A stretch of DNA of 64,000 nt, taken from contig JAMPGU010000002.1 of NCBI GenBank assembly GCA_023663865.1, positions 80,592 through 144,591 of the forward strand, written 5' to 3'. Made by a program: the position numbers and the translations under genes. The stretch is from Clostridium sp. GTDB taxonomy: Bacteria; Bacillota; Clostridia; Oscillospirales; Acutalibacteraceae. The notes beneath the pieces are model-generated. The model was not told where the DNA came from. It ran no database searches and worked only from the letters and a program-made list of their open reading frames with translations. Shown in pieces: positions 1-64,000 of the stretch (position 1 is its first letter; the number at the start of each line of letters is the position of its first letter).

Positions 1-845
1 AAATCCAAACCCTCACTGACATAATTGTGGAGCTTCACAAACACAACTATATCCTCGTCAAGATATTCCTCCATCTCATAAATCGCGTGCTTTGTATATG
101 TTATCTGCTCCTCCGTATTCTTAGCCTCAAGACTGCCCTTCCATGTAGGCATAAAAACAACAACACGCTTATTTTCAAGACCATACTCTGCTCTTATTTT
201 TTTGCGCAATTCGCTGTTATAAAATGCTTCATTTCTTGGATAGCCGGAAAGAATATATTTGCCCTTGAACAGATTATTAAGCATATAGTCTTTTTTCATA
301 ACCTCAAAGGTAAATCTGTTCGGATACAGCAAATAATCTGCCATCATAAAATTCCTTTGAGTATTACCCAGCTCATTAGGTGCATTTTTTATACTTCTGC
401 CAAGTGTTTTTAATGGTGTACCATGCCAGGTATTAAGATAAATCTGTCCGTCACGCTTAATAAAATATGTCGGATAAGTGGAATTATTAATCAAATACTG
501 TGCGGTAGCAAGAATTCTGCAGTATTCCTTGGAATGTATTTCTACATACTCCACATTGCTCCAGCCATTTGACTCTATGCGCTGTTTAATAACCTCCGCC
601 GTGCTCTCGCGAACCACAACATACTTTTTCAGATAAGTATATTTTTTATTCTCGCACAGCTCCTTCAAAATATAATATGGATTGCAGGAAATGCTGGAAC
701 CGTCATAGGACTGAATAAGCACCGTGTTTTTAATTATCGGCAGCTTTTCATAATATTTTGTATAAAAGAATTTGGCTCTGAAAAAACCGCTTTTCATAAA
801 ACGCTTAGAATTTTTCTTTATTGCTTTGAAATAGGTTTGCGCCAA
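1..845 (-). CDS. CDP-glycerol glycerophosphotransferase family protein, C-terminus beyond window
   Basis: Translation from a TTG at 845 gives about 281 residues with no stop before the window edge, so the C-terminal part is missing. WHGTPLKTLG at about residues 140-149 is the signature of the TagB/TagF-like CDP-glycerol:glycerophosphotransferase family, membrane-associated enzymes that transfer polyol-phosphate units from a CDP-activated donor to teichoic acid or other surface polymers. An AGAGGTG ribosome site lies 7 bases before the TTG. An ATG at codon 17 is the alternative start. The gene at 2106-3377 is a second member of the family, with an acyltransferase between them, which suggests a surface glycopolymer locus. 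The exact acceptor cannot be predicted. Confidence 0.85.
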   Translation of the reverse strand, partial: MAQTYFKAIKKNSKRFMKSGFFRAKFFYTKYYEKLPIIKNTVLIQSYDGSSISCNPYYILKELCENKKYTYLKKYVVVRESTAEVIKQRIESNGWSNVEYVEIHSKEYCRILATAQYLINNSTYPTYFIKRDGQIYLNTWHGTPLKTLGRSIKNAPNELGNTQRNFMMADYLLYPNRFTFEVMKKDYMLNNLFKGKYILSGYPRNEAFYNSELRKKIRAEYGLENKRVVVFMPTWKGSLEAKNTEEQITYTKHAIYEMEEYLDEDIVVFVKLHNYVSEGLD

Positions 846-975
846 AAAGTGTCACCTCTGAACTGTATAATATATATAGCATATTATACCAAATACTTTA
901 CTACTTGTAAAGACAATAGTAATATGATATTATTAACATATGAATAAAATATAATAAGATGATAAAGGGAGATAT

Positions 976-2085
976 ATGAAAAACGGACTTACAAAGACAG
1001 ACTCCTTGTCCATAAAAGGAATTGCTGTATTAATGCTGCTTTTTCATCATTTATATTGCAGTACTGACAGATTTGCAAATTACACTGTCGATTTTCTTTC
1101 CGGCGGCGAGGAGATTATTGTAAATATTGCTTACTTGTTTAAAATTTGTGTTTCTATTTTTGCTTTTATAACCGGCTACGGATTATTTAAATCCATATCA
1201 AAAACACCCATAAGCAAAAAAGAAATTCTCAAATGGAATACAAACCGACTGATTAAAACCATGTCCGGCTACTGGTTCATATACCTGATTGCAGTTATCG
1301 TGTCTCAAATCATTGACCAGCTGCCCCAGCGTGTATACGAAAGCAAAAATGCAACAACTACTTTTTTCTATATTCTGAATGATTTTTTCGGGACAGCAAA
1401 TCTGTTCGGCACGCCAAAGCTGGACAGCACATGGTGGTATATGAGTGCTGCTATTGTATTCATTCTTCTTATTCCGCTGTTATTTGTCCTTTCGCAAAAA
1501 TTCGGATACCTTCCCCTGCTGGCAGCCAGTGCTATATTGCCAAATGTTTTTAACTTGGGCTATCTTGGAGGCACAAATGAATTCAGCTTTTTGATGCCGG
1601 TTATTTTCGGAATGATGTTTGCTGATTACAACTTGTTTGATAAGATTGAACTTTTCCTTAATAAAAATAAAAAATTGCGCTACCCTGTATTTTTCATACT
1701 ATCTGCATTGCTGATTGTATACAGCTATTACATTTCATCAAATGTCTCTATTGGGTATATATGGTTTATCAAATTCGGAATTGTACCGCTGTTCTTTATC
1801 GTTTTTCTCAGATTTTTTATTATAAGAATACCGGGAGTAAAAAGTTTGCTTTCTTTCTTAGGAAAGCATTCCATGACAATCTTCCTGACACATACATTTA
1901 TCCGAGAATTCTATTTAGGCGATTTTATTTATTCCTTTGAAAACTATCTGCTCATCTATCTTGTTTTGTGCCTGACATCAATCGCACTGGCACTGCTGCT
2001 GGATTGGATTAAGACATTGGTAAAATATGATACTATGATTAGCAAAATGCTCAGCGCAATAAACAAAAAAATAGATAAGGCATAG
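976..2085 (+). CDS. Membrane acyltransferase, acyltransferase-3 family
   Basis: This 369-residue protein is almost entirely hydrophobic segments (about ten membrane helices). The pattern starts with a short cytoplasmic lead and a first helix containing a HH pair at residues 24-25, as in the acyltransferase-3 (OafA/YrhL-like) family. Those proteins move acyl groups, usually acetyl or succinyl, across the membrane onto surface sugars or polymers. Start ATG follows AAAGGGAG. The gene lies between two CDP-glycerol transferase family genes, so modification of a wall polymer is a reasonable inference, but the substrate is unknown. Confidence 0.8.
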   Translation: MKNGLTKTDSLSIKGIAVLMLLFHHLYCSTDRFANYTVDFLSGGEEIIVNIAYLFKICVSIFAFITGYGLFKSISKTPISKKEILKWNTNRLIKTMSGYWFIYLIAVIVSQIIDQLPQRVYESKNATTTFFYILNDFFGTANLFGTPKLDSTWWYMSAAIVFILLIPLLFVLSQKFGYLPLLAASAILPNVFNLGYLGGTNEFSFLMPVIFGMMFADYNLFDKIELFLNKNKKLRYPVFFILSALLIVYSYYISSNVSIGYIWFIKFGIVPLFFIVFLRFFIIRIPGVKSLLSFLGKHSMTIFLTHTFIREFYLGDFIYSFENYLLIYLVLCLTSIALALLLDWIKTLVKYDTMISKMLSAINKKIDKA

Positions 2086-2109
2086 GAGCAATTCTATGCC
2101 TTTATCTAT
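2071..2109. terminator. Shared hairpin overlapping two convergent stop codons
   Basis: A near-perfect inverted repeat (15-base arms, one extra T in the right arm, 8-base loop) covers the last codons and TAG stops of both convergent genes, which each end in Lys-Ala-stop. It probably acts as a bidirectional terminator, though neither side has a long T tract. Confidence 0.55.
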
Positions 2110-3377
2110 GCCTTTAGTATTTCTTCTACAACTCTTTTGGCTGCCTTGCCGTCATCAAGATAGTTAAACTTATTGTGGAATGCGATATATTTATCACCGT
2201 ATTTTTTGATATATGCCTCTCTGTCCTCAACTGCTTTAATTTCATAAATAAGCTCCTGCTCATCATCCTTTGTGATGATTGGACCGGGAAGCTCATCAAG
2301 ATTTATATAAAAATCTCTCATTTCATTTTTATATGCATCAAAATCATACATATAAAAAATCATAGGCTTTTTCAAATTTGCATAATCAAAGAACACACTT
2401 GAATAATCCGTTACCAAAATATCGGCAGCAATATATAAATCATTGATATCATCATAGGATGAAACATCATATACAAAGCCACTGTATTTTTCAAAATCAA
2501 AGCTGTTTGCTACAAGATAGTGGGCTCTGAAAAGAATAATATATTCATCACCCAGTGCCTGGCGAAGCTTCTCAAAATCGACCTCAGTCTTATAGGTATA
2601 TCCAATAGAGGAATCATGCTGATTATCACGCCATGTAGGTGCATAAAAAATAATCTTTTTATCCGTATTCTCAATCCCCAGCTTTGCTTTTATGTCGCTT
2701 AAATCCTCGCTGTTATAATTAATCAGCTTATCATTTCTTGGATAGCCCTGTTCTATAACCGTATTTTCCTTACCAATCGCCTTTAAGTTCCAGGCAGTGA
2801 TAAATTTTTCGCTGGCAAATTTTGACGGAGAAATAATAAATTTGAATTTGTCTGCATCCACCTTGTACTTAAATCGGATTTCGTCAATCGTATTGAGTGC
2901 ATTATCACTGTTTTCGATATCATAGCCCAAACGCTTCAGCGGTGTTCCGTGCCAGCACTGAACATAAACCTGATCATCTTTAGGATAAATATGATCTGCA
3001 ACACGATAGTTGTGTATCCAATATTTACTGCTTGCCATTGTGTTATAATACGCTTTGCCAATTGTATTAATAACTGTTGTATTCGGGTTATTTTCAAGAT
3101 ATTTATATTTTTCAGGCTCTTTAAATGCCCAGACAAATTTAAAATCCTTATACTTATCCTGTGTCAGCATATATTCATAAATGGCCTTTGGTGAGCAGGC
3201 ATAGGATTTTCCGTTAAAAGACTTAAAGCAAATCAGCTTGTCATCCGTCTTGTTTTTCTTTTTTGCACGCTCGTACTCCATATATCTTTTGTTATAAAGA
3301 AACCATCTGGCAAATTTTCTAATCACAACGCTATGCTTTGTAAGCTCAATAACAATAGCTTTTATTTTCTGTTTCAT
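2106..3377 (-). CDS. CDP-glycerol glycerophosphotransferase family protein
   Basis: This complete 423-residue protein has the family motif WHGTPLKRLG at residues 142-151 and the C-terminal glycosyltransferase-B-like stretch ILVTDYSSVFFDYA. These match TagF/TagB-type polyol-phosphate transferases that build or prime wall teichoic acid-like polymers at the inner face of the membrane. The N-terminus is basic and lacks a clear signal peptide, consistent with peripheral membrane attachment. The ATG is preceded by GGAGGC. It is convergent with the acyltransferase gene and shares its terminator hairpin. Donor and acceptor specificity are not visible in the sequence. Confidence 0.85.
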   Translation of the reverse strand: MKQKIKAIVIELTKHSVVIRKFARWFLYNKRYMEYERAKKKNKTDDKLICFKSFNGKSYACSPKAIYEYMLTQDKYKDFKFVWAFKEPEKYKYLENNPNTTVINTIGKAYYNTMASSKYWIHNYRVADHIYPKDDQVYVQCWHGTPLKRLGYDIENSDNALNTIDEIRFKYKVDADKFKFIISPSKFASEKFITAWNLKAIGKENTVIEQGYPRNDKLINYNSEDLSDIKAKLGIENTDKKIIFYAPTWRDNQHDSSIGYTYKTEVDFEKLRQALGDEYIILFRAHYLVANSFDFEKYSGFVYDVSSYDDINDLYIAADILVTDYSSVFFDYANLKKPMIFYMYDFDAYKNEMRDFYINLDELPGPIITKDDEQELIYEIKAVEDREAYIKKYGDKYIAFHNKFNYLDDGKAAKRVVEEILKA

Positions 3378-3473
3378 CTAAAGCCTCCAAACTTATATGC
3401 AGTTATTGTAACATATCGGCAGAAAAAAAGAAAGAGTTTGACAATAAGTCAAATAAAATTTAATGAAAAACAA

Positions 3474-3518
3474 AAAGTCTGTCAGTATCAAGGATAACCC
3501 TTAATACCGGCAGACTTT
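3474..3518 (-). terminator. Rho-independent terminator of ilvC
   Basis: On the minus strand the arms AAAGTCTGCC.GTAT and ATAC.GACAGACTTT form a stem that runs into a T-rich tract just downstream of the ilvC stop codon. Confidence 0.8.
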
Positions 3519-3537
3519 CATTATCATAAGATATTAA

Positions 3538-4584
<1,047 letters not shown>

Positions 4585-4673
4585 TCAGGTTGTCCGTCAA
4601 CCAAACTATATTTTTAACAATTCACATTATATAATGTTCGTTGTCTAATGTCAATACGAAATTTGAAAATTTA

Positions 4674-5330
4674 TTATTTCTTATTCAGCATCTCAATCGC
4701 GTGAATGATGTGCAGACGCATCGCCGTTCTCGCCCCCTCCGGATTTCTTTTCTTTAAGAATTCCATAATAAGACGGTCATCCTTCATATTGTCCTCGCTG
4801 ACATCCTGATCCTTGGTTAACACCATAACGCCCTTTTTTATAGCGTTAAATATGATAGGCATAAACTGCTTCACAAAGGCATTATGCGTTGCATTGGCAA
4901 TGCTCTCATGAAATTTCTGTTCCTCATAGGTACGATCCTCACCGCTGAGTATTTTCTTTTCTATCTCTTCGCCGTAATAACAGATGATATCAATTTCCTC
5001 ATCTGTCGCCCTTTGTGCCGCTAAATATGCACAGTCCGGTTCAAACATCAAACGCATTTCAAACAAGTCATCCAGTCCGGAAGCAATGTCATTTAAATCT
5101 CCGGAATCTATAATCGTATTTGATGTAACAAAGGTTCCCTTGCCCCGCTGTATCTCCAATATACCGCTGGTGGTAAGAATTCGGATTGCCTCTCTGAGCG
5201 TAGATCTGCTGACTCCCAGCTCCCGAGCCAGGTCCAGTTCATTCGGCAGCTTATCACCAACAGAGAAACGATTTTCAACCTCTATCATTTTAACAATCTG
5301 CTTTGCGATATCATCTGATAGCTTACTCAC
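4674..5330 (-). CDS. FadR-type GntR transcriptional regulator
   Basis: This 218-residue regulator has an N-terminal winged helix (LGVSRSTLREAIRILTTSGI) and an all-helical FCD effector domain from about residue 85 containing metal/ligand-type positions (EPDCAYLAA, HESIANATHNAF). FadR-subfamily members bind small organic acids or sugar acids; the ligand here is unknown. The chosen start is a GTG at 5330 behind AGGTGAT. An in-frame ATG at 5396 lies inside a palindromic candidate operator and has no ribosome site. It could regulate itself and perhaps the downstream ilvC. Confidence 0.85.
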   Translation of the reverse strand: MSKLSDDIAKQIVKMIEVENRFSVGDKLPNELDLARELGVSRSTLREAIRILTTSGILEIQRGKGTFVTSNTIIDSGDLNDIASGLDDLFEMRLMFEPDCAYLAAQRATDEEIDIICYYGEEIEKKILSGEDRTYEEQKFHESIANATHNAFVKQFMPIIFNAIKKGVMVLTKDQDVSEDNMKDDRLIMEFLKKRNPEGARTAMRLHIIHAIEMLNKK

Positions 5331-5356
5331 ATAATCACCTCTGCAGATATCATAGC

Positions 5357-5401
5357 ATACAACGTTTAAAAAAGTCAATACGTTGTAGGACATCATACAA
5401 C
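5357..5401. promoter_or_regulatory. Candidate GntR operator with three TACAAC half-sites
   Basis: Half-sites TACAAC at 5358-5363, GTTGTA at 5382-5387 and TACAAC at 5396-5401 form two overlapping dyads directly upstream of the GntR gene. The inner dyad has 8 bases between its arms, compatible with a GntR/FCD dimer operator. Autoregulation is inferred. Confidence 0.5.
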
Positions 5402-5548
5402 TTATTTTGAAAAATTACTGCCATAATTTGTGTATTTTAACAAATTATTATGCAATCACTTGTAAAATATAATATAATGTTTTATTATATAAATAATAAA
5501 TATTATGGAGTAGTGTTTTATTTTTGTAATATAAATGGAAGTGAAAAT

Positions 5549-6769
5549 ATGAATAAGATAACCAAAATCAAATATTATATGGAATCCCTTTGTGTATACA
5601 ACCTATGGGATGATGAGATATTCGCCGCTCTTTTCGAGCTTTTAAATTCTGCAGATGAATATATGCTCAATACATACAGTGACTTTTTTAAGCTGGTTTC
5701 AAAGACCGGCTCTGTTAAAGAGCATATATCAAATTGTATTCTTACCAATGATAATGTATTTACAAAGGCAGCCTGCAGTGGTAATGTTTCCGACGAGATT
5801 ACACAGGCAGCAAAAAATGATTTAAGGATGCTGGAGGAAATTGCAAGCATCTCTGCCGACGAAATCATTGATAACATAGAAAATGAGGATATAAAGGAGA
5901 TCCTATTATCCCTGCCGAAATTCAGCAGTGGAACAGCGAAAGCACCGCTTACAAGTAATTGGGACAAACAAATCAACGGCCTCATCTCCTTTCACCAAAC
6001 AAATGGCTACGGAAAGTTTGCAAAACACATTGCCTTCACCTGGCGTGACGGCGAGCTTTGCCCCGTAACCTCTATTGACCCTATTACCCTTAATGATTTG
6101 AAAAATTATGAGGAGCAAAGGCACAAGGTTGTGGATAATACGGAAAGCTTTGTATCCGGGCATCCTGCCAACAATGTTCTGCTTTACGGAGACAGAGGAA
6201 CCGGCAAAAGCTCCACTGTACACGCACTGCTGAACGCGTATCACAACCAAGGTCTCAGAATGATTGAAATTCCAAAAAGCACTGTCAGCCAGCTTACACT
6301 TATCCGGGAAGCCATTGCAGATTCACCAATGAAATTTATTATTTACATTGATGATTTAAGCTTTGATTCCAATGACAGCTCCTTCAGTGAATTAAAGGCT
6401 GCTCTTGAGGGTTCACTGTCAGGAAAGCAGGCGAACACCTTGATTTATGCTACATCAAACAGACGGCACCTGATTAAGGAAAGCTTCAGCGACAGACAAA
6501 ACGAAATGAATATGAATGACATTATGCAGGAGCAGCTGAGCCTTTCTGACAGATTTGGTTTGTCTATCACCTTTATTAACCCTGACAAGAAAAACTATCT
6601 GGAAATCATTGAGAAAATTTGTGATGACAGAAGGCTTGATGTAGATAAAGAGCATCTGTTTTCGCAGGCAGAAAAATGGGCAATACGCCGCGGAGGCAGA
6701 TCCCCAAGATGTGCCAAGCAGTTTATAGATTTTGTGGAAAGCTGTGTACGCCGAGGAAAAGAATGGTAA
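5549..6769 (+). CDS. DUF815 family P-loop ATPase
   Basis: This 406-residue protein has a helical N-terminal region and a C-terminal AAA-like ATPase. It contains the P loop YGDRGTGKSST at about residue 210, a Walker B-like IIYIDDLSF, a sensor-like YATSNRRHL and the RRGGRSPRCAKQF arginine-rich end typical of DUF815 proteins. The family is widespread in Firmicutes but has no firmly assigned role. The start was placed at ATG 5549 (MNKITKIKYY), which follows GGAAGTG. The frame stays open further upstream but gives an unlikely hydrophobic lead. It stands alone between divergent and downstream genes. Confidence 0.85.
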   Translation: MNKITKIKYYMESLCVYNLWDDEIFAALFELLNSADEYMLNTYSDFFKLVSKTGSVKEHISNCILTNDNVFTKAACSGNVSDEITQAAKNDLRMLEEIASISADEIIDNIENEDIKEILLSLPKFSSGTAKAPLTSNWDKQINGLISFHQTNGYGKFAKHIAFTWRDGELCPVTSIDPITLNDLKNYEEQRHKVVDNTESFVSGHPANNVLLYGDRGTGKSSTVHALLNAYHNQGLRMIEIPKSTVSQLTLIREAIADSPMKFIIYIDDLSFDSNDSSFSELKAALEGSLSGKQANTLIYATSNRRHLIKESFSDRQNEMNMNDIMQEQLSLSDRFGLSITFINPDKKNYLEIIEKICDDRRLDVDKEHLFSQAEKWAIRRGGRSPRCAKQFIDFVESCVRRGKEW

Positions 6770-6878
6770 AAAATCGTTTATAAAATGTTAAAAATTTTTA
6801 TAGATTGTTAATTAAAACAACAAAAAAATATAAATTTGTCGTGATACAATAACATTACAGAAATAAAGGAGAAAACAA

Positions 6879-7574
6879 ATGAGTACAAAAATTTTAGTAG
6901 TAGATGATGACAAGAACATTTGTGAGCTATTAAAGCTATACCTTGAAAATGACGGCTATACCGTATATGTTGCCAACGACGGACAGGAGGCAGTAAATAC
7001 CTTTACCATAAAAACGCCTGACCTTGTCCTTCTTGATATTATGCTGCCGAAAATGGACGGCTGGCAGGTATGCCGTGAAATCAGAAAAACCTCATCTGCT
7101 CCTATCATTATGCTTACAGCTAAAGGAGAAACCTTTGATAAGGTTTTAGGTCTTGAACTGGGTGCAGATGACTATGTTACAAAACCATTCGATGCGAAAG
7201 AGGTAATGGCCAGAATCAAGGCTGTGCTGAGAAGAACAAACGGCAGTGCCTCAGAGGAAAATAACACAAAGAAGGTTGTCAGCTACGATAATCTCGAAAT
7301 TAATATTGTTAACTATGATTTAAAGGTGAACGGCGAATCTGTTGACACACCGCCTAAAGAGCTGGAGCTTATTTACCACTTTGCTTCAAATCCAAACAGA
7401 GTATATACTCGTGACCAGCTTCTTGATGAGGTATGGGGCTTTGATTATTACGGTGACTCCAGAACGGTTGACGTGCATGTTAAGCGTCTTCGTGAAAAGC
7501 TGGAGGGTGTATCTGACAAATGGTCACTGAAAACCGTATGGGGCGTTGGCTACAAATTTGAAACAAAGGATTAA
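6879..7574 (+). CDS. OmpR/PhoB-type response regulator
   Basis: The 231 residues comprise a receiver domain with acidic pocket (VVDDD), phospho-acceptor D53 in LLDIMLPKMDGW and the conserved TKPF lysine, followed by a winged-helix DNA-binding domain (VWGFDYYGDSRTVDVHVKRLREKL). A clear AGGAG precedes the ATG. An extended -10 element (TGATACAAT, ending at 6850) lies 28 bases upstream and is probably the operon promoter. The histidine kinase starts 5 bases after the stop and an HtrA-like protease follows, so this is probably an envelope-stress sensing operon. That role is inferred from the neighbours. Confidence 0.95.
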   Translation: MSTKILVVDDDKNICELLKLYLENDGYTVYVANDGQEAVNTFTIKTPDLVLLDIMLPKMDGWQVCREIRKTSSAPIIMLTAKGETFDKVLGLELGADDYVTKPFDAKEVMARIKAVLRRTNGSASEENNTKKVVSYDNLEINIVNYDLKVNGESVDTPPKELELIYHFASNPNRVYTRDQLLDEVWGFDYYGDSRTVDVHVKRLREKLEGVSDKWSLKTVWGVGYKFETKD

Positions 7575-7579
7575 TATAA

Positions 7580-9091
7580 ATGGCTTATAACAACAGTGTA
7601 AAAAGCCGGTATTTAAAAAATAATATATTTGCAAAATACTTTATACTTTTTGCAAGTATGTTTCTGATTGTGCTTGCTATACTCGGTACAGCACTTACAT
7701 TGCTGGTTGACGCATATATACAAAATGAAAATACCAAGCTGCTGACTGAAAATGTAAGCTCCATTGCAGAAAGTGTAGAGTCCAAGCTGATTGTGCAGGA
7801 TATGAACGATACCTATTCTGTAGAAAAAAGTATGATTTGCAACTCACTGAACATTATATCCTCCTCCATTGATGCGGATATATTTGTATGTGATGTAGAA
7901 GGCAACATTATTATGTGCAAGGAAAAGGGCGAAGCTATGCCGCTTTTCGGAATGCTCCCTGCCTGTTCCTATCATAATCAGTTTGCCATCGGCGACTCTC
8001 TTTTAAAAAGCGTATATGAGGGCGGTTATGTCGGCAAGGGTACTGTAAACGGCAGACGGTCCTACATTGTGGGCAAGCCTATTTACAGCGGTCAGCAAAT
8101 TATCGGATCTGTATTTTCCACCACGGAAACAAACGGAAACGGATTAACCTTTGCCGTACTGAGAATATTTATGCTCAGCGCACTTGCTGCACTTGCAATT
8201 GCATTCATTGCCATCTGGCATTTAACAAAGCATTTTGTTAAACCGCTCAAGCAAATGAGTACTGCAGCTAAAAAATTTGCAATAGGTGACTTTTCCTACA
8301 GAGTAAAAATCTCCGGAGATGATGAGCTTGCTGATTTGGGAAATGCCTTTAACGATATGGCAAATTCTCTTGACGCACTGGAATCATCAAGACGCAGCTT
8401 TGTGTCAAATGTTTCTCACGAGCTGAGAACACCAATGACCTCCATCGGCGGCTTCATTGACGGCATTCTGGATGGAACTATACCCAGAGAAAAGCAGGAC
8501 TACTACCTGAATATTGTCAGCGGCGAAATCCGACGTCTTTCCCGGCTTGTGGTTGCTATGCTGAATATGAGCAAAATTGAGTCCGGAAGCTTTGAGATGA
8601 AACCGTCAAACTATGACATCAGCGAGCAGATTATACACATACTTTTAACCTTTGAGCAAAAAATAGAAGAAAAGAACATTGAAATACAAGGTCTCGAAAA
8701 TTTAAATCCAACCTATATTGTTGCTGATACCGATATGATTTATCAGGTTGTATACAACATCTTTGATAATGCCGTTAAATTCACAAATGAAAATGGATAT
8801 ATTCATGTTTCTATGCTTGAAACGAATAGTGATATTGAGGTTCATATTAAAAACAGCGGAATCGGCATAAAGTCAGAGGAGCTTTCAAAAGTATTTGAAA
8901 GATTTTACAAGGTTGATAAGTCCAGAAGCCTTGACGCCAAGGGTGCAGGCTTAGGACTTTATATAGTAAAGATGATGGTTGAAATGCACGGAGGAAAAAT
9001 TTGGGCAAGAAGTGACGATGACTCCTCTGCTGAATTTATCTTTAAATTGCCGAAAAACTACAGCCCCATCTATAAAAAGGAGAAGAAGTAA
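7580..9091 (+). CDS. Membrane sensor histidine kinase
   Basis: This 503-residue kinase has a first membrane helix at about 18-43, an extracytoplasmic sensor region of about 150 residues, a second helix at about 192-215, a HAMP linker, an H-box with H280 (SNVSHELRTPMTS), an N-box (VYNIFDNAVKFT) and a C-terminal G-box (GAGLGLYIVKMM). It would phosphorylate the response regulator encoded just upstream. The downstream protease gene starts 2 bases after its stop, so the three genes are co-transcribed. The input signal is not known; misfolded envelope protein is a guess from the context. Confidence 0.95.
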   Translation: MAYNNSVKSRYLKNNIFAKYFILFASMFLIVLAILGTALTLLVDAYIQNENTKLLTENVSSIAESVESKLIVQDMNDTYSVEKSMICNSLNIISSSIDADIFVCDVEGNIIMCKEKGEAMPLFGMLPACSYHNQFAIGDSLLKSVYEGGYVGKGTVNGRRSYIVGKPIYSGQQIIGSVFSTTETNGNGLTFAVLRIFMLSALAALAIAFIAIWHLTKHFVKPLKQMSTAAKKFAIGDFSYRVKISGDDELADLGNAFNDMANSLDALESSRRSFVSNVSHELRTPMTSIGGFIDGILDGTIPREKQDYYLNIVSGEIRRLSRLVVAMLNMSKIESGSFEMKPSNYDISEQIIHILLTFEQKIEEKNIEIQGLENLNPTYIVADTDMIYQVVYNIFDNAVKFTNENGYIHVSMLETNSDIEVHIKNSGIGIKSEELSKVFERFYKVDKSRSLDAKGAGLGLYIVKMMVEMHGGKIWARSDDDSSAEFIFKLPKNYSPIYKKEKK

Positions 9092-9093
9092 GA

Positions 9094-10557
9094 ATGAACG
9101 AATTTGACAACAACAATAACAGTGATAACAATCAATCCCGACCTGATTATTATCAGCCAACAAGCGGCAGCACCTATTACACACCGCCTCAAAATGAAAA
9201 TGCACAAACGAACGAGTCGACCTATCATTATTCTTATGCACAGCAAAATAACAATTCAGGATATCAGGCTGACCCTTCGTCATACTATCAAAGCAGCAAT
9301 TATTCAGAAAACAATGCATCAGGAGACGGCAAGCCCCCTAAGAAAAGCAAGGCTGCAATCGCAATTGTAATTATACTTGCTGTATGCTTGATTGTTGCAG
9401 TTGTGGCTATTGTTCTTGATACCAAGGGACTGATTGGCTCATCAAATTCAGATACAAATAATTCCACCAGCCAATCTCAGGACGCCAGTGACACCAAGCT
9501 GAGCGACAGTGAAGATGTTCCGATGAAAAACAGTGATAACACCTATACCGTAGCAGGTGTTGCTGCAAATTCCATGGATTCCTGCGTAGGTATTTCCGTT
9601 TATAAACAGCAGGACAGCTCCTATTACTATTTTTATGGGTATGGCAGCAACAATGACAACAGCGATGAACCTACCAAATCAGGCGAAGGCTCAGGCGTAT
9701 TAATGAGCGAGCAAAACGGTAAAACCTATATTATTACCTGTGCGCATGTTATTAGTGACGGAGACAGCTTTAAGGTAACACTGAATGACGATACCGAGTA
9801 CGATGCGCAAATGGTAGGCTTTGACAGCCAGACTGATATCGGCGTACTGTCTATAGATAAAACAGGCTTAAAGGTTGCTGACTTTGCCAACAGCTCCCAG
9901 TTGGTCGTTGGCGAGCAGGTAGTTGCTATCGGATGCCCCGGCGGACTTGAATTTAAAAACTCCGTTACAAGCGGATATATTTCTGCTCTGGATAGACCTG
10001 TAGCCTCCTCTATCGGCTACAACACCGAATGCATTCAGACAGATACTGCAATTAATCCCGGCAACAGCGGCGGCGCATTATTTAATATGCAGGGTCAGGT
10101 TATAGGCATTAACTCCTCAAAAATTGCATCAACAGAGTATGAGGGTATGGGCTTTGCTGTTCCGTCCTCTACCGCAATTGCAACTGCCAACAGCTTAATC
10201 AAGGTTGGTTATGTAGAAGGTCGTGCAAAAATCGGCATCACCTATAATCAAATTTCCAGTTTCAACAACGCAAACACCATTATTAATGCACTTGCTGAAA
10301 AGGGCTATAAGGACGCTGCAGGCACAATGGTAATCAATGAGGTTACGGACAACTCAGACCTCAAGGAAAAGGGCATTCAGCAGTATGATATGATTGTTGC
10401 GGTTAATGGTGAAACCTTAACCTCTATTGATGTAATGACATCCACACTGTCTAAATCAAAGCCGGGTGATAAGGTTACACTCACAATTGCCAGAATTGAA
10501 AACAACGACATTAATATAAAAGAAGTTGAATGTACTTTGATTGAGTCAAAGGATTAA
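9094..10557 (+). CDS. HtrA-like membrane serine protease with PDZ domain
   Basis: This 487-residue protein starts with a low-complexity cytoplasmic tail rich in Asn, Gln, Tyr and Ser (about residues 1-85). A single membrane helix follows at about 88-110, then an extracytoplasmic S1C protease domain with catalytic triad H218 (TCAHVIS), D248 (SQTDIGVLS) and S325 (NPGNSGGALF), and a C-terminal PDZ domain. Such proteases degrade misfolded proteins at the outer membrane face in Firmicutes. It is the last gene of the two-component operon and ends at a strong terminator. The long N/Q-rich tail is similar in composition to the C-terminal tail of the next gene (DUF975 protein). Confidence 0.93.
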   Translation: MNEFDNNNNSDNNQSRPDYYQPTSGSTYYTPPQNENAQTNESTYHYSYAQQNNNSGYQADPSSYYQSSNYSENNASGDGKPPKKSKAAIAIVIILAVCLIVAVVAIVLDTKGLIGSSNSDTNNSTSQSQDASDTKLSDSEDVPMKNSDNTYTVAGVAANSMDSCVGISVYKQQDSSYYYFYGYGSNNDNSDEPTKSGEGSGVLMSEQNGKTYIITCAHVISDGDSFKVTLNDDTEYDAQMVGFDSQTDIGVLSIDKTGLKVADFANSSQLVVGEQVVAIGCPGGLEFKNSVTSGYISALDRPVASSIGYNTECIQTDTAINPGNSGGALFNMQGQVIGINSSKIASTEYEGMGFAVPSSTAIATANSLIKVGYVEGRAKIGITYNQISSFNNANTIINALAEKGYKDAAGTMVINEVTDNSDLKEKGIQQYDMIVAVNGETLTSIDVMTSTLSKSKPGDKVTLTIARIENNDINIKEVECTLIESKD

Positions 10558-10570
10558 CAGAATAAAAAGC

Positions 10571-10609
10571 AAACCCGATATAAGTTCAACAAGACTTATA
10601 TCGGGTTTT
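10571..10609 (+). terminator. Terminator after HtrA-like gene
   Basis: AAACCCGATATAAGT and ACTTATATCGGGTTT form a perfect 15-base stem with an 8-to-9-base loop followed by TTATT, just past the protease stop codon. Confidence 0.88.
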
Positions 10610-10625
10610 ATTAATCATAAAAATA

Positions 10626-10660
10626 ATTCCGAGATACAAACTGCATCTCGGAATATTTTT
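10626..10660 (-). terminator. Terminator of DUF975 gene
   Basis: ATTCCGAGAT (10626-10635) and ATCTCGGAAT (10645-10654) form a perfect 10-base stem next to the minus-strand gene's stop. It has T-rich flanks on both sides, so it may work in both directions. Confidence 0.75.
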
Positions 10661-11856
10661 TATAAAGTATTATTATCGGAATTTTCTGTCTGCTCTGCAG
10701 GCTTTTCATTCACGGAATTATCCTGACCGGCTGAATAATCATTTTCATTCGTATTCACCTGATAGGAAAAGTCCGTTTCATTTGATTGGTTATATGCCTG
10801 CTGCGGCTGCTCCGCAGTAGGTGCTGCATTATACACATTCGCATTCCCTTGCGCCTGCGGGTTGTAGTAATAATGATTTGTATCTGAACCGGCATTATAA
10901 TTTGCATAACTATAATAGTTATTGCCGTTATCATTACCAAATTGTGAAGCATTCTGCTGTCTGTAAGCATCCGCTCTGTCATTATAGGAAAGGAAATCCG
11001 CTTCGGTAATTCTGCCCTCCTGCAAGGCTCTCAAACGGAAATTTTCGTAATATAAGGCTTTCGTTGTATAAACATAAGGTGCAACATAAATACTTGCCAG
11101 ACCCAATGTAACTATACACAGCAAATACCATCCGATAAAGCTAAGCTCAAGAACAAACAGCTCTGTGCGATTGCCCTTTACCATCTTTTTGGAAAGCTGC
11201 ATTGCCTCGTTAAAATTCATATTCGGATTATCCGACAAAATCTCATAGGTGAAATATGTGCTAAGCCAATAAATTACACCGGGAACGATAAGCAGAATTG
11301 CAAGCAGTCCCGAAAACAGGCTTCTCAAAAATACAGCGGCAAGCTTTTTAAAATAGTTCTCATTGAAAGCATTTTTAAACAGCGCTCCCAGCTCATTTCC
11401 AAGCTGAAAAGCCTCTTCCCTATTGCGTCGAACCAATGACAAAAACATACCTGCCATTGTTACCAGCAGCGGCATAAAGACGATATTGACAAGTGTTAAG
11501 CTGCCAAAAATATTTCCTGTACGTGTAATCATCATATTTGAAGTATTTGATACAGGAACAATCTCCGCCTTACTGTCTGCTGCGTCGAACTCAAAATTCT
11601 CTATAGGATTATCGTAGTCAAAGTCAAATCCATCGTCAAAATTTTCTCCGAAATAATCGTCAAAATCATAATCGCTGCTTCTGCTGAAAGAATGACTGTT
11701 CTTTATATTGTTGGAAATTGTATTGATATTTCCCACAACTGACGAACCACGTGTTAATGCACCAACAATCAAAACAACCAAAAACAAAGGAAATACTTTT
11801 CCTCTTATTATTTCTTTTGCTTGGAGCTTAACGACACCTCTGTTAATATTATTCAT
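10660..11856 (-). CDS. DUF975 family integral membrane protein
   Basis: This 398-residue protein has an N-terminal RGVVKLQAKEIIRGKVFPLF stretch and several membrane helices typical of DUF975 proteins. An acidic Phe/Asp-rich extracytoplasmic insertion follows the first helix (about 60-95). The C-terminal 110 residues are low complexity, rich in Asn, Gln, Tyr and Ala. The function of the family is unknown. It lies 14 bases downstream of glyS in the same direction, so it is probably co-transcribed with it. The N/Q-rich tail resembles the tail of the adjacent HtrA-like protein, though the two genes are convergent. Confidence 0.75.
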   Translation of the reverse strand: MNNINRGVVKLQAKEIIRGKVFPLFLVVLIVGALTRGSSVVGNINTISNNIKNSHSFSRSSDYDFDDYFGENFDDGFDFDYDNPIENFEFDAADSKAEIVPVSNTSNMMITRTGNIFGSLTLVNIVFMPLLVTMAGMFLSLVRRNREEAFQLGNELGALFKNAFNENYFKKLAAVFLRSLFSGLLAILLIVPGVIYWLSTYFTYEILSDNPNMNFNEAMQLSKKMVKGNRTELFVLELSFIGWYLLCIVTLGLASIYVAPYVYTTKALYYENFRLRALQEGRITEADFLSYNDRADAYRQQNASQFGNDNGNNYYSYANYNAGSDTNHYYYNPQAQGNANVYNAAPTAEQPQQAYNQSNETDFSYQVNTNENDYSAGQDNSVNEKPAEQTENSDNNTL

Positions 11857-11870
11857 ATCTATCTCTTTCC

Positions 11871-13253
11871 CTAGAACTCAAGCTTAGCCTCAATAAATGC
11901 TGCAAGCTCACTGATCGGTAATCTTACCTGCTCCATAGTATCACGGTCACGAACGGTTACACAGCCATCCTCTTCAGAATCAAAGTCATAGGTAATGCAG
12001 TATGGTGTACCAATTTCGTCCTGACGGCGATATCTCTTTCCGATAGAGCCTGCATCATCAAAATCAATATTAAACTTCTTTGAAAGTGCAGAGAACACCT
12101 CTAATGCCTGCTCACTCAGCTTCTTAGACAATGGAAGCACAGCAGCCTTGAACGGTGCAAGAACAGGATGGAAATGCATAACCACTCTTGTGTCATTCTT
12201 TTCAGCATCAATCACTTCCTCATCATATGCTTCAGTAAGCATAGCAAGGAATAAACGCTCAACACCGAGAGAAGGCTCAATTACATATGGAATATATCTT
12301 TCATTATTTACCTGATCTACATATTCAAGATTTTTTCCGCTTGTGTTAATATGCTGTGTTAAATCATAATCTGTTCTGTCTGCTACACCCCAAAGCTCGC
12401 CCCAGCCAAATGGGAAATTATACTCAAAGTCTGTTGTAGCCTTTGAATAGAAGCAAAGCTCCTCAGGGTCGTGGTCACGCAGTCTTAAATTCTCTTCCTT
12501 AATGCCGAGAGAATACAGCCAGTCACGGCAGAAGCTTCTCCAGTAATCAAACCACTCCAGGTCTGTACCCGGCTTACAGAAGAACTCCAGCTCCATCTGC
12601 TCAAATTCACGAACTCTGAATATGAACTTACCCGGTGTAATTTCGTTTCTGAAGGATTTACCAATCTGTGCAACACCAAATGGAATTTTCTTTCTTGTTG
12701 TTCTCTGTACATTTGCAAAGTTTACAAAAATACCCTGTGCGGTTTCCGGACGCAGATAAATCTCATCCTTTGCGTCCTCTGTTACACCCTGGAAGGTTTT
12801 AAACATCAGGTTAAACTGACGGATATCCGTAAAGTTGTTTGCACCGCAATTCGGGCAGGGAATATTGTGCTCCTTGATGTATGCAGCCATTTCCTCATTG
12901 GACCAGCCGGCAACATTTGTACCATCAAAATTCTCAATCAGGTCATCTGCTCTGTGTCTTGTTTTACAGTCACAGCAGTCCATAAGCGGATCAGAGAAAC
13001 CGCCGAGATGACCGGAAGCAACCCAAGTCTGCGGGTTCATAAGAATGGCACTGTCAAGACCGACATTATATGGATTTTCCTGAATGAATTTCTTTCTCCA
13101 GGCTTTTTTAATATTTTCTTTCAGTTCAACACCGAGGGGACCGTAATCCCAAGTATTTGCAAGGCCGCCGTAAATCTCTGAGCCTGCATAAACAAAGCCT
13201 CTGCCTTTTGATAAAGCAACCAGCTTATCAAGTGTTTTTTCCGAATTAAGCAT
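11871..13253 (-). CDS. glyS: Glycyl-tRNA synthetase, single-chain dimeric type
   Basis: This 460-residue class II synthetase charges tRNA-Gly. It shows the N-terminal [16 protein letters not shown] signature, a zinc-type cysteine set (CCDCKTRHR and CPNCG), motif 2 ([20 protein letters not shown]), motif 3 ([14 protein letters not shown]) and a C-terminal anticodon-binding domain. It is the homodimeric type rather than the alpha2beta2 GlyQ/GlyS type. The start ATG follows GGAGGT. I looked for a T-box leader in the 160 bases upstream and saw none. Confidence 0.97.
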
Positions 13254-13413
13254 AAATCTATACCTCCACTAAAATAGCACGTATTTGTAATAACACATAT
13301 TTATTATATTTTACTATTTTTTATACAATAAGTCAATAAAAAGCCATTGATTCGAAGTGCTAAACCAATAAATATGACTAAAAAAATTTGTAAAAAAGGA
13401 AGGGTCATAAAAA

Positions 13414-13449
13414 AATAAGCAATCACTGTAATTGCAGTGACTGCTTATT
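13414..13449 (-). terminator. Terminator of the G5/3D protein gene
   Basis: The arms AATAAGCAGTCACTG and CAGTGATTGCTTATT (minus strand, one mismatch) form a 15-base stem followed by seven T residues. Confidence 0.9.
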
Positions 13450-13460
13450 CTATATATTCA

Positions 13461-14705
13461 TTACCATCCAAGTCTCACGATTTCGATTGAGCAGGAGCCT
13501 GTTCCGTATCGGTAGCAAGCAGCGTGACCCTCAGGTGTAAAAATGTCAATTCTGCCTACTGTTGAAAGTCCTGAGCCGCCGCGGTCTACTACTGTATAAT
13601 TGGTACCATCAACACTGATAACTGAACCGAGAGGCAGCCAGTTACAAGCGATATAATATGGATTTTCCATACCATTGGAAATCTTCTTGCCGCTAGAGGT
13701 AATACCTCTTGAATTACCATTGCAGGTGGCACAAGCACAATAGTGGGTGTATCGTCCCTTAATTTTTTGTCCAACCTCATAACCGTTCTTTGATTTAACG
13801 CCGTTAGACTTAACAGACGATTTCGATGACTTCTCGGTCTTTTTGGTTCCTACCTTAATAATCTCAGTTACAGGTGCCTTAACAGTTTTACGAGAAAGCT
13901 CGGTTTTGCTCTCTTCTTTACCATTCACATACTTTACCTGATAGGTAATCTCGTCTTCACCCTTAACGCCCTTTACTGCAACCTTTGTTGTTCCCTGAGT
14001 CATTGATGAATCATTTTCTTTTTTGGTTTTAAATGCAACGCTTTTCTTTTCAGTCTCCGTTTTATACGTAACACGGTAAACTGTAACCTTCATATCAGCT
14101 TTAAGGTCTGTGTCCGCTGATGGCTTAACATAGTCATCCTTACCAAGTGTTATCTGTGCAAGAGCAAGCAAATCCTTAACCGTACCCTTGTTGATAGCAT
14201 GCTTCGTTGTTTTTCCATCTGCAGTAACAGATACTGACTTTGCTGATTGGACAGCTATTACCATACCATCCTGAATTACATCATCCGGAGAATAATTCAT
14301 ATCTGAATTATCATCCACACTGATACCAAGCTCAAGAAGTGCAGCATCAACTGTGTCTCCGTAAACAGAGTAGTTGTTGATTACGCCGTCAAACTCGATA
14401 TTGATGTTCTTTTGTCTGTCTACCTTGATAACGCCGCCCTCACCTGATGTGAAAGCACTGATATCAAGTTTGTCACTGTTTGCTAAGGTAATGTTAGCCT
14501 GTGACAGGATTTCGATTGGTTCCGTCTCATTTGTTGTAATTACAAAGCTATCGTTATCGACCTGAATTTCAACATTGTATTGAGCAACAAGTCCAGCGAA
14601 TGCGCTTGTAGCAAAAACGCCGATTGCAACGATAAATGCAACTACTGCTATCAGAACTGCACGGCTCAAGCCCTTCAGCCCTTCAGCTTTTGATTGGTTT
14701 ATCAT
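13461..14705 (-). CDS. YabE/RpfB-like cell wall protein with ubiquitin-like, G5 and 3D domains
   Basis: This 414-residue secreted or membrane-anchored protein has an N-terminal membrane segment at about 14-38. Two DUF348 ubiquitin-like repeats follow at about 42-95 and 98-155 and 155-210 in part, then a G5 domain (to about 285), a Ser/Lys-rich linker and a C-terminal 3D domain with acidic residues in VVDRGG and GRIDIF. Proteins of this design (YabE, RpfB, Sps-like) act on peptidoglycan; 3D domains resemble MltA-type lytic transglycosylase cores. It has a consensus promoter and an unusually structured leader of about 130 nt, and ends at a strong terminator, so it is a single-gene unit. Confidence 0.88.
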   Translation of the reverse strand: MINQSKAEGLKGLSRAVLIAVVAFIVAIGVFATSAFAGLVAQYNVEIQVDNDSFVITTNETEPIEILSQANITLANSDKLDISAFTSGEGGVIKVDRQKNINIEFDGVINNYSVYGDTVDAALLELGISVDDNSDMNYSPDDVIQDGMVIAVQSAKSVSVTADGKTTKHAINKGTVKDLLALAQITLGKDDYVKPSADTDLKADMKVTVYRVTYKTETEKKSVAFKTKKENDSSMTQGTTKVAVKGVKGEDEITYQVKYVNGKEESKTELSRKTVKAPVTEIIKVGTKKTEKSSKSSVKSNGVKSKNGYEVGQKIKGRYTHYCACATCNGNSRGITSSGKKISNGMENPYYIACNWLPLGSVISVDGTNYTVVDRGGSGLSTVGRIDIFTPEGHAACYRYGTGSCSIEIVRLGW

Positions 14706-14835
14706 CTTAATCTCCTTTTGTTCTTCGGAAATATTAGGCTCTTCAGTGTTATTGTTTTAATTCCTAATATCAGTGGATTGAACCACCAAACAGAAAGTAA
14801 ATTTTTCCGCTTTACCGTTATTATTTCCCCGAGCG
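14706..14835 (-). promoter_or_regulatory. Structured 5' leader of the G5/3D gene, class unknown
   Basis: From the predicted transcription start near 14835 to the ATG there are about 130 nt. These include an 8-base stem ATATTAGG/CCTAATAT (14731-14738 with 14763-14770), a small GTGG/CCAC hairpin (14773-14786) and a CGGAAA/TTTCCG long-range match. The gene family is often controlled by c-di-AMP riboswitches, but the conserved elements of that class are not visible here. It could be a divergent riboswitch or a simple folded leader. Confidence 0.4.
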
Positions 14836-14841
14836 TTTGAC

Positions 14842-14870
14842 ATTATAGTCACAAATGCATAAGTTGTCAA
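14842..14870 (-). promoter_or_regulatory. Consensus sigma-A promoter of the G5/3D gene
   Basis: TTGACA (14865-14870) and TATAAT (14842-14847) match the consensus exactly with a 17-base spacer on the minus strand. The palindrome TTGTGCA-N3-TGCACAA sits upstream at 14890-14906. Confidence 0.85.
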
Positions 14871-15164
14871 CAATTTCAAGTTGTTGTTTTTGTGCACATT
14901 GCACAATCAAAAAATTTTAACTTGATAAATTCATTCTATTCAAAACAACATCTTGTGGTTATAAAGTTTAACGCATTAAAGCGTGATTGAAAATTTTTGT
15001 TAAAACCTTAGAAATCTTTGCAAAAAAATTTAAAAATTGTAACCTTTTTTTAACTTAAAAAAATTCAGCACTATATATTGTGTAACTTTTGCCATTTTTC
15101 AATATTTTGACACCATATGTATAAACGAGAAAATTACAAGTTTGTTTTATTTTTTTACACAAAA
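14871..15164. other. AT-rich intergenic region, no gene seen
   Basis: This gene-free stretch between the G5/3D promoter and the next terminator holds only the TTGTGCA-N3-TGCACAA palindrome at 14890-14906 as a recognisable signal. No open frame with a ribosome site and no RNA gene were seen. Confidence 0.5.
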
Positions 15165-15198
15165 AAACTGCACCTCAGCTAAAGCCGAGGTGCAGTTT
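15165..15198 (-). terminator. Terminator of the three-gene unknown operon
   Basis: AAACTGCACCTC and GAGGTGCAGTTT form a perfect 12-base stem with a 10-base loop, followed on the minus strand by a run of seven T residues. Confidence 0.9.
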
Positions 15199-15291
15199 CA
15201 ACCACTATTTTGTTTTGATACTGTTTTAATTAATTTATTTATAAATAATATATTATTATATATTAATATATTTAAAACTATTATATACTGC

Positions 15292-16116
15292 TCACTTTTT
15301 TGATCTGCGGTAAGCAGATTTCTTCACAATCAGCCTGTATGACTCATAGACAGACAATGCAGTCATAACCACGCCGACAAGAATGAATAGAAAACACATA
15401 ACGCCAATGGCCTTATCAAGTGCCGTTCCATAAACCACAGGAGCAATTTCTACATTTTTCAGAATGATAAATTTCCCTGCCAGACCGACTATAATGCAAG
15501 TAATTCCGGCAGCAGTGATTGCACTTGAAAAGTACCTTAACGATTTCTTTTTATCATTAAACAAAAACAGAATAACAAGGGTTGCAGCAAGAATCATAAC
15601 AAGACCATTTGAGGATACCTTTGCTGCATCTTCATTGATAGAAGATACAAAATCCTTTAAGGCATCGGCATTTTGTATGCCATAGCTTTCGGCATAGATT
15701 TCCGCTGCCTTGACAGCAGTATTATGCACTGCAGCCTCATCAAATTTTATTTCGTTGCCAACCAGATATTCCTTGCAAAGCTCTTCGTATGCCTGAATTC
15801 TTTCATTTAAATAAAGAGACGTATCCGAATTGCTGAAAAATCTGTCAACAGCATTTTCATTATTATTGACCATACCCTCAGCACGCTCAAATACATTAAC
15901 AGGAATGTTGCTGTTATCTGCCAGCACTGCAATTCTGTCGCTGTATACTTTATCACAATATTCATTTACGTCTGAAGCGTTGAAGAATAAGCTCATATAA
16001 CCATTGCTGCATACTATATTCACAAGAACACTGCCCACAAATAAGCTGGCTCCCGCAGCAATAATGAGGGAAAGAAAAAAGCAGAGAATATTTCTTGAAC
16101 CAATATGCTTAAACAT
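15292..16116 (-). CDS. Uncharacterised membrane protein, third gene of operon
   Basis: I do not recognise a family for this 274-residue protein. It has a membrane helix at about 11-33, a predicted extracytoplasmic helical region at about 35-170 and three more hydrophobic segments at about 172-190, 200-222 and 236-260, ending in a basic tail (KKSAYRRSKK). It starts 10 bases after the sortase-like gene and ends at a terminator, so it is the last gene of a three-gene unit. A role at the cell envelope is likely from topology only. Confidence 0.7.
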   Translation of the reverse strand: MFKHIGSRNILCFFLSLIIAAGASLFVGSVLVNIVCSNGYMSLFFNASDVNEYCDKVYSDRIAVLADNSNIPVNVFERAEGMVNNNENAVDRFFSNSDTSLYLNERIQAYEELCKEYLVGNEIKFDEAAVHNTAVKAAEIYAESYGIQNADALKDFVSSINEDAAKVSSNGLVMILAATLVILFLFNDKKKSLRYFSSAITAAGITCIIVGLAGKFIILKNVEIAPVVYGTALDKAIGVMCFLFILVGVVMTALSVYESYRLIVKKSAYRRSKK

Positions 16117-16126
16117 AAATATCCCC

Positions 16127-16780
16127 CTATTCTACAACGATATCACCGCCGGTCATCTCACAGACAACCGCCAGATATTTATTGCTGATTCCTACTTTAT
16201 CACCAGCATCTGTAAAAATAACCAGTCCTCTGCCAATTCCGTCCCCTGCCTTGGAGAGTGCCTGACGGCTATTGACAACCGTCTTGTCAACAACTTTGTA
16301 TTTGTATACGCCTTTGCTGCCGTTTTTCTTGCTGTAAAAGCATTGAATATCAAATTCATCATTTTTATCAATAGCTTTCACTGCAGCTGCATCAGCCTTA
16401 CCGTAGCACAAATATACTGTTCCGCTTTCGCCGAACAGCACACTGTCTTGAAGCATATTCAATTTGCCTGTCCCGCTGACATCATTGCCGTTAAAAAGAA
16501 TATCCATACTGCCTGTGCCAAGCTTAGCCTGTCCAATAATATTACCGTCAGCCGGCTTCGGCAGCTCAGATTTTCGGATATTTTCAGAAGAAACAACAAT
16601 ATTATCAATAGCCTCCGGCTCCTGAACATCATATTCCGAAAAGGCAATTGCTTTGTCAGAAAAAGACAGTCCCTTTTCCATCTCACAGTATATAATTATA
16701 TAAACTGCAGAAATAACAACGGCTGCAATAAGAGGAATGACAATGCCTCTTACTATAAATTTTTTCTTTTTAGTTTCCAT
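16127..16780 (-). CDS. Sortase-like membrane protein lacking apparent catalytic residues
   Basis: This 217-residue protein has a basic N-terminus, one membrane helix at about 11-31 and an extracytoplasmic beta-rich domain. The order of elements recalls a sortase: IIGQAKLG-type strand, a GTVYLCYGKADAAAVKAI segment where the catalytic His region would be, YKYKVVDKTVV, then LVIFTDAGDKVGISNKYLAVV where sortases have LTLxTC and Arg. The His, Cys and Arg expected of sortases are not in place, so the protein may be an inactive relative or only a fold resemblance. It sits between two unknown genes with gaps of 5 and 10 bases. Confidence 0.5.
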   Translation of the reverse strand: METKKKKFIVRGIVIPLIAAVVISAVYIIIYCEMEKGLSFSDKAIAFSEYDVQEPEAIDNIVVSSENIRKSELPKPADGNIIGQAKLGTGSMDILFNGNDVSGTGKLNMLQDSVLFGESGTVYLCYGKADAAAVKAIDKNDEFDIQCFYSKKNGSKGVYKYKVVDKTVVNSRQALSKAGDGIGRGLVIFTDAGDKVGISNKYLAVVCEMTGGDIVVE

Positions 16781-16785
16781 AACAT

Positions 16786-17628
16786 TTATCTGTTTTGTGA
16801 TTGTAACGCATTCTCCATAAAGCTGTTCTTTTTCTTTTTCGGCTTATATGCAGGAGGATTAGCGAGCTTTTTGGTCAGTCTGCTGTTTTTCTTTGTCAGC
16901 TTATTGATTTCGTGTACAGGGCCTGACATATAATCTGACATATACTGATCGGCAACCTCCATCATTTTCGGATCATTTTTCATTTCACCGAGAATGGTAA
17001 CACCGATAATATCCTGGACTTCATTTGTTCCGTCCTCATAAACCTCGTTGAGCATTTTAAACAGCTTTTTAACATCCGGCTCACTTCCGTTAGAAATGAC
17101 CTCCATAACCTTTGCGGTTCCGAATTCCTGAAAGAATGTTTCCGGAAGGAACTCGCCGTACTTAGCAATATTTCTTTTGATTTCATCCTTGCATTCAGGA
17201 TAAAGTGTTCCGAAACGATTTGCAAGAGAATCCACGTCATAGCTGATATTGCCGTTCTTTGCCTTTGTTCTTGAAACAGCCTTCGGCATCTTAACCTTGT
17301 CTAAATCAACCTTTTTTCTGGATTTAAACAAGGAGGTCAGCTCGTCCCTGATTTCGTTTGCAAGAGATTTTGCATCCCTGTCACCATAAGTCTCCAAATC
17401 AAACAAAGAGCGTGAAATGGTATTGAATTCAGGCTCAGCCGACTCGGTATCATATGCACACTCAAATGCCATAATCTGCGTATTGCTGTCAAAGGTAACA
17501 CGATAAATGCCCTTGTCGCCTGAAAATACAATAGCTGCATCCTCATGGCTCTTTAATGAAAATCCTAACTCTTCATTAATCTGTTCCAGATTTTTTTCAA
17601 CAATTCTGAAAACCTCGCTAATTTCCAT
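16786..17628 (-). CDS. Uncharacterised cytoplasmic protein, first gene of operon
   Basis: No family is recognised for this 280-residue, charged, soluble protein. The N-terminal 100 residues look alpha/beta (YRVTFDSNTQIMAFECAY). The middle is helical. The C-terminus is a basic tail (AYKPKKKKNSF) after a short coiled-coil-like HEINKLTKKNSRLTKKL. ATG 17628 with GGAG eight bases upstream was chosen over an in-frame TTG at 17646. It opens the three-gene unit that ends at 15292, so it may be the cytoplasmic partner of the two membrane proteins. Confidence 0.7.
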   Translation of the reverse strand: MEISEVFRIVEKNLEQINEELGFSLKSHEDAAIVFSGDKGIYRVTFDSNTQIMAFECAYDTESAEPEFNTISRSLFDLETYGDRDAKSLANEIRDELTSLFKSRKKVDLDKVKMPKAVSRTKAKNGNISYDVDSLANRFGTLYPECKDEIKRNIAKYGEFLPETFFQEFGTAKVMEVISNGSEPDVKKLFKMLNEVYEDGTNEVQDIIGVTILGEMKNDPKMMEVADQYMSDYMSGPVHEINKLTKKNSRLTKKLANPPAYKPKKKKNSFMENALQSQNR

Positions 17629-17879
17629 ATCCTTAACTCCTATCAAGATTATATATTCGATTTATAAATTTACAATATAAATAAACAACATAGCTTACAA
17701 AAATACTGTTCCCGCCGGCACGGCATCTGCCATGTTTGTAAAATTAATCTATTGTATTATAACATCACCCGCCTCGTTTGTCACTAATTTTTATATATTA
17801 TTTTATATTTTATTATATTGATTATTACTTAATGGTGTGGTACAATAATATGACTAATTATAGAAAGCGGGACTTTCTT

Positions 17880-18944
17880 ATGAATAAAAAGACTATAGGC
17901 ATTATTTTTGGCGGTGTATCCTCTGAGCATGATATCAGTTGTATTTCTGCTAAAAGCATCATCAAAAATATTGACCTGACTAAATATAATATCATTTTAA
18001 TCGGAATCACAAAAGAGGGCAGATGGTACATTTTCAATGATAATGTGGAGCTTCTGCCGGAGGACAAATGGCTGAACTCAAAAAGCCTTATCCCTGCATT
18101 CATTTCGCCTGATACATCCATCGGCGGTCTTGTAACTGCAAAGGGAGATACCATTAAGCTTGACGCAGTATTTCCTGTGCTTCACGGAAAAAACGGTGAG
18201 GACGGAACCATACAGGGTCTCCTGCAGCTTGCACAAATACCCTATGTGGGCTGTGATGCTACATCCTCAGGCGTTTGTATGGATAAGGCAGTGGCAAATG
18301 CGGTTGCCGATGCTTTTGATATTCCCCAGGCAAAATGGGTTGCCATCAATGAATATGAGTATATTCGCAAGGGTGACACACTGCTTGACAATGCGATTGA
18401 TCAGCTGGGATTTCCTATCTTTGTTAAACCTGCAAATGCAGGCTCGTCCGTAGGTATATCCAAGGCGCACAACAAAGAGGAATTGAGAGTGGCAATGAAC
18501 ACAGCTTTTAAGGAAGATAAGAAGGCTGTGCTTGAGGAATTTATTGAGGGCTTTGAGGTGGAATGTGCCGTTCTCGGAAACAACGCACCTATCGCCGGTG
18601 AGGTCGGTCAAATTCTTGCTGCAGCAGAATTCTATGATTTTGATGCAAAATATAACAACCCGCAGTCAGAGACGGTTATCCCTGCCCATATCGACGAGGA
18701 AAAGAGAAACGAGGTTAAAGCACAGGCGCTCAAAGCATATAAGGCACTGGGCTGTGAGGGTATGGCACGCTGTGATTTCTTTGTAACAGCAGAGGGCAGA
18801 GTGCTTTTAAATGAGATTAACACCATCCCGGGTCAGACCTCTATCAGTATGTATCCGAAGCTGATGGAAGCAATCGGCATATCCTATAAGGAGCTTATTG
18901 ACAGATTAATAAACCTCGCTGTTGAAAGAGGCGGTAAAATATAA
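17880..18944 (+). CDS. ddl: D-alanine--D-alanine ligase
   Basis: This 354-residue ATP-grasp enzyme joins two D-Ala for the peptidoglycan stem peptide. Visible motifs are FGGVSSEHDIS at the N-terminus, PVLHGKNGEDGTIQG, the IPYVGCDATSSGVCMDK loop, EEFIEGFEVECAVL and the metal/ATP site LLNEINTIPG. The FYDFDAKY segment carries the tyrosine typical of D-Ala-D-Ala rather than D-Ala-D-Lac ligases. ATG 17880 is preferred over an upstream in-frame start that would add a hydrophobic lead. It opens the operon with the ywiB-like gene, argS and a radical SAM gene. Confidence 0.95.
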   Translation: MNKKTIGIIFGGVSSEHDISCISAKSIIKNIDLTKYNIILIGITKEGRWYIFNDNVELLPEDKWLNSKSLIPAFISPDTSIGGLVTAKGDTIKLDAVFPVLHGKNGEDGTIQGLLQLAQIPYVGCDATSSGVCMDKAVANAVADAFDIPQAKWVAINEYEYIRKGDTLLDNAIDQLGFPIFVKPANAGSSVGISKAHNKEELRVAMNTAFKEDKKAVLEEFIEGFEVECAVLGNNAPIAGEVGQILAAAEFYDFDAKYNNPQSETVIPAHIDEEKRNEVKAQALKAYKALGCEGMARCDFFVTAEGRVLLNEINTIPGQTSISMYPKLMEAIGISYKELIDRLINLAVERGGKI

Positions 18945-19376
18945 ATGCAAAAGGTACTTTTAGAAATAATAGGTGCACAGCGGATTGATAATCAAAGGGA
19001 TAAGATGGAGCTGACAACAGTTGCCACTCTTGATGAAAATGACAGCACCTACATAATTAAATATAACGAGGAGCAGGAGCCTCCGTTAAATCCTGTAAAT
19101 GTATGTGTAACCATTAACAAAAATGAAAAATGCGTTGAGATGACACGAAGCGGAGCCTATGACTCCTGTCTGGTTATTGAGAAATCGAAACGCAATTTAT
19201 GTCACTACGGAACAGAATTCGGTGATATATTAATGGGAATTTCGGGCCATAATATTGATACGGAATATAATGGAAATCAGGGTCATTTCCATTTTTCCTA
19301 TGATATCGACATCAACGGCGCTCTCGCCTCCCGAAATGAAGTAAAAATGAATGTTATTAAGCAAATTGAGGCTTAG
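18945..19376 (+). CDS. DUF1934 (YwiB-like) protein
   Basis: This 143-residue protein has the calycin-like beta-barrel pattern of DUF1934, with NEVKMNVIKQ near the C-terminus. Its ATG directly follows the ddl stop codon and argS starts 9 bases after its own stop. The same ywiB-argS adjacency occurs in Bacillus subtilis, which supports the family call. The molecular role is unknown; a ligand-binding barrel is likely from the fold. Confidence 0.85.
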   Translation: MQKVLLEIIGAQRIDNQRDKMELTTVATLDENDSTYIIKYNEEQEPPLNPVNVCVTINKNEKCVEMTRSGAYDSCLVIEKSKRNLCHYGTEFGDILMGISGHNIDTEYNGNQGHFHFSYDIDINGALASRNEVKMNVIKQIEA

Positions 19377-19385
19377 GAGAATAAA

Positions 19386-21074
19386 ATGTCAAAAATAGTG
19401 AAAGAAACAGAAAACAAATTAAAAAGTATAATTGATGAGGCAATTGCAAAGGCTATAGCTGCCGGTGACCTGCCAAACGCAGAAGCACCTGATTTTATTA
19501 TTGAAAAGCCTGCAAACAAGGCAAACGGTGATTTTTCAACCAATGTTGCTATGGCAGGTGCAAGAGCTTTCAAAAAAGCGCCCCGTATGATTGCAGAGAG
19601 CATTGTGGCTCAGATTGATTTGAAGGATACTTTATTTGAAAGAGTAGAAATAGCCGGACCTGGCTTTTTGAATTTCTACTTGTCTCAGAAGTATTATTCC
19701 GAAATACTTAAAGATATCTTTGCCTGCGGTGACAGCTATGGCAGATCGAATTACGGCGAAGGCAAAAAGGTATTGGTTGAATTCGTATCCGCCAACCCCA
19801 CAGGACCTATGCATATAGGCAACGCCCGCGGCGGTGCTATCGGTGACTGCTTGGCATCCGTGCTGGACTGGGCAGGATATGATGTCAACAGAGAGTTTTA
19901 TGTAAATGACGCAGGTAATCAAATTGAAAAGTTTGCAACCTCTTTGGAGGTCAGATATCTTCAGCATTACGACAACACAGTAGAAATGCCAGAGGATGCT
20001 TATCACGGTGCGGACATAACCGACCATGCAGAAAACTTTATAAATGAATTCGGTGATAAATACGTTAACTCCACCAGTGAGGAAAGACGCAAAGCACTTG
20101 TTGACTTTGCTCTGCCAAAAAACATTGCAGGTCTTGAACGTGACCTTGGCAGATACAGAATTACCTATGACAAATGGTTCAGAGAATCCACACTTCACAA
20201 TGACGGCTCTGTAAACAAAGTCATTGACGCCCTAAAGGAAAGAGGCGTAACCTATGAGCAGGATGGTGCTTTATGGTTTAAGGCATCAGAATTCGGCAAC
20301 GATAAGGATATAGTGCTTATCAGAGCAAATGGTCTTCCTACCTATATTGTTCCTGATATTGCATATCATTATAACAAACTTGTCACACGCGGCTACGACA
20401 AGGCTATAGATGTTCTCGGTGCAGACCACCACGGCTATGTTCCCAGAATGAAGGCTGCACTTACCGCCCTTGGACTGGATGCCAATCGTCTGGATGCTGT
20501 TATTATGCAGATGGTCAGACTGGTGCGTGAGGGTGAAACTATTAAGCTGTCAAAGCGTTCCGGCAAGGCAATAACATTAAATACCCTGATTGATGAAGTA
20601 CCATTAGATGCGGCAAGATTTTTCTTTAATCTTCGTGAGCCTAACTCTCATTTTGATTTCGATTTAGAGCTTGCTGCAAAGCAATCCAGTGAAAACCCGG
20701 TATACTATGTTCAGTACGCACACGCACGCATATGCTCTATTATCCGCAAGGCACAGGAGCAGGGTGCGCAGCTCAGAACACCTACCGACGAGGAGCTTTT
20801 GCTTCTTAACAGTGAAGAGGAAAAAGACTTAATCCGTCACCTTTCCGCACTGACAAATGAAATCATTACAGCTGCAAAAGCATATGACCCTGCTAAAATC
20901 ACCCATTATGTTGTGGAGCTTGCAACCCTGTTCCACAAATTTTACAATGCGCACCGCGTAATGACAGATGATGAGGCTCTTATGCAGGCAAGATTATATC
21001 TATGCACAGCTGTTAAGGATACAATTAAAAACATTTTAACTATGCTAAAAATCACAACACCAGAGGTAATGTGA
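19386..21074 (+). CDS. argS: Arginyl-tRNA synthetase
   Basis: This 562-residue class I synthetase attaches arginine to its tRNA. It has the Arg-specific N-terminal additional domain, the HIGH-type motif in PTGPMHIGNARGG, the KMSKS-equivalent region around IKLSKRSGKAITL and the C-terminal DALR anticodon-binding domain ending near YLCTAVKDTIKNILTML. The length is normal. An AGGAG ribosome site precedes the ATG. It is the third gene of the ddl operon. Confidence 0.97.
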   Translation: MSKIVKETENKLKSIIDEAIAKAIAAGDLPNAEAPDFIIEKPANKANGDFSTNVAMAGARAFKKAPRMIAESIVAQIDLKDTLFERVEIAGPGFLNFYLSQKYYSEILKDIFACGDSYGRSNYGEGKKVLVEFVSANPTGPMHIGNARGGAIGDCLASVLDWAGYDVNREFYVNDAGNQIEKFATSLEVRYLQHYDNTVEMPEDAYHGADITDHAENFINEFGDKYVNSTSEERRKALVDFALPKNIAGLERDLGRYRITYDKWFRESTLHNDGSVNKVIDALKERGVTYEQDGALWFKASEFGNDKDIVLIRANGLPTYIVPDIAYHYNKLVTRGYDKAIDVLGADHHGYVPRMKAALTALGLDANRLDAVIMQMVRLVREGETIKLSKRSGKAITLNTLIDEVPLDAARFFFNLREPNSHFDFDLELAAKQSSENPVYYVQYAHARICSIIRKAQEQGAQLRTPTDEELLLLNSEEEKDLIRHLSALTNEIITAAKAYDPAKITHYVVELATLFHKFYNAHRVMTDDEALMQARLYLCTAVKDTIKNILTMLKITTPEVM

Positions 21075-21086
21075 GAGAGGTAACAA

Positions 21087-22499
21087 ATGGCGCAATTAAA
21101 AAGCAAGATACTGCACGGTATCGGCAACCAAATTTTTAAGTATATCTATAAAGATCCAAAAAGGAATATTTTAAAGCTTATAAAAATTGGCAAGGCTGTT
21201 ACCGGCAATATGTATCCGGAAAGCACCTTTACAAAGCCAATAGAAATACTGAATGACAGCAGCAATATATGGCACGATTTTCTGTTTAACGGTCTTGATG
21301 ATATCGACCATGATCTTTTGAAAAAAGCAGTACTGACCTTTGGTATTGATCTTGGTCTTATCGGTACATCCACACTGCGCAGAAAGCGTGACGAGGAGCA
21401 TTGCAATATTCCTTGGGTAGTTTTGATGGATCCAACCTCTGCCTGTAATATGAAATGCAAGGGCTGCTGGGCATCGGAATATGGTCATAACTCAAACCTA
21501 ACTCTGGATGAAATGCGCAGAATTGTTCGTGAGTGCAAGGCGCTGGGTACACATTTCTTTATGTACACCGGTGGTGAGCCTCTTATCAGAAAAGAGGATA
21601 TCATTACGGTTGCTAGAGAAAACAGCGATTGTCTGTTTTTAGCCTACACAAACGGCACACTTGTTGATGACAAATTCTGTGAGGATATAAAGGCTTGCGG
21701 AAATTTGGCGCTTGCACTGTCCATTGAGGGCAATGAATATACGACAGATCTGCGTCGCGGAGACGGTGCATATCAAAGAACACTGAAAGCTATGCAGCTT
21801 TTAAAGAAGCACAAATGCCTGTTTGGCACATCTGTCTGCTACACAAGTCAGAATTATGAGGCTGTCACCAGCGATGAATTCTATGACCTGCTTATAGAAA
21901 ACGGTGCAAAATATGCTTGGTATTTCCACTATATGCCCGTGGGCAGTGACTCGGATACAAGCCTGCTTCTGTCTCCTGAACAGCGTGAACACGTTTACCG
22001 TGAAATAAGAGCAAAGCGAAGTGCAAAAACAGGCAAGCCGATTTTCACTGTTGACTTCCAAAACGATGCCGAATTTGTTGGCGGCTGTATTGCAGGCGGC
22101 AGAAACTACTTCCACATCAACAGTGAGGGGGATGTTGAGCCCTGCGTATTTGTTCACTACAGTGACTCAAACATCAGAGAAAAGAGCATCATTGAATGTC
22201 TCAAGGCTCCTCTGTTTAAGGAATATTACAAGGGACAACCCTTTAATGATAATATGCTGCGTCCCTGTCCGATGCTTGAAAACCCGCAGGCTCTGCGCAA
22301 GATAGTGCATAAAACCGGCGCAAAATCAACCAATCTTGCCCATCCGGAAAGTGCGGAGGAGCTGTGCTCAAAATGCGATGCATACGCGAAAGCATGGGCA
22401 CCGAGGGCAAAGGATATATGGGAGGAGCAGGAGCGCTTCCATCCATTCACCCAGTACTACCGCGACACACCGGAAGGCAAAGCGGAGCTGAATCAATAA
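21087..22499 (+). CDS. Radical SAM protein with C-terminal SPASM-like cysteines
   Basis: This 470-residue protein has a helical N-terminal extension of about 110 residues before the radical SAM core. The core carries CNMKCKGCW (CxxxCxxC, binding the SAM [4Fe-4S] cluster) and the GGEPL motif. The C-terminal part has further cysteines (VEPCVFVHYS, RPCPML, ELCSKCDAY) that suggest an auxiliary cluster as in SPASM-type enzymes. It starts 12 bases after argS and ends at a strong terminator. The substrate is unknown; no precursor peptide gene was seen next to it. Confidence 0.85.
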   Translation: MAQLKSKILHGIGNQIFKYIYKDPKRNILKLIKIGKAVTGNMYPESTFTKPIEILNDSSNIWHDFLFNGLDDIDHDLLKKAVLTFGIDLGLIGTSTLRRKRDEEHCNIPWVVLMDPTSACNMKCKGCWASEYGHNSNLTLDEMRRIVRECKALGTHFFMYTGGEPLIRKEDIITVARENSDCLFLAYTNGTLVDDKFCEDIKACGNLALALSIEGNEYTTDLRRGDGAYQRTLKAMQLLKKHKCLFGTSVCYTSQNYEAVTSDEFYDLLIENGAKYAWYFHYMPVGSDSDTSLLLSPEQREHVYREIRAKRSAKTGKPIFTVDFQNDAEFVGGCIAGGRNYFHINSEGDVEPCVFVHYSDSNIREKSIIECLKAPLFKEYYKGQPFNDNMLRPCPMLENPQALRKIVHKTGAKSTNLAHPESAEELCSKCDAYAKAWAPRAKDIWEEQERFHPFTQYYRDTPEGKAELNQ

Positions 22500-22518
22500 T
22501 AAAATATAATGCTTATAA

Positions 22519-22550
22519 AGAAAGGGCAGAGGTTAAACCTCTGCCCTTTT
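22519..22550 (+). terminator. Terminator of the ddl-argS-radical SAM operon
   Basis: AAAGGGCAGAGGT and ACCTCTGCCCTTT form a perfect 13-base stem with a short loop followed by T residues. Confidence 0.92.
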
Positions 22551-22576
22551 ATATATCATTTAATAGCATTATTACA

Positions 22577-23416
22577 CTATTCAATTGGTGTCAAATTTTT
22601 CAGGCTGACATCCATAATTGGTGCAGAATGGGTAAGCGCACCGCAGGATACAAAATCCACACCTACATCTGCAATTGACTTCAGTCTCTCCTTGGTAACA
22701 TTTCCGGAGCACTCTGTTTCTGCCCTGCCTGCAATCAGCTCCACTGCCCTGCGCATGGTTTCGTTATCCATATTATCCAGCATAATGATATCAGCACCGG
22801 CTTCAACTGCTTCCTGAACCTGCTCCAGCGTTTCTGTCTCTATCTCAATTTTACGGACAAAAGGCGCATATGCCTTTGCCATTTGAATTGCCTTAGTAAT
22901 GGAGCCTGCTGCACCGATATGATTATCCTTCAAAAGAACACCGTCGGATAAATTATATCTGTGATTTGTAGCACCGCCAACAGTAACTGCGTACTTTTCA
23001 AAGGGACGCATATTCGGTGTTGTCTTTCGTGTATCAAGAAGCGTAGTTGACGTTCCCTCAAGCTCCTTCATATATTCTCTTGTAATAGTTGCAATACCGC
23101 TCATACGCTGCAGATAATTCAGTCCTGTACGCTCACCGCTTAATATTGCTTTTATATCGCCATAAATAACACCAAGCAAATCCCCGCTCTTCACTTCGTC
23201 GCCATCCTTGAAATTGGCTTCAAATCTGCTGGTTTCATCAAGCAGCTCAAAGGTGCGTTTAAAAATATCAAGACCGCATATAATTCCATCCTGCTTGCAT
23301 ATCAGCTCCGCCTTACCCTGCTTGTCCTGAGGCATAACAGCATTTGTTGATACATCCTCAGAAGTTATATCCTCTTTTAATGTGTTCCAAATATATTGGT
23401 CAACATTAATTTTCAT
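22577..23416 (-). CDS. nadC: Nicotinate-nucleotide pyrophosphorylase (carboxylating)
   Basis: This 279-residue enzyme converts quinolinate and PRPP to nicotinate mononucleotide in NAD synthesis. It has LxEDITSEDVST near the N-terminus, LNYLQRMSGIATITREY, DTRKTTPNMRPFEKYAV, GGATNHRYNLSDGVLLKDNH and the C-terminal barrel signature IMLDNMD. The ATG at 23416 overlaps the end of nadB by 11 bases, implying translational coupling; a longer in-frame start ten codons upstream would extend further into nadB. Confidence 0.95.
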   Translation of the reverse strand: MKINVDQYIWNTLKEDITSEDVSTNAVMPQDKQGKAELICKQDGIICGLDIFKRTFELLDETSRFEANFKDGDEVKSGDLLGVIYGDIKAILSGERTGLNYLQRMSGIATITREYMKELEGTSTTLLDTRKTTPNMRPFEKYAVTVGGATNHRYNLSDGVLLKDNHIGAAGSITKAIQMAKAYAPFVRKIEIETETLEQVQEAVEAGADIIMLDNMDNETMRRAVELIAGRAETECSGNVTKERLKSIADVGVDFVSCGALTHSAPIMDVSLKNLTPIE

Positions 23417-24731
23417 TGTTACACCATTTATCATAAAATTCTTCATCCTTTTCTTTTATTTCTGCCATAATAAGATTTTTAAATTCTTTTTGAATTGTTT
23501 TCTTATCCGGATACACCTTCAGGTCAATATTCAAAGGTGCAACAGACTTTTCAGTATTATCATCTGCAATGAGCTGTGCTGCCCTTTTTGCAAACACAAG
23601 ACTTTCCAAAAGAGAGTTTGAGGCAAGCCTGTTTTTACCGTGAACACCGTTGCAAGCCGTTTCGCCCACTGCATAAAGATGCTCCATAGATGTCTGTCCG
23701 TTTATATCGGTTTTTACACCGCCCATCATATAATGCTGTGCCGGCGTAACCGGAACCTTGTCCTTTGTTATATCATAGCCCTCATCCATACAAGCCTCAA
23801 AAATATTAGGAAATCTGACGCTTGCCTCCTCACTCGTCATTGTCGGCAGAGTAATATACACATGGTCCGTTTCAAACTTATTCATTTCTTCAACAATAGC
23901 GTTTGTAACCACATCACGGGGAAGAAGTTCGTCTACAAAGCGTTCTCCCTTTTCATTAAGAAGTACAGCGCCCTCGCCTCTGACACTTTCGCTGATTAAA
24001 AATCTTCTGCCCTTTTTCTTGCTGTAGAGTGTGGTGGGATGAATTTGTATATAGTTCATATCCTGCAGTGCCACATTATGCTTTAACGCCAGAGCAAAGC
24101 TGTCACCGGTGATATGGGGATAATTGGTTGAATTTAAGAACAATCCTCCGATACCGCCGGTAGCAAGAATAATATCTCTTGCTACAATAGCGCCCATTTC
24201 ACCGTACTCATCCTCACAAACGATACCATAGCAGGTATTATTTTTTTCGATAAAGTCTATCATCGTTGTCTGCGTAACCAAGGTAATATTGCTGCGCTTC
24301 TTGGCTATATTAAGCAGTGTTGCAGTAATTTCCTTACCTGTCTCATCCTTATGATGCAGAATACGGTTTTGCCTGTGTGCGCCCTCTCTTGTATAATCAA
24401 AATCTCCCGCTTCATCGGTATCAAATTTAACACCAAGCTCTACAAGCGTACCGATTACATCTGTCGATGACTCGATCATTACCCTGACAGATTCAGGATT
24501 GTTTTCATAATGACCTGCCTTCATCGTATCCTCAAAATAGCAATTAAAATCATCAATGCTTTTGAGCACACACACGCCGCCCTGGGCAAGATATGAATCA
24601 CATTCTTTTAAATCCTCTTTGGTAATAACAAGAATATCCTTGTTGCTAGGCAGGCATAATGCCGCAAATAATCCTGCCACTCCGCTTCCTACTATTACCA
24701 CATCAGTTTTAATACAATCCTTAATTTCCAT
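23406..24731 (-). CDS. nadB: L-aspartate oxidase
   Basis: This flavoprotein oxidises L-aspartate to iminoaspartate for quinolinate synthesis. It shows the FAD-binding GSGVAGLFAALCL at the N-terminus, GAHRQNRILHHKDETGKEI, the catalytic-loop SVRGEGAVLLNEKGERFVDE, the PAQHYMMGGVKTD signature and GETACNGVHGKNRLASNSLLE. At 441 residues it is about 90 shorter than the Escherichia coli type because the C-terminal helical domain is reduced, as is common in Clostridia. nadC overlaps its 3' end. nadA is not in the window, so quinolinate synthase must be encoded elsewhere. Confidence 0.95.
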   Translation of the reverse strand: MEIKDCIKTDVVIVGSGVAGLFAALCLPSNKDILVITKEDLKECDSYLAQGGVCVLKSIDDFNCYFEDTMKAGHYENNPESVRVMIESSTDVIGTLVELGVKFDTDEAGDFDYTREGAHRQNRILHHKDETGKEITATLLNIAKKRSNITLVTQTTMIDFIEKNNTCYGIVCEDEYGEMGAIVARDIILATGGIGGLFLNSTNYPHITGDSFALALKHNVALQDMNYIQIHPTTLYSKKKGRRFLISESVRGEGAVLLNEKGERFVDELLPRDVVTNAIVEEMNKFETDHVYITLPTMTSEEASVRFPNIFEACMDEGYDITKDKVPVTPAQHYMMGGVKTDINGQTSMEHLYAVGETACNGVHGKNRLASNSLLESLVFAKRAAQLIADDNTEKSVAPLNIDLKVYPDKKTIQKEFKNLIMAEIKEKDEEFYDKWCNNEN

Positions 24732-24866
24732 AGTTTAATTCATAATTTCTCCTACCAGTGTGAAACAGTATATCTAATTTAAGTTATACTTATTCTAATA
24801 TATAATTTTTTTTGCGTATTGTCAAGATGTAACGGATATGGTAGAATTTTATAGGGTGTAATAAAT

Positions 24867-25433
24867 ATGAATGTTTTTGATTTTGACAATACAATTTATG
24901 ACGGCGAAACACTGGTCGACTTTATTTTATACTACATAAAAACCGACCCGAGAATATGGAAATATGTCCCCAAGCTGCTTTGGATATACTTTAAGGACAG
25001 CTTTCATTTATTTACTGTTGAAGATGCCATAAAGGCATATGCAGGCTTTCTTGAGGGATACTACACAAAGATAAATACAATTGAAGAGGACGTCATAAAA
25101 TTCTGGGATAAGAACGAGAAAAAAATCAAGCCTTGGTACAATACGGTTCGCAGGGAGGATGATATCATCGTATCCGGCTCAACCGATTTTCTTCTTGATG
25201 AAATTATGAAGCGTATGGGCATAAAAAATTATGTAGGCTCCTCCATTGATAAGCACAGCGGAAAATTCAAGCGCCTGTGCTTTTTAGAAAACAAGGTGAA
25301 AATTTTCAACGAGCTGTATCCTGACGCACATATTGATAACTTTTATACCGATTCCATGAACGACAAGGCAATGATGGATATTGCCGACCATGTCTTTTTT
25401 GTTACCGGAGATAAACTTGAACAAATAAAATAA
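24867..25433 (+). CDS. HAD-superfamily phosphatase
   Basis: This 188-residue protein has the HAD nucleophile motif VFDFDNTIYDG at its N-terminus, motif II IVSGSTD, a conserved lysine region and the acidic motif IV FYTDSMNDKAMM. It has a helical cap between motifs I and II, resembling SerB-type class I HAD enzymes. The substrate is not predictable. It is followed after 9 bases, in the same reading frame, by a metallophosphoesterase gene, so the two are probably co-transcribed. Confidence 0.85.
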   Translation: MNVFDFDNTIYDGETLVDFILYYIKTDPRIWKYVPKLLWIYFKDSFHLFTVEDAIKAYAGFLEGYYTKINTIEEDVIKFWDKNEKKIKPWYNTVRREDDIIVSGSTDFLLDEIMKRMGIKNYVGSSIDKHSGKFKRLCFLENKVKIFNELYPDAHIDNFYTDSMNDKAMMDIADHVFFVTGDKLEQIK

Positions 25434-25442
25434 GGGGATAAA

Positions 25443-26819
25443 ATTAAGCTGAAATTAACATTTATTGCAGATACACATCATTACAGTAAAACACTCGGCA
25501 CCGACGGCAGACAGTACGAGCTGCGTTCAGGCTCAGATCAGAAATGCCTTGCAGAGACCGATGAAATCATTGATGCTGCATTTGAGGAAATCGGAAACAG
25601 CGATACAAATTACGTACTGATAGCCGGTGATGTAACAAACGACGGCGAAATGGTATCGCATCTTGAATTCAGAGAAAAGCTGTACAAGCTGAAAGAAAAG
25701 AAGCCTGTGTATTTAATCACTGCAACTCACGACTGGTGCTGTGACCAAAATCCCAGAAGATATGACGGTGACAAGGTCTATCACGATGTGCCGATTATGA
25801 CCAGTAAAGAACTGCCTGAATTCTACAAGGATTTCGGACCAAATGACGCAATAAGCATTTACACTACCTTTATTGGTACCTGCTCATACGTTGTTCAGCT
25901 GAATGAGAAGGTACGCCTGCTTGCTTTGAATGATGACAAAAATGAAAATTATCATGCAGGCTTTACCGAGGCGCATTTTTTGTGGATCGAAGAACAGCTC
26001 AAAAAGGCAAAGGATGACGGCTGTTTGATGATAGGTATGGAGCATCATCTGCTGACGCCCCATATAAGCCCGCTTATTACCGGAGGCGGAACCTGTGTTG
26101 CAGACCGAGAGTACGTTGCTTCACGCCTTGCCGACGCAGGTCTGAGGTATATGTTTGTAGGTCATTCCCACATACAGAATACGACCAGCTTTAAATCTGT
26201 TGCCGGAAACACAATAACCGAGATTAATGTAGGCTCACTGGTAGGGTATCCTGCACCTATGGTAAATGTAACCGTGAATGAGGATATGACCCTCAGCTAT
26301 GAGGTTAAAAGACTGAAAGAATTTAAAATAAACAACAACACTGTTGATGCACAGGAATATTTAAAGGAGCATGCATTAGCACTAATCCACAGAATAATTG
26401 AAGCACCAAGCCGCAGCGAATTCTGTGACAGACTGACTGCACTGCAGCTGAATGGTGAAAAATTTAAAAAATTCTATAAAATCATAAAACCGCTGCTGGA
26501 ACGGCTCAGAACAGGTACGGTTATGGATTTATACAGCAAATTAAAAAAGCTTGGACTTTCCGGCACAATGGATGAAAATATTGTCAAAAAATTTGCTGAT
26601 AAAAAGATCATGGATTTTGCCGATCAGATTATGCTGTCCGCCTTTGACGGAAGTGTGACAAAATATAAAAGAACGGATGATTATTACAAGCTGGTAATGT
26701 CCGTAATTACAATTCCAAGCAGGCTGTTTAAAAAGAATAACGACTGCAAAAAACTAATTTTTGCAATTGATGCAATCCTCACCGGCGGACGTTTTGATAA
26801 TCAAAAAGATATTATTTAA
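25443..26819 (+). CDS. Calcineurin-like metallophosphoesterase with apparent ATT start
   Basis: The 458-residue frame includes the metal motifs FIADTHHY, LIAGDVTNDGE, TATHDW (in place of the usual GNHD), GMEHHLLTPH and GHSHIQN, followed by a helical C-terminal half of unknown role. The first motif lies upstream of the first ATG (25650), so translation must start earlier. No ATG, GTG or TTG exists between the previous stop (25433) and the motif. An ATT at 25443, five bases after AAGGGG, gives a natural MKLKLTFIADTHHY start; CTG at 25449 is the alternative. Either a rare start codon is used or a point change removed an ATG. Confidence 0.85.
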   Translation: MKLKLTFIADTHHYSKTLGTDGRQYELRSGSDQKCLAETDEIIDAAFEEIGNSDTNYVLIAGDVTNDGEMVSHLEFREKLYKLKEKKPVYLITATHDWCCDQNPRRYDGDKVYHDVPIMTSKELPEFYKDFGPNDAISIYTTFIGTCSYVVQLNEKVRLLALNDDKNENYHAGFTEAHFLWIEEQLKKAKDDGCLMIGMEHHLLTPHISPLITGGGTCVADREYVASRLADAGLRYMFVGHSHIQNTTSFKSVAGNTITEINVGSLVGYPAPMVNVTVNEDMTLSYEVKRLKEFKINNNTVDAQEYLKEHALALIHRIIEAPSRSEFCDRLTALQLNGEKFKKFYKIIKPLLERLRTGTVMDLYSKLKKLGLSGTMDENIVKKFADKKIMDFADQIMLSAFDGSVTKYKRTDDYYKLVMSVITIPSRLFKKNNDCKKLIFAIDAILTGGRFDNQKDII

Positions 26820-27134
26820 AATAAATGTGTCGAATATTCAAATATATATTGACTTTCGCTCTCTTATGTGTTACTCTTTTGTTACCGTTTTGACACACAA
26901 TATTTTGTTTTAAAACAGCGAATTTATTGCTATACACAATATATCGTATGTCATCTAAACGAATTCGACAAAATAAACACAATTTATAATAGTTACATTT
27001 TGGATAAAATATCCGTGATTTAATTTATTTTATCCGTACTTTTTGATATAATGTTTTTGTTTATTAATACATATTCGTTTGCAAACTGCAAATTATAACT
27101 ATAGCATGTAACCTATGAGAGAGGTGAATTTTTC
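26820..27134 (+). promoter_or_regulatory. murA upstream region with promoter-like elements
   Basis: This 315-base gap has no gene. A TATAAT at 27047-27052 is preceded at 17 bases by a weak TTTATT. The dyad GGATAAAAT/ATTTTATCC (27002-27010 with 27027-27035) overlaps the -35 area and also contains two direct TATCCGT copies, so it could bind a regulator. Another TTGACA-like element lies near 26900. The assignment is tentative. Confidence 0.4.
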
Positions 27135-28421
27135 TTGGAAAATTTTGTAATACAAGGTGGCAGCGAGTTATTCGGCGAGGTTAACATCAGCGGTGCAAAA
27201 AATGCCGCTGTTGCAATTATTCCTGCTGCACTTCTTGCTGATGATGTAGTACGTATTGAAAATATTCCAAACATTAGCGACGTTAGTTTAATTATCCAAA
27301 TTCTTGACAGCATGGGTGCTGATATAAAAATGATAAATAAAAATACCATAGAAATTGATTCTCGTGGTATTTCCTGCAAGCCTGTTCCTTACGAGCTTGC
27401 ATCTCATTTCAGAGCCAGCTATTACCTTATCGGTACAATGCTCGGCAGATTTAAAAATGCCGAGGTTGCCATGCCGGGTGGCTGTGACTTTGGTACTCGC
27501 CCTATTGATTTGCATATTAAAGGCTTTCAGATGCTTGGAGCAAAGGTGGATATCATTAACGGTATGGTTTGTGCCAAGGCTGACAAGCTGGTTGGTGCAT
27601 CAATCTATATGGATAATGTTTCTGTTGGTGCAACAATGAATGTTATGCTGGCAGCTGTTTTGGCCCGCGGATTAACAATTATCGAGAATGCTGCTAAAGA
27701 GCCTCATATTGTTGACCTTGCAAACTTCCTGAATTCTATGGGTGCTGATGTCAGAGGTGCCGGTACGGATGTAATCAAAATCAGAGGTGTGGAGAAGCTT
27801 CATGGCTGCACATATTCTATTATCCCTGACCAGATTGAGGCAGGCACATATATGGTAGCAGCTGCTGCCTGCGGCGGCGACGTGCTGATAAAAAATGTTA
27901 TCCCTAAGCATTTGGAGTCCATAAGCGCTAAGCTGGAGGAAGCCGGTGCAGAAATCATTGAGTATGATGATGCCGTTCGTGTAACCCGTTTTAAGCCTTT
28001 AACAAAGTGCAATGTTAAGACTATGCCTCACCCGGGCTTTCCTACGGATATGCAGCCTCAAATGGCTGTGCTGTTGTCTGTAGCAAAGGGGACAAGCATT
28101 TTGTCCGAAAGTGTTTGGGACAATCGTTTTCAGTATGTAGGTCAGCTTCTTCGTATGGGCGCAGACATTCAGGTTGACGGTAAAATCGCAGTTATTGAAG
28201 GTGTTGATACCCTCAGCGGTGTAAGCGTTAAGGCTACCGACCTTCGTGCAGGTGCCGCTATGATTATTGCCGGGCTTGTAGCAAATGGCGAAACCACTGT
28301 TGAGGATATCCAGTACATCGACAGAGGTTACGAAAATATAGTTGAAAAAATCACTACCCTTGGCGGAAGTATTAAGAGAATAACTATAAACGAGCCTGAC
28401 ACGGTGGTAGAAGCAGGTTAA
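27135..28421 (+). CDS. murA: UDP-N-acetylglucosamine 1-carboxyvinyltransferase
   Basis: This 428-residue enzyme transfers enolpyruvate from PEP to UDP-GlcNAc, the first committed step of peptidoglycan synthesis. K22 and N23 (SGAKNAAVA) and the PEP-attacking cysteine C117 in MPGGCDFGTRPIDLH are present, so the enzyme should be fosfomycin-sensitive. Translation starts at TTG 27135 behind GAGAGAGGTG; there is no in-frame ATG before the conserved ENFVIQGG. It is a single gene ending at its own terminator. Confidence 0.96.
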   Translation: MENFVIQGGSELFGEVNISGAKNAAVAIIPAALLADDVVRIENIPNISDVSLIIQILDSMGADIKMINKNTIEIDSRGISCKPVPYELASHFRASYYLIGTMLGRFKNAEVAMPGGCDFGTRPIDLHIKGFQMLGAKVDIINGMVCAKADKLVGASIYMDNVSVGATMNVMLAAVLARGLTIIENAAKEPHIVDLANFLNSMGADVRGAGTDVIKIRGVEKLHGCTYSIIPDQIEAGTYMVAAAACGGDVLIKNVIPKHLESISAKLEEAGAEIIEYDDAVRVTRFKPLTKCNVKTMPHPGFPTDMQPQMAVLLSVAKGTSILSESVWDNRFQYVGQLLRMGADIQVDGKIAVIEGVDTLSGVSVKATDLRAGAAMIIAGLVANGETTVEDIQYIDRGYENIVEKITTLGGSIKRITINEPDTVVEAG

Positions 28422-28434
28422 TAAAAAATTTCAG

Positions 28435-28471
28435 AGCGTATCGTTCATCATCAAAAACGATACGCTTTTTT
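28435..28471 (+). terminator. Terminator of murA
   Basis: AGCGTATCGTT and AACGATACGCT form a perfect 11-base stem followed by a run of T residues. Confidence 0.93.
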
Positions 28472-28484
28472 GTCGGAGAGATAT

Positions 28485-29273
28485 ATGGCTAAGGTTTGTC
28501 AGCTGTTTTCAGGCAGCAGCGGAAATTCAATACTCATATCCTATAAGGAGCATCATTTTTTGGTGGATATCGGCGTTTCGGCTAAGAAGTGCGAAAATGC
28601 GCTTATTGCCCTTGGAATTCATCCGGATGACATTGATGCAATATTCATAACGCATGAACACAAGGATCATTGCAGCGGTGTCCGTGTCTTTTCCTGCAAG
28701 CATAACACACCGGTGTATGCAGCGGCAGACTGTCTTGAAGAAATGTACATAAACGGCACCATAAACGAAAAAGTAAATGCAGAAAAAATTGAATACCGTA
28801 TGGAGCTATGCGACACAGAAGTACTGACCTTCAAGCAAAGCCACGACAGTGTAGACTGCATCGGTTATCGCTTTAATCTTCCAAACGGTATCAGCATCTG
28901 CGTTTGTACGGACACAGGATACATAACAGACAACGCAAGAGAAATCTGCAGCGGAGCAGATTTAATTTTTATTGAATCCAATCATGAAGTCTCTATGGTG
29001 CAAAACGGACCATATCCTTATCCCCTCAAGCAAAGAATTCTTGGTACAAAGGGGCATTTATCCAATTTTGCCTGCGGTGAATTTATAAAGGAGCTGGCAA
29101 ATTCCGGCACCAAACGATTTGTACTTGCCCATTTAAGCAGAGAAAATAATATGCCCGATATAGCGAGACAGACAGCCATTGCCAGCCTGAGCGAGATTGG
29201 TCTCACGGAGGGTATAGATTACAGACTTTATGTATCTTCTCCTGAGAACAGAGGCAGAGGTATTGCACTATGA
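28485..29273 (+). CDS. walJ: WalJ/YycJ-type metallo-beta-lactamase fold hydrolase
   Basis: This 262-residue protein has the metal-binding THEHKDH motif, an N-terminal FSGSSGNSILI and a C-terminal LAHLSRENN, as in WalJ (YycJ), which is linked to coordination of replication, division and wall metabolism. The ATG at 28485 behind GGAGAG was chosen; an in-frame TTG at 28470 lies inside the murA terminator T tract. The stop overlaps the rlmH start by 4 bases (ATGA). Confidence 0.88.
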   Translation: MAKVCQLFSGSSGNSILISYKEHHFLVDIGVSAKKCENALIALGIHPDDIDAIFITHEHKDHCSGVRVFSCKHNTPVYAAADCLEEMYINGTINEKVNAEKIEYRMELCDTEVLTFKQSHDSVDCIGYRFNLPNGISICVCTDTGYITDNAREICSGADLIFIESNHEVSMVQNGPYPYPLKQRILGTKGHLSNFACGEFIKELANSGTKRFVLAHLSRENNMPDIARQTAIASLSEIGLTEGIDYRLYVSSPENRGRGIAL

Positions 29274-29749
29274 TTAATGTAACCGTAATTGCTGTGGGCA
29301 AACTGAAGGAAAGCTATCTCCGTGATGGCTGCAATGAATATATAAAAAGGCTTGGTGCATACTGCAAAATCAATGTTATTGAGGTTGCAGAGGAGCGTGC
29401 AGGCGACAATCCCAACAGCAGTGAGATAGAAAATATAATCGAAAAGGAAGGCGAGCGGATTATGGCGAAAATTCCCAAGGGTGCTTCCGTCATCCCCCTT
29501 TGCATTGAGGGCAAGGAATTTTCAAGTCCTGACTTTTCAGCACATATTGAACGGCTTTCTATGACCTGCTCTCAGCTTTGCTTTATTATAGGCGGTTCCT
29601 TTGGTCTGAGCGAAAGCGTAAAAGCTCTCAGCAGAACAAAGCTGTCCTTTGGAAAAATGACACTCCCCCATCAGTTAGCAAGAATGGTGCTGCTTGAACA
29701 AATATATCGGGCTTTTTCCATATCCAACCATTCAAAGTATCACAAATAG
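29270..29749 (+). CDS. rlmH: 23S rRNA pseudouridine-1915 N3-methyltransferase
   Basis: This 159-residue SPOUT methyltransferase has the length and signatures of RlmH/YbeA: VGKLKESYLRDGCNEYIKRL near the N-terminus, the knot segment CFIIGGSFGLSESV and the C-terminal LLEQIYRAFSISNHSKYHK. It methylates helix 69 of 23S rRNA on assembled ribosomes. It is translationally coupled to walJ. Confidence 0.96.
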   Translation: MINVTVIAVGKLKESYLRDGCNEYIKRLGAYCKINVIEVAEERAGDNPNSSEIENIIEKEGERIMAKIPKGASVIPLCIEGKEFSSPDFSAHIERLSMTCSQLCFIIGGSFGLSESVKALSRTKLSFGKMTLPHQLARMVLLEQIYRAFSISNHSKYHK

Positions 29750-29817
29750 TTCTATATACATCTCAATGAATATGCAATGAGTAGTAATCCGAACCGTGGT
29801 TTCTATTCATTGCCTCA

Positions 29818-29857
29818 AGCAATGATGTTCTGACCCACAGAATGTCATTGCTTTTTT
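29818..29857 (+). terminator. Terminator of walJ-rlmH
   Basis: AGCAATGATGTTCTG and CAGAATGTCATTGCT pair over 15 positions with two mismatched positions and are followed by six T residues. Confidence 0.82.
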
Positions 29858-29975
29858 AAGTTCTACCATTTTTCGATTTTTTATTCTTGTGCTTATATCG
29901 GATATTTGGTACACTTTAATCATAGAAACTCTGCTGTTAAGCAGGCAAACAATATGATTAGCTGAGGTGCTTTTT

Positions 29976-30626
29976 ATGCAAAGCCTTGAATTTGGAGAAA
30001 AAATATATACACTCAGAAAAGAGAAAGGCATTTCTCAAAAAGAGCTTGGTGCAATGCTGGGTGTATCTAACAAAGCCGTATCAAAATGGGAAACAGGGGC
30101 TGCTGCACCTAAGACAGAAACCTTGATAAAATTGGCTGAAATCTTTAATTTATCTGTAGATGATTTATTAGAAAATAAGGCAGCTGCGCATACGCTGTCA
30201 CCCACCCTGGAAGAGCTGTCTGTTATAGCTGACGATATGTTCGGCAAAAAACAAGCAAATATATCTATGGACAAAAAAAGTGCAAAAAGATATTTGATTA
30301 CAGTTATAACACTGTTTGTAACGTTGAGCATTGCCTTTATCCTTCTTTTCACATCCGGAGAATTTGTTACCGGTTATTTTGATGTTTATGTAGAGGAAGG
30401 CATAACTGCACTTGATAACATTTTAGGAGCCTTCGGCTTAGCATATATCATTTGTTCTGTTTATACGGGAATTATATTGTTTATCAGGTTCAGTAAAAAA
30501 ATGCCCACTTGGTTTACCGTATTATGCTGTATATTATTTGTATTCACATATTTTGCCATAGAGCTGTGCGGATTAATATTAACCATTCCCACAATCATTA
30601 CATCAATAAAAAAGCTGAAAGAATAG
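29976..30626 (+). CDS. XRE-family regulator with C-terminal membrane domain
   Basis: This 216-residue protein has an N-terminal helix-turn-helix (ISQKELGAMLGVSNKAVSKWE) and a C-terminal half with three to four membrane helices. Such membrane-tethered XRE proteins are common in gut Firmicutes; ligands and targets are unknown. The ATG at 29976 follows GAGGTG, and a GTG three codons earlier is part of that ribosome site. The TAG stop codon belongs to the end of the palindromic element at 30624-30902, so insertion of that element may have set the current C-terminus. Confidence 0.8.
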   Translation: MQSLEFGEKIYTLRKEKGISQKELGAMLGVSNKAVSKWETGAAAPKTETLIKLAEIFNLSVDDLLENKAAAHTLSPTLEELSVIADDMFGKKQANISMDKKSAKRYLITVITLFVTLSIAFILLFTSGEFVTGYFDVYVEEGITALDNILGAFGLAYIICSVYTGIILFIRFSKKMPTWFTVLCCILFVFTYFAIELCGLILTIPTIITSIKKLKE

Positions 30627-30902
30627 CCAAACAAGAGTTGAACAAAATAAGGTTTAACTTTGCAATTTTGCCCAAATACTGCGTTAAAAAGCCTCGGCAT
30701 ACGTACAGTATACCTACGTTTTTTGCCTTGTCTTTGTACAAAATTGCTAAAGCTAAACTGCAAAGCACCTAAAACACTCAGATTTTTGTGCATAGCGTCA
30801 TTTCTTTGACGCAGGTATACTGGCGTATAGCAAGGCAAAAAATGATGGTAGGTGCGAAAATTTGAGCGTTTTAGGCTATTGTGTTCGACTCTTGTTTGGC
30901 TA
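30624..30902. mobile_element. MITE-like palindromic element with TA flanks
   Basis: The two ends match as inverted repeats over about 26 bases with two mismatches, beginning TAGCCAAACAAGAGT at the left and ending as its complement at the right. If the outer TA is the duplicated target, the pattern fits IS630/mariner-type MITEs. Internal inverted repeats (for example CAGTATACCT and its complement, and GTTTAACTTTGCAATTTTG against CAAAATTGCTAAAGCTAAAC) allow a long fold. It has no coding frame. It fills the gap between the XRE gene and the next gene. Confidence 0.65.
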
Positions 30903-30924
30903 ACCATATAATATAGGAGGAATT

Positions 30925-32229
30925 ATGGATAAGGAAAAAGCAGTTGAAATCGTAAAAAAATATAAAGGCAGAGTAAGAACCATTCAAGCACTGGGAATCG
31001 GTTTGACAGCCTGTGTCCTTGCCTTTGCACCTGTAAATATGCTTTACAGAATACTTATTGTTCTGTGCCTCATTATCATCGCAGCCGTTGTGTATAACAA
31101 AACCGTAAAAAGAAACATAGACAACATTCTCTATAACGACTGCAATCCCCGTCTGTATTATTTAGTTACAAAAGGCATGGGCTTTAACAACATCGCAAAA
31201 GATATAGATGTTGCTTATTTTATAGGTGATTTTAATAAGGCCTATCAGCTTTGCACCTATGTAATGCATAAGGCACCCCAAAAGGCCAAGCCCTTTTACT
31301 TAAAAACGCTATGCAGTATTCAGTTTTTATCGGGAAATTTTGATGACTGCAAGGATACTTACAATAGGTTGATTGAGGCAATGAACCGTGCCAAATACAG
31401 TGACAAGGTCAAGGCTTATTATACAAGTATTCCTGAATTCTTCCTGTATTTTATTGATGGCAGCTATGACAAGGCATTGGAACAGCTTAATAAATGTGAA
31501 AATGTAAAAAAAGCTGCAAACACCTATCGCAATATCATAAAATATTATTACGCCTTAACCTATTACTACAGCGGTAAATTTGATTTAGCCGAGCAATTCT
31601 TTAAGGACACTGCTGCCACCTGCCCTGCTATGTACATTGCCGAAAGCTCTGAAAAATATTTATCTGAAAGCAGTATTATAAAATTCCCGCAAATACCGCT
31701 GACGGATACTAAAAATAATATGGACATTGCCGATACACAGCTGCCTAAGATTAAGCCTTCTAAAATATTGGTTCTTTGTGCTTTACTGATTTTGATTGTA
31801 ATATTAGTTGTTTCTATAATAAATCTCAACACCGGCACAATGGAGGATACTTTATCCAAAAACGATATACAGATTAACGAAATATGCAAAACCCTGTGCA
31901 TTGACGAAAATTACACCATATGTATTTTCAACACAGAAGATTATGATATTGGTGTAAGCCTCTTCGAAAACAAAGCAGACGATAAATATAAATACTGCAT
32001 ATCCTATACAGGTATTGATGATATGATGATATCTGACGGCGGTGAATACTATGTTACAGCCAGCGGAACATCACCAAGAATTCAATTTGGAATAACAGAG
32101 GACGACAGCATACCAGATAACTATCAATCCGTCCATTTTACATCTTATAATAAAAGCTACTGCTTCTACTACACTATTGGAGAAGAAGAGTACCATTTTG
32201 CCAACATCAGCGGAATTGTAACAGAATAA
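30925..32229 (+). CDS. Uncharacterised membrane protein with TPR-like middle
   Basis: This 434-residue protein has two membrane helices at about 22-62, a helical repeat region at about 95-245 that looks TPR-like (DFNKAYQLCTYVMHKAPQKA, YDKALEQLNKCENVKKA, KFDLAEQFFKDTAATCPA), a third membrane helix at about 282-302 and an extracytoplasmic C-terminal domain. I do not recognise a named family. AGGAGG precedes the ATG. It ends at a good terminator and starts just right of the MITE-like element, which could carry or disturb its promoter. Confidence 0.7.
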   Translation: MDKEKAVEIVKKYKGRVRTIQALGIGLTACVLAFAPVNMLYRILIVLCLIIIAAVVYNKTVKRNIDNILYNDCNPRLYYLVTKGMGFNNIAKDIDVAYFIGDFNKAYQLCTYVMHKAPQKAKPFYLKTLCSIQFLSGNFDDCKDTYNRLIEAMNRAKYSDKVKAYYTSIPEFFLYFIDGSYDKALEQLNKCENVKKAANTYRNIIKYYYALTYYYSGKFDLAEQFFKDTAATCPAMYIAESSEKYLSESSIIKFPQIPLTDTKNNMDIADTQLPKIKPSKILVLCALLILIVILVVSIINLNTGTMEDTLSKNDIQINEICKTLCIDENYTICIFNTEDYDIGVSLFENKADDKYKYCISYTGIDDMMISDGGEYYVTASGTSPRIQFGITEDDSIPDNYQSVHFTSYNKSYCFYYTIGEEEYHFANISGIVTE

Positions 32230-32238
32230 AAGACAATG

Positions 32239-32273
32239 AAAAAGGCACTTTGCATAACGCAAAGTGCCTTTTT
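32239..32273 (+). terminator. Terminator after the TPR-like membrane gene
   Basis: AAAAGGCACTTTGC and GCAAAGTGCCTTTT form a perfect stem with a five-base loop and flanking T residues. Confidence 0.92.
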
Positions 32274-32345
32274 CAAAGGGGTAAAAATTATAAGAAAACG
32301 TATATTGATATATATAAAGCTGAGGAGTATCCACAGCCTTATTGG

Positions 32346-33182
32346 CTAATTTTCAAATATTCTGTATGGATTTGCATTTACATCAAGCCTGCTCTTTTTA
32401 ACATACTTAGGTACGGTATTTTTAACCATCGCACCTTTAAGCATAAAGAACGCAACCTCTTTACTGATATGCTCATAATCCACATTGAATATTTTTGCAG
32501 ATACATGTTTATTAAACACGTTAATCAACGGACCCATACAAAAAGCAGTAATTATCGTACCGATACCGATATTTTTGATTTTGCTCAAATCACCGTTTAT
32601 CAGCGCTGCCAGACCACCGCTTATTGTGAGACCTATAAGAACTACAGTAACATCGGTAATCACTCTGACCCATTTGTAATCAAGCTTGATACCTCGGCTA
32701 AGCATAAAGCCCAGTGCATCATACGGGCCAACACCGATATTTGCTGTAAAGAATAACGAACAAGCAAAGCACAAGGTTATTATACCGGCAATAAGAAGGG
32801 GGATTCTTATAGCAAAAGAGTTATTATTAGCTACAATCGGTTTAATTAAGCCCTCGAAAAACTCACAGGCATAACCACAGCCAACCATATTAAACACTGT
32901 ACCAACGCCGACTAACCCTCTGTGCGCAACTATGATTACATAAAGCAATATAACTGTATTCACAATCAATTGATATGTACCAAAGCTTATGCCCAAGGTG
33001 CTTGCTATATTCATATTCATTGAAGTGAAAGGATCTACACCAAAACCTGATACGGAAAACAGAGCGATACCAAAACCCATAATGATAATGCTTAAAAAGG
33101 AGAGAACAATACGCTTTATCATATGATGCTGAGAAAACATATCCTTTAGATATCCATATGCTTCAGACTTAATCTGTTTCAT
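32346..33182 (-). CDS. YczE/YyaS-like integral membrane protein
   Basis: This 278-residue protein has five to six membrane helices and the repeated GFGVDPFTSMN and GVGPYDALGFM motifs that mark the YczE/YitT-related family of permease-like proteins. The biochemical role of the family is unknown. It is a single gene; the 147 bases upstream contain three TTGTGCAA-type boxes that may be regulatory. Confidence 0.82.
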   Translation of the reverse strand: MKQIKSEAYGYLKDMFSQHHMIKRIVLSFLSIIIMGFGIALFSVSGFGVDPFTSMNMNIASTLGISFGTYQLIVNTVILLYVIIVAHRGLVGVGTVFNMVGCGYACEFFEGLIKPIVANNNSFAIRIPLLIAGIITLCFACSLFFTANIGVGPYDALGFMLSRGIKLDYKWVRVITDVTVVLIGLTISGGLAALINGDLSKIKNIGIGTIITAFCMGPLINVFNKHVSAKIFNVDYEHISKEVAFFMLKGAMVKNTVPKYVKKSRLDVNANPYRIFEN

Positions 33183-33257
33183 AAGCTACCTCTGTTTTTT
33201 AGTGTTTTTCCTCTCTTGATACACATTATATGCTTATGATTGAAATAGTCAAGATTT

Positions 33258-33320
33258 TTGTGCAACTTTCTACTTATGTAATATATTGCACAATTATTTT
33301 TAATTATTTTTGTGCAATAT
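33258..33320. promoter_or_regulatory. Three TTGTGCAA boxes upstream of the YczE-like gene
   Basis: TTGTGCAA occurs at 33258-33265 and 33310-33317, and its complement at 33286-33293. The outer pair with the middle copy makes an 11-base perfect dyad (33283-33293 with 33310-33320). The same word forms a palindrome at 14890-14906 upstream of the G5/3D gene. It may be an operator; alternatively the dyad could end the spoVT transcript. Confidence 0.4.
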
Positions 33321-33329
33321 TAACAATTA

Positions 33330-33773
33330 TCATTCCATTTGCTTTCCTAAGAAGGCAGCAGCCACCTGAACCAGCTTAATATCCGTTTCACTCGGCAAAG
33401 CATGCTCCTCGTCCTCAATAAGAGCAACTGCACCGCTGACATCACCGCCATATATTATAGGATAAACAACATTCGCCTTACGGTTAAAGCCTTCAATCGC
33501 ATTCATACTCGGGATTGTATCCGATGCAATATGAATGGCTCTGTTTTCCATTAAATCCTCTAAATTTTTGGTAACACGTCTTTCCAGAATTTCACGCTTG
33601 CTGATACCGGAGGCAGCAATCACATGGTCATTATCCATAATGGCAATTGGCAAACCGCCGTTTTTGTGCAGCACCTCTGCATACTGGTTTGCAAAATTAG
33701 ACAGCTCTCCGATGGGCGAATATTTTTTAAAAATAACCTCACCCTCAGCATCTGTAAAAATTTCCAAAGGGTC
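33330..33773 (-). pseudogene. spoVT: spoVT 3' part (codons 33-178), separated by the element
   Basis: This segment encodes the SpoVT residues after Asp32. Joined to codons 1-32 at 51206-51111, it gives an uninterrupted 178-codon frame, the same length as Bacillus subtilis SpoVT. The fragment is intact, not decayed, so the gene is better described as interrupted than dead. SpoVT is a forespore regulator with an AbrB-type DNA-binding domain and a GAF-like sensor; here only the sensor part lies on this side and is currently translated as the tail of the recombinase. Confidence 0.93.
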
Positions 33774-35519
33774 ACCACTACTGATAACATTGACATCAAG
33801 AGCCTTGTCCTTCTGGTGTGTCACCTTAAGGACTACTTTGGCATTTGAGTTACTCCTGATGTCCCAATCAAAATTTACAGCTTTATTCAGTGGTACAAAA
33901 TCCGGCATAAGTTCCTCGCTTATTGTTCCTGTTTCCAAAAGCATTTGTATATCGCTTTTCAGCTGTATATCAATATGGTCATCATAAATATCTACACGGT
34001 CAATAATGATTTCAAGGTCATTTTTGTCAATCAGCTCTTTATTCAATATATCATTGAAAATATCAATAGCTGTACGGGCAATGCGATTTACCTTGATTAT
34101 TGTATTTTCTCGTTCGGTTGCAAAAGTTATCTGCTTTTCTATGCCGGCAATTCTGCTGTGCAAATCATTAATCAAATATTCATAGCTTTCTTCAATTACA
34201 TCTGCGTTATCAGGATTTTTCTGTATTTCCTTAATCTTTTGACGCATTGTAACTACAAGTTCATCCTTTGCATCTGACAGTTGAGTTTGCAATTCGCTGA
34301 TTTCGGATTGACCTTTTTTGAGGTTCTTTTTTTCGTCCTTAATTCCTTGCTCTAATTTTGCAAGCATTTCTTCGGAATTTTTCACAACTCTTGCAACATA
34401 GCTTTTTAAGATGGCAGTGAGCATATCAACTCTTGTATGATGTGACGTGCATCCCTTTAATCCTCGTTTGTGATAGGTTCCGCAGGTGTAGGCTGCCGCC
34501 ATATCCGAACGGCTCATTGAAAACATAGGGCTCCCGCAATCTCCGCAGAATAAAAAACCGCTGAAAGAGGTATCGTATTTTTTAACACCCCTGTAATTTG
34601 AGCGTGTTCGCTTTTTCATTTGTTCCTGAACCGTGGCAAAGGTCCTGTAATCAATTATGGGTTCGTGATGATTTTCAAACACGATATGGCTGCTTTCGGA
34701 AAGTTTTACATCAGGTCCGTTGATTTTGGAACGGCTATACTTTTTCTGACGAAGCGTACCTATATAAAAATCATTACCTAAAATACCTTGAATGGTAGGA
34801 ATTGCCCAAACAGGCTTTGCTTTGATTTTATTAGGTATATTTTGTTCGTCTTTACGCTGTTTTTCAATCATTCGAGGTGTTGGGATGTGTTCATCAGTCA
34901 GATAGTTGGCGATTTTTTTATATCCCCAGCCTTCAAGATACAACGAGAATATCTTTTTAACCACCTCTGCAGCTTGTGGCTCAATTTCAAAATAGCCTAA
35001 TTTAGTGTTGGTAATCACATAACCAAATGGCACACTGCATATCCAATCACCACTCTTTTGCTTAACATCTATAACTCGTCTTACTTTTTTTGATGTATCT
35101 GTTACAGGCATTTCATTCATAAGAAATTTAAACTGAATAAGCGTCCAGTCATCCTGAACAGGATAATCAATACCATCATTTATAGCAATGATGCGAAGTC
35201 CGCAATCCCTTAAATCCTCAAGCTCAACAAGACCTCTGCTGTTTCTACGGGAAAAACGTGACAAATCTTTTACCATTAAAATATCATAATTTCCATTTTT
35301 TAGTAATGGACGAAGCCGCATATAATCCTCTCTTTGCTCAAAAGTATAACCGCTTCTATCTCTGTCGGTATAAAAATCAAGCTGTGCATCAGGAAATTCT
35401 CTTGAAACAAACATCTCAATGCTGCGTCGTTGGTTTTCTATTGATGTATTGTCACGATCCTCTTCCGTATCAACGGAAATTCGCAGATAACCGGCAATTT
35501 TCAAAATCTTATTTGCCAT
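33330..35519 (-). CDS. Large serine recombinase fused in frame to the SpoVT C-terminal domain
   Basis: This 729-residue frame is a chimera. Residues 1-583 form a large serine recombinase: resolvase domain with catalytic S15 in YLRIS and DLSRFSRR, recombinase domain at about 165-300, zinc-ribbon cysteines (FCGDCGSPMF, YTCGTYHKRGLKGC) and a coiled coil at about 375-460. Residues 584-729 are the C-terminal 146 residues of SpoVT (PLEIFTDAEGEVIFKKY and the GAF-like sensor domain ending AAAFLGKQME). The fusion point is the attachment core GGTGACC, read as Gly-Asp. In the circular form the recombinase would instead end with the 25-residue tail now found at 51033-51107. The chimera may still be an active integrase or may be altered by the sensor domain. 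Confidence 0.92.
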   Translation of the reverse strand: MANKILKIAGYLRISVDTEEDRDNTSIENQRRSIEMFVSREFPDAQLDFYTDRDRSGYTFEQREDYMRLRPLLKNGNYDILMVKDLSRFSRRNSRGLVELEDLRDCGLRIIAINDGIDYPVQDDWTLIQFKFLMNEMPVTDTSKKVRRVIDVKQKSGDWICSVPFGYVITNTKLGYFEIEPQAAEVVKKIFSLYLEGWGYKKIANYLTDEHIPTPRMIEKQRKDEQNIPNKIKAKPVWAIPTIQGILGNDFYIGTLRQKKYSRSKINGPDVKLSESSHIVFENHHEPIIDYRTFATVQEQMKKRTRSNYRGVKKYDTSFSGFLFCGDCGSPMFSMSRSDMAAAYTCGTYHKRGLKGCTSHHTRVDMLTAILKSYVARVVKNSEEMLAKLEQGIKDEKKNLKKGQSEISELQTQLSDAKDELVVTMRQKIKEIQKNPDNADVIEESYEYLINDLHSRIAGIEKQITFATERENTIIKVNRIARTAIDIFNDILNKELIDKNDLEIIIDRVDIYDDHIDIQLKSDIQMLLETGTISEELMPDFVPLNKAVNFDWDIRSNSNAKVVLKVTHQKDKALDVNVISSGDPLEIFTDAEGEVIFKKYSPIGELSNFANQYAEVLHKNGGLPIAIMDNDHVIAASGISKREILERRVTKNLEDLMENRAIHIASDTIPSMNAIEGFNRKANVVYPIIYGGDVSGAVALIEDEEHALPSETDIKLVQVAAAFLGKQME
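33750..33795. repeat. Attachment site at the left end of the element (spoVT 3' half-site plus element half-site)
   Basis: The core GGTNACC is at 33770-33776, with predicted crossover dinucleotide at 33772-33773. To its right lies the element arm ACTGATAACATTGACA (33780-33795), the exact complement of the arm at 51090-51105 at the other end. To its left lies spoVT sequence. Confidence 0.88.
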
Positions 35520-35533
35520 AATACTCCTTCCTT

Positions 35534-35580
35534 TTACAATGTTGTTATAATTATTGTTTTAATTACTGATAACATTGTAA
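35534..35580. promoter_or_regulatory. Att-arm-like dyad in the recombinase promoter region
   Basis: ACTGATAACATTG at 35565-35577 is identical over 13 bases to the element arm of the attachment sites. It pairs with TTACAATGTT at 35534-35543 to form a dyad of 10-base exact arms just upstream of the recombinase ATG. This suggests that the recombinase binds its own promoter, for autoregulation; that is inferred. Confidence 0.55.
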
Positions 35581-35626
35581 CATATAGATTTTGTAATTAC
35601 AATAGGAAATAATAATTATATATGTA

Positions 35627-35650
35627 ACGAGGTGACATATGCCACCTCGT
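35627..35650 (-). terminator. Terminator after the 99-residue gene
   Basis: ACGAGGTG and CACCTCGT pair around an 8-base loop immediately after the stop codon on the minus strand; the T tract is weak (TACATATATAATT). Confidence 0.65.
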
Positions 35651-35950
35651 CTATCTTTCATATTCACGCTCTCTGCGTTTTTTGAGTTTTTCTGCCTGTG
35701 CCATTTCGGTTCTGACCTCATTTCTTGCAGATAATTCTCGGTTATACTTCAGTAATCTGATTGTGTTTTCCACTAAATCTTCTTCACCTGATAACAACAC
35801 AGCCACTTTGTAGCCTGCCGCTTTACATTTTTTATAATACGGCTTAAGGCTTTCTCTGAATTCCGTGTCGTCCCGTTCCTCTTTAGAAAGATAGAGACAA
35901 ACCACCTTTTCTTTTTCTAACACTTCACGAAGCAAATCATTTACCTCCAT
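35651..35950 (-). CDS. Small charged protein of unknown function
   Basis: The frame gives 99 residues, alpha/beta in the first 65 (KVVCLYLS, YKVAVLLSGEEDLVENTIRLL) and a highly charged helix at the end (EKLKKRREREYER). No family is recognised. The ATG at 35950 has a weak ribosome site, while a TTG at 35935 sits 8 bases after GGAGG, so the protein may be five residues shorter. It follows the relaxase gene after 39 bases and precedes the recombinase, and so could be an accessory of transfer or of excision. That is speculation from position. Confidence 0.6.
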   Translation of the reverse strand: MEVNDLLREVLEKEKVVCLYLSKEERDDTEFRESLKPYYKKCKAAGYKVAVLLSGEEDLVENTIRLLKYNRELSARNEVRTEMAQAEKLKKRREREYER

Positions 35951-35989
35951 TTCATATTTATCTTTAACAATAATTGGTAATACTATTCG

Positions 35990-37351
35990 TTATCTTTCTT
36001 GATTTATTTTTGCTCTTTGAGTTATCCTGATATTTTCCATCGTCATTTCCGTTTTGAGTAGTTCATCAAGATGTGATACTCTTTCAAGTACAGATTTGGC
36101 AATTTTCATTTCATCCCGCAGCGGCTTCATTTTCTTTGTAAGTTTTCTTGCTTTTGCATAAAGTAGTTCCTTATCGCTGTTATTTGCTCTGCGGCAACGA
36201 TTATAAATGCATTGTCTTTGAGAAGATAAAATGTTAATCTGCCCTTGTTTTTGCTCAATAAATAAAGAAAGCTCCTCAACCGAACGAATTCCATTCTTGG
36301 TAAGGAGCAAATATTCCTTATTTATTTTTTCTGCGTTTCTAACCTCTTGCCTGAGCATTGGAGACAGAGGCTTTGCTTTATCTTGACTGATATTATTGCC
36401 TGTCAGTAACTTCAATAACTCGCTTATCAAAGCAAAGGTTAATTGAATACCATTCATATTTTTGAGTTGATTATACCCTACGAGTAACAACTTTAACGGC
36501 TTCTCTTTCGGTTTATAAAACAAATATCCCGAATCAAATCCGTTTTTATAATAGTTTTCGTCAAGTCTTCGCTTAATCTCATTAGCAGGATAGCCAATGC
36601 TTTTCATTCGTATTGGTCTTTGCCAGCCGGGAGCAATAACAACGAGGTTGCAATCATTATCTCTTTTCAGTTTATACCCCATAGTTTTTAGGTGGTGTAC
36701 AAAACTATACCGATCTGTTGCCATTTGCAATGACTCTTCAATATCATGCTTAAGCATATCTCTGTGCGTCATTTTACCTGACTGATGAAACCAATAAGTG
36801 TTCTTATTTTTTGAGTAAAAGTTGGCATTTTTGATAACGGATTTACCATAATTAAGACATATCTCATCAGAAATTTGCCGTAATAATTTGTGGTCGCTAA
36901 TCTTGTTTTCAAACTTCTTGCCATCAACAAATGACAAGGAATTGACTACAATATGGTTATGAATATTATCCGTATTCAGGTGGGTAGTAACTAAAACTTC
37001 ATATCTGTTGCCCCACATTTTCTGTGCAGTTATGATACCGATTTTGTGAGCCTCTTCAGGTGTAACCTCGCCACTAACAAAACTCTGATAACCGTGATAA
37101 GCGACATTACCGCCAAACTTTCCGAAGCGTTTTTTAGTCGTCATCATGGCTTCATAAGCACTTGGTGCTGCACAGTTTATACCTGTAACATACATCTTTT
37201 TGTCAGTCTTTTGTTCATTTTCAGAATAGTTTATTACTCTCGCCAAATCATTATCAACATATCTTTTGTCGATAGTTTTATCAGGATTTTGGGCATAATC
37301 AATAACCTCTTTAAGTGATGATTTTACAGGCCAAAATCCTGTTGTTGCCAT
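35990..37351 (-). CDS. MOBP-type relaxase/mobilization nuclease
   Basis: This 453-residue protein has the relaxase N-terminal domain: a probable catalytic tyrosine Y19 (EVIDYAQNP), an NCAAPSAYEAMM stretch and the metal-binding histidine triad in HLNTDNIHNHIVVNS at about 124-138. The C-terminal half is helical and basic. It nicks the element's oriT and leads the strand into a recipient using a helper conjugation system. GGAG precedes the ATG, and it starts 4 bases after mobC, so the two are co-translated. Confidence 0.9.
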   Translation of the reverse strand: MATTGFWPVKSSLKEVIDYAQNPDKTIDKRYVDNDLARVINYSENEQKTDKKMYVTGINCAAPSAYEAMMTTKKRFGKFGGNVAYHGYQSFVSGEVTPEEAHKIGIITAQKMWGNRYEVLVTTHLNTDNIHNHIVVNSLSFVDGKKFENKISDHKLLRQISDEICLNYGKSVIKNANFYSKNKNTYWFHQSGKMTHRDMLKHDIEESLQMATDRYSFVHHLKTMGYKLKRDNDCNLVVIAPGWQRPIRMKSIGYPANEIKRRLDENYYKNGFDSGYLFYKPKEKPLKLLLVGYNQLKNMNGIQLTFALISELLKLLTGNNISQDKAKPLSPMLRQEVRNAEKINKEYLLLTKNGIRSVEELSLFIEQKQGQINILSSQRQCIYNRCRRANNSDKELLYAKARKLTKKMKPLRDEMKIAKSVLERVSHLDELLKTEMTMENIRITQRAKINQER

Positions 37352-37355
37352 AAAA

Positions 37356-37643
37356 TCATCTCCTATCCTCCGCTAAAAATTCATTTCTGATATCATCAAT
37401 AAGTTTTAATAATTCAACTTCTGTTTTATTACTGACCTTATCACTGCAAAGTGAATAGAGCATATTTATCCGTGAGTAAAACGGATAAAAAGCATCGGGC
37501 GGTATTGTTTTGGGCGTGTGTCCAAATGCCATTTTACGAAGATATTCTGAAACAGAAAGACCACATTTTTTCGCTTTATTGTAAATAATATTTTGCTCTT
37601 TTTGAGTAACTCTGATAAAAATACTTTTATCTCTTTTGTTCAT
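37356..37643 (-). CDS. MobC-like mobilization accessory protein
   Basis: This 95-residue protein has a ribbon-helix-helix-like N-terminus (KSIFIRVTQKEQNIIYNKAKK, SVSEYLRKMAFG) and a helical end. This matches MobC/plasmid mobilization relaxosome proteins that bind oriT and help the relaxase nick. The ATG follows GAAAGGAAC. It lies between the candidate oriT and the relaxase gene, the usual order. Confidence 0.85.
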   Translation of the reverse strand: MNKRDKSIFIRVTQKEQNIIYNKAKKCGLSVSEYLRKMAFGHTPKTIPPDAFYPFYSRINMLYSLCSDKVSNKTEVELLKLIDDIRNEFLAEDRR

Positions 37644-37675
37644 AATTTTGTTCCTTTCGATTTTTGTTAAAGGGT

Positions 37676-37760
37676 TTTAGGGAAACTTTTCCCTAAGAAA
37701 AAGGAGAATGTGCAATACATTCTCCCTGCTTGCTACAGGATAAGACACATCCTGTGCGTG
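37676..37760 (-). other. Candidate origin of transfer (oriT)
   Basis: Upstream of mobC lie three inverted repeats: TTAGGGAA/TTCCCTAA (37676-37697), GGAGAATG/CATTCTCC (37703-37725) and ACAGGAT/ATCCTGT (37735-37755). On the minus strand the last repeat ends in TTATCCTGT, which matches the TATCCTG-type nick core of MOBP relaxases such as RP4. Position and structure support an oriT; the nick site itself is inferred. Confidence 0.6.
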
Positions 37761-37777
37761 TTTTTTGACATAAAAAT

Positions 37778-37811
37778 AACACCTACCGATTTTTTACTTT
37801 CAATAGGTGTT
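37778..37811 (-). terminator. Terminator of the sigma-4-like gene
   Basis: AACACCTA and TAGGTGTT pair around an 18-base loop and are followed on the minus strand by TTTTTA. Confidence 0.65.
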
Positions 37812-37813
37812 TA

Positions 37814-38713
37814 CTAAATTATCTTATTGTCTGAAAAGCCATAATCAACATCTGCAAAAAGTTCATAACTCTGACCGATTTTATGAATTCTTTTTTGTAT
37901 GCCACTATGATTTTTGTAGCCGAGTTTGTCAGCAATTTCTTCAAGGGTATATCCCAGCATACGATATTCAAGAATTTTTTTGTCCTTCTCACTCAATGTT
38001 GAAAGAAACTGTTCAACCAAAACATCAGATGTTACTTCATTCTCAACATCAACGCTTGTATCAACTGCATCCCAGCTTTGACCGTTATGAGCGTTTTCAT
38101 AATCTTCCTGAAATTCCTCAACTGAAATTTGAGGATGTTTTGTTCTTGTGTGATACCACTTGCGATAAAAATCTGTTTTTTGTCGGCTGTTTCTTAAATC
38201 AAAATCATCAAAAGAGCGGTATTCTTCAGCAATTTTCAAAACCTCATACATATTATTGTTTCGCATAGTAACATTAACTGCCGGTTTAAGAAATTTGATA
38301 ACCTCATCCATTGGCGGATAAGGAAAGAATTTATTTGCCAATCGTTCGGCAACAAATTCAATTTCGTTAATCACACCCTGCTGCGTTAATGTTCTGATCC
38401 AATAATATGTTCTGTGAGAAAATGTCCAGGAGGGTTCTGTTTCAGAATAAATTTCTCTGCCAACACCCGGCATCATAATAGGCCATATCAGGTAAGCATA
38501 AGAACGCAGAAGGAAATTCATAAAATCAGGACTTTCAACTAATGCAACAGCCTTCTCATCATTAATCAGTGCATTAAATGATCTCGGTATTCGTCTGTAC
38601 TCCTTACCCCACATTGATACGATTTCCCGTGGCAGAAAATAATAAGCGGGAATATAATCTGCATTTTTAAATTCGCTGAATGTTCCGTTACTTCTGTAAA
38701 GATTAATCGGCAT
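37814..38713 (-). CDS. Regulator with C-terminal sigma-70 region 4-like helix-turn-helix
   Basis: This 299-residue protein ends in LSEKDKKILEYRMLGYTLEEIADKLGYKN, a sigma-70 region 4 type helix-turn-helix, followed by a short tail. The N-terminal 200 residues are helical and not recognised. Proteins of this kind occur in Clostridial mobile elements and are probably transcription regulators or replication-associated factors. The ATG follows AGGAGATG. It is the first minus-strand gene of the mobilization half of the element, upstream of the oriT region, with its own terminator. Confidence 0.7.
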   Translation of the reverse strand: MPINLYRSNGTFSEFKNADYIPAYYFLPREIVSMWGKEYRRIPRSFNALINDEKAVALVESPDFMNFLLRSYAYLIWPIMMPGVGREIYSETEPSWTFSHRTYYWIRTLTQQGVINEIEFVAERLANKFFPYPPMDEVIKFLKPAVNVTMRNNNMYEVLKIAEEYRSFDDFDLRNSRQKTDFYRKWYHTRTKHPQISVEEFQEDYENAHNGQSWDAVDTSVDVENEVTSDVLVEQFLSTLSEKDKKILEYRMLGYTLEEIADKLGYKNHSGIQKRIHKIGQSYELFADVDYGFSDNKII

Positions 38714-38830
38714 TATTTTTCATCTCCTTTCCGAGGAAACGTCCTCTATATATTAAACGACATTAATATGTTAAAATTGTTCCTGTATTTTTAGTGAAAT
38801 TATACCATTTTTTAATTTATTTGCAAAATA

Positions 38831-38873
38831 AAAAATCTGATATTTTGTAACAAGTACAAAACATCAGATTTTT
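38831..38873. terminator. Bidirectional hairpin between divergent genes
   Basis: Two 19-base arms (38831-38849 and 38855-38873, one mismatch) end in AAAAA and TTTTT. It separates the two transcription halves of the element, although it lies upstream of both genes; it may block read-through or be a relic of a lost gene. Confidence 0.6.
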
Positions 38874-38903
38874 ATAATTTTTCAAAAGAACGTAAATTAT
38901 AAA

Positions 38904-38990
38904 TAAGTAAATCGTAAATCACTAATCTTTGTTTAACTATTGACATTAAAGTATTAGTAGAGTATAATTAAGTAAATCATAAATCACTAA
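38904..38990 (+). promoter_or_regulatory. Consensus promoter bracketed by two 22-base direct repeats
   Basis: TTGACA (38940-38945) and TATAAT (38963-38968) are exact consensus with a 17-base spacer. A 22-base repeat with internal GTAAATC units occurs at 38904-38925 and again at 38969-38990 with one difference, on both sides of the promoter. This arrangement suggests repression by a protein that binds both copies. The regulator is unknown. Confidence 0.75.
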
Positions 38991-39009
38991 AAATAAAAAG
39001 GTGAACAAA

Positions 39010-40398
39010 ATGTTTATAGGACGAGAAAAAGAAATAAATGAATTAAATAAACTCTATCATTCCGACAAGTTTGAATTTGCCGTTATATATGGCAGACGCC
39101 GTGTTGGAAAAACAGCTCTTATTAATGAATTTACGAAAGATAAAGACACTGTTTTCTTTACCGGTGTTGAAACAAATGCAAAACAAAATCTTGAAAATTT
39201 TTCAAAAAGCATTATGGAGTACAATACAGGTAAAATTGTTGATTCAACCTTTTCTTCCTTTCAATCTGCATTGGAATATGTTTTTGAATTGGCGAAAAGC
39301 AAAAGAATTGTGCTTGTAATTGATGAGTATCCATATGTCGCTCGTGCGTCAAAAAGTCTTGCCTCTACGCTTCAGCTTTTGATAGATAAATATAAAGATG
39401 AGTCAAAATTATTTTTGATTCTTTGTGGTTCGTCTATGTCATATATGGAAGATAAAGTATTAGCATATAAAGCACCGCTTTACGGCAGAAGAACGGCACA
39501 GTTTAAAATACAGCCATTTGACTTTTTTGAAGTTTGTGATTATTTCAAAAATTATACCGCTGAAGAAAAACTAATGGCTTATGGAATTATCGGAGGTACA
39601 CCTCAATATCTCTTGCAGATAAATGATAAGATTTCTATTGAAGACAATATAAAAAATATATATCTTAACCCGACTTCCGCTATATACGAAGAACCAAATA
39701 ACCTTTTGAAACAGGAAGTCAGAGAGCCTGCAATTTATAATGCGATTATTACTGCCGTTGCTGCAGGCGCATCAAAAATGAGTGAGATTTCAAGTAAGGT
39801 AGCAGAGGATACAAGCGTATGCTCAACCTATATTAAAAATCTTATTTCACTTGGCATTATAAAAAAGGAAACACCTTACGGCGAAAAATCAAGTCGAAAA
39901 ACAATTTATTCTATTGAGGATAATATGTTTCGTTTTTGGTATCGCTTTGTTCCTGAAAATACATCTGTTATTTCCCGTGGTGCGACGGAACTTGCATATA
40001 AACGAATTGAACCTATGCTTTCAACTTATATGGGCAGTGTATTTGAAGAAATTTGCAAGCAATATTTGTGGAATCAACTGCTTGACGGAAAAAGCCCGAT
40101 AAATTTTTCAGATCTCGGTAGATGGTGGGGAGCAAATCCCAAAACCAAAATGCAGGAAGAAATTGATATTATGGGTACTGATAAAGACTCTGCTTTATTC
40201 GCCGAATGCAAATGGACAAATGAAAAGGTTGATACAGGAGTATTAGATACTCTTGTAAATCGCAGCGAATTATTCCATTTTAAAGAAAAACATTTTTATC
40301 TATTCGCCAAAACAGGCTTTACAAAAGGCTGTGTTGACAAAGCAGATGGGATGGATAATGTAACACTTGTTACCTACAATGATATGTTAAATGCGTAA
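39010..40398 (+). CDS. Archaeal-type ATPase with C-terminal DUF234 nuclease-like domain
   Basis: This 462-residue protein has the P loop YGRRRVGKTAL near residue 30, Walker B-like VLVIDEYPYVARAS, a winged-helix region at about 245-300 and a C-terminal DUF234 domain (MQEEIDIMGTDKDSALFAECKWTNEKVD) whose D..E.K pattern resembles a PD-(D/E)XK nuclease. Such proteins are common in mobile elements and defence islands; the role is unclear. ATG 39010 behind AAGGTG was chosen over a GTG three codons earlier. It is transcribed from a strong, repeat-flanked promoter and ends at a perfect hairpin. Confidence 0.85.
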   Translation: MFIGREKEINELNKLYHSDKFEFAVIYGRRRVGKTALINEFTKDKDTVFFTGVETNAKQNLENFSKSIMEYNTGKIVDSTFSSFQSALEYVFELAKSKRIVLVIDEYPYVARASKSLASTLQLLIDKYKDESKLFLILCGSSMSYMEDKVLAYKAPLYGRRTAQFKIQPFDFFEVCDYFKNYTAEEKLMAYGIIGGTPQYLLQINDKISIEDNIKNIYLNPTSAIYEEPNNLLKQEVREPAIYNAIITAVAAGASKMSEISSKVAEDTSVCSTYIKNLISLGIIKKETPYGEKSSRKTIYSIEDNMFRFWYRFVPENTSVISRGATELAYKRIEPMLSTYMGSVFEEICKQYLWNQLLDGKSPINFSDLGRWWGANPKTKMQEEIDIMGTDKDSALFAECKWTNEKVDTGVLDTLVNRSELFHFKEKHFYLFAKTGFTKGCVDKADGMDNVTLVTYNDMLNA

Positions 40399-40402
40399 AA
40401 TC

Positions 40403-40448
40403 CAATTTCAATTTAATCATTTTAATAAAAATGATTAAATTGAAATTG
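40403..40448 (+). terminator. Perfect 21-base hairpin after the ATPase gene
   Basis: Arms at 40403-40423 and 40428-40448 are exactly complementary with a four-base AATA loop. The right arm ends inside the -35 element of the next promoter. Confidence 0.8.
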
Positions 40449-40474
40449 ACATTACACCATTAATCATGTATAAT
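40446..40474 (+). promoter_or_regulatory. Consensus promoter of fic-hsdM-hsdS
   Basis: TTGACA (40446-40451) and TATAAT (40469-40474) match the consensus with a 17-base spacer. The -35 overlaps the upstream hairpin by three bases. Confidence 0.85.
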
Positions 40475-40503
40475 ATGAATAAATCTACTAACCAGGAGAA
40501 ATC

Positions 40504-41562
40504 ATGAGAAACTTTGATTACAAAAAACAATGCGATGAGTTATTAACACCTGAAATTGTTGCTTTATTAACACAAATACATGAATATAAAGGCGAGTATA
40601 ATAGATACATTACTACAAAAAAAGATATTTTGGAAAGACTTGTTGATGTTTCAATAATTCAGAGCACAGATGCATCAAATAAGATTGAGGGTATTTATAC
40701 TTCTGATGAACGCTTAAAAAAATTAGTATTATCAAAAACTACACCCAAAAACAGAAGCGAACAAGAAATTGCTGGTTATCGTGATGTACTTTCTAATATT
40801 CACGAAAACTATCAATATATGCCAATAATTCCTTCTATGATATTGCAGCGCCATAGTGAGTTGTATAAATACGAAGGTGTGAGCGTTGGCGGATACTATA
40901 AAATTGATAATAATATCATTGAAGAAATTGATGAGTTTGGAAATAAAATAGTTAGATTTGAGCCAGTTGAGTATTGGGAAGTTCCAAATGCAATGGAAGA
41001 AATATGTAAACAATACAACGAAAATGTCAATTTTAATAAAGTTGATCCGCTTTTAGCAATTTCTATATTTATATTCGATTTTTTATGCATACATCCATTC
41101 AAAGATGGTAATGGCAGAATGAGTAGATTATTAACATTATTAATGTTGTATAAATCAGATTATATAATAGGAAAATATATTAGTATAGAAAAATTGATTG
41201 AGCAATCCAAATATATGTATTATTATGTATTAAAAGAATGTTCTAATAATTGGCATGAAGGAACCAATGATTACAAGCCTTTTGTAAAGTACTTTCTTGG
41301 AATAATTGTAAAAGCGTATAGAGAGTTTGAAGAGAGAATAATAGTTATTGAAGAAAGCGCTTCAAAACCAGATCAAGTAACTGAAATTATGAAAAACACT
41401 TTTGGAAAAATAACCAAAAAAGAGTTATTGGAAATGTGCCCAAACATGAGCCAAGTTACAGTTCAAAGAACATTAAATGACTTGTTAAAGCAAAATAAGA
41501 TAATAAAAATTGGTGGCGGAAGATACACCTCATATACTTGGAACAGGGAGAAAGAAAAATGA
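40504..41562 (+). CDS. Fic family protein with inhibitory motif and C-terminal winged helix
   Basis: This 352-residue protein has the full Fic active-site motif HPFKDGNGRMSR with H197. An N-terminal SNKIEG (S58-G63) fits the inhibitory (S/T)xxxE(G/N) motif of class II Fic enzymes. The C-terminal domain looks like a winged helix (TKKELLEMCPNMSQVTVQRTL). Class II Fic enzymes AMPylate target proteins when de-inhibited. The stop overlaps the hsdM ATG (ATGA), so Fic is translated with the methyltransferase; it probably acts with or on the restriction system, an inference. AGGAG precedes the ATG. Confidence 0.92.
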   Translation: MRNFDYKKQCDELLTPEIVALLTQIHEYKGEYNRYITTKKDILERLVDVSIIQSTDASNKIEGIYTSDERLKKLVLSKTTPKNRSEQEIAGYRDVLSNIHENYQYMPIIPSMILQRHSELYKYEGVSVGGYYKIDNNIIEEIDEFGNKIVRFEPVEYWEVPNAMEEICKQYNENVNFNKVDPLLAISIFIFDFLCIHPFKDGNGRMSRLLTLLMLYKSDYIIGKYISIEKLIEQSKYMYYYVLKECSNNWHEGTNDYKPFVKYFLGIIVKAYREFEERIIVIEESASKPDQVTEIMKNTFGKITKKELLEMCPNMSQVTVQRTLNDLLKQNKIIKIGGGRYTSYTWNREKEK

Positions 41563-43061
41563 TTACAGGCGAATTGAAAAATAAAATTGATGGCATTTGG
41601 GATGTATTTGCAACCGGTGGTATTGTTAATCCACTTGACGTTATTGAACAGATAACTTATTTGATGTTTATACACGACCTTGATGAATCGGATAATCTTA
41701 AAGCAAAAGAAAGTGCTATGCTGGGCTTGCCTCATGAAAGCATTTTTAGTGGTGAGGTAGAAATCGGCGATAGAAAAATTGAAGGCAATCAACTCAAATG
41801 GTCTGTGTTCCACGACTTTCCAGCAGGCAAAATGTATTCAGTAGTTCAAGAATGGGTGTTCCCCTTTATCAAAACATTACATAGCGATAAGGATAGTGCC
41901 TATTCTAAATATATGGACGATGCGATTTTCAAGTTACCAACTCCACTTCTTCTTGATAAGGTTATAACGGGTCTTGATGAGGTTTATGAAATGATGAACC
42001 AAATGCAAGCATCAGATGTTCGTGGTGATGTCTATGAATATCTTTTGGCAAAGATTGCAACTGCAGGCAGAAATGGTCAGTTCCGCACACCAAGGCATAT
42101 TATAAAAATGATAGTGGAACTAATGGAACCTAAATCCGACGATGTTATTGTTGATCCAGCTTGTGGGACAAGTGGTTTTCTTGTTGAAGCAAGCGAATAT
42201 CTAAAAGCTAATCGCAAGGAAGAAATTTTCTTCGACAAAATCAAAAAAGATCATTTTATGAATCACATGTTCTATGGTTATGATATGGACAGAACAATGC
42301 TTCGTATTGGTGCTATGAATATGATGACTCATGGTGTAGACAAACCTTTCATAGAATATCGTGACAGTTTGTCCGATCAAAATCCGGATAAAGAAAAATA
42401 CAGCCTGATTCTTGCTAATCCGCCTTTTAAGGGCAGTTTGGATTATGACACGGTTTCTGCTGATTTGCTGAAGGTTTGCAAAACAAAGAAAACAGAACTG
42501 CTGTTCCTTGCACTGTTTTTGCGTATGCTGAAAATCGGTGGCAGATGTGCGTGTATTGTTCCTGATGGTGTGCTTTTTGGTTCCTCAACTGCTCATAAAG
42601 CAATTCGCCGTGCTATTATTGAGGATAATAAACTCGAAGCTGTTATTTCAATGCCTTCCGGTGTGTTCAAGCCTTACGCAGGCGTTTCTACTGCTATACT
42701 CATTTTTACCAAAACTGAACACGGCGGCACAGACAAAGTTTGGTTTTATGATATGCAGGCAGATGGTTTCAGTCTTGACGATAAGCGTACTCCTACCGAT
42801 AAAAATGATATTCCCGATATAATAGAAAGATTTAAAAATCTTGAAAACGAAGTTGAGCGAAAAAGAACAGAGCAGTCATTTCTTGTTCCGAAACAGGAAA
42901 TTGTTGATAATGAATATGATTTGTCAATCAATAAGTACAAAGAAATTGAGTATGTGCCTGTTGAATATCCGCCAACAGAAGAAATTCTTGCAGAGATTAA
43001 CGAACTTGAAATAGAATTTCAAAAAACTCTTGCAGAATTGGAGGAGTTAATGAATGAATAA
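41559..43061 (+). CDS. hsdM: Type I restriction-modification DNA methyltransferase subunit
   Basis: This 500-residue N6-adenine methyltransferase has the HsdM N-terminal helical domain, the SAM site DPACGTSGF (D199 onward) and the catalytic NPPF at N287. It forms the modification complex with HsdS and the restriction complex with HsdR. The start was set at ATG 41559, which overlaps the fic stop; an upstream in-frame TTG lies within fic. hsdS begins 8 bases before its stop. Confidence 0.96.
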   Translation: MITGELKNKIDGIWDVFATGGIVNPLDVIEQITYLMFIHDLDESDNLKAKESAMLGLPHESIFSGEVEIGDRKIEGNQLKWSVFHDFPAGKMYSVVQEWVFPFIKTLHSDKDSAYSKYMDDAIFKLPTPLLLDKVITGLDEVYEMMNQMQASDVRGDVYEYLLAKIATAGRNGQFRTPRHIIKMIVELMEPKSDDVIVDPACGTSGFLVEASEYLKANRKEEIFFDKIKKDHFMNHMFYGYDMDRTMLRIGAMNMMTHGVDKPFIEYRDSLSDQNPDKEKYSLILANPPFKGSLDYDTVSADLLKVCKTKKTELLFLALFLRMLKIGGRCACIVPDGVLFGSSTAHKAIRRAIIEDNKLEAVISMPSGVFKPYAGVSTAILIFTKTEHGGTDKVWFYDMQADGFSLDDKRTPTDKNDIPDIIERFKNLENEVERKRTEQSFLVPKQEIVDNEYDLSINKYKEIEYVPVEYPPTEEILAEINELEIEFQKTLAELEELMNE

Positions 43062-44205
43062 ACACAATATATTTGACTGTATGAAAATAGTAGGTTCCGC
43101 ACCTGAACCATTTCAAAGTGAAAAGATTTATGTGAGTACAGGTGCTGTAGATGTTGATCATATTGATTATTCAAAAGTTGATACAGTTCCTTATAACGAT
43201 AGACCATCTCGTGCTAATCTTGTTGCAAAGCCAAATGATATTCTGTTTGCCAAAATGCACGAAACAAAAAAGACTTTACTTTTAGATGAAAACACAAGCG
43301 AAAATATTTATTCTACAGGTTTTTTTGCTGTTAGAGCAATTGAAGAAATAATTACAACAAAATGTTTATATCATTTAATTTGCAGTGATTCTTTTTTAAA
43401 TCAAAAAGACAAGAATTGTTCTGGTGCTACGCAAAAAGCAATAACCAATCAAGGACTTAAGAAGATTTTTATTAGTATTCCTGATTTACTAAAGCAAGAA
43501 AAGCTTGCAACAGTTCTTGATAAAATAGATCATCTTCTCAATACAAGACGAATTCAACTTTTAAAATTGGATGAACTTGTCAAATCCCGATTTGTCGAGA
43601 TGTTTGGGGATGTTATATTCAACTCAAAAAATTGGAAAATATACAAGTTAGACGACATCTCAACATCAAGATTGGGAAAAATGCTCGATTCAAAACAACA
43701 GACCGGTGAATATGTTTTTCCATATTTGGCAAATTTTAATGTTCAATGGTTTCATTTCAACATTGAAAATCTAAATACAATGGATTTCAACGAAGTAGAC
43801 CAAAAGGAATTTCAGCTTGAATATGGCGATTTACTTGTTTGTGAAGGTGGAGAAATTGGAAGATGTGCTGTATGGCATAATGAGGTTCAACCGTGTTTCT
43901 TCCAAAAAGCACTTCATCGTATTAGGTGTAATCTGGAAATAGTGAAACCAGATTATCTATCTTGGTGGTTCAAATTTAACTGCGATAATGGTGGATTTGA
44001 GAATATTGCTGGAGCAAAAGCAACAATAGCTCATTTACCAGGTATAAAATTAAAAGCATTGCAAATTGTTGTACCGCCAATTGAGTTACAGAATCAATTT
44101 GCTATTTTTGTTTCTCAAATAGACAAATCAAAATTGGCAATTGAGAAAAGTATTGAAAAACTTGAAATTCTCAAAAAATCTTTAATGCAGGAGTATTTTG
44201 GATAA
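43054..44205 (+). CDS. hsdS: Type I specificity subunit, expressed copy
   Basis: This 383-residue protein has two target recognition domains (about 1-150 and 195-345), each followed by a helical spacer. The central spacer contains LDELVKSRFVEMFGD and the end IVVPPIELQNQFAIFVSQIDKSK. It overlaps hsdM by 8 bases, so this is the copy translated in the current orientation. The DNA encoding the central spacer (43576-43611) is repeated in inverted orientation in the second hsdS, so recombination would exchange the second recognition domain. Confidence 0.94.
   Translation: MNKHNIFDCMKIVGSAPEPFQSEKIYVSTGAVDVDHIDYSKVDTVPYNDRPSRANLVAKPNDILFAKMHETKKTLLLDENTSENIYSTGFFAVRAIEEIITTKCLYHLICSDSFLNQKDKNCSGATQKAITNQGLKKIFISIPDLLKQEKLATVLDKIDHLLNTRRIQLLKLDELVKSRFVEMFGDVIFNSKNWKIYKLDDISTSRLGKMLDSKQQTGEYVFPYLANFNVQWFHFNIENLNTMDFNEVDQKEFQLEYGDLLVCEGGEIGRCAVWHNEVQPCFFQKALHRIRCNLEIVKPDYLSWWFKFNCDNGGFENIAGAKATIAHLPGIKLKALQIVVPPIELQNQFAIFVSQIDKSKLAIEKSIEKLEILKKSLMQEYFG
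43576..43611 (+). repeat. Inverted repeat, copy in expressed hsdS
   Basis: These 36 bases, coding for the LVKSRFVEMFGD spacer, match the inverted copy at 44819-44854 at 32 positions, with TCGAGATGTTTGG as the longest exact run. It is the likely crossover site for inversion of about 1.24 kb. Confidence 0.75.
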
Positions 44206-44227
44206 TAAAAATTGCCAACTTGATGAT

Positions 44228-45322
44228 TTAAGATTGAAAATGCTTGAAAAAGTTAAGTGAATTTAGCAAATTTATAGTAATTAAACTTTCAAATTTTGAT
44301 TTGTCGACTTGATATACATAATTTGAAAACTTATTTTGTATATCAATCGGGGGAATCGGTATTTCTAAATTAAGTATATCTTTATTTGATATATTAGCTT
44401 GTCGAACGCCTCTACTAATTCCTGTTAATTTCTTTTTGATAGCGGAAAATTTAAGTACTTGAGATAAATAGTGTTTATTAATTGTTTGATATAATTTTAA
44501 CTTTGCATTTCGTTGATTTAGATAATAACAATCATAATCATTGCCCAATATACAAACATTACCATAATCGTCTTTTCCAACAGTTCCGGTTAAAGACATT
44601 ACTAAATCACCAGCATACATCATATATCTTGATAAACTTTCATCATATTTCCAAAACACTAGATTATTCGGCTGAAAACATCCTGAATTTATATTACCTA
44701 TTCTCAAAATAGGAATACCAATTTCAGTGAAAAGTTCACTTTTAAACGCATATCCACCAACTACATTTAAATGATACAAAAGTTTTTGCTTACTCCACTT
44801 CATAGAATTTGATACTGGATCACCAAACATCTCGATAAATCGGGACTTGACGAGATTGTCATAATTTTTTAATTGTTGCTTTTTTATTGCAATTAGTTTA
44901 TTCAATCTATCGCCAATACTGTTAATAGTTGTTTGCTTATCAATAGAAATATCTGGCACTTGAATATCTAAAATATATTTTTTAGATATGTGTTGTAACC
45001 CAGCTCCGTGAAATCCATCTTCAAGAAGCTGCATATGTGATTCAAAAAATAAATATAATGATTTTAAAGCGTAATCTTTCCTATTGCTATAGAAAACAAT
45101 ACAATCAGTAGAAGTTGAAAACGGTTCATCACAATAATGAACACTTGGAATTCCACCAGTTCCAAAAATCAAAGCAGGTTTGTCATATTGAAAAAAGTCA
45201 ACATATTTAGTTTGGATATTACTTGAGGTAAAGAATTTATATACTCCTTCTTTTTTTCCTTCTCCTGCCTTAATTTTAGATTTTTCTTGTGCAATTACTA
45301 AATTTCCAAACCTAATACTCAT
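44228..45322 (-). CDS. hsdS: Second, inverted type I specificity gene (silent partner)
   Basis: This 364-residue protein is an intact two-domain HsdS, tail to tail with the first hsdS (22 bases between stops). It has its own spacer NYDNLVKSRFIEMFGD and C-terminal IPIPPIDIQNKFSNYVYQVDKSK. It lacks an adjacent hsdM on its strand, so it probably serves as a reservoir of recognition domains. A second short inverted match, GACAAATCAAAATT (44122-44135 with 44292-44305), lies near both C-termini. A tyrosine recombinase gene lies just upstream on the same strand. Confidence 0.9.
   Translation of the reverse strand: MSIRFGNLVIAQEKSKIKAGEGKKEGVYKFFTSSNIQTKYVDFFQYDKPALIFGTGGIPSVHYCDEPFSTSTDCIVFYSNRKDYALKSLYLFFESHMQLLEDGFHGAGLQHISKKYILDIQVPDISIDKQTTINSIGDRLNKLIAIKKQQLKNYDNLVKSRFIEMFGDPVSNSMKWSKQKLLYHLNVVGGYAFKSELFTEIGIPILRIGNINSGCFQPNNLVFWKYDESLSRYMMYAGDLVMSLTGTVGKDDYGNVCILGNDYDCYYLNQRNAKLKLYQTINKHYLSQVLKFSAIKKKLTGISRGVRQANISNKDILNLEIPIPPIDIQNKFSNYVYQVDKSKFESLITINLLNSLNFFKHFQS
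44819..44854 (-). repeat. Inverted repeat, copy in second hsdS
   Basis: This is the partner of 43576-43611, with four differences in 36 bases. A third partial copy, ATCGGGATTTGACAA, is at 45363-45377 between the second hsdS and the tyrosine recombinase gene. Confidence 0.75.
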
Positions 45323-45388
45323 GCTGCAACCCCCATTCTATTGGTAATAGACTCACCGAGATATCGGGATTTGACAATGGGATATGTA

Positions 45389-46384
45389 TTAACCGATATA
45401 TTTTCGGTGTGAGATTTTTACATTGTTCTGGTCTACCATAGCGTATTCCATAGTGGTGTCTATTTTGGAATGGCCGAGCAACTTTTGTACCTGTTCGATT
45501 GGCATGCCTTTATCTATTGCTTTTGTGGCTAAAGTTCTTCGGAATTTATGTGGATGTACTTTAGCAATATTTAGTTTTCTTCCCAATTCTCGCAGTCGGA
45601 TTTCTACTCCGCTGATTTCAAGTCTATCGTGTGGTTTTAACAGAGATACGAAAAGTGCAGGATTGTCATCTGCTCGAGTATCAAGATAATTCTTCAGATG
45701 AATTTTTGTTCTTGCATCAAAATAAACAGGCCTTTCTTTGCTACCTTTACCGAATACAATACATTCACGATTTTCAAAATCTATATCGGATATATTTAAG
45801 TGGACAAGTTCGCCAACACGGATACCTGTTGATGCAAGTAAGTCGATAATTGCTAAATCTCTTAAACATGAACAATTATCACGCATTGTTTCAAGTGCTT
45901 CATCTGTGTAAGTTTCTTTAACTGTTTTGGCAGTTTTGATTTTATGTATGCGTCGGACAGGACTTTTGAGAATATAGTTTTCATCCTCAAGCCATGCAAA
46001 AAAACTTGATAGAATTCGTCTGATATTGTCAATATTGCCTTTGCTGCAATTATTTATTTTTTGATATTCGGATAAATATTTGCGTAAATCGTCTGTTGTG
46101 ATGTGAGAAATGTGTTTATCCAGTAAATCAAACATTTTTTGTATTGTTGCTTTGTAATAACGCAGTGTTTTTTCACTGCAGCCTTCAACTTTTTTAGCAG
46201 ATGTGAAAAGTTCAAGATAATCCTCATTCGACATCATTTCTTTTTGCAATGAGCTGTTTTTATTTTTAGAAATATCAACATCCCATAATGTATGACTCAG
46301 TACATAGTGCAATTGTTCCATCTGAGCATTATCAAGATATGACAGCATATTTTGCTCAATTTCAGCAATAATTTGATTTTTCAT
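45389..46384 (-). CDS. Tyrosine recombinase, probable hsdS inverter
   Basis: This 331-residue XerC/D-like recombinase has a SAM-like N-terminal core-binding domain and the catalytic set R189 (TGIRVGEL), H279 and R282 (HPHKFRR), H305 (LLGHSKIDTTMEY) and nucleophile Y314. Its position beside two inverted hsdS genes matches phase-variable type I loci in which such an enzyme flips hsdS segments. The serine recombinase at the other end is the better candidate for integrating the whole element. Confidence 0.92.
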   Translation of the reverse strand: MKNQIIAEIEQNMLSYLDNAQMEQLHYVLSHTLWDVDISKNKNSSLQKEMMSNEDYLELFTSAKKVEGCSEKTLRYYKATIQKMFDLLDKHISHITTDDLRKYLSEYQKINNCSKGNIDNIRRILSSFFAWLEDENYILKSPVRRIHKIKTAKTVKETYTDEALETMRDNCSCLRDLAIIDLLASTGIRVGELVHLNISDIDFENRECIVFGKGSKERPVYFDARTKIHLKNYLDTRADDNPALFVSLLKPHDRLEISGVEIRLRELGRKLNIAKVHPHKFRRTLATKAIDKGMPIEQVQKLLGHSKIDTTMEYAMVDQNNVKISHRKYIG

Positions 46385-46460
46385 AGTGATACACCTCTTT
46401 TGTAATAATGTATTACTATAGCATTGACAATAATATTTTACAAAAAGGAAGTTATTTAAT

Positions 46461-47636
46461 ATGGCAGGAAAGGAATATATAAGAAAAACTAAAGAAGATA
46501 AACCGGTATTAGCAATCTGCTATGATTTTGACAAAACTTTATCGCCTGATGATATGCAGGCTCAAGGATATATTCAATCAGTTGGCTATGATGTTGCAAA
46601 TTTTTGGAAAGAATCAAATTCTTTAGCAGAAGAAAATGATATGGATGGAAATTTAGCTTATATGTATAAAATGATTGAAGAGGCGGAAGGTCATTTTGTT
46701 TTTAATAAAAATACTCTTGCTGAATATGGTTCAAAAGTATCTCTTTTCCCTGGAGTAAATGAATGGTTTGAAAGAATACGAGAATTTGGTGCTGAAAATG
46801 ATGTTATCGTAGAGCATTATATTATTTCGTCAGGTCTTAAAGAAATGATAGAGGGAACAGAAGTAGCCAAGAATGGCGCATTTGAAAGAATATATGCAAG
46901 TTCTTTCTATTTCAATGAAAGAGGCGTAGCCAAATGGCCGGCTCAGGTTATTAATTATACGAACAAAACTCAGTTCCTATTTAGAATTTCAAAGGGCGTT
47001 TTAGATATAAATGATCCGGGTGTTAATGACCATTTCCATAATGATGAAATGAGAGTGCCTTTTAGAAATATGGTTTATATTGGTGATAGTGATACGGATA
47101 TTCCATGTATGAAACTGGTTAATTCATATGGCGGACATTCCATAGGTGTATACAATCCCGACACAATGGACAAAACGAAAGTATACAAAATGATGCGGGA
47201 CAACAGAATAAAATATTATGTGCCTGCCGATTATTCAGAAAACACGGAATTAGATAAATTATTAAAAGCTATTATCTTAAAAACCGCCAAAAATGAAGAA
47301 TTAGAAAACATTCATTATAAATATTTAAATGAAGTTGAAACAGTTGATAAACCTGATGTTGAAAAAATAGAAAAACGAGAAAAATTAGAATTAATATCGG
47401 ATTTAAGGAATAGCAGCTCTTTTGCCGAAACACATATGATAATAAAAAAATTACAGTCATATAATGATTGGTCTGATGAAATGGCAAATGAGTTGTTAAA
47501 TATTGCCATATGTAATAGTCAGGTGAAATTAATTATTTCTGATATTGATGTGGCTGAATTTTATAGAGATTTAATAAAAAATACTACTGGAGATCAAGAA
47601 TATATTGAAGAAATAAAAAATATGCTAAATGCGTAA
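46461..47636 (+). CDS. HAD-superfamily hydrolase inside the restriction operon
   Basis: This 391-residue protein has the HAD nucleophile motif CYDFDKTLSPDD near residue 25, motif II IISSG and the acidic motif IV VYIGDSDTDIPCM, then a helical C-terminal region of about 130 residues of unknown role. AGGAAG precedes the ATG. hsdR begins 20 bases after its stop, so it is co-transcribed with the restriction subunit. A nucleotide or phosphoprotein substrate is possible. Its link to Fic-type AMPylation or to restriction control is only an inference. Confidence 0.82.
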   Translation: MAGKEYIRKTKEDKPVLAICYDFDKTLSPDDMQAQGYIQSVGYDVANFWKESNSLAEENDMDGNLAYMYKMIEEAEGHFVFNKNTLAEYGSKVSLFPGVNEWFERIREFGAENDVIVEHYIISSGLKEMIEGTEVAKNGAFERIYASSFYFNERGVAKWPAQVINYTNKTQFLFRISKGVLDINDPGVNDHFHNDEMRVPFRNMVYIGDSDTDIPCMKLVNSYGGHSIGVYNPDTMDKTKVYKMMRDNRIKYYVPADYSENTELDKLLKAIILKTAKNEELENIHYKYLNEVETVDKPDVEKIEKREKLELISDLRNSSSFAETHMIIKKLQSYNDWSDEMANELLNIAICNSQVKLIISDIDVAEFYRDLIKNTTGDQEYIEEIKNMLNA

Positions 47637-47655
47637 ATGGTTATTAGGTGGTAAC

Positions 47656-50600
47656 ATGACAAACTTTGATTATTTGAAAAATGAATCTAAATTTGACAGC
47701 TTTGCTGATGTTGCTATTGCAGCAGAGAAAATTTTACATATTGATATTGCTGCAAGCGTTATGAATTGTCGAAGAGCAATGGAATATGCTGTCAAATGGA
47801 TGTATTCAGTTGATACGGCACTTGAAAAGCCATACAATGATCAGCTTGTAAATCTTGTCAATAATGAGAATTTCCGTGATGTGGTAGGTACTGATTTATG
47901 GCGCAGACTTGATTTTATTCGCAAAGTCGGTAATTCAGCAGCACACAATGCGAAAAAAGTGTCAGCTGAACAAGCTGAATTGTGTCTTGAAAACTTGTTT
48001 GTTTTCTTTGACTTTATTGCTTATTGCTATAGTTCTGAAACATATGTTGAAAGACATTACGATAATGCATTGTTGAATCAACAAGACTCGAAAGAAACAA
48101 ATCAGAAATTTGCTGATATCGAACTTGAGTCTTTGATAAAAGAAAACGAATCACTTAAGGCAGAGCTTACGGCACGAAGAGAAGAACAGCAACAAACCTA
48201 TGTTGCCAAACCGCTTGAACTCAGCGAATTTAAAACAAGAAAAATATATATTGATACAATGCTGCAGGATGCAGGATGGATTGAAGGTAAAAATTGGCTT
48301 AATGAGGTTGAGCTGGAAGGAATGCCGAATAATTCAGGTGTAGGTTTTGCAGATTATGTGCTTTATGATGATACCGGCAAACCACTTGCTGTTATTGAAG
48401 CAAAACGAACATGTAAGGATGTTGCAATCGGCAGGCAGCAGGCAAAATTATATGCAGATATTCTTGAAAAAAAGTATGGCAGGCGACCAGTTATATTTTT
48501 GACTAATGGATTTGAAACAAGAATAACCGATAATCTTTATCCTGAAAGAAAATGCGCTGCTATCTATTCAAAACGAGATTTAGAAAAGTTTTTCAATATT
48601 CAAACTATGAGAACCAGCCTTAAGCATATAAATGTTGATTCCAATATTGCCGGCAGATATTATCAGGAGGCTGCTATCAAAGCTGTTTGTAATAGTTTCG
48701 GAGAAAAAAATCGCCGTAAAGCACTTCTTGTTATGGCAACAGGGTCAGGTAAAACCAGAACCGTTATTGCTCTTGTCAAGGTTCTGTTGGAACACGGCTG
48801 GATAAAAAATGTTTTATTTCTTGCAGACAGAAATTCACTTGTAACGCAAGCGAAGCGTTCGTTTGTGAATCTTCTCCCTGATTTTTCAGTAACCAACTTA
48901 TGCGAGGAAAAGGATAACACTACAGCACATTGCATATTTTCGACATATCAAACTATGATTAACTGCATAGATGATATAAAGGATGATGAGGGAAAACTTT
49001 TTACATGCGGGCATTTTGACCTTGTTATATGTGATGAAGCGCATAGGTCAATTTATAATAAATATAAGGATATATTTACTTATTTTGATGCCCCGCTTGT
49101 TGGCTTAACAGCTACACCAAAAGATGAGATTGAAAAAAATACTTATGAGGTTTTTGAACTTGATAATGGTGTTCCTACATATGGCTATGAGCTTGCTCAG
49201 GCTGTAAAAGATGGATATCTTATTGACTATATGTCTGTTGAAACGACACTGAAATTTATAGATCAGGGTATTGTTTATGATGATTTATCTGATGATGATA
49301 AGCAAGCCTATGAGAATACTTTTGAAGATGAAAATGGTGAACTTCCGGAAACAATTCAATCATCAGCACTTAATGAATGGGTATTTAATGAGGATACCAT
49401 AAAAGAAGTGTTGAATATTTTGATGACCAAAGGACTTCGAATTGACTACGGAGAAAAATTAGGTAAAAGTATTATTTTTGCAAAAAATCATCGCCATGCT
49501 GAAGTGATTTTTGAAATATTTAATAAAGAGTATCCTAATTACAACGGATATGCTAAGGTAATAGATAATTATACGAATTATGCACAAAGTGCTATTGATG
49601 AGTTTTCCGATCCGAAAAAGCCGCCACAGATTGCTATATCTGTTGATATGCTTGATACCGGTATTGATGTTCCAGAAGTTCTTAATCTTGTATTTTTTAA
49701 AAAAGTTATGAGTAAAGCAAAATTCTGGCAGATGATTGGCAGAGGTACAAGACTTTGTCCAAATTTGATAGACGGTAAGGATAAAGATAAATTTTATATA
49801 TTTGATTTTTGCGGCAATTTTGAATTTTTCAGATTTTCAAACGGAAAACCGACTGCCAATATGATTGCTCTTCAGGGTGCAATATTTAATCTTAAAACAC
49901 AAATTGTTTTCAAACTCCAAGATGCAGATTATCAAATTACTCAGCTTGTTGAATTCAGAAAACTGCTTATCGATGAAATGGTTGCAAAAGTCAAAGAATT
50001 GAATCGTGAAAACTTTGCGGTTCGTCAGCATCTCCGATCTGTTGATTTGTATTCAAACTCGGATAATTACAATTGTTTGACTTATGAAAACACGCTTAAA
50101 ATAAAAGAAGAACTTGCACCACTCATACTGCCGGATGAAGATGAACCAAGCGCAATTCGTTTTGATGCTCTTATGTACGGTATAGAACTTGCCTATCTTG
50201 TTGGTAAAAAGTACACTCGTGCAAGGTCAGACCTTATGAAAAAGGTTAATGCAATAGCGAATATTGCAAACATACCTGAAATTCAATCACATACTGATTT
50301 GATAGAAAAAATTCTTCACACTGATTATGTAGAAAATGCAGATATAAACGAATTTGAACATATCCGTCGAGAACTTCGTAATCTTATGAAATACATCCCT
50401 CGTGGTGAAAGACCTGTATATTTGACTAATTTTGATGATGAAATTCTTGAGATGAATTGGAATGAATCAGAGCTTGACAGTGATGATCTTGCTAATTACA
50501 GAGCAAAAGCAGAATTTTATGTTCGTCAGCATCAGGATAATATTACTATCGCAAAATTAAAATCTAATAAACCTTTAACGCCTTTAGATGTTGAATCACT

Positions 50601-50949
50601 TGAAAAAATTCTTTGGAACGAATTAGGTTCAAAAACGGATTATGAATCTGAATATGGTTCAAAACCACTGGGTGAATTTGTAAGAGAAATTGTAGGGCTT
50701 GATATGAATGCAGCAAAAACTGCATTTGCAGAATATCTTAATAACTCTAATTTGGATAGCAGGCAGATATATTTTGTGAATCAGATTGTTGAATACATAG
50801 TTCATAACGGTCTGATGAAGGATTTATCTGTTTTGCAGGAAGCACCGTTCACAGATCAAGGAAGCATTGTTGAAGTATTTACCGATGTTTCTGTATGGTA
50901 TGGAATAAAAAAAGTTATAGATTCCATCAATGCTAATGCGATTGCATAA
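47656..50949 (+). CDS. hsdR: Type I restriction endonuclease subunit
   Basis: This protein of about 1,097 residues starts with a DUF4145-type domain (RRAMEYAVKWMYSV, RKVGNSAAHN). A nuclease domain with PD-(D/E)XK residues (GFADYVLYDDTGKPLAVIEAKRT) follows, then a superfamily 2 translocase with P loop MATGSGKTRTV (G363), DEAH box (VICDEAHRS) and GLTATP, and a C-terminal HsdR helical domain. The ATG at 47656 after AGGTGG is preferred; the upstream start overlaps the HAD gene. It ends at a strong terminator next to the element's right border. Confidence 0.96.
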   Translation: MTNFDYLKNESKFDSFADVAIAAEKILHIDIAASVMNCRRAMEYAVKWMYSVDTALEKPYNDQLVNLVNNENFRDVVGTDLWRRLDFIRKVGNSAAHNAKKVSAEQAELCLENLFVFFDFIAYCYSSETYVERHYDNALLNQQDSKETNQKFADIELESLIKENESLKAELTARREEQQQTYVAKPLELSEFKTRKIYIDTMLQDAGWIEGKNWLNEVELEGMPNNSGVGFADYVLYDDTGKPLAVIEAKRTCKDVAIGRQQAKLYADILEKKYGRRPVIFLTNGFETRITDNLYPERKCAAIYSKRDLEKFFNIQTMRTSLKHINVDSNIAGRYYQEAAIKAVCNSFGEKNRRKALLVMATGSGKTRTVIALVKVLLEHGWIKNVLFLADRNSLVTQAKRSFVNLLPDFSVTNLCEEKDNTTAHCIFSTYQTMINCIDDIKDDEGKLFTCGHFDLVICDEAHRSIYNKYKDIFTYFDAPLVGLTATPKDEIEKNTYEVFELDNGVPTYGYELAQAVKDGYLIDYMSVETTLKFIDQGIVYDDLSDDDKQAYENTFEDENGELPETIQSSALNEWVFNEDTIKEVLNILMTKGLRIDYGEKLGKSIIFAKNHRHAEVIFEIFNKEYPNYNGYAKVIDNYTNYAQSAIDEFSDPKKPPQIAISVDMLDTGIDVPEVLNLVFFKKVMSKAKFWQMIGRGTRLCPNLIDGKDKDKFYIFDFCGNFEFFRFSNGKPTANMIALQGAIFNLKTQIVFKLQDADYQITQLVEFRKLLIDEMVAKVKELNRENFAVRQHLRSVDLYSNSDNYNCLTYENTLKIKEELAPLILPDEDEPSAIRFDALMYGIELAYLVGKKYTRARSDLMKKVNAIANIANIPEIQSHTDLIEKILHTDYVENADINEFEHIRRELRNLMKYIPRGERPVYLTNFDDEILEMNWNESELDSDDLANYRAKAEFYVRQHQDNITIAKLKSNKPLTPLDVESLEKILWNELGSKTDYESEYGSKPLGEFVREIVGLDMNAAKTAFAEYLNNSNLDSRQIYFVNQIVEYIVHNGLMKDLSVLQEAPFTDQGSIVEVFTDVSVWYGIKKVIDSINANAIA

Positions 50950-50984
50950 GTAATCTATAATTATTTATGTTCTTAAAATTATAG

Positions 50985-51023
50985 ATGTCTGCCTTAACTG
51001 ATAAAGTCAGTTAAGGCAGACAT
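50985..51023. terminator. Terminator between hsdR and truncated spoVT
   Basis: ATGTCTGCCTTAACTGA and TCAGTTAAGGCAGACAT form a perfect 17-base stem with a five-base loop. It can serve hsdR on the plus strand and the truncated spoVT on the minus strand. Confidence 0.88.
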
Positions 51024-51032
51024 TTCATTTTA

Positions 51033-51206
51033 TTATCTGACACAACGCTCATAGAAATTAAGCATTGCGAAACAGAAGCGTTCGTTGTCTGTCAATGTTA
51101 TCAGTGGTCGGTCACCCTCTTTAATTCTGAATGAACGTCTGATTTCCTTTGGTATAACAATCCTTCCTAAATCGTCAATTCGTCTGACAATACCTGTCGC
51201 CTTCAT
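51033..51206 (-). CDS. spoVT: Truncated SpoVT: AbrB-like N-terminus with recombinase tail
   Basis: The first 32 residues (MKATGIVRRIDDLGRIVIPK onward to KEGD) are the SpoVT/AbrB DNA-binding start. The next 25 residues, RPLITLTDNERFCFAML and on to YERCVR, come from the element and are the recombinase's own C-terminus in the circular form. The ATG at 51206 follows GGAG by 8 bases. A TGAATA at 51255-51260 (minus strand) resembles a sigma-G -35 element, without a clear -10. The product is 57 residues and may be a partial AbrB-fold protein or an unstable fragment. Confidence 0.9.
   Translation of the reverse strand: MKATGIVRRIDDLGRIVIPKEIRRSFRIKEGDRPLITLTDNERFCFAMLNFYERCVR
51090..51135. repeat. 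Attachment site at the right end of the element (element half-site plus spoVT 5' half-site)
   Basis: The element arm TGTCAATGTTATCAGT (51090-51105) precedes the core GGTNACC (51110-51116), with the crossover dinucleotide predicted at 51112-51113. Joined with the arm at 33780-33795, it forms a 46-base symmetric attP centred on that dinucleotide. Confidence 0.88.
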
Positions 51207-51309
51207 AATACGCACTCCTCAAATACTGTAAATTTATCTGTAATATTTTGCACATATTCAAGTCGTATATACGCATTATAAAATGCCATTTTCTAGAAAA
51301 AATTTTTTG

Positions 51310-51975
51310 TTACTTAACCTCTGTTACAAAAAGCTTTTTGCCGTCCACTTTAAATTTGATATCAAATTCAAGATACCTTACACCATAAATTCTTTCGGCA
51401 TCATTATGATAAGCCGGGCGTGGATCCTGGCGAAGCACACCGATTATTCCCTGCTGCTTTTCCAAAGGAATCCGTTCCAGCAAATGCGCAGGGAAATCCA
51501 TCTCCAGCGAATAATCAACATAATCCTGTGCAAAGCCCTGTTTTGCATCAGGATGGCTGTCGGTATAGGTAATATACGGCTTAACATCATAAACAGGCGT
51601 GCCATTCATCATATCAACACCGCTGATACATAAAATCACTCCGTCCTTTTTTGTATACGCAACCTTATCCAGCTTAACACAGGACATACCTATAGAATTT
51701 GGTCTGAAGGGTGAACGGGTAGCAAATACGCCCTTTCGCTTATTTCCGTTTAATCGGGGCGGACGAACTGTGGGTGAAAATGTATCTCTTACACTTTCAC
51801 TGAACTGCCACAGTATCCATAAATGGCTGAACTCTTCAATCCCCTCAAACGCCTCTTTTACATTGTAGGGGGAATCAAATATAATTTTTCCGCTGAGTGC
51901 AGGTACATTCCCTGCCTGTCTCGGAACACCGAACTTGTCAGGCAAATCCGTATAAACTCTGCCAATAAAATTCAT
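51310..51975 (-). CDS. trmO: tRNA (N6-threonylcarbamoyladenosine-37) methyltransferase, TsaA/TrmO family
   Basis: This 221-residue protein has the TrmO beta-barrel signatures FSHLWILWQF, FATRSPFRPNSIGMSCVKL, GVDMMNGTPVYDVKPYI and a C-terminal domain (GVLRQDPRPAY). It uses SAM to methylate t6A37 in some tRNAs. The ATG at 51975 overlaps the stop of the preceding gene, so the two are coupled. It is the first intact gene outside the right border of the element. Confidence 0.9.
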   Translation of the reverse strand: MNFIGRVYTDLPDKFGVPRQAGNVPALSGKIIFDSPYNVKEAFEGIEEFSHLWILWQFSESVRDTFSPTVRPPRLNGNKRKGVFATRSPFRPNSIGMSCVKLDKVAYTKKDGVILCISGVDMMNGTPVYDVKPYITYTDSHPDAKQGFAQDYVDYSLEMDFPAHLLERIPLEKQQGIIGVLRQDPRPAYHNDAERIYGVRYLEFDIKFKVDGKKLFVTEVK

Positions 51976-52472
51976 CACCAGCTACCTCTGCAAATCATTC
52001 TTTCTATTACTGCTACCAAAACAGTAGTAATCGTATTGCTTACAAATATGGACAATAATAAGTATTTTTTATTTTCACTTATTTTTCTTGTAAAGCAATA
52101 TACAATCGGCATCTCCACAATCAAGGTCATTAATAAAAACACAAGGGTAACCGTATAGGACGGTGTGTTTTCTATCATTTGATCAAAGCTGTAAAGTGTA
52201 TCAAAGCATCTGCACAAATACGGCATTGCAAACGATAGTAAATTTGCAAAAATGACTACAGCCAACAACTTTCCTGTACTGTCTACCCTGCCCATATACT
52301 TAATAATAACCAATTCAATTATAATCGTCAGTACTGCTGCCACCGGCAAAATATCAAAAGGTCTTACTGTGCTAATCCAATACCAAGAAGAATTTGCATA
52401 AGCTGTAAACGGAATCATAATAACCAGTGCAAATTCTATTATCGCCAAAAATAAGCTGTTTATCTTTTTCAT
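51975..52472 (-). CDS. Uncharacterised small membrane protein
   Basis: This 165-residue protein has about five hydrophobic segments and few charged residues; no family is recognised. Its start overlaps the YdcF-like gene by 4 bases and its stop overlaps trmO, so it is part of a four-gene minus-strand unit (53900-51310). Confidence 0.7.
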   Translation of the reverse strand: MKKINSLFLAIIEFALVIMIPFTAYANSSWYWISTVRPFDILPVAAVLTIIIELVIIKYMGRVDSTGKLLAVVIFANLLSFAMPYLCRCFDTLYSFDQMIENTPSYTVTLVFLLMTLIVEMPIVYCFTRKISENKKYLLLSIFVSNTITTVLVAVIERMICRGSW

Positions 52473-53239
52473 CCGAACACAAACTCCTTTACCACGCCGA
52501 GACCCTCACGCAGATAAAAGTTAGGTTTATCCATAAAGGTGGAGCCGCTGCTTATCCGTGCAGCATCTATTCCGTTTTTCTTGGCAATCATTGTTGCTCT
52601 TTTCAAGTGATAATCACTGCTTACAACAGCAATATTATTACTTAGATGATTCTCTTCAATTACCTTTTTAGAGAAAGCAATATTCTCATCTGTATCAGTG
52701 CTTTTATCCTCCATATACAGTCTGCTTTCATCAATGCCCTTATCCACTAAATAATTATACATACAAAGGGCTTCACTGATTTTTTCATTCGCACCCTGTC
52801 CGCCTGACAAAACTGCCGTTGCCTCCGGATTTTCCTCCAGATAAGCATATGTGGCATTGAGTCTTTGGCGAAGGGTGTAGCTTGGTGAATCGCCTCTCAC
52901 AAAGCAGCCGAGAACAATTAATGTTTCCTGCCCCTTGGCATTGGTGTTTGCGCTGGCAATAACACTGCCCACCGCAGTACAAAGGCACAGAACGCCAACC
53001 ATAACAACAGTAAAAAATGAGCTAAGCAAAATTTTTCCTTTTTTATGTTTGAATATTTTTTTGCAAAGTGCAATAAGCTTGTTTAAAAATATTCCTGCAA
53101 AAATCATAACAAGACCGATTGCCAATCCGATAATGGTTGCAATATTTATGAATATATACATTGGTGCTGCATACAGACCAACGATAGCGAGTCCTAAAAT
53201 GATTAATACAGCTCTTATAATATTAATCCTTTTTTTCAT
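52469..53239 (-). CDS. DUF218 (YdcF/SanA-like) membrane protein
   Basis: The 256 residues comprise three N-terminal membrane helices and a DUF218 domain with LIVLGCFVRGDSPSYTLRQRL, AVLSGGQGANE, MEDKSTDTDENIAFS and VVSSDYHLKRA. The family (YdcF, SanA, ElyC) is linked to envelope integrity and possibly polyprenyl-phosphate metabolism. It overlaps the XRE gene upstream by 17 bases and the next gene by 4. Confidence 0.85.
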   Translation of the reverse strand: MKKRINIIRAVLIILGLAIVGLYAAPMYIFINIATIIGLAIGLVMIFAGIFLNKLIALCKKIFKHKKGKILLSSFFTVVMVGVLCLCTAVGSVIASANTNAKGQETLIVLGCFVRGDSPSYTLRQRLNATYAYLEENPEATAVLSGGQGANEKISEALCMYNYLVDKGIDESRLYMEDKSTDTDENIAFSKKVIEENHLSNNIAVVSSDYHLKRATMIAKKNGIDAARISSGSTFMDKPNFYLREGLGVVKEFVFG

Positions 53240-53900
53240 AATTATTAATCCTCTTATATGCCATTATAATTACAGCAGCGATTGCTATAACCATAACGGA
53301 AATAACATACGGCATAAACACACCAAATCGTGAATAATCTATTATTCTTGCAAGAAATGAGAGTGGAAACACGCAGGATATACCAAACAAAAGAATTGCT
53401 TTTTTTCCTGATATACCAAGTATTTCCCGTTTTGAATACGTCAGATGCAAACGAATGATACCCACAGCGAACACCAATACGCCTGCGACTAATGAAAAAA
53501 GAGAGACTGCCGCAAACATAATTTCCCAGTGGGTATAAAACAATATCGGAAATGCCCATATGCAGTATATTTCCGTAATCGCACCAAGCAAACCCGAAAA
53601 GATAGAAAAGAATAAGGAGATTATGTAGCAAACCATAAAATTATTAAGAGGCTTGTCACTGTCTTCCTTTTCTATAATAATCTCAGGCGCAGGCTTTTCT
53701 CCAGTCAGCAGCTCGTCTATTGTAACATCCAAGCATTTTGCAATATCAGGAAGCAATGTGATATCCGGATATCCATCGCCATTCTCCCACTTGGATATAG
53801 TCCTGTTGCTTACATTCAGCCTTTCACCCAGCTGAATTTGATTCAGACCCATAGCCTTACGCTTGTCACTTATAATTTTACCGGTAATCTTTGCATCCAT
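53223..53900 (-). CDS. XRE-family regulator with C-terminal membrane domain
   Basis: This 225-residue protein has a helix-turn-helix (LNQIQLGERLNVSNRTISKWE) followed by a linker and four membrane helices. It has the same design as the protein at 29976-30626 and may respond to a membrane signal. It opens the unit that continues with the YdcF-like gene, the small membrane gene and trmO. Confidence 0.85.
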   Translation of the reverse strand: MDAKITGKIISDKRKAMGLNQIQLGERLNVSNRTISKWENGDGYPDITLLPDIAKCLDVTIDELLTGEKPAPEIIIEKEDSDKPLNNFMVCYIISLFFSIFSGLLGAITEIYCIWAFPILFYTHWEIMFAAVSLFSLVAGVLVFAVGIIRLHLTYSKREILGISGKKAILLFGISCVFPLSFLARIIDYSRFGVFMPYVISVMVIAIAAVIIMAYKRINNYEKKD

Positions 53901-53970
53901 CGTATCATCTCCCTCATCTGCATTCTAACACAGACCCTCAAAAAACACAATGTATGAAAATCGGATTTCA

Positions 53971-54071
53971 TCCACGAAGCGTGGAACTGACGGTATCAAG
54001 CCGTTTTTCAGCAAAAAATTCATTGAATTATTTTTTATCGGATTGAATTTCACTGCCGTGTATGTTATCAT
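53971..54071 (+). promoter_or_regulatory. Hairpin and promoter upstream of the GH36 gene
   Basis: A small hairpin TCCACG-AAG-CGTGGA lies at 53971-53985. TTGAAT (54043-54048) and TATCAT (54066-54071) with a 17-base spacer could form the promoter of the alpha-galactosidase gene. No sugar-regulator operator was recognised. Confidence 0.4.
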
Positions 54072-54121
54072 TTTAATATACGATATCTGCAATGAACTGC
54101 ATTATGATAAGGAGCTTACTT

Positions 54122-55750
54122 ATGGATTTCAGTTATAATTTTGAGTATAAAGCAAACGGTGTTGTAAAAAAAGCCTGCATCCTCAATAACAATGATTTCA
54201 CATTGAGCGTTGATAATAAGGAGGACAGGATAACAATATCTGTTTTGCCGAAAACGGAAATAGAATTCACCAAGTTCAGTATGACTGCACACTATAAGGT
54301 AGACAAGAACGAGCGCATATATACAAATGGTTACCAAAGCTGGACTGTGTCAAAAGAGTATTCCCCTGACGAAGCTATGGACGAATTTAAACCGAGACTT
54401 CTCGGTATCGAAAAGGTCAAGTTTAATCCTTTAGGAATCTGGGGTGCAGGAGATTTGAAGTGGCACAAGTATCCTGAACGGGCAGGCTTGTTCTACGGCT
54501 ACTCCTATGCCTATATCAGAAAGGATAATGCTGTCACCCTTTTCGGCTCTCTTAGCGAAAGAGCGGGATATACAATCATTACCTTTGATACCAAAGCCGA
54601 TACAATTACAATTGAAAAGGATTTGGCAGGCGTAAAATTCAGCAGTGACAAGCAGGTACTGGATTTAGCCATAATCCAATCTGATTACGACGACGCATTT
54701 GACAAATACTTTGCGCTTATGCATATTTCCAAGCCCAGATTTGCACGCAAATGCGGATACACAACTTGGTATAACTATTATACAAATGTTACGGAAGATA
54801 TCGTTAACCGAGACCTAAAGGCGATTGCCAAGCTTGACAGAAAAATTGATATCTTTCAAATTGATGACGGTTACGAAAGAACCGTCGGCGACTGGCTGAT
54901 TACCGATCCCGTTAAATTCCCAAATGGTATGAAGGCTGTTGCAAAAGCGATTCACAACAATGATATGCTTGCAGGATTATGGCTTGCGCCTTTTGCAGTA
55001 ACACCGAAATCCTATATATTTAAAGAACACAAGGACTGGCTTGTTAAGGATGAAAAGGGAAAGTATCATTTTGCCTCTCATAACTGGGGTGGCTTTTACG
55101 CTCTTGATATTTATAACGAAGAGGTCAGAGCTTATATCAAAAAGGTTTTTGACACAGTGCTTAATGACTGGGGCTATGATATGGTTAAACTGGATTTCCT
55201 CTATGCCTGCTGTCAGCAGCCAATGCACAACAAATCAAGGGGTGAAATTATGTGCGAGGCAATGGATTTCCTCCGTGAATGCTGTGGTGACAAAATCATA
55301 TTAGGCTGCGGTGTGCCTCTGGCTCCTGCCTTCGGAAAGGTTGATTTCTGCCGAATCGGCGCCGATGTTGGCTTATGCTGGGAGAACAAAGCATTTTCCC
55401 GAGAGGATGTGTCAACGCAGAACACATTAACCAACACCATTTACCGCCGGCATCTTGACGAGAGAGCATGGCTTAATGACCCCGATGTATTTTTACTTCG
55501 TGACCAAAACATAAAAATGCCTTTAGAAAAAAGGAAAATTGTTGCAAAGGTCAACAGCCTTTGCGGAAATCTTTTATTTGTAAGTGACGATGTTTCAACC
55601 TACACAGACACACAAATGAAAATTTTCCTCGATACCATCAACAGCAAAAAGGCACCGATTATAAGCGCCGAAATCGTCAATAACATTGCTGTAATTAAAA
55701 CAACCAAGGAAGAATATAAATTCAATATTCTCGACGGCGTTGAGATGTAG
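54122..55750 (+). CDS. GH36-family alpha-galactosidase-like glycoside hydrolase
   Basis: This 542-residue protein has an N-terminal beta domain and a TIM barrel with the GH36/clan D motifs GYTTWYNYY, IFQIDDGYER, GLWLAPFAV and the nucleophile D358 in MVKLDFLYA. The acid/base region is RIGADVGLCW. It lacks a signal peptide, so it acts inside the cell, probably on alpha-galactosides such as raffinose or melibiose. It is about 150-200 residues shorter than classic GH36 enzymes. ATG 54122 follows AAGGAG. No transporter gene is adjacent. Confidence 0.88.
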   Translation: MDFSYNFEYKANGVVKKACILNNNDFTLSVDNKEDRITISVLPKTEIEFTKFSMTAHYKVDKNERIYTNGYQSWTVSKEYSPDEAMDEFKPRLLGIEKVKFNPLGIWGAGDLKWHKYPERAGLFYGYSYAYIRKDNAVTLFGSLSERAGYTIITFDTKADTITIEKDLAGVKFSSDKQVLDLAIIQSDYDDAFDKYFALMHISKPRFARKCGYTTWYNYYTNVTEDIVNRDLKAIAKLDRKIDIFQIDDGYERTVGDWLITDPVKFPNGMKAVAKAIHNNDMLAGLWLAPFAVTPKSYIFKEHKDWLVKDEKGKYHFASHNWGGFYALDIYNEEVRAYIKKVFDTVLNDWGYDMVKLDFLYACCQQPMHNKSRGEIMCEAMDFLRECCGDKIILGCGVPLAPAFGKVDFCRIGADVGLCWENKAFSREDVSTQNTLTNTIYRRHLDERAWLNDPDVFLLRDQNIKMPLEKRKIVAKVNSLCGNLLFVSDDVSTYTDTQMKIFLDTINSKKAPIISAEIVNNIAVIKTTKEEYKFNILDGVEM

Positions 55751-55777
55751 TATAAATTTAGTTAACATAATATTTAT

Positions 55778-55836
55778 AAAAAATACCACAATAAAACTGC
55801 ACGAAAATTTTCATGTTGTTTTTTGTGGTATTTTTG
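55778..55836. terminator. Bidirectional terminator
   Basis: AAAAATACCACA and TGTGGTATTTTT pair around a long loop between the convergent GH36 gene and the small gene at 55869. Confidence 0.75.
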
Positions 55837-55868
55837 TATATGTATTAAAACATTATGTGTGTTATTCG

Positions 55869-56126
55869 TTATACACTTTCCTTTTTTATTACATCAGAAA
55901 TATTTTTCACTTTTATTATCCCGTTATATAATTCAGTAATCTTTCCCTCACATTGAAAAAGTGCATCATAGCACTCAATTGCGAGCATTTTTAACGCTTT
56001 TATATTTCCACCATCTTCGCTTATAAGCTCTTCAATTGACACAGATTCTCTCTCGTTTAATTCGTATTCTAAAATTGTATCTTTTATTCCACAGTCTTTT
56101 CTGTATATTTTAACTGAATAATTCAT
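55869..56126 (-). CDS. Small hypothetical protein
   Basis: From the ATG at 56126, preceded by GAGGGG, the frame gives 85 residues with a beta-rich start (NYSVKIYRKDCGIKDTILEY) and a helical middle. I do not recognise a family. It is divergent from the small XRE gene and shares its regulatory region, a common arrangement in accessory gene pairs. Confidence 0.6.
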   Translation of the reverse strand: MNYSVKIYRKDCGIKDTILEYELNERESVSIEELISEDGGNIKALKMLAIECYDALFQCEGKITELYNGIIKVKNISDVIKKESV

Positions 56127-56191
56127 ATTTCCCCTCTTAATCACACATAAATTAATCATAATATTCCAAAATTTGTTCATCCTAAATACAT

Positions 56192-56234
56192 AATAGGTCA
56201 ATTTCACCATAATGTCAATAGGTCAGAATGACAT
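56192..56234. promoter_or_regulatory. Candidate XRE operator region
   Basis: AATAGGTCA occurs at 56192-56200 and 56217-56225 (25 bases apart), and ATGTCA/TGACAT (56212-56217 with 56229-56234) forms a dyad between the divergent genes. Binding by the small XRE protein is inferred. Confidence 0.45.
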
Positions 56235-56254
56235 AATTATATTGGGTGATAAAA

Positions 56255-56473
56255 ATGAGCAGACTGAAAGATTTACGCAAGAAGCGTGGTTATACTCAAA
56301 TAAAAATACAAATGATGACCGGTATCGATCAAAGTGATTATTCTAAGCTTGAAAGCGGAAAAAGATATTACACCTTTGAGCAATGCAAAAAACTTGCAAT
56401 AGCACTTAATACGAGCATGGATTATCTCTCAGGTCTTACTGATAATCCCGAGCCTTATCCAAGAAGTAAATAA
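56255..56473 (+). CDS. Small XRE-family regulator
   Basis: This 72-residue protein is little more than a helix-turn-helix domain (YTQIKIQMMTGIDQSDYSKLE and DYLSG near the end). It resembles Cro/CI-type regulators of mobile elements. The ATG at 56255 follows GGGTGAT; the GTG three codons upstream is part of that site. It ends next to a duplicated tRNA-Val 3' region, which suggests a remnant of an integrated element. Confidence 0.85.
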   Translation: MSRLKDLRKKRGYTQIKIQMMTGIDQSDYSKLESGKRYYTFEQCKKLAIALNTSMDYLSGLTDNPEPYPRSK

Positions 56474-56532
56474 AAAATAAAAAGCAGTAACCTCTTGTGT
56501 TACTGCTTTTTTTGGTGGGAACAACAGGGCTC
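56472..56532. repeat. Duplicate of the tRNA-Val terminator and 3' end
   Basis: These 61 bases match 56646-56705, differing mainly in the terminator loop. They contain the GCAGTAAC/GTTACTGC hairpin and the last 19 bases of tRNA-Val up to GGGCTC. It may be an old attachment-site copy. Confidence 0.75.
56479..56513 (+). terminator. Terminator of the small XRE gene
   Basis: AAAAAGCAGTAAC and GTTACTGCTTTTT pair around a seven-base loop with T residues after the stem. It is a copy of the tRNA-Val terminator. Confidence 0.88.
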
Positions 56533-56631
56533 CTACGGCAACTAACCTACTACGAAAAGGTCCACCGGACCTTTTCTCCCAAATTGCCATTGCTATGTCA
56601 ATTTGGAGTAGCTTGTCACAGGTTCGAGCCC
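56527..56631. repeat. Inverted cassette between tRNA-derived ends
   Basis: The segment is bounded by GGGCTC (56527-56532) and GAGCCC (56626-56631). It contains two hairpins: AAAAGGTCC/GGACCTTTT at 56555-56575 and CCAAATTG/CAATTTGG at about 56579-56606. Bases 56615-56631 are an inverted copy of the tRNA-Val T-arm. It looks like a small palindromic element inserted or inverted within a duplicated tRNA end. Confidence 0.55.
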
Positions 56632-56652
56632 GTCCTGCATTATACAAAAAAT

Positions 56653-56685
56653 AAAAAGCAGTAACCATTGATGTTACTGCTTTTT
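56653..56685 (-). terminator. Terminator of tRNA-Val
   Basis: Directly after the CCA end on the minus strand come AAAAAAGCAGTAAC and its complement, then TTTTTATTTTTT. Confidence 0.88.
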
Positions 56686-56761
56686 TGGTGGGAACAACAG
56701 GGCTCGAACCTGTGACCCTCTGCTTGTAAGGCAGATGCTCTCCCAGCTGAGCTATGCTCCC
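56686..56761 (-). tRNA. tRNA-Val (anticodon UAC)
   Basis: The minus strand folds as a standard 76-base tRNA: acceptor GGGAGCA with TGTTCCC (one G-U pair), D-arm GCTCAGCTGGGAGAGC, anticodon arm CTGCC-TTACAAG-type loop with TAC, T-arm with GGTTCGAGCC, and an encoded CCA end. Confidence 0.97.
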
Positions 56762-56874
56762 GTTAGCGTGATTTATTATATAATACCTATCGCAATTTGT
56801 CAAGCATTTATTTTAATTAATATCATAATTATCTTGCTGCAGTGCTGACGATAAAGCAATTTTTACTATAATCA

Positions 56875-57267
56875 TCACTCTATATTATTTGCAGCGGCGA
56901 ATAATTCTTTTATCCTATCCATCTGCTCTGTCAGATACAAATAGCCAAAGAGAGCCTCTACCCCTGTAGCACAATGATATTCGCCCTCAGTTGCACTTTT
57001 CGGAGAATGCCCAACCTTGGCATTTCTGCCTCTCTTAAACACAGCCAGCTCCTCGTCGGTTAAGCAATCCTTCATTTTCGCATATGCATTTGTCTGCGCC
57101 TTTGCCGAAACATACTTCACACTTTCTCTGTGCAAATCGTTTACAGGTCTGTTCGCCTCCGCCACCAAGGTTTCTCTGACCAGCATTTCGTAAACACAAT
57201 CACCGATAAAGGCAAGGTTAAGGGGGCTTAGCTGCTTTGGATTTATTTCTTTATCTACAAATCTCAT
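56875..57267 (-). CDS. mrnC: Mini-ribonuclease III
   Basis: This 130-residue protein has the RNase III catalytic fold without the RNA-binding domain (LAFIGDCVYEMLVRE, KVGHSPKSATEGEYHCATGVEALFGYLYL). It processes 23S rRNA ends in Firmicutes. It starts one base before the obg stop ends, so the two are coupled. Confidence 0.95.
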   Translation of the reverse strand: MRFVDKEINPKQLSPLNLAFIGDCVYEMLVRETLVAEANRPVNDLHRESVKYVSAKAQTNAYAKMKDCLTDEELAVFKRGRNAKVGHSPKSATEGEYHCATGVEALFGYLYLTEQMDRIKELFAAANNIE

Positions 57268-58538
57268 TATGGTATATACTCGAACTCAATATCATAAATA
57301 GATACTATGTCGCCTTCCTGAATTCCTTTTTCTCTCAATGCATCAAAAATTCCGCTTTTTTCAAGCACACGCTGCATATACTGCAAAGCCTCATAATCCT
57401 CAATATCAATACCCTTGAGAACCTTAGGGAACCATGAAGCCTCAACAATATAATAATTGTCATCCTCTACTGTAATCTTGAATCCCTTATCATCCTTTAT
57501 CAATGCATCAAGAGGAATCTGCTCAATCTCATATTCCTTAATCGGCGGAAGGGTTTGAAGCTTATTCCATACTGCATTCACCAGCTCCTGCGTGCCTTCC
57601 AAAATAGGCGCACAAATCGAAAAATATGCATAACCCTTTGCTTCGACATAATTCTTGAATTCTTCAATCTGCTCAGGCTCAGCCATATCAATCTTATTTC
57701 CTGCAACAATCTGAGGCCGCTGTGCCAAATCAGGATTGAATTTTACAAGCTCTTCGTTAATTGTATTAAAGTCCTCTATCGGATTTCTGCCCTCGTGGCC
57801 GCTGACATCTACAATATGCACCAGCAATCTGCAGCGTTCAACATGACGCAAAAACTCGTGACCCAAACCAATACCGTCACTTGCACCCTCAATCAAACCG
57901 GGGATATCCGCAATTACAAAGCTGTTCCCCTCGCCCATTGACACAACACCTAAGTTAGGAACAAGTGTTGTAAAATGATAATCTGCAATCTTGGGCTTTG
58001 CCTGACTGACAACGGAAATCAGGCTGGATTTGCCCACAGAGGGATAACCTAACAGACCTACATCTGCCAGCAATTTTAGCTCAAGAGAAACCTCCCATTC
58101 TTCACCGGGCATACCCGGCTTTGCAAAACGCGGTACCTGACGTGTCGGTGTAGCAAAATGAATATTGCCCCATCCGCCTTTGCCGCCGCGGGCTGCTACA
58201 AATCGGTCCGTATTACTCATATCTGCCATTACTGCGCCGGAGTTAGCCTCTTTGATGATTGTACCCCTCGGCACCTTGATTTCAAGGTCAGGTGCTTTTT
58301 TTCCGTACTGGCGGCAGCCTCGTCCGTTTTCACCATTTTTTGCAGCATATTTACGCTTATATCTGAAATCAGCTAAAGTAGCTAAATTATCGTCCACTAC
58401 AAAAACTACGTCTCCGCCTTTACCGCCGTCTCCGCCGTCAGGGCCGCCTGCTGCAACATATTTTTCACGGTGGAAGGCAACTGCACCGGCACCGCCGTCT
58501 CCCGCCTTTATTTTTATTTTAGCAATATCTACAAACAT
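57267..58538 (-). CDS. obg: Obg GTPase
   Basis: The 423 residues comprise a glycine-rich Obg domain (DGGAGAVAFHREKYVAAGGP), a G domain with GYPSVGKSSLI, TTLVPNLG, DIPGLIEGA and NKID, and a C-terminal OCT domain. It is an essential ribosome-assembly and stress-linked GTPase. The length is normal. It is followed by mrnC. Confidence 0.97.
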   Translation of the reverse strand: MFVDIAKIKIKAGDGGAGAVAFHREKYVAAGGPDGGDGGKGGDVVFVVDDNLATLADFRYKRKYAAKNGENGRGCRQYGKKAPDLEIKVPRGTIIKEANSGAVMADMSNTDRFVAARGGKGGWGNIHFATPTRQVPRFAKPGMPGEEWEVSLELKLLADVGLLGYPSVGKSSLISVVSQAKPKIADYHFTTLVPNLGVVSMGEGNSFVIADIPGLIEGASDGIGLGHEFLRHVERCRLLVHIVDVSGHEGRNPIEDFNTINEELVKFNPDLAQRPQIVAGNKIDMAEPEQIEEFKNYVEAKGYAYFSICAPILEGTQELVNAVWNKLQTLPPIKEYEIEQIPLDALIKDDKGFKITVEDDNYYIVEASWFPKVLKGIDIEDYEALQYMQRVLEKSGIFDALREKGIQEGDIVSIYDIEFEYIP

Positions 58539-58747
58539 ATAAATCGTCCTTTGTTTTTCTTAATAAGAATATTAACAAAAATACAGATAAAATGCAAGAA
58601 ATATAAATGATATTTGATAAATCGCATAACATTCTCAAAGTCGTATTATACTTTTATATAAATTATATATAGTAACATTGTTAAAATATTAGCAATTTTA
58701 TTGCTTTATCGTCGATTATTGTGTATAATCAATATTGGTGATGTATT

Positions 58748-59509
58748 ATGAATAAAGCAACGATTATTGCTGTTGCAGGTAAAGGTGGAGTTGGAAAGAC
58801 TTCACTTTCTGCAACAATTGTACGCTGTTTGGTAGAAAAATATCCGGACAAAAAAATACTTGCAATTGATGCCGACCCTGCTGTAGGCCTTTCAACAGCT
58901 CTTGGCATTGATGTAAAAATGACAATAGACGATATAAGAAAAAAGATTATCGCCTCTGTGGACGAGGGCGATACAAGAGGAGCTGTCGAACTGCTTGGCG
59001 AGGCAAAATATCGAATCTTCGATGCGCTTGTTGAAACCGACGGATATTCCTTTATTGCTGTAGGCAGACCTGAAACTGCCGGCTGCTACTGCAAAATCAA
59101 CTCCTATCTCAAGGAAGTAATCTCTATTCTTTCAAATGAATTCGACTATGTCGTAATTGACGGAGAGGCAGGCATTGAACAAATCAACCGCCGTGTTATG
59201 GAGAAGGTTACACATCTGTTACTTATTACAGACCCAAGCAAAAAGGGCTGTCAGGTTATAAATACAATTAAAGGGGTTGCCGATGAGCTTGTTATGTATG
59301 ACAAAATCGGTGCAATCATAAATCGTATGGCAGATGAATCACTCAAGGAATATATCGACACAAACGGCATTGAGGTGCTCAGCTATATTTCTGATGATAA
59401 AAATCTGTCAATGTTTGATATACAGGGAGAAAATATTTTCAATCTTCCCGATGAATCAAATGTTGTAAAAGGTGTCAAAGAGGCATTAAAGAAAATTGAG
59501 GTGCTGTAA
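58748..59509 (+). CDS. CooC-like P-loop ATPase
   Basis: This 253-residue MinD/CooC-type ATPase has the deviant P loop GKGGVGKTSL, AIDADPAVGLST and DYVVIDGEAGIEQINRR. It resembles CooC nickel-insertion and related metallocluster maturation ATPases. It opens a six-gene operon with 2-hydroxyacyl-CoA dehydratase family proteins, and its stop overlaps the next start by one base, so maturation or energising of that metalloenzyme is plausible. No carbon monoxide dehydrogenase catalytic subunit is visible here. Confidence 0.85.
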   Translation: MNKATIIAVAGKGGVGKTSLSATIVRCLVEKYPDKKILAIDADPAVGLSTALGIDVKMTIDDIRKKIIASVDEGDTRGAVELLGEAKYRIFDALVETDGYSFIAVGRPETAGCYCKINSYLKEVISILSNEFDYVVIDGEAGIEQINRRVMEKVTHLLLITDPSKKGCQVINTIKGVADELVMYDKIGAIINRMADESLKEYIDTNGIEVLSYISDDKNLSMFDIQGENIFNLPDESNVVKGVKEALKKIEVL

Positions 59510-60708
59510 TGAAGGATTTAAAACACTTAATCTATTTTGAAAACTTACTTCAGGAAGCAAATAATGATTTGGTGAAGCAGGCCGTAGCAGAGGGCAAAAA
59601 GGCTGTAGCATATACCTGCTATCATATTCCTGAGGTTTTGCTTAATGTAGGTGACTGCTTCTCTGTTAGACTGAGAGCGCCGCGAACAGGCTCAATGGAT
59701 ATTGCAACCTACTATATGAGCTCCTATTTATGCGGTTACTCAAAAGCATTGGTTGAAAGAGGTATTGAGGGAGGCTACAACTTCCTGTCCGCATTCATCG
59801 GCTCCGAGACCTGTTCGGAGATGAACAGAGCTTATGAGCATTTTGAGGTATTGAATTTAGTTAACAATCCAAACTTCTTTGTTTCTATTTCTGATGTGCC
59901 TTTCAAAATTGCGCCTCATACAGTTAAGCACTACAAAAATCAAATGCAGACAAAGGTGCTTGACAGACTTCACGAGGTTTACGGGGCAGATATAAGCGAA
60001 GCCTCCCTTCGCAAGGCTGTTGAAGAACACAATGAAATTTGCCGTCTGATTACAGAAATAGGCGAATACCGCAAAGAAGATAATCCGAGAATTACCGGAT
60101 ATGAATTTCATGTATTATGCCTTGTTACATACTGCTGTCCGAAATATTTAATTCTTGACAAATTGCGTGAAACAGCTGAAGAGCTGAAAACCAGAGTTCC
60201 TGATGAGAAAAAGAATTTCAGAGCAAAGGTTGTTGTGGTTGGTTCGGAAATGGATGACCCTGATTTCACAAAGCTGTTTGAGGATGCCGGTGCTTTGGTT
60301 GTTGCAGACAGATTCTGCTTCGGCTCACTTCCCGGCAGAGAGGAAATTAAATTAAGCGATGACGGCGACGTGCTGGAAGAAATTATTCTTCATTATATGC
60401 ACACAAGCCAGTGTCCGAGATATATGCAGCACGACAAGGTGCAGAACAGAAGAGATTATGTAAAACAGCTTGTTGAGGAATACCATGCAGACGGTGTTGT
60501 TTACGAGCAATTAAAATTCTGTGAGTTCTGGGGCTACGAAAGAGCGCTTGCATCTCATATTATTACAAACGAAATGGGAATTCCTTCTGTCACTGTTGAC
60601 AGACAGTATACAGCAAATGCATCCGGTCAGCTTCGCACAAGAATCCAGGCATTCGTTGAAAGTCTTGAAATAAAACGAATTCAGAAAGCAAAGGAGGGTA
60701 AATCATGA
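59509..60708 (+). CDS. 2-hydroxyacyl-CoA dehydratase family subunit (HgdB-like)
   Basis: This 399-residue protein belongs to the HGD-D family, whose members bind a [4Fe-4S] or double-cubane cluster by conserved cysteines. Candidates here are in VGDCFSVRLRAPRTGS, GSETCSEMNRAYEHF and HTSQCPRYMQ. It pairs with the 516-residue protein encoded next (4-base overlap). The family catalyses radical dehydration or other difficult reductions after ATP-driven electron transfer from the activase. The substrate is unknown; no CoA transferase is present. Confidence 0.85.
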   Translation: MKDLKHLIYFENLLQEANNDLVKQAVAEGKKAVAYTCYHIPEVLLNVGDCFSVRLRAPRTGSMDIATYYMSSYLCGYSKALVERGIEGGYNFLSAFIGSETCSEMNRAYEHFEVLNLVNNPNFFVSISDVPFKIAPHTVKHYKNQMQTKVLDRLHEVYGADISEASLRKAVEEHNEICRLITEIGEYRKEDNPRITGYEFHVLCLVTYCCPKYLILDKLRETAEELKTRVPDEKKNFRAKVVVVGSEMDDPDFTKLFEDAGALVVADRFCFGSLPGREEIKLSDDGDVLEEIILHYMHTSQCPRYMQHDKVQNRRDYVKQLVEEYHADGVVYEQLKFCEFWGYERALASHIITNEMGIPSVTVDRQYTANASGQLRTRIQAFVESLEIKRIQKAKEGKS

Positions 60709-62255
60709 GTCTTTGGAGAAACCAGCCAAAAAATCTTGGAAAGCTGCATAAAGACAAAACCGCTATATTGAAGCACAGAGAGTGGCGCGGTATTGCCGAT
60801 ACAGCATATGACTATTACAGATGGCTGATCACCTGGAAGGATATGATTGTTATGGTGCTCAAGGCACCTGTATCCTCCATTAAAGGTATTTGGAACTATC
60901 GCTGGATGGCAAGCTATTTGTCTGCACCTGCATGGATAGACCGTCACACAGAGGGTCTGCGCGGTCCGCAGCTTAGAATCACACATCTTCATTTTAACGG
61001 ACTTGTTAAACCGACAACTGAGCTGATTAACTTTTTGCTTGCAAACGATAAGCATTTTCACAAAAATCCAAAATGGGCAGACAAAACAGTTAATGTTGAT
61101 GAAATCTTTTCATCAGAGATTATGGCGGGCTTTCCTAATCTGAAGGATAACCATGTTACAACCGTTCCGATTTTCCTTTCATCCATGGTTGACCAGCAAA
61201 TTACACCGCCTTATCTTGATATCACAGAAAGCTATGGTGTACCGGCAGATGTTTGTCCTTTGCCGTCAGCTGAGGCAGGCGTTGCCATCAATGATGATTA
61301 CCCTATCGTTGGTAAATGCTCCGTAACCTGTAATATGCCTTGTGATGGTTCTATTATGAACTCCTCCTATCTGGACAGAAGATTTAATATTCCTACCCAC
61401 GTTATTAATGTGCCGTTAAGATATAACGGTGAGGATGTTCAGGAATATGCTCTTGAGGAAGTTAAAGAATGTATCAAATTTATTGAAGAGCAAACCGGTG
61501 AAAAGTTTGACTGGGACGCATTCTTCTCTGCAATGAAGCAATACAATAAGCAGCTTGAATATGAAATTCAAAAATGGGAAATCAACAAAACAGATTACCC
61601 GCAAATGACAGGTGCAACCTTCTGGTTATATCGCTTGTTCTATTTCCATATCTCAGGCGGTATGGACGACCGTTTCCTGAAAATTGACAAGAAGGTTAAC
61701 AAGCTTATGATGAAGGGATATGAAAAGAAAACCCCTTGTTCTAAGGAAATGCGTCACAGAGCAATTGTTTGGTCCTGCCCTGCAAACTACTATACCTCCC
61801 TTGCCAACTGGCTCGAAAACTGTTGGGGCGTAAATGTTGTTATGGATATGGAAACCATGATTTCCTACATAATGTATGACACAGAGGATAAGGACGCCGC
61901 TCTTACAACCTTTGCAAAAACACTTCAGCGAACAACAATGAGAAAGCACACAAAGGGCGGTTATCAGAATGTTGTTGACGAGCTGTGGGATATTGTTGAA
62001 ATGTATAATGCCGATATGGTTATTATGTACGACCAGATTTCCTGTAAGGGTATGGACGGACTTGTTGGTATCTTTGATGATCAGGCAAGAGAGCGCGGCA
62101 TAAACTTTATCTGGGTACCTCAGGATCTTATGGATCCAAGAACCATTTCCCGCCGTGATATGCGTGAAAATATCAATAAATATATGTCAGCTGTTCTTCA
62201 CGAAGAGCCGGTTGATCCGACACTTGTTGATTTTGATGACACTTTAGCTTGGTAA
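60705..62255 (+). CDS. 2-hydroxyacyl-CoA dehydratase family subunit (HgdA-like, long)
   Basis: This 516-residue HGD-D family protein has cysteines in PADVCPLPSAEAG, GKCSVTCNMPCDGS, SKGCDEM-like IVWSCPANYYTS and MYDQISCKGMDGL. It is about 100 residues longer than standard alpha subunits because of an N-terminal extension. It overlaps the preceding subunit gene and is followed 13 bases later by the activase. Together they form the catalytic heterodimer of an uncharacterised 2-hydroxyacyl-CoA dehydratase-like or double-cubane reductase system. Confidence 0.83.
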   Translation: MSLWRNQPKNLGKLHKDKTAILKHREWRGIADTAYDYYRWLITWKDMIVMVLKAPVSSIKGIWNYRWMASYLSAPAWIDRHTEGLRGPQLRITHLHFNGLVKPTTELINFLLANDKHFHKNPKWADKTVNVDEIFSSEIMAGFPNLKDNHVTTVPIFLSSMVDQQITPPYLDITESYGVPADVCPLPSAEAGVAINDDYPIVGKCSVTCNMPCDGSIMNSSYLDRRFNIPTHVINVPLRYNGEDVQEYALEEVKECIKFIEEQTGEKFDWDAFFSAMKQYNKQLEYEIQKWEINKTDYPQMTGATFWLYRLFYFHISGGMDDRFLKIDKKVNKLMMKGYEKKTPCSKEMRHRAIVWSCPANYYTSLANWLENCWGVNVVMDMETMISYIMYDTEDKDAALTTFAKTLQRTTMRKHTKGGYQNVVDELWDIVEMYNADMVIMYDQISCKGMDGLVGIFDDQARERGINFIWVPQDLMDPRTISRRDMRENINKYMSAVLHEEPVDPTLVDFDDTLAW

Positions 62256-62268
62256 GGAGAAAATAAAT

Positions 62269-63060
62269 ATGAAATATTTTGGTGGATGCGACGTAGGTTC
62301 AACCTATGCAAAATGTGTAATTTTAGATGAAAACGGCAAAATGGTTGCCGATTCAACCGTAAGAAGCAAGATTAATCCTGTTGCCAGTGCAGAGCTGGCA
62401 CTGGATGAAGCTTTGAGCAAGATTGCAGATATAAGCTCTGCAAAGGATTTGAATTATCTTATCGGTACCGGATACGGCAGAAACAAGGTACCCTTTGCAG
62501 ACGAAAACATTTCTGAAATCAGCTGCCACGCTATGGGCGTTCATGTAACAAATCCAAATGTTAAAGCGATTATCGACATTGGCGGTCAGGACGTTAAGGG
62601 TATCGCCATTGATACAGACGGCACTGTTAAAAACTTTGCTATGAATGATAAGTGTGCAGCCGGCACAGGAAGATTCTTTGAAGCAATGGCAAACGCTTTT
62701 GAAATGACTCTGCCTGAATTCTGTCAGCTGTCTCTCAATGCGAAGAACACCATTCCGATTACTGCACAGTGTACTGTTTTTGCTGAATCAGAGGTTATTT
62801 CACTTGTGGGCGAAGGCAAGCCTATGGATGAAATTGCGGCAGGCATTCAGCTTGCAGTTGCAAAGCGCTGTTTTGTTATGGCGAAAAAAGCAGGTGCTAC
62901 TGACAGTATTACATTAACGGGTGGATGTGCAAAGAACACAGGCTTGAAGAAGGCTATTGAAAAGGTGCTTAAAATCAAGGTTGTTGATTTGGATATTGAC
63001 CCACAGCTTATGGGTGCACTTGGTGCTGCTGAATACGCAAGACAGAAAGGAATGGCATAA
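62269..63060 (+). CDS. 2-hydroxyacyl-CoA dehydratase activase (BadF/HgdC-type ATPase)
   Basis: This 263-residue ASKHA-fold ATPase has GCDVGSTYAKCVILD, DIGGQDVKGI, the cluster cysteines in NDKCAAGTGRFFE and TAQCTVFAESEV, and GGCAKNTGLKKA. The homodimer bridges one [4Fe-4S] cluster and uses ATP to push electrons into the dehydratase. AGGAG precedes the ATG. The stop overlaps the next gene (TAATG). Confidence 0.95.
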   Translation: MKYFGGCDVGSTYAKCVILDENGKMVADSTVRSKINPVASAELALDEALSKIADISSAKDLNYLIGTGYGRNKVPFADENISEISCHAMGVHVTNPNVKAIIDIGGQDVKGIAIDTDGTVKNFAMNDKCAAGTGRFFEAMANAFEMTLPEFCQLSLNAKNTIPITAQCTVFAESEVISLVGEGKPMDEIAAGIQLAVAKRCFVMAKKAGATDSITLTGGCAKNTGLKKAIEKVLKIKVVDLDIDPQLMGALGAAEYARQKGMA

Positions 63061-63218
63061 TGAAAACTGCATTAATCGTTATTTTGTGTGTTATTGCTGC
63101 ATTTTTTCTGATTACATTTTGCATCTATTTTTTCAATTTAGATATGAAGCTGGTTCGTTTTATATATGACAAGCTGCAGGTGCATTATGACAACCTGGAA
63201 AAGGATAGAAAGCTTTAA
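63060..63218 (+). CDS. Small single-span membrane protein
   Basis: The 52-residue frame begins at the ATG overlapping the activase stop and ends at TAATG, where the next gene starts. Residues 4-27 form one membrane helix (ALIVILCVIAAFFLITF), followed by a charged amphipathic tail (LEKDRKL). The overlaps on both sides argue that it is a real operon member; it might anchor the complex to the membrane. Confidence 0.7.
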   Translation: MKTALIVILCVIAAFFLITFCIYFFNLDMKLVRFIYDKLQVHYDNLEKDRKL

Positions 63219-63922
63219 TGGTAATTTACAACTCATTTATTGAACAGTTAAAAAATTTAGTCGGAGATTTGCAGGCTCTTGACACTGCACCATCCCGGCT
63301 AAAGGATGCAGGAAAAAATGATATCCTTTTTTCCAGGGATACGGCATTTGAGCTTGGCGGCAGTCAGCTTCCCTGCGTTTCGACCTTAGCTGTCAGCAGC
63401 AATATGAAATTTTCTGACAGAGCCTACCTTGTCGGAAAGGATTTGGATGAAATACAAAAGGACGTACCCTTTGGCAAAATTGTTTTTCTCGAGATAGAAG
63501 ATCCTAACGGTGATGATGAGGCTTTTAAACGTATAAAGGAATTAGACCAGGTAAAATACAAATTTTATGTCAAAGACTTTATGGTGAGGGCCTCTGCCTT
63601 CAGTATGCGTGAGCAAATCAGAGTTGGCAAAAATGCTTTAAAAGCCAAATACAGCTTTGCAGATTTAGGCAATAAGCTGATTGCGGCGTATAAAGAATAT
63701 CCAATTGTAAAAAGCGTTGAGATTATTTTTATTACGGAACTTGATAATTTTGCCGAATTAAACCGTATTGCACAGAAAATAAAGGATACTACATCGGCAT
63801 TAAATCATATTCTTGACAACGTTTTGTTCGACTGTTCATCCTGCAATCTCAAGGAAATCTGCGATGAGGTTGACGGAATGAAAGAGCTTCATATGAAAAG
63901 CTCTGCAGCACATAAAGGATAA
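63218..63922 (+). CDS. Cysteine-motif protein of unknown function
   Basis: This 234-residue soluble protein has a C-terminal CSSCNLKEICDEVDGMKELH segment that may bind a metal cluster; this Cys-rich ending recalls the acetyl-CoA synthase/CO dehydrogenase accessory region. The rest is alpha/beta (AYLVGKDLDEIQKDVPFGKIVFLEIEDP). With the CooC-like ATPase in the same operon, a role in building or serving a metalloenzyme is likely but not proven. Confidence 0.65.
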   Translation: MVIYNSFIEQLKNLVGDLQALDTAPSRLKDAGKNDILFSRDTAFELGGSQLPCVSTLAVSSNMKFSDRAYLVGKDLDEIQKDVPFGKIVFLEIEDPNGDDEAFKRIKELDQVKYKFYVKDFMVRASAFSMREQIRVGKNALKAKYSFADLGNKLIAAYKEYPIVKSVEIIFITELDNFAELNRIAQKIKDTTSALNHILDNVLFDCSSCNLKEICDEVDGMKELHMKSSAAHKG

Positions 63923-64000
63923 TACAAATTTTACAAACCGAAAGACATTAGCTGAGGTGTCGTAACGAAGTATTGGTTTCTCGTGGTAATTGCCTGTAAT
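63923..64000. other. End of window, no feature identified
   Basis: I see no complete gene, terminator or RNA in the last 78 bases; they may precede the next gene of the operon. Confidence 0.5.

What the first reader, a model, noticed from the sequence alone, without database searches (positions are those of the whole stretch)
33330..35519. Serine recombinase fused in frame to the SpoVT sensor domain
The recombinase has no stop at the attachment site and reads through into SpoVT residues 33-178. Integration therefore makes a recombinase carrying a GAF-like sensor and a promoterless SpoVT C-terminus translated from the recombinase start. A sensor on the recombinase could tie excision to the ligand that normally controls SpoVT.
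Basis: partly seen in the sequence, partly recalled or inferred. Interest (0 to 1): 0.95.

Follow-up and report, generated by a model that had tools for sequence, protein, structure and literature searches.

The report
Recombinase that swaps its own tail
This mobile DNA element sits in a bacterium's sporulation gene spoVT in such a way that its recombinase reads in frame into the host's SpoVT sensor domain instead of the short tail the free element would give it, an arrangement seen in 75 of 82 related loci and likely to make the enzyme behave differently once integrated.

Summary
ORF 33330-35519 (minus, 729 aa) is a large serine recombinase fused in frame to SpoVT residues 31-178. The rest of spoVT lies 17.3 kb away (51206-51117). 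Joining the halves restores a 178-residue SpoVT, gap-free against 24 same-genus genes. The element looks mobilizable and carries a type I restriction system. The fusion is a family trait: 75 of 82 informative related loci are fused at the same codons. Identical recombinases carry SpoVT parts only 49% identical, and near-identical SpoVT parts sit behind 38-46% identical recombinases, so integration remakes the fusion. Among 49 distinct tails, Arg24 occurs in 44, in all six codons, and dN/dS is about 0.25 against 1.0-1.3 out of frame. The recombinase therefore has two C-termini, exchanged by its own reaction. I read this as a built-in free/integrated switch. The rival, that the GAF domain is a tolerated by-product, is not excluded, and ligand control of excision is untested. 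The host has sporulation genes and no other SpoVT_C.

The parts
33777..35519 (-). Element-encoded part of the recombinase (581 residues): catalytic, Recombinase and zinc-ribbon domains, coiled coil, then a linker of about 50-70 residues up to the attachment point
33330..33776 (-). Host-derived spoVT codons 31-178 (GAF-type SpoVT_C domain) read in frame behind the recombinase
33770..33776 (-). Copy of the 7-bp attachment core GGTGACC at the recombinase end
33780..33795 (-). Left arm of attP, TGTCAATGTTATCAGT, inside the recombinase reading frame
   Evidence: 19 of 23 symmetric pairs around the core; best of 2000 shuffles 15
51090..51105 (-). Right arm of attP, ACTGATAACATTGACA, exact reverse complement of the left arm
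51110..51116 (-). Copy of the attachment core GGTGACC at the far end
51036..51116 (-). Alternative C-terminal tail (27 codons) that the free element would give the recombinase; in the integrated state it ends the spoVT N-terminal fragment
51117..51206 (-). Host spoVT codons 1-30 (AbrB-type DNA-binding half) with its own upstream region
35562..35578 (-). attP-arm-like site ACAATGTTATCAGTAAT in the recombinase's upstream region, touching a promoter-like -10 (35579-35574)
   Evidence: expected by chance 0.04 matches in the window
35651..35950 (-). 99-aa ORF just upstream of the recombinase; similar ORFs in 39 of the 85 related loci, mostly next to the recombinase; possible directionality factor (guess)
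35990..37643 (-). Relaxase (35990-37351) and NikA-like mobilization protein (37356-37643)
39001..50949 (.). Cargo: ATPase/DUF234, Fic protein, type I restriction-modification genes hsdM, two hsdS, hsdR, a tyrosine recombinase, a HAD-like protein

Best explanation
This is a mobilizable element whose attachment site lies inside the 3' end of its own recombinase gene, so integration into the host gene spoVT exchanges the recombinase's C-terminus, and this exchange likely switches the enzyme from an integrating form to an integrated-state form. Shown by sequence: in the integrated state the recombinase reads in frame into the SpoVT GAF domain; at the other end the SpoVT DNA-binding half reads in frame into the element's tail; joining the ends gives an intact SpoVT and a recombinase with a 27-residue tail. 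Shown by comparison: the fusion recurs in 75 of 82 informative related loci, is remade with the local spoVT when the element moves, and the tail is under protein-level selection. Inferred: the tailed protein is the form that integrates; the GAF form is the only form newly made after integration, so any excision must be done, or be blocked, by it; the swapped piece hangs from the zinc-ribbon/coiled-coil end, the region where directionality factors of other serine integrases act, so dimerizing GAF versus short helix probably changes direction or activity. Excision would restore spoVT, so the switch probably also decides whether the host can complete sporulation.
For: Fusion anatomy and att structure. 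Same fusion point in 120 listed proteins plus the window, and no correlation between recombinase and SpoVT identity (rho -0.05), e.g. P0022/P0105 recombinase 100% with SpoVT 49%. 75 of 82 informative loci fused, and all 82 keep an open frame from the recombinase through the core, although the linker is weakly constrained (dN/dS 0.52 against 0.04 in the catalytic domain): about 15 stops would be expected among the 393 substitutions of 26 pairs if what follows did not matter. Tail: 49 distinct tails, Arg24 in 44 with all six Arg codons, aromatic at 14 in 40, dN/dS 0.25 (21 pairs) against 1.02 and 1.26 in the other frames. Tail modelled as a helix, residues 40-56, pLDDT about 86-90. A recombinase reading into such a tail exists in a real contig (L110). 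phiC31 RDF binds the integrase zinc-domain region (PMC5814800, abstract), and the SPbeta integrase and its RDF are listed as one 620-residue PDB chain, 9dxd.
Against: No expression, excision or activity data. The tail is also carried by the SpoVT N-terminal fragment, so the selection could act there. Being in frame with SpoVT has a one-in-three chance a priori and may have been fixed once in an ancestor. The same recombinases also sit at other sites without GAF (L045, L046, L048, L060, P0162), so GAF is not needed to be integrated. Nine of 49 tails depart from the strict pattern, mostly by insertions, and one tail at a second N-terminal copy (L180) is shorter. The fused model is confident only inside domains (pTM 0.29; linker 530-598 below pLDDT 50), so it says nothing on how GAF meets the recombinase.
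Confidence: 0.45

Rival explanations
1. By-product: the attachment site overlaps the 3' end of the recombinase gene, the free form needs its short tail, and the GAF fusion is a harmless consequence in integrated cells.
For: The tail is under selection, which alone keeps the frame open through the core; the phase relative to spoVT is inherited; the linker is predicted disordered and weakly constrained; integrants at other sites lack GAF.
Against: All 75 spoVT fusions keep a continuous recombinase-GAF frame as far as their contigs go; frames broken after integration would be expected now and then if the fusion were idle, but I saw none among these loci.
Confidence: 0.3
2. The working product of the swap is the SpoVT DNA-binding half with the element's tail, made from the spoVT promoter. 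It would act as a directionality factor or as an interfering SpoVT, tying excision to the stage when spoVT is switched on.
For: The 57-60-residue product is open and conserved: 36 database proteins. Tail constraint fits this carrier as well as the recombinase. SpoVT acts in the forespore and C. difficile spoVT mutants gave no heat-resistant spores (PMC3789822, passages). Second copies with promoter persist in some genomes.
Against: It does not explain why the recombinase itself stays in frame with the same tail in attP; no binding or expression evidence.
Confidence: 0.13
3. One reading: the GAF domain senses the SpoVT ligand and lets the fused recombinase excise only when the ligand is present.
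For: The GAF-type fold is kept: model residues 600-729 mostly at pLDDT 84-91 and similar to SpoVT 2w1t/2w1r.
Against: No ligand was identified or tested here; nothing ties ligand to excision.
Confidence: 0.1
4. Assembly or annotation artefact.
For: The window's genome is a 61-contig assembly.
Against: Same fusion in many unrelated assemblies, including isolates such as Ruminococcus bromii 5AMG (L050), R. bicirculans (L062) and R. albus (L101); seamless empty-site reconstruction.
Confidence: 0.01

Closest known systems
skin elements in sigK (B. subtilis, C. difficile), SPbeta in spsM, gin in gerE, yin in yabG
   Same: Large-serine-recombinase elements (or elements with such recombinases) that split a sporulation gene and whose removal rebuilds it (PMC5025042 abstract; PMC4191935, PMC5595907, PMC10747680 seen only as search listings).
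   Different: Different target (spoVT, a forespore regulator); as far as those abstracts say, the recombinase is not altered by integration, and a separate directionality factor sets direction in C. difficile skin. Here the recombinase's own C-terminus is exchanged.
Integration-dependent immunity of mycobacteriophage BPs
   Same: attP lies inside a coding sequence, so integration changes the C-terminus of an element protein and thereby its behaviour (PMC4557955, abstract).
   Different: There the repressor gains stability by losing a degradation tag; here a recombinase gains a whole host domain and loses a selected tail. None of the 36 tails listed ends in AA.
Serine integrase plus recombination directionality factor (phiC31 gp3, SPbeta SprB)
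   Same: A protein piece acting at the zinc-ribbon/coiled-coil end changes reaction direction (PMC5814800 abstract; PMC12412911 passages).
   Different: Here the candidate piece is covalent, host-derived and delivered by the recombination itself; its effect is untested.
SSV-type integrases of archaea, whose gene is split by integration (recalled; PMC8371274 seen only as a search listing)
   Same: attP within the integrase gene.
   Different: Tyrosine recombinases, and integration breaks the gene rather than giving it a new domain.

Membership tests
Large serine recombinase | Resolvase catalytic domain, Recombinase domain and zinc-ribbon with coiled coil | tested here: met
Large serine recombinase | Catalytic motif conserved (R13-I14-S15; naming S15 as the nucleophile is recalled) | tested here: met
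   invariant in 43 aligned sequences
Large serine recombinase | Site-specific integration activity | not testable with these tools
   only its products (attL, attR, empty sites) are seen:
Integrative and mobilizable element | Recombinase, relaxase and defined ends, no full conjugation machinery | tested here: inconclusive
   relaxase and NikA-like present, ends defined; the larger ORFs between the ends show no conjugation family; small ORFs not scanned
Sporulation gene-intervening element (skin-like) | Lies inside a sporulation gene; precise removal rebuilds the gene | tested here: met
   178-aa SpoVT on joining the flanks, gap-free against 24 same-genus genes; only SpoVT_C of the genome
Sporulation gene-intervening element (skin-like) | Host carries a sporulation programme | tested here: met
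   SpoIVA and Spo0A_C families found; two markers only
Sporulation gene-intervening element (skin-like) | Excision occurs during sporulation, in one cell type | not testable with these tools
   no expression or time-course data
Integration-dependent switch of BPs type | attP inside a coding sequence, C-terminus changed by integration | tested here: met
Integration-dependent switch of BPs type | Switch through a C-terminal degradation tag lost on integration | tested here: inconclusive
   none of the 36 tails listed ends in AA; stability not measurable here

The most novel reading that the evidence does not exclude
A recombinase that carries its own state memory: by cutting through its own gene it trades a selected integrase tail for a host-encoded dimerizing sensor domain, so the free and integrated element make two different enzymes from one gene, and the borrowed SpoVT domain (with the tailed SpoVT DNA-binding half in trans) gates excision to the host's sporulation state.
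Probability: 0.3. Interest if true: 0.93.

Novelty: new variant of a known kind. Interest (0 to 1): 0.8.

Why it matters
Direction control is the open question of serine integrases and normally needs a separate factor. If the C-terminal swap sets direction, one gene encodes both states and the recombination product itself is the switch, which is directly testable and could be borrowed for one-way genetic tools. It also points to a widespread family of elements (2,817 database proteins matched the SpoVT/junction region; the 120 listed all carry SpoVT_C) that disable a gene needed for mature spores in gut and rumen Clostridia until they leave.

Tried and rejected
Rejected: artefact (recurrence); a permanently fused gene travelling as a unit (recombinase and SpoVT identities are uncorrelated; the start of spoVT lies at the other end). 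Led nowhere: free forms in public data. attP pattern in IMG/VR: 0 matches; database search with a tailed recombinase: 99 hits, none with the tail (98 fused, P0162 ends in other sequence); phage and plasmid collections gave fragments or distant recombinases, one 48%-identical fused case (MT836658) and one ending before a clear junction (MT839487). Prevalence: 282 of 393 sampled class genomes have SpoVT_C; the match list was cut, and among the rows shown three frames are long enough to be fusions (732, 732, 765 aa). In 60 relatives, 54 have SpoVT_C, all with frames of 149-252 aa except the window's own 742. Corrected: a first set of 36 tails (Arg24 and aromatic-14 in 36 of 36) came from the best matches to the window's tail and was biased; adding the lower-ranked ones gave 49 distinct tails with the weaker figures used above. 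Dropped from that count: L177 (the L081 inverted junction), three duplicates, and L175, L181, L182, whose fragments did not match my motif. Intact spoVT-sized frames among 50 genomes occur only in G065, G074 and G102, the genomes of unfused L046, L060 and L103 (5 of 50 had no match). Literature: ten searches showed no report of a recombinase-SpoVT fusion; the library lacks most subscription journals and preprints. Durrant 2022 (PMC10083194, passages) did not mention it under the terms searched.

Full report
What is there. ORF 33330-35519 (minus strand) encodes 729 residues: the Resolvase, Recombinase and zinc-ribbon domains of a large serine recombinase, then SpoVT_C. Solved SpoVT (2w1t) aligns to residues 579-729 and serine integrases of SPbeta align to the first 400. 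The first 30 codons of spoVT lie at 51206-51117 on the same strand, followed by element DNA that closes the frame after 27 more codons. Both ends share GGTGACC. Removing everything between gives a 178-residue SpoVT that aligns from end to end without gaps to 24 genes of the same genus (79-95% identity; the three from other families of the order are 53-56%), and the downstream neighbour (DUF6198 protein) matches in 13 of those 29 loci. The element is about 17.3 kb, with relaxase, NikA-like protein and a type I restriction-modification set.

The attachment site. Joining the arms around the core gives an attP with 16-base perfect arms, TGTCAATGTTATCAGT and ACTGATAACATTGACA; 19 of 23 positions around the centre pair, against at most 15 in 2000 shuffles. 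The left arm lies inside the recombinase frame, so the gene cannot end before the crossover.

It is a family trait. Searching genome contigs with a recombinase-only alignment (no SpoVT part) found 382 relatives, of which the best 80 were kept; five more came from viral contigs. Three of the 85 stop at or before the junction (L041, L121, L122). Of the other 82, 75 are fused to SpoVT (74 by profile plus L099, whose contig ends inside SpoVT) and 7 are not: L045, L046, L048 and L060 are at other sites; L081 is joined to the spoVT start in antisense; L103 ends in other sequence with an intact spoVT about 3 kb on; L110 reads into a tail of the free type at a contig end. In 50 of these genomes, spoVT-sized intact frames occur only in three, those of L046, L060 and L103.

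The fusion is remade on integration. Among the 120 listed fused proteins and the window, recombinase and SpoVT identities are uncorrelated (rho -0.05 over 6,786 pairs). P0022 and P0105 have identical recombinases with SpoVT parts 49% identical; P0035 and P0049 have identical SpoVT parts behind recombinases 38% identical, although P0035 is a 588-residue partial sequence.

The alternative tail. At the far end the sequence after the core is a short frame shared, in the same phase, by the spoVT fragment and, in the free element, by the recombinase. 49 distinct tails from unrelated genomes show Arg at position 24 in 44, written with all six Arg codons, an aromatic at 14 in 40, and a length of 27-31 in 38. 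In codons 10-26, beyond the palindrome, dN/dS is 0.25 over 21 disjoint pairs (0.20 over 13 closer ones) and 1.0-1.3 in the two other frames. The model of the window's fragment makes the tail a helix. So the tail works as protein. Thirty-six database proteins of 57-85 residues carry a spoVT start plus such tails.

Why a switch. Between the zinc ribbon and the core the linker evolves loosely (dN/dS 0.52, against 0.04 in the catalytic domain) and is predicted disordered, yet all 82 informative frames are open through the core. Random substitution would give about 15 stops among the 393 changes seen in 26 pairs (3.7% of changes). What follows the core therefore matters: the tail at least, the GAF domain perhaps. 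Since the integrated element can only make the GAF form and the circle only the tailed form, the two reactions face two different proteins. Directionality factors act at the zinc-domain/coiled-coil region of serine integrases (PMC5814800, abstract), next to where the swapped piece hangs. This step is inference.

Sporulation. The host genome has SpoIVA and Spo0A families and no other SpoVT_C. In C. difficile a spoVT mutant gave no heat-resistant spores (PMC3789822, passages). If SpoVT is needed here too, the host sporulates only after excision, as with skin elements, whose excision in C. difficile needs a directionality factor made in the mother cell (PMC5025042, abstract). spoVT acts in the forespore, so an excised element would have to survive in the future spore or be lost; I cannot tell which.

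Limits. No expression or activity data; mostly metagenome-assembled hosts; the free junction seen once; whether GAF matters is open. The by-product view keeps 0.3.

Noticed in passing
window 35562-35578 (minus): ACAATGTTATCAGTAAT, close to the attP arm, sits upstream of the recombinase start against a promoter-like -10, suggesting that the recombinase may repress itself. Similar sites score above the best of 50 shuffles in 13 of 72 loci examined.
   Followed up: partly
window 43054-46384: hsdS on the plus strand faces a second hsdS on the minus strand with a tyrosine recombinase beside them and inverted repeats of 67-74 nt at 72-75%: likely a phase-variable type I restriction specificity locus.
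   Followed up: partly
L156, L157, L158 (G063, G081, G094) and L159/L160 (G102): Some genomes hold a second spoVT start with a different element tail 7.5-12 kb away; where compared (G063, G094) the two share promoter-proximal sequence. G102 has an intact spoVT plus a tailed fragment about 50 kb away. They look like scars of earlier insertions after which the host regained spoVT.
   Followed up: partly
L081 9914-11908: An element in inverted orientation: the recombinase end is joined to the antisense of the spoVT start, as a near-symmetric attP might allow; the fusion is lost there.
   Followed up: partly
L045, L046, L048, L060 and protein P0162: Related recombinases at other sites that share a GGCGA-type core (GGCGA in the four loci), ending a few to over 200 residues after it without GAF: natural comparators for testing what the GAF domain does.
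   Followed up: no
window 46461-47636: HAD-like protein strongly matching a candidate defence model (PDC-S34, 2.2e-193) between the tyrosine recombinase and hsdR.
   Followed up: no
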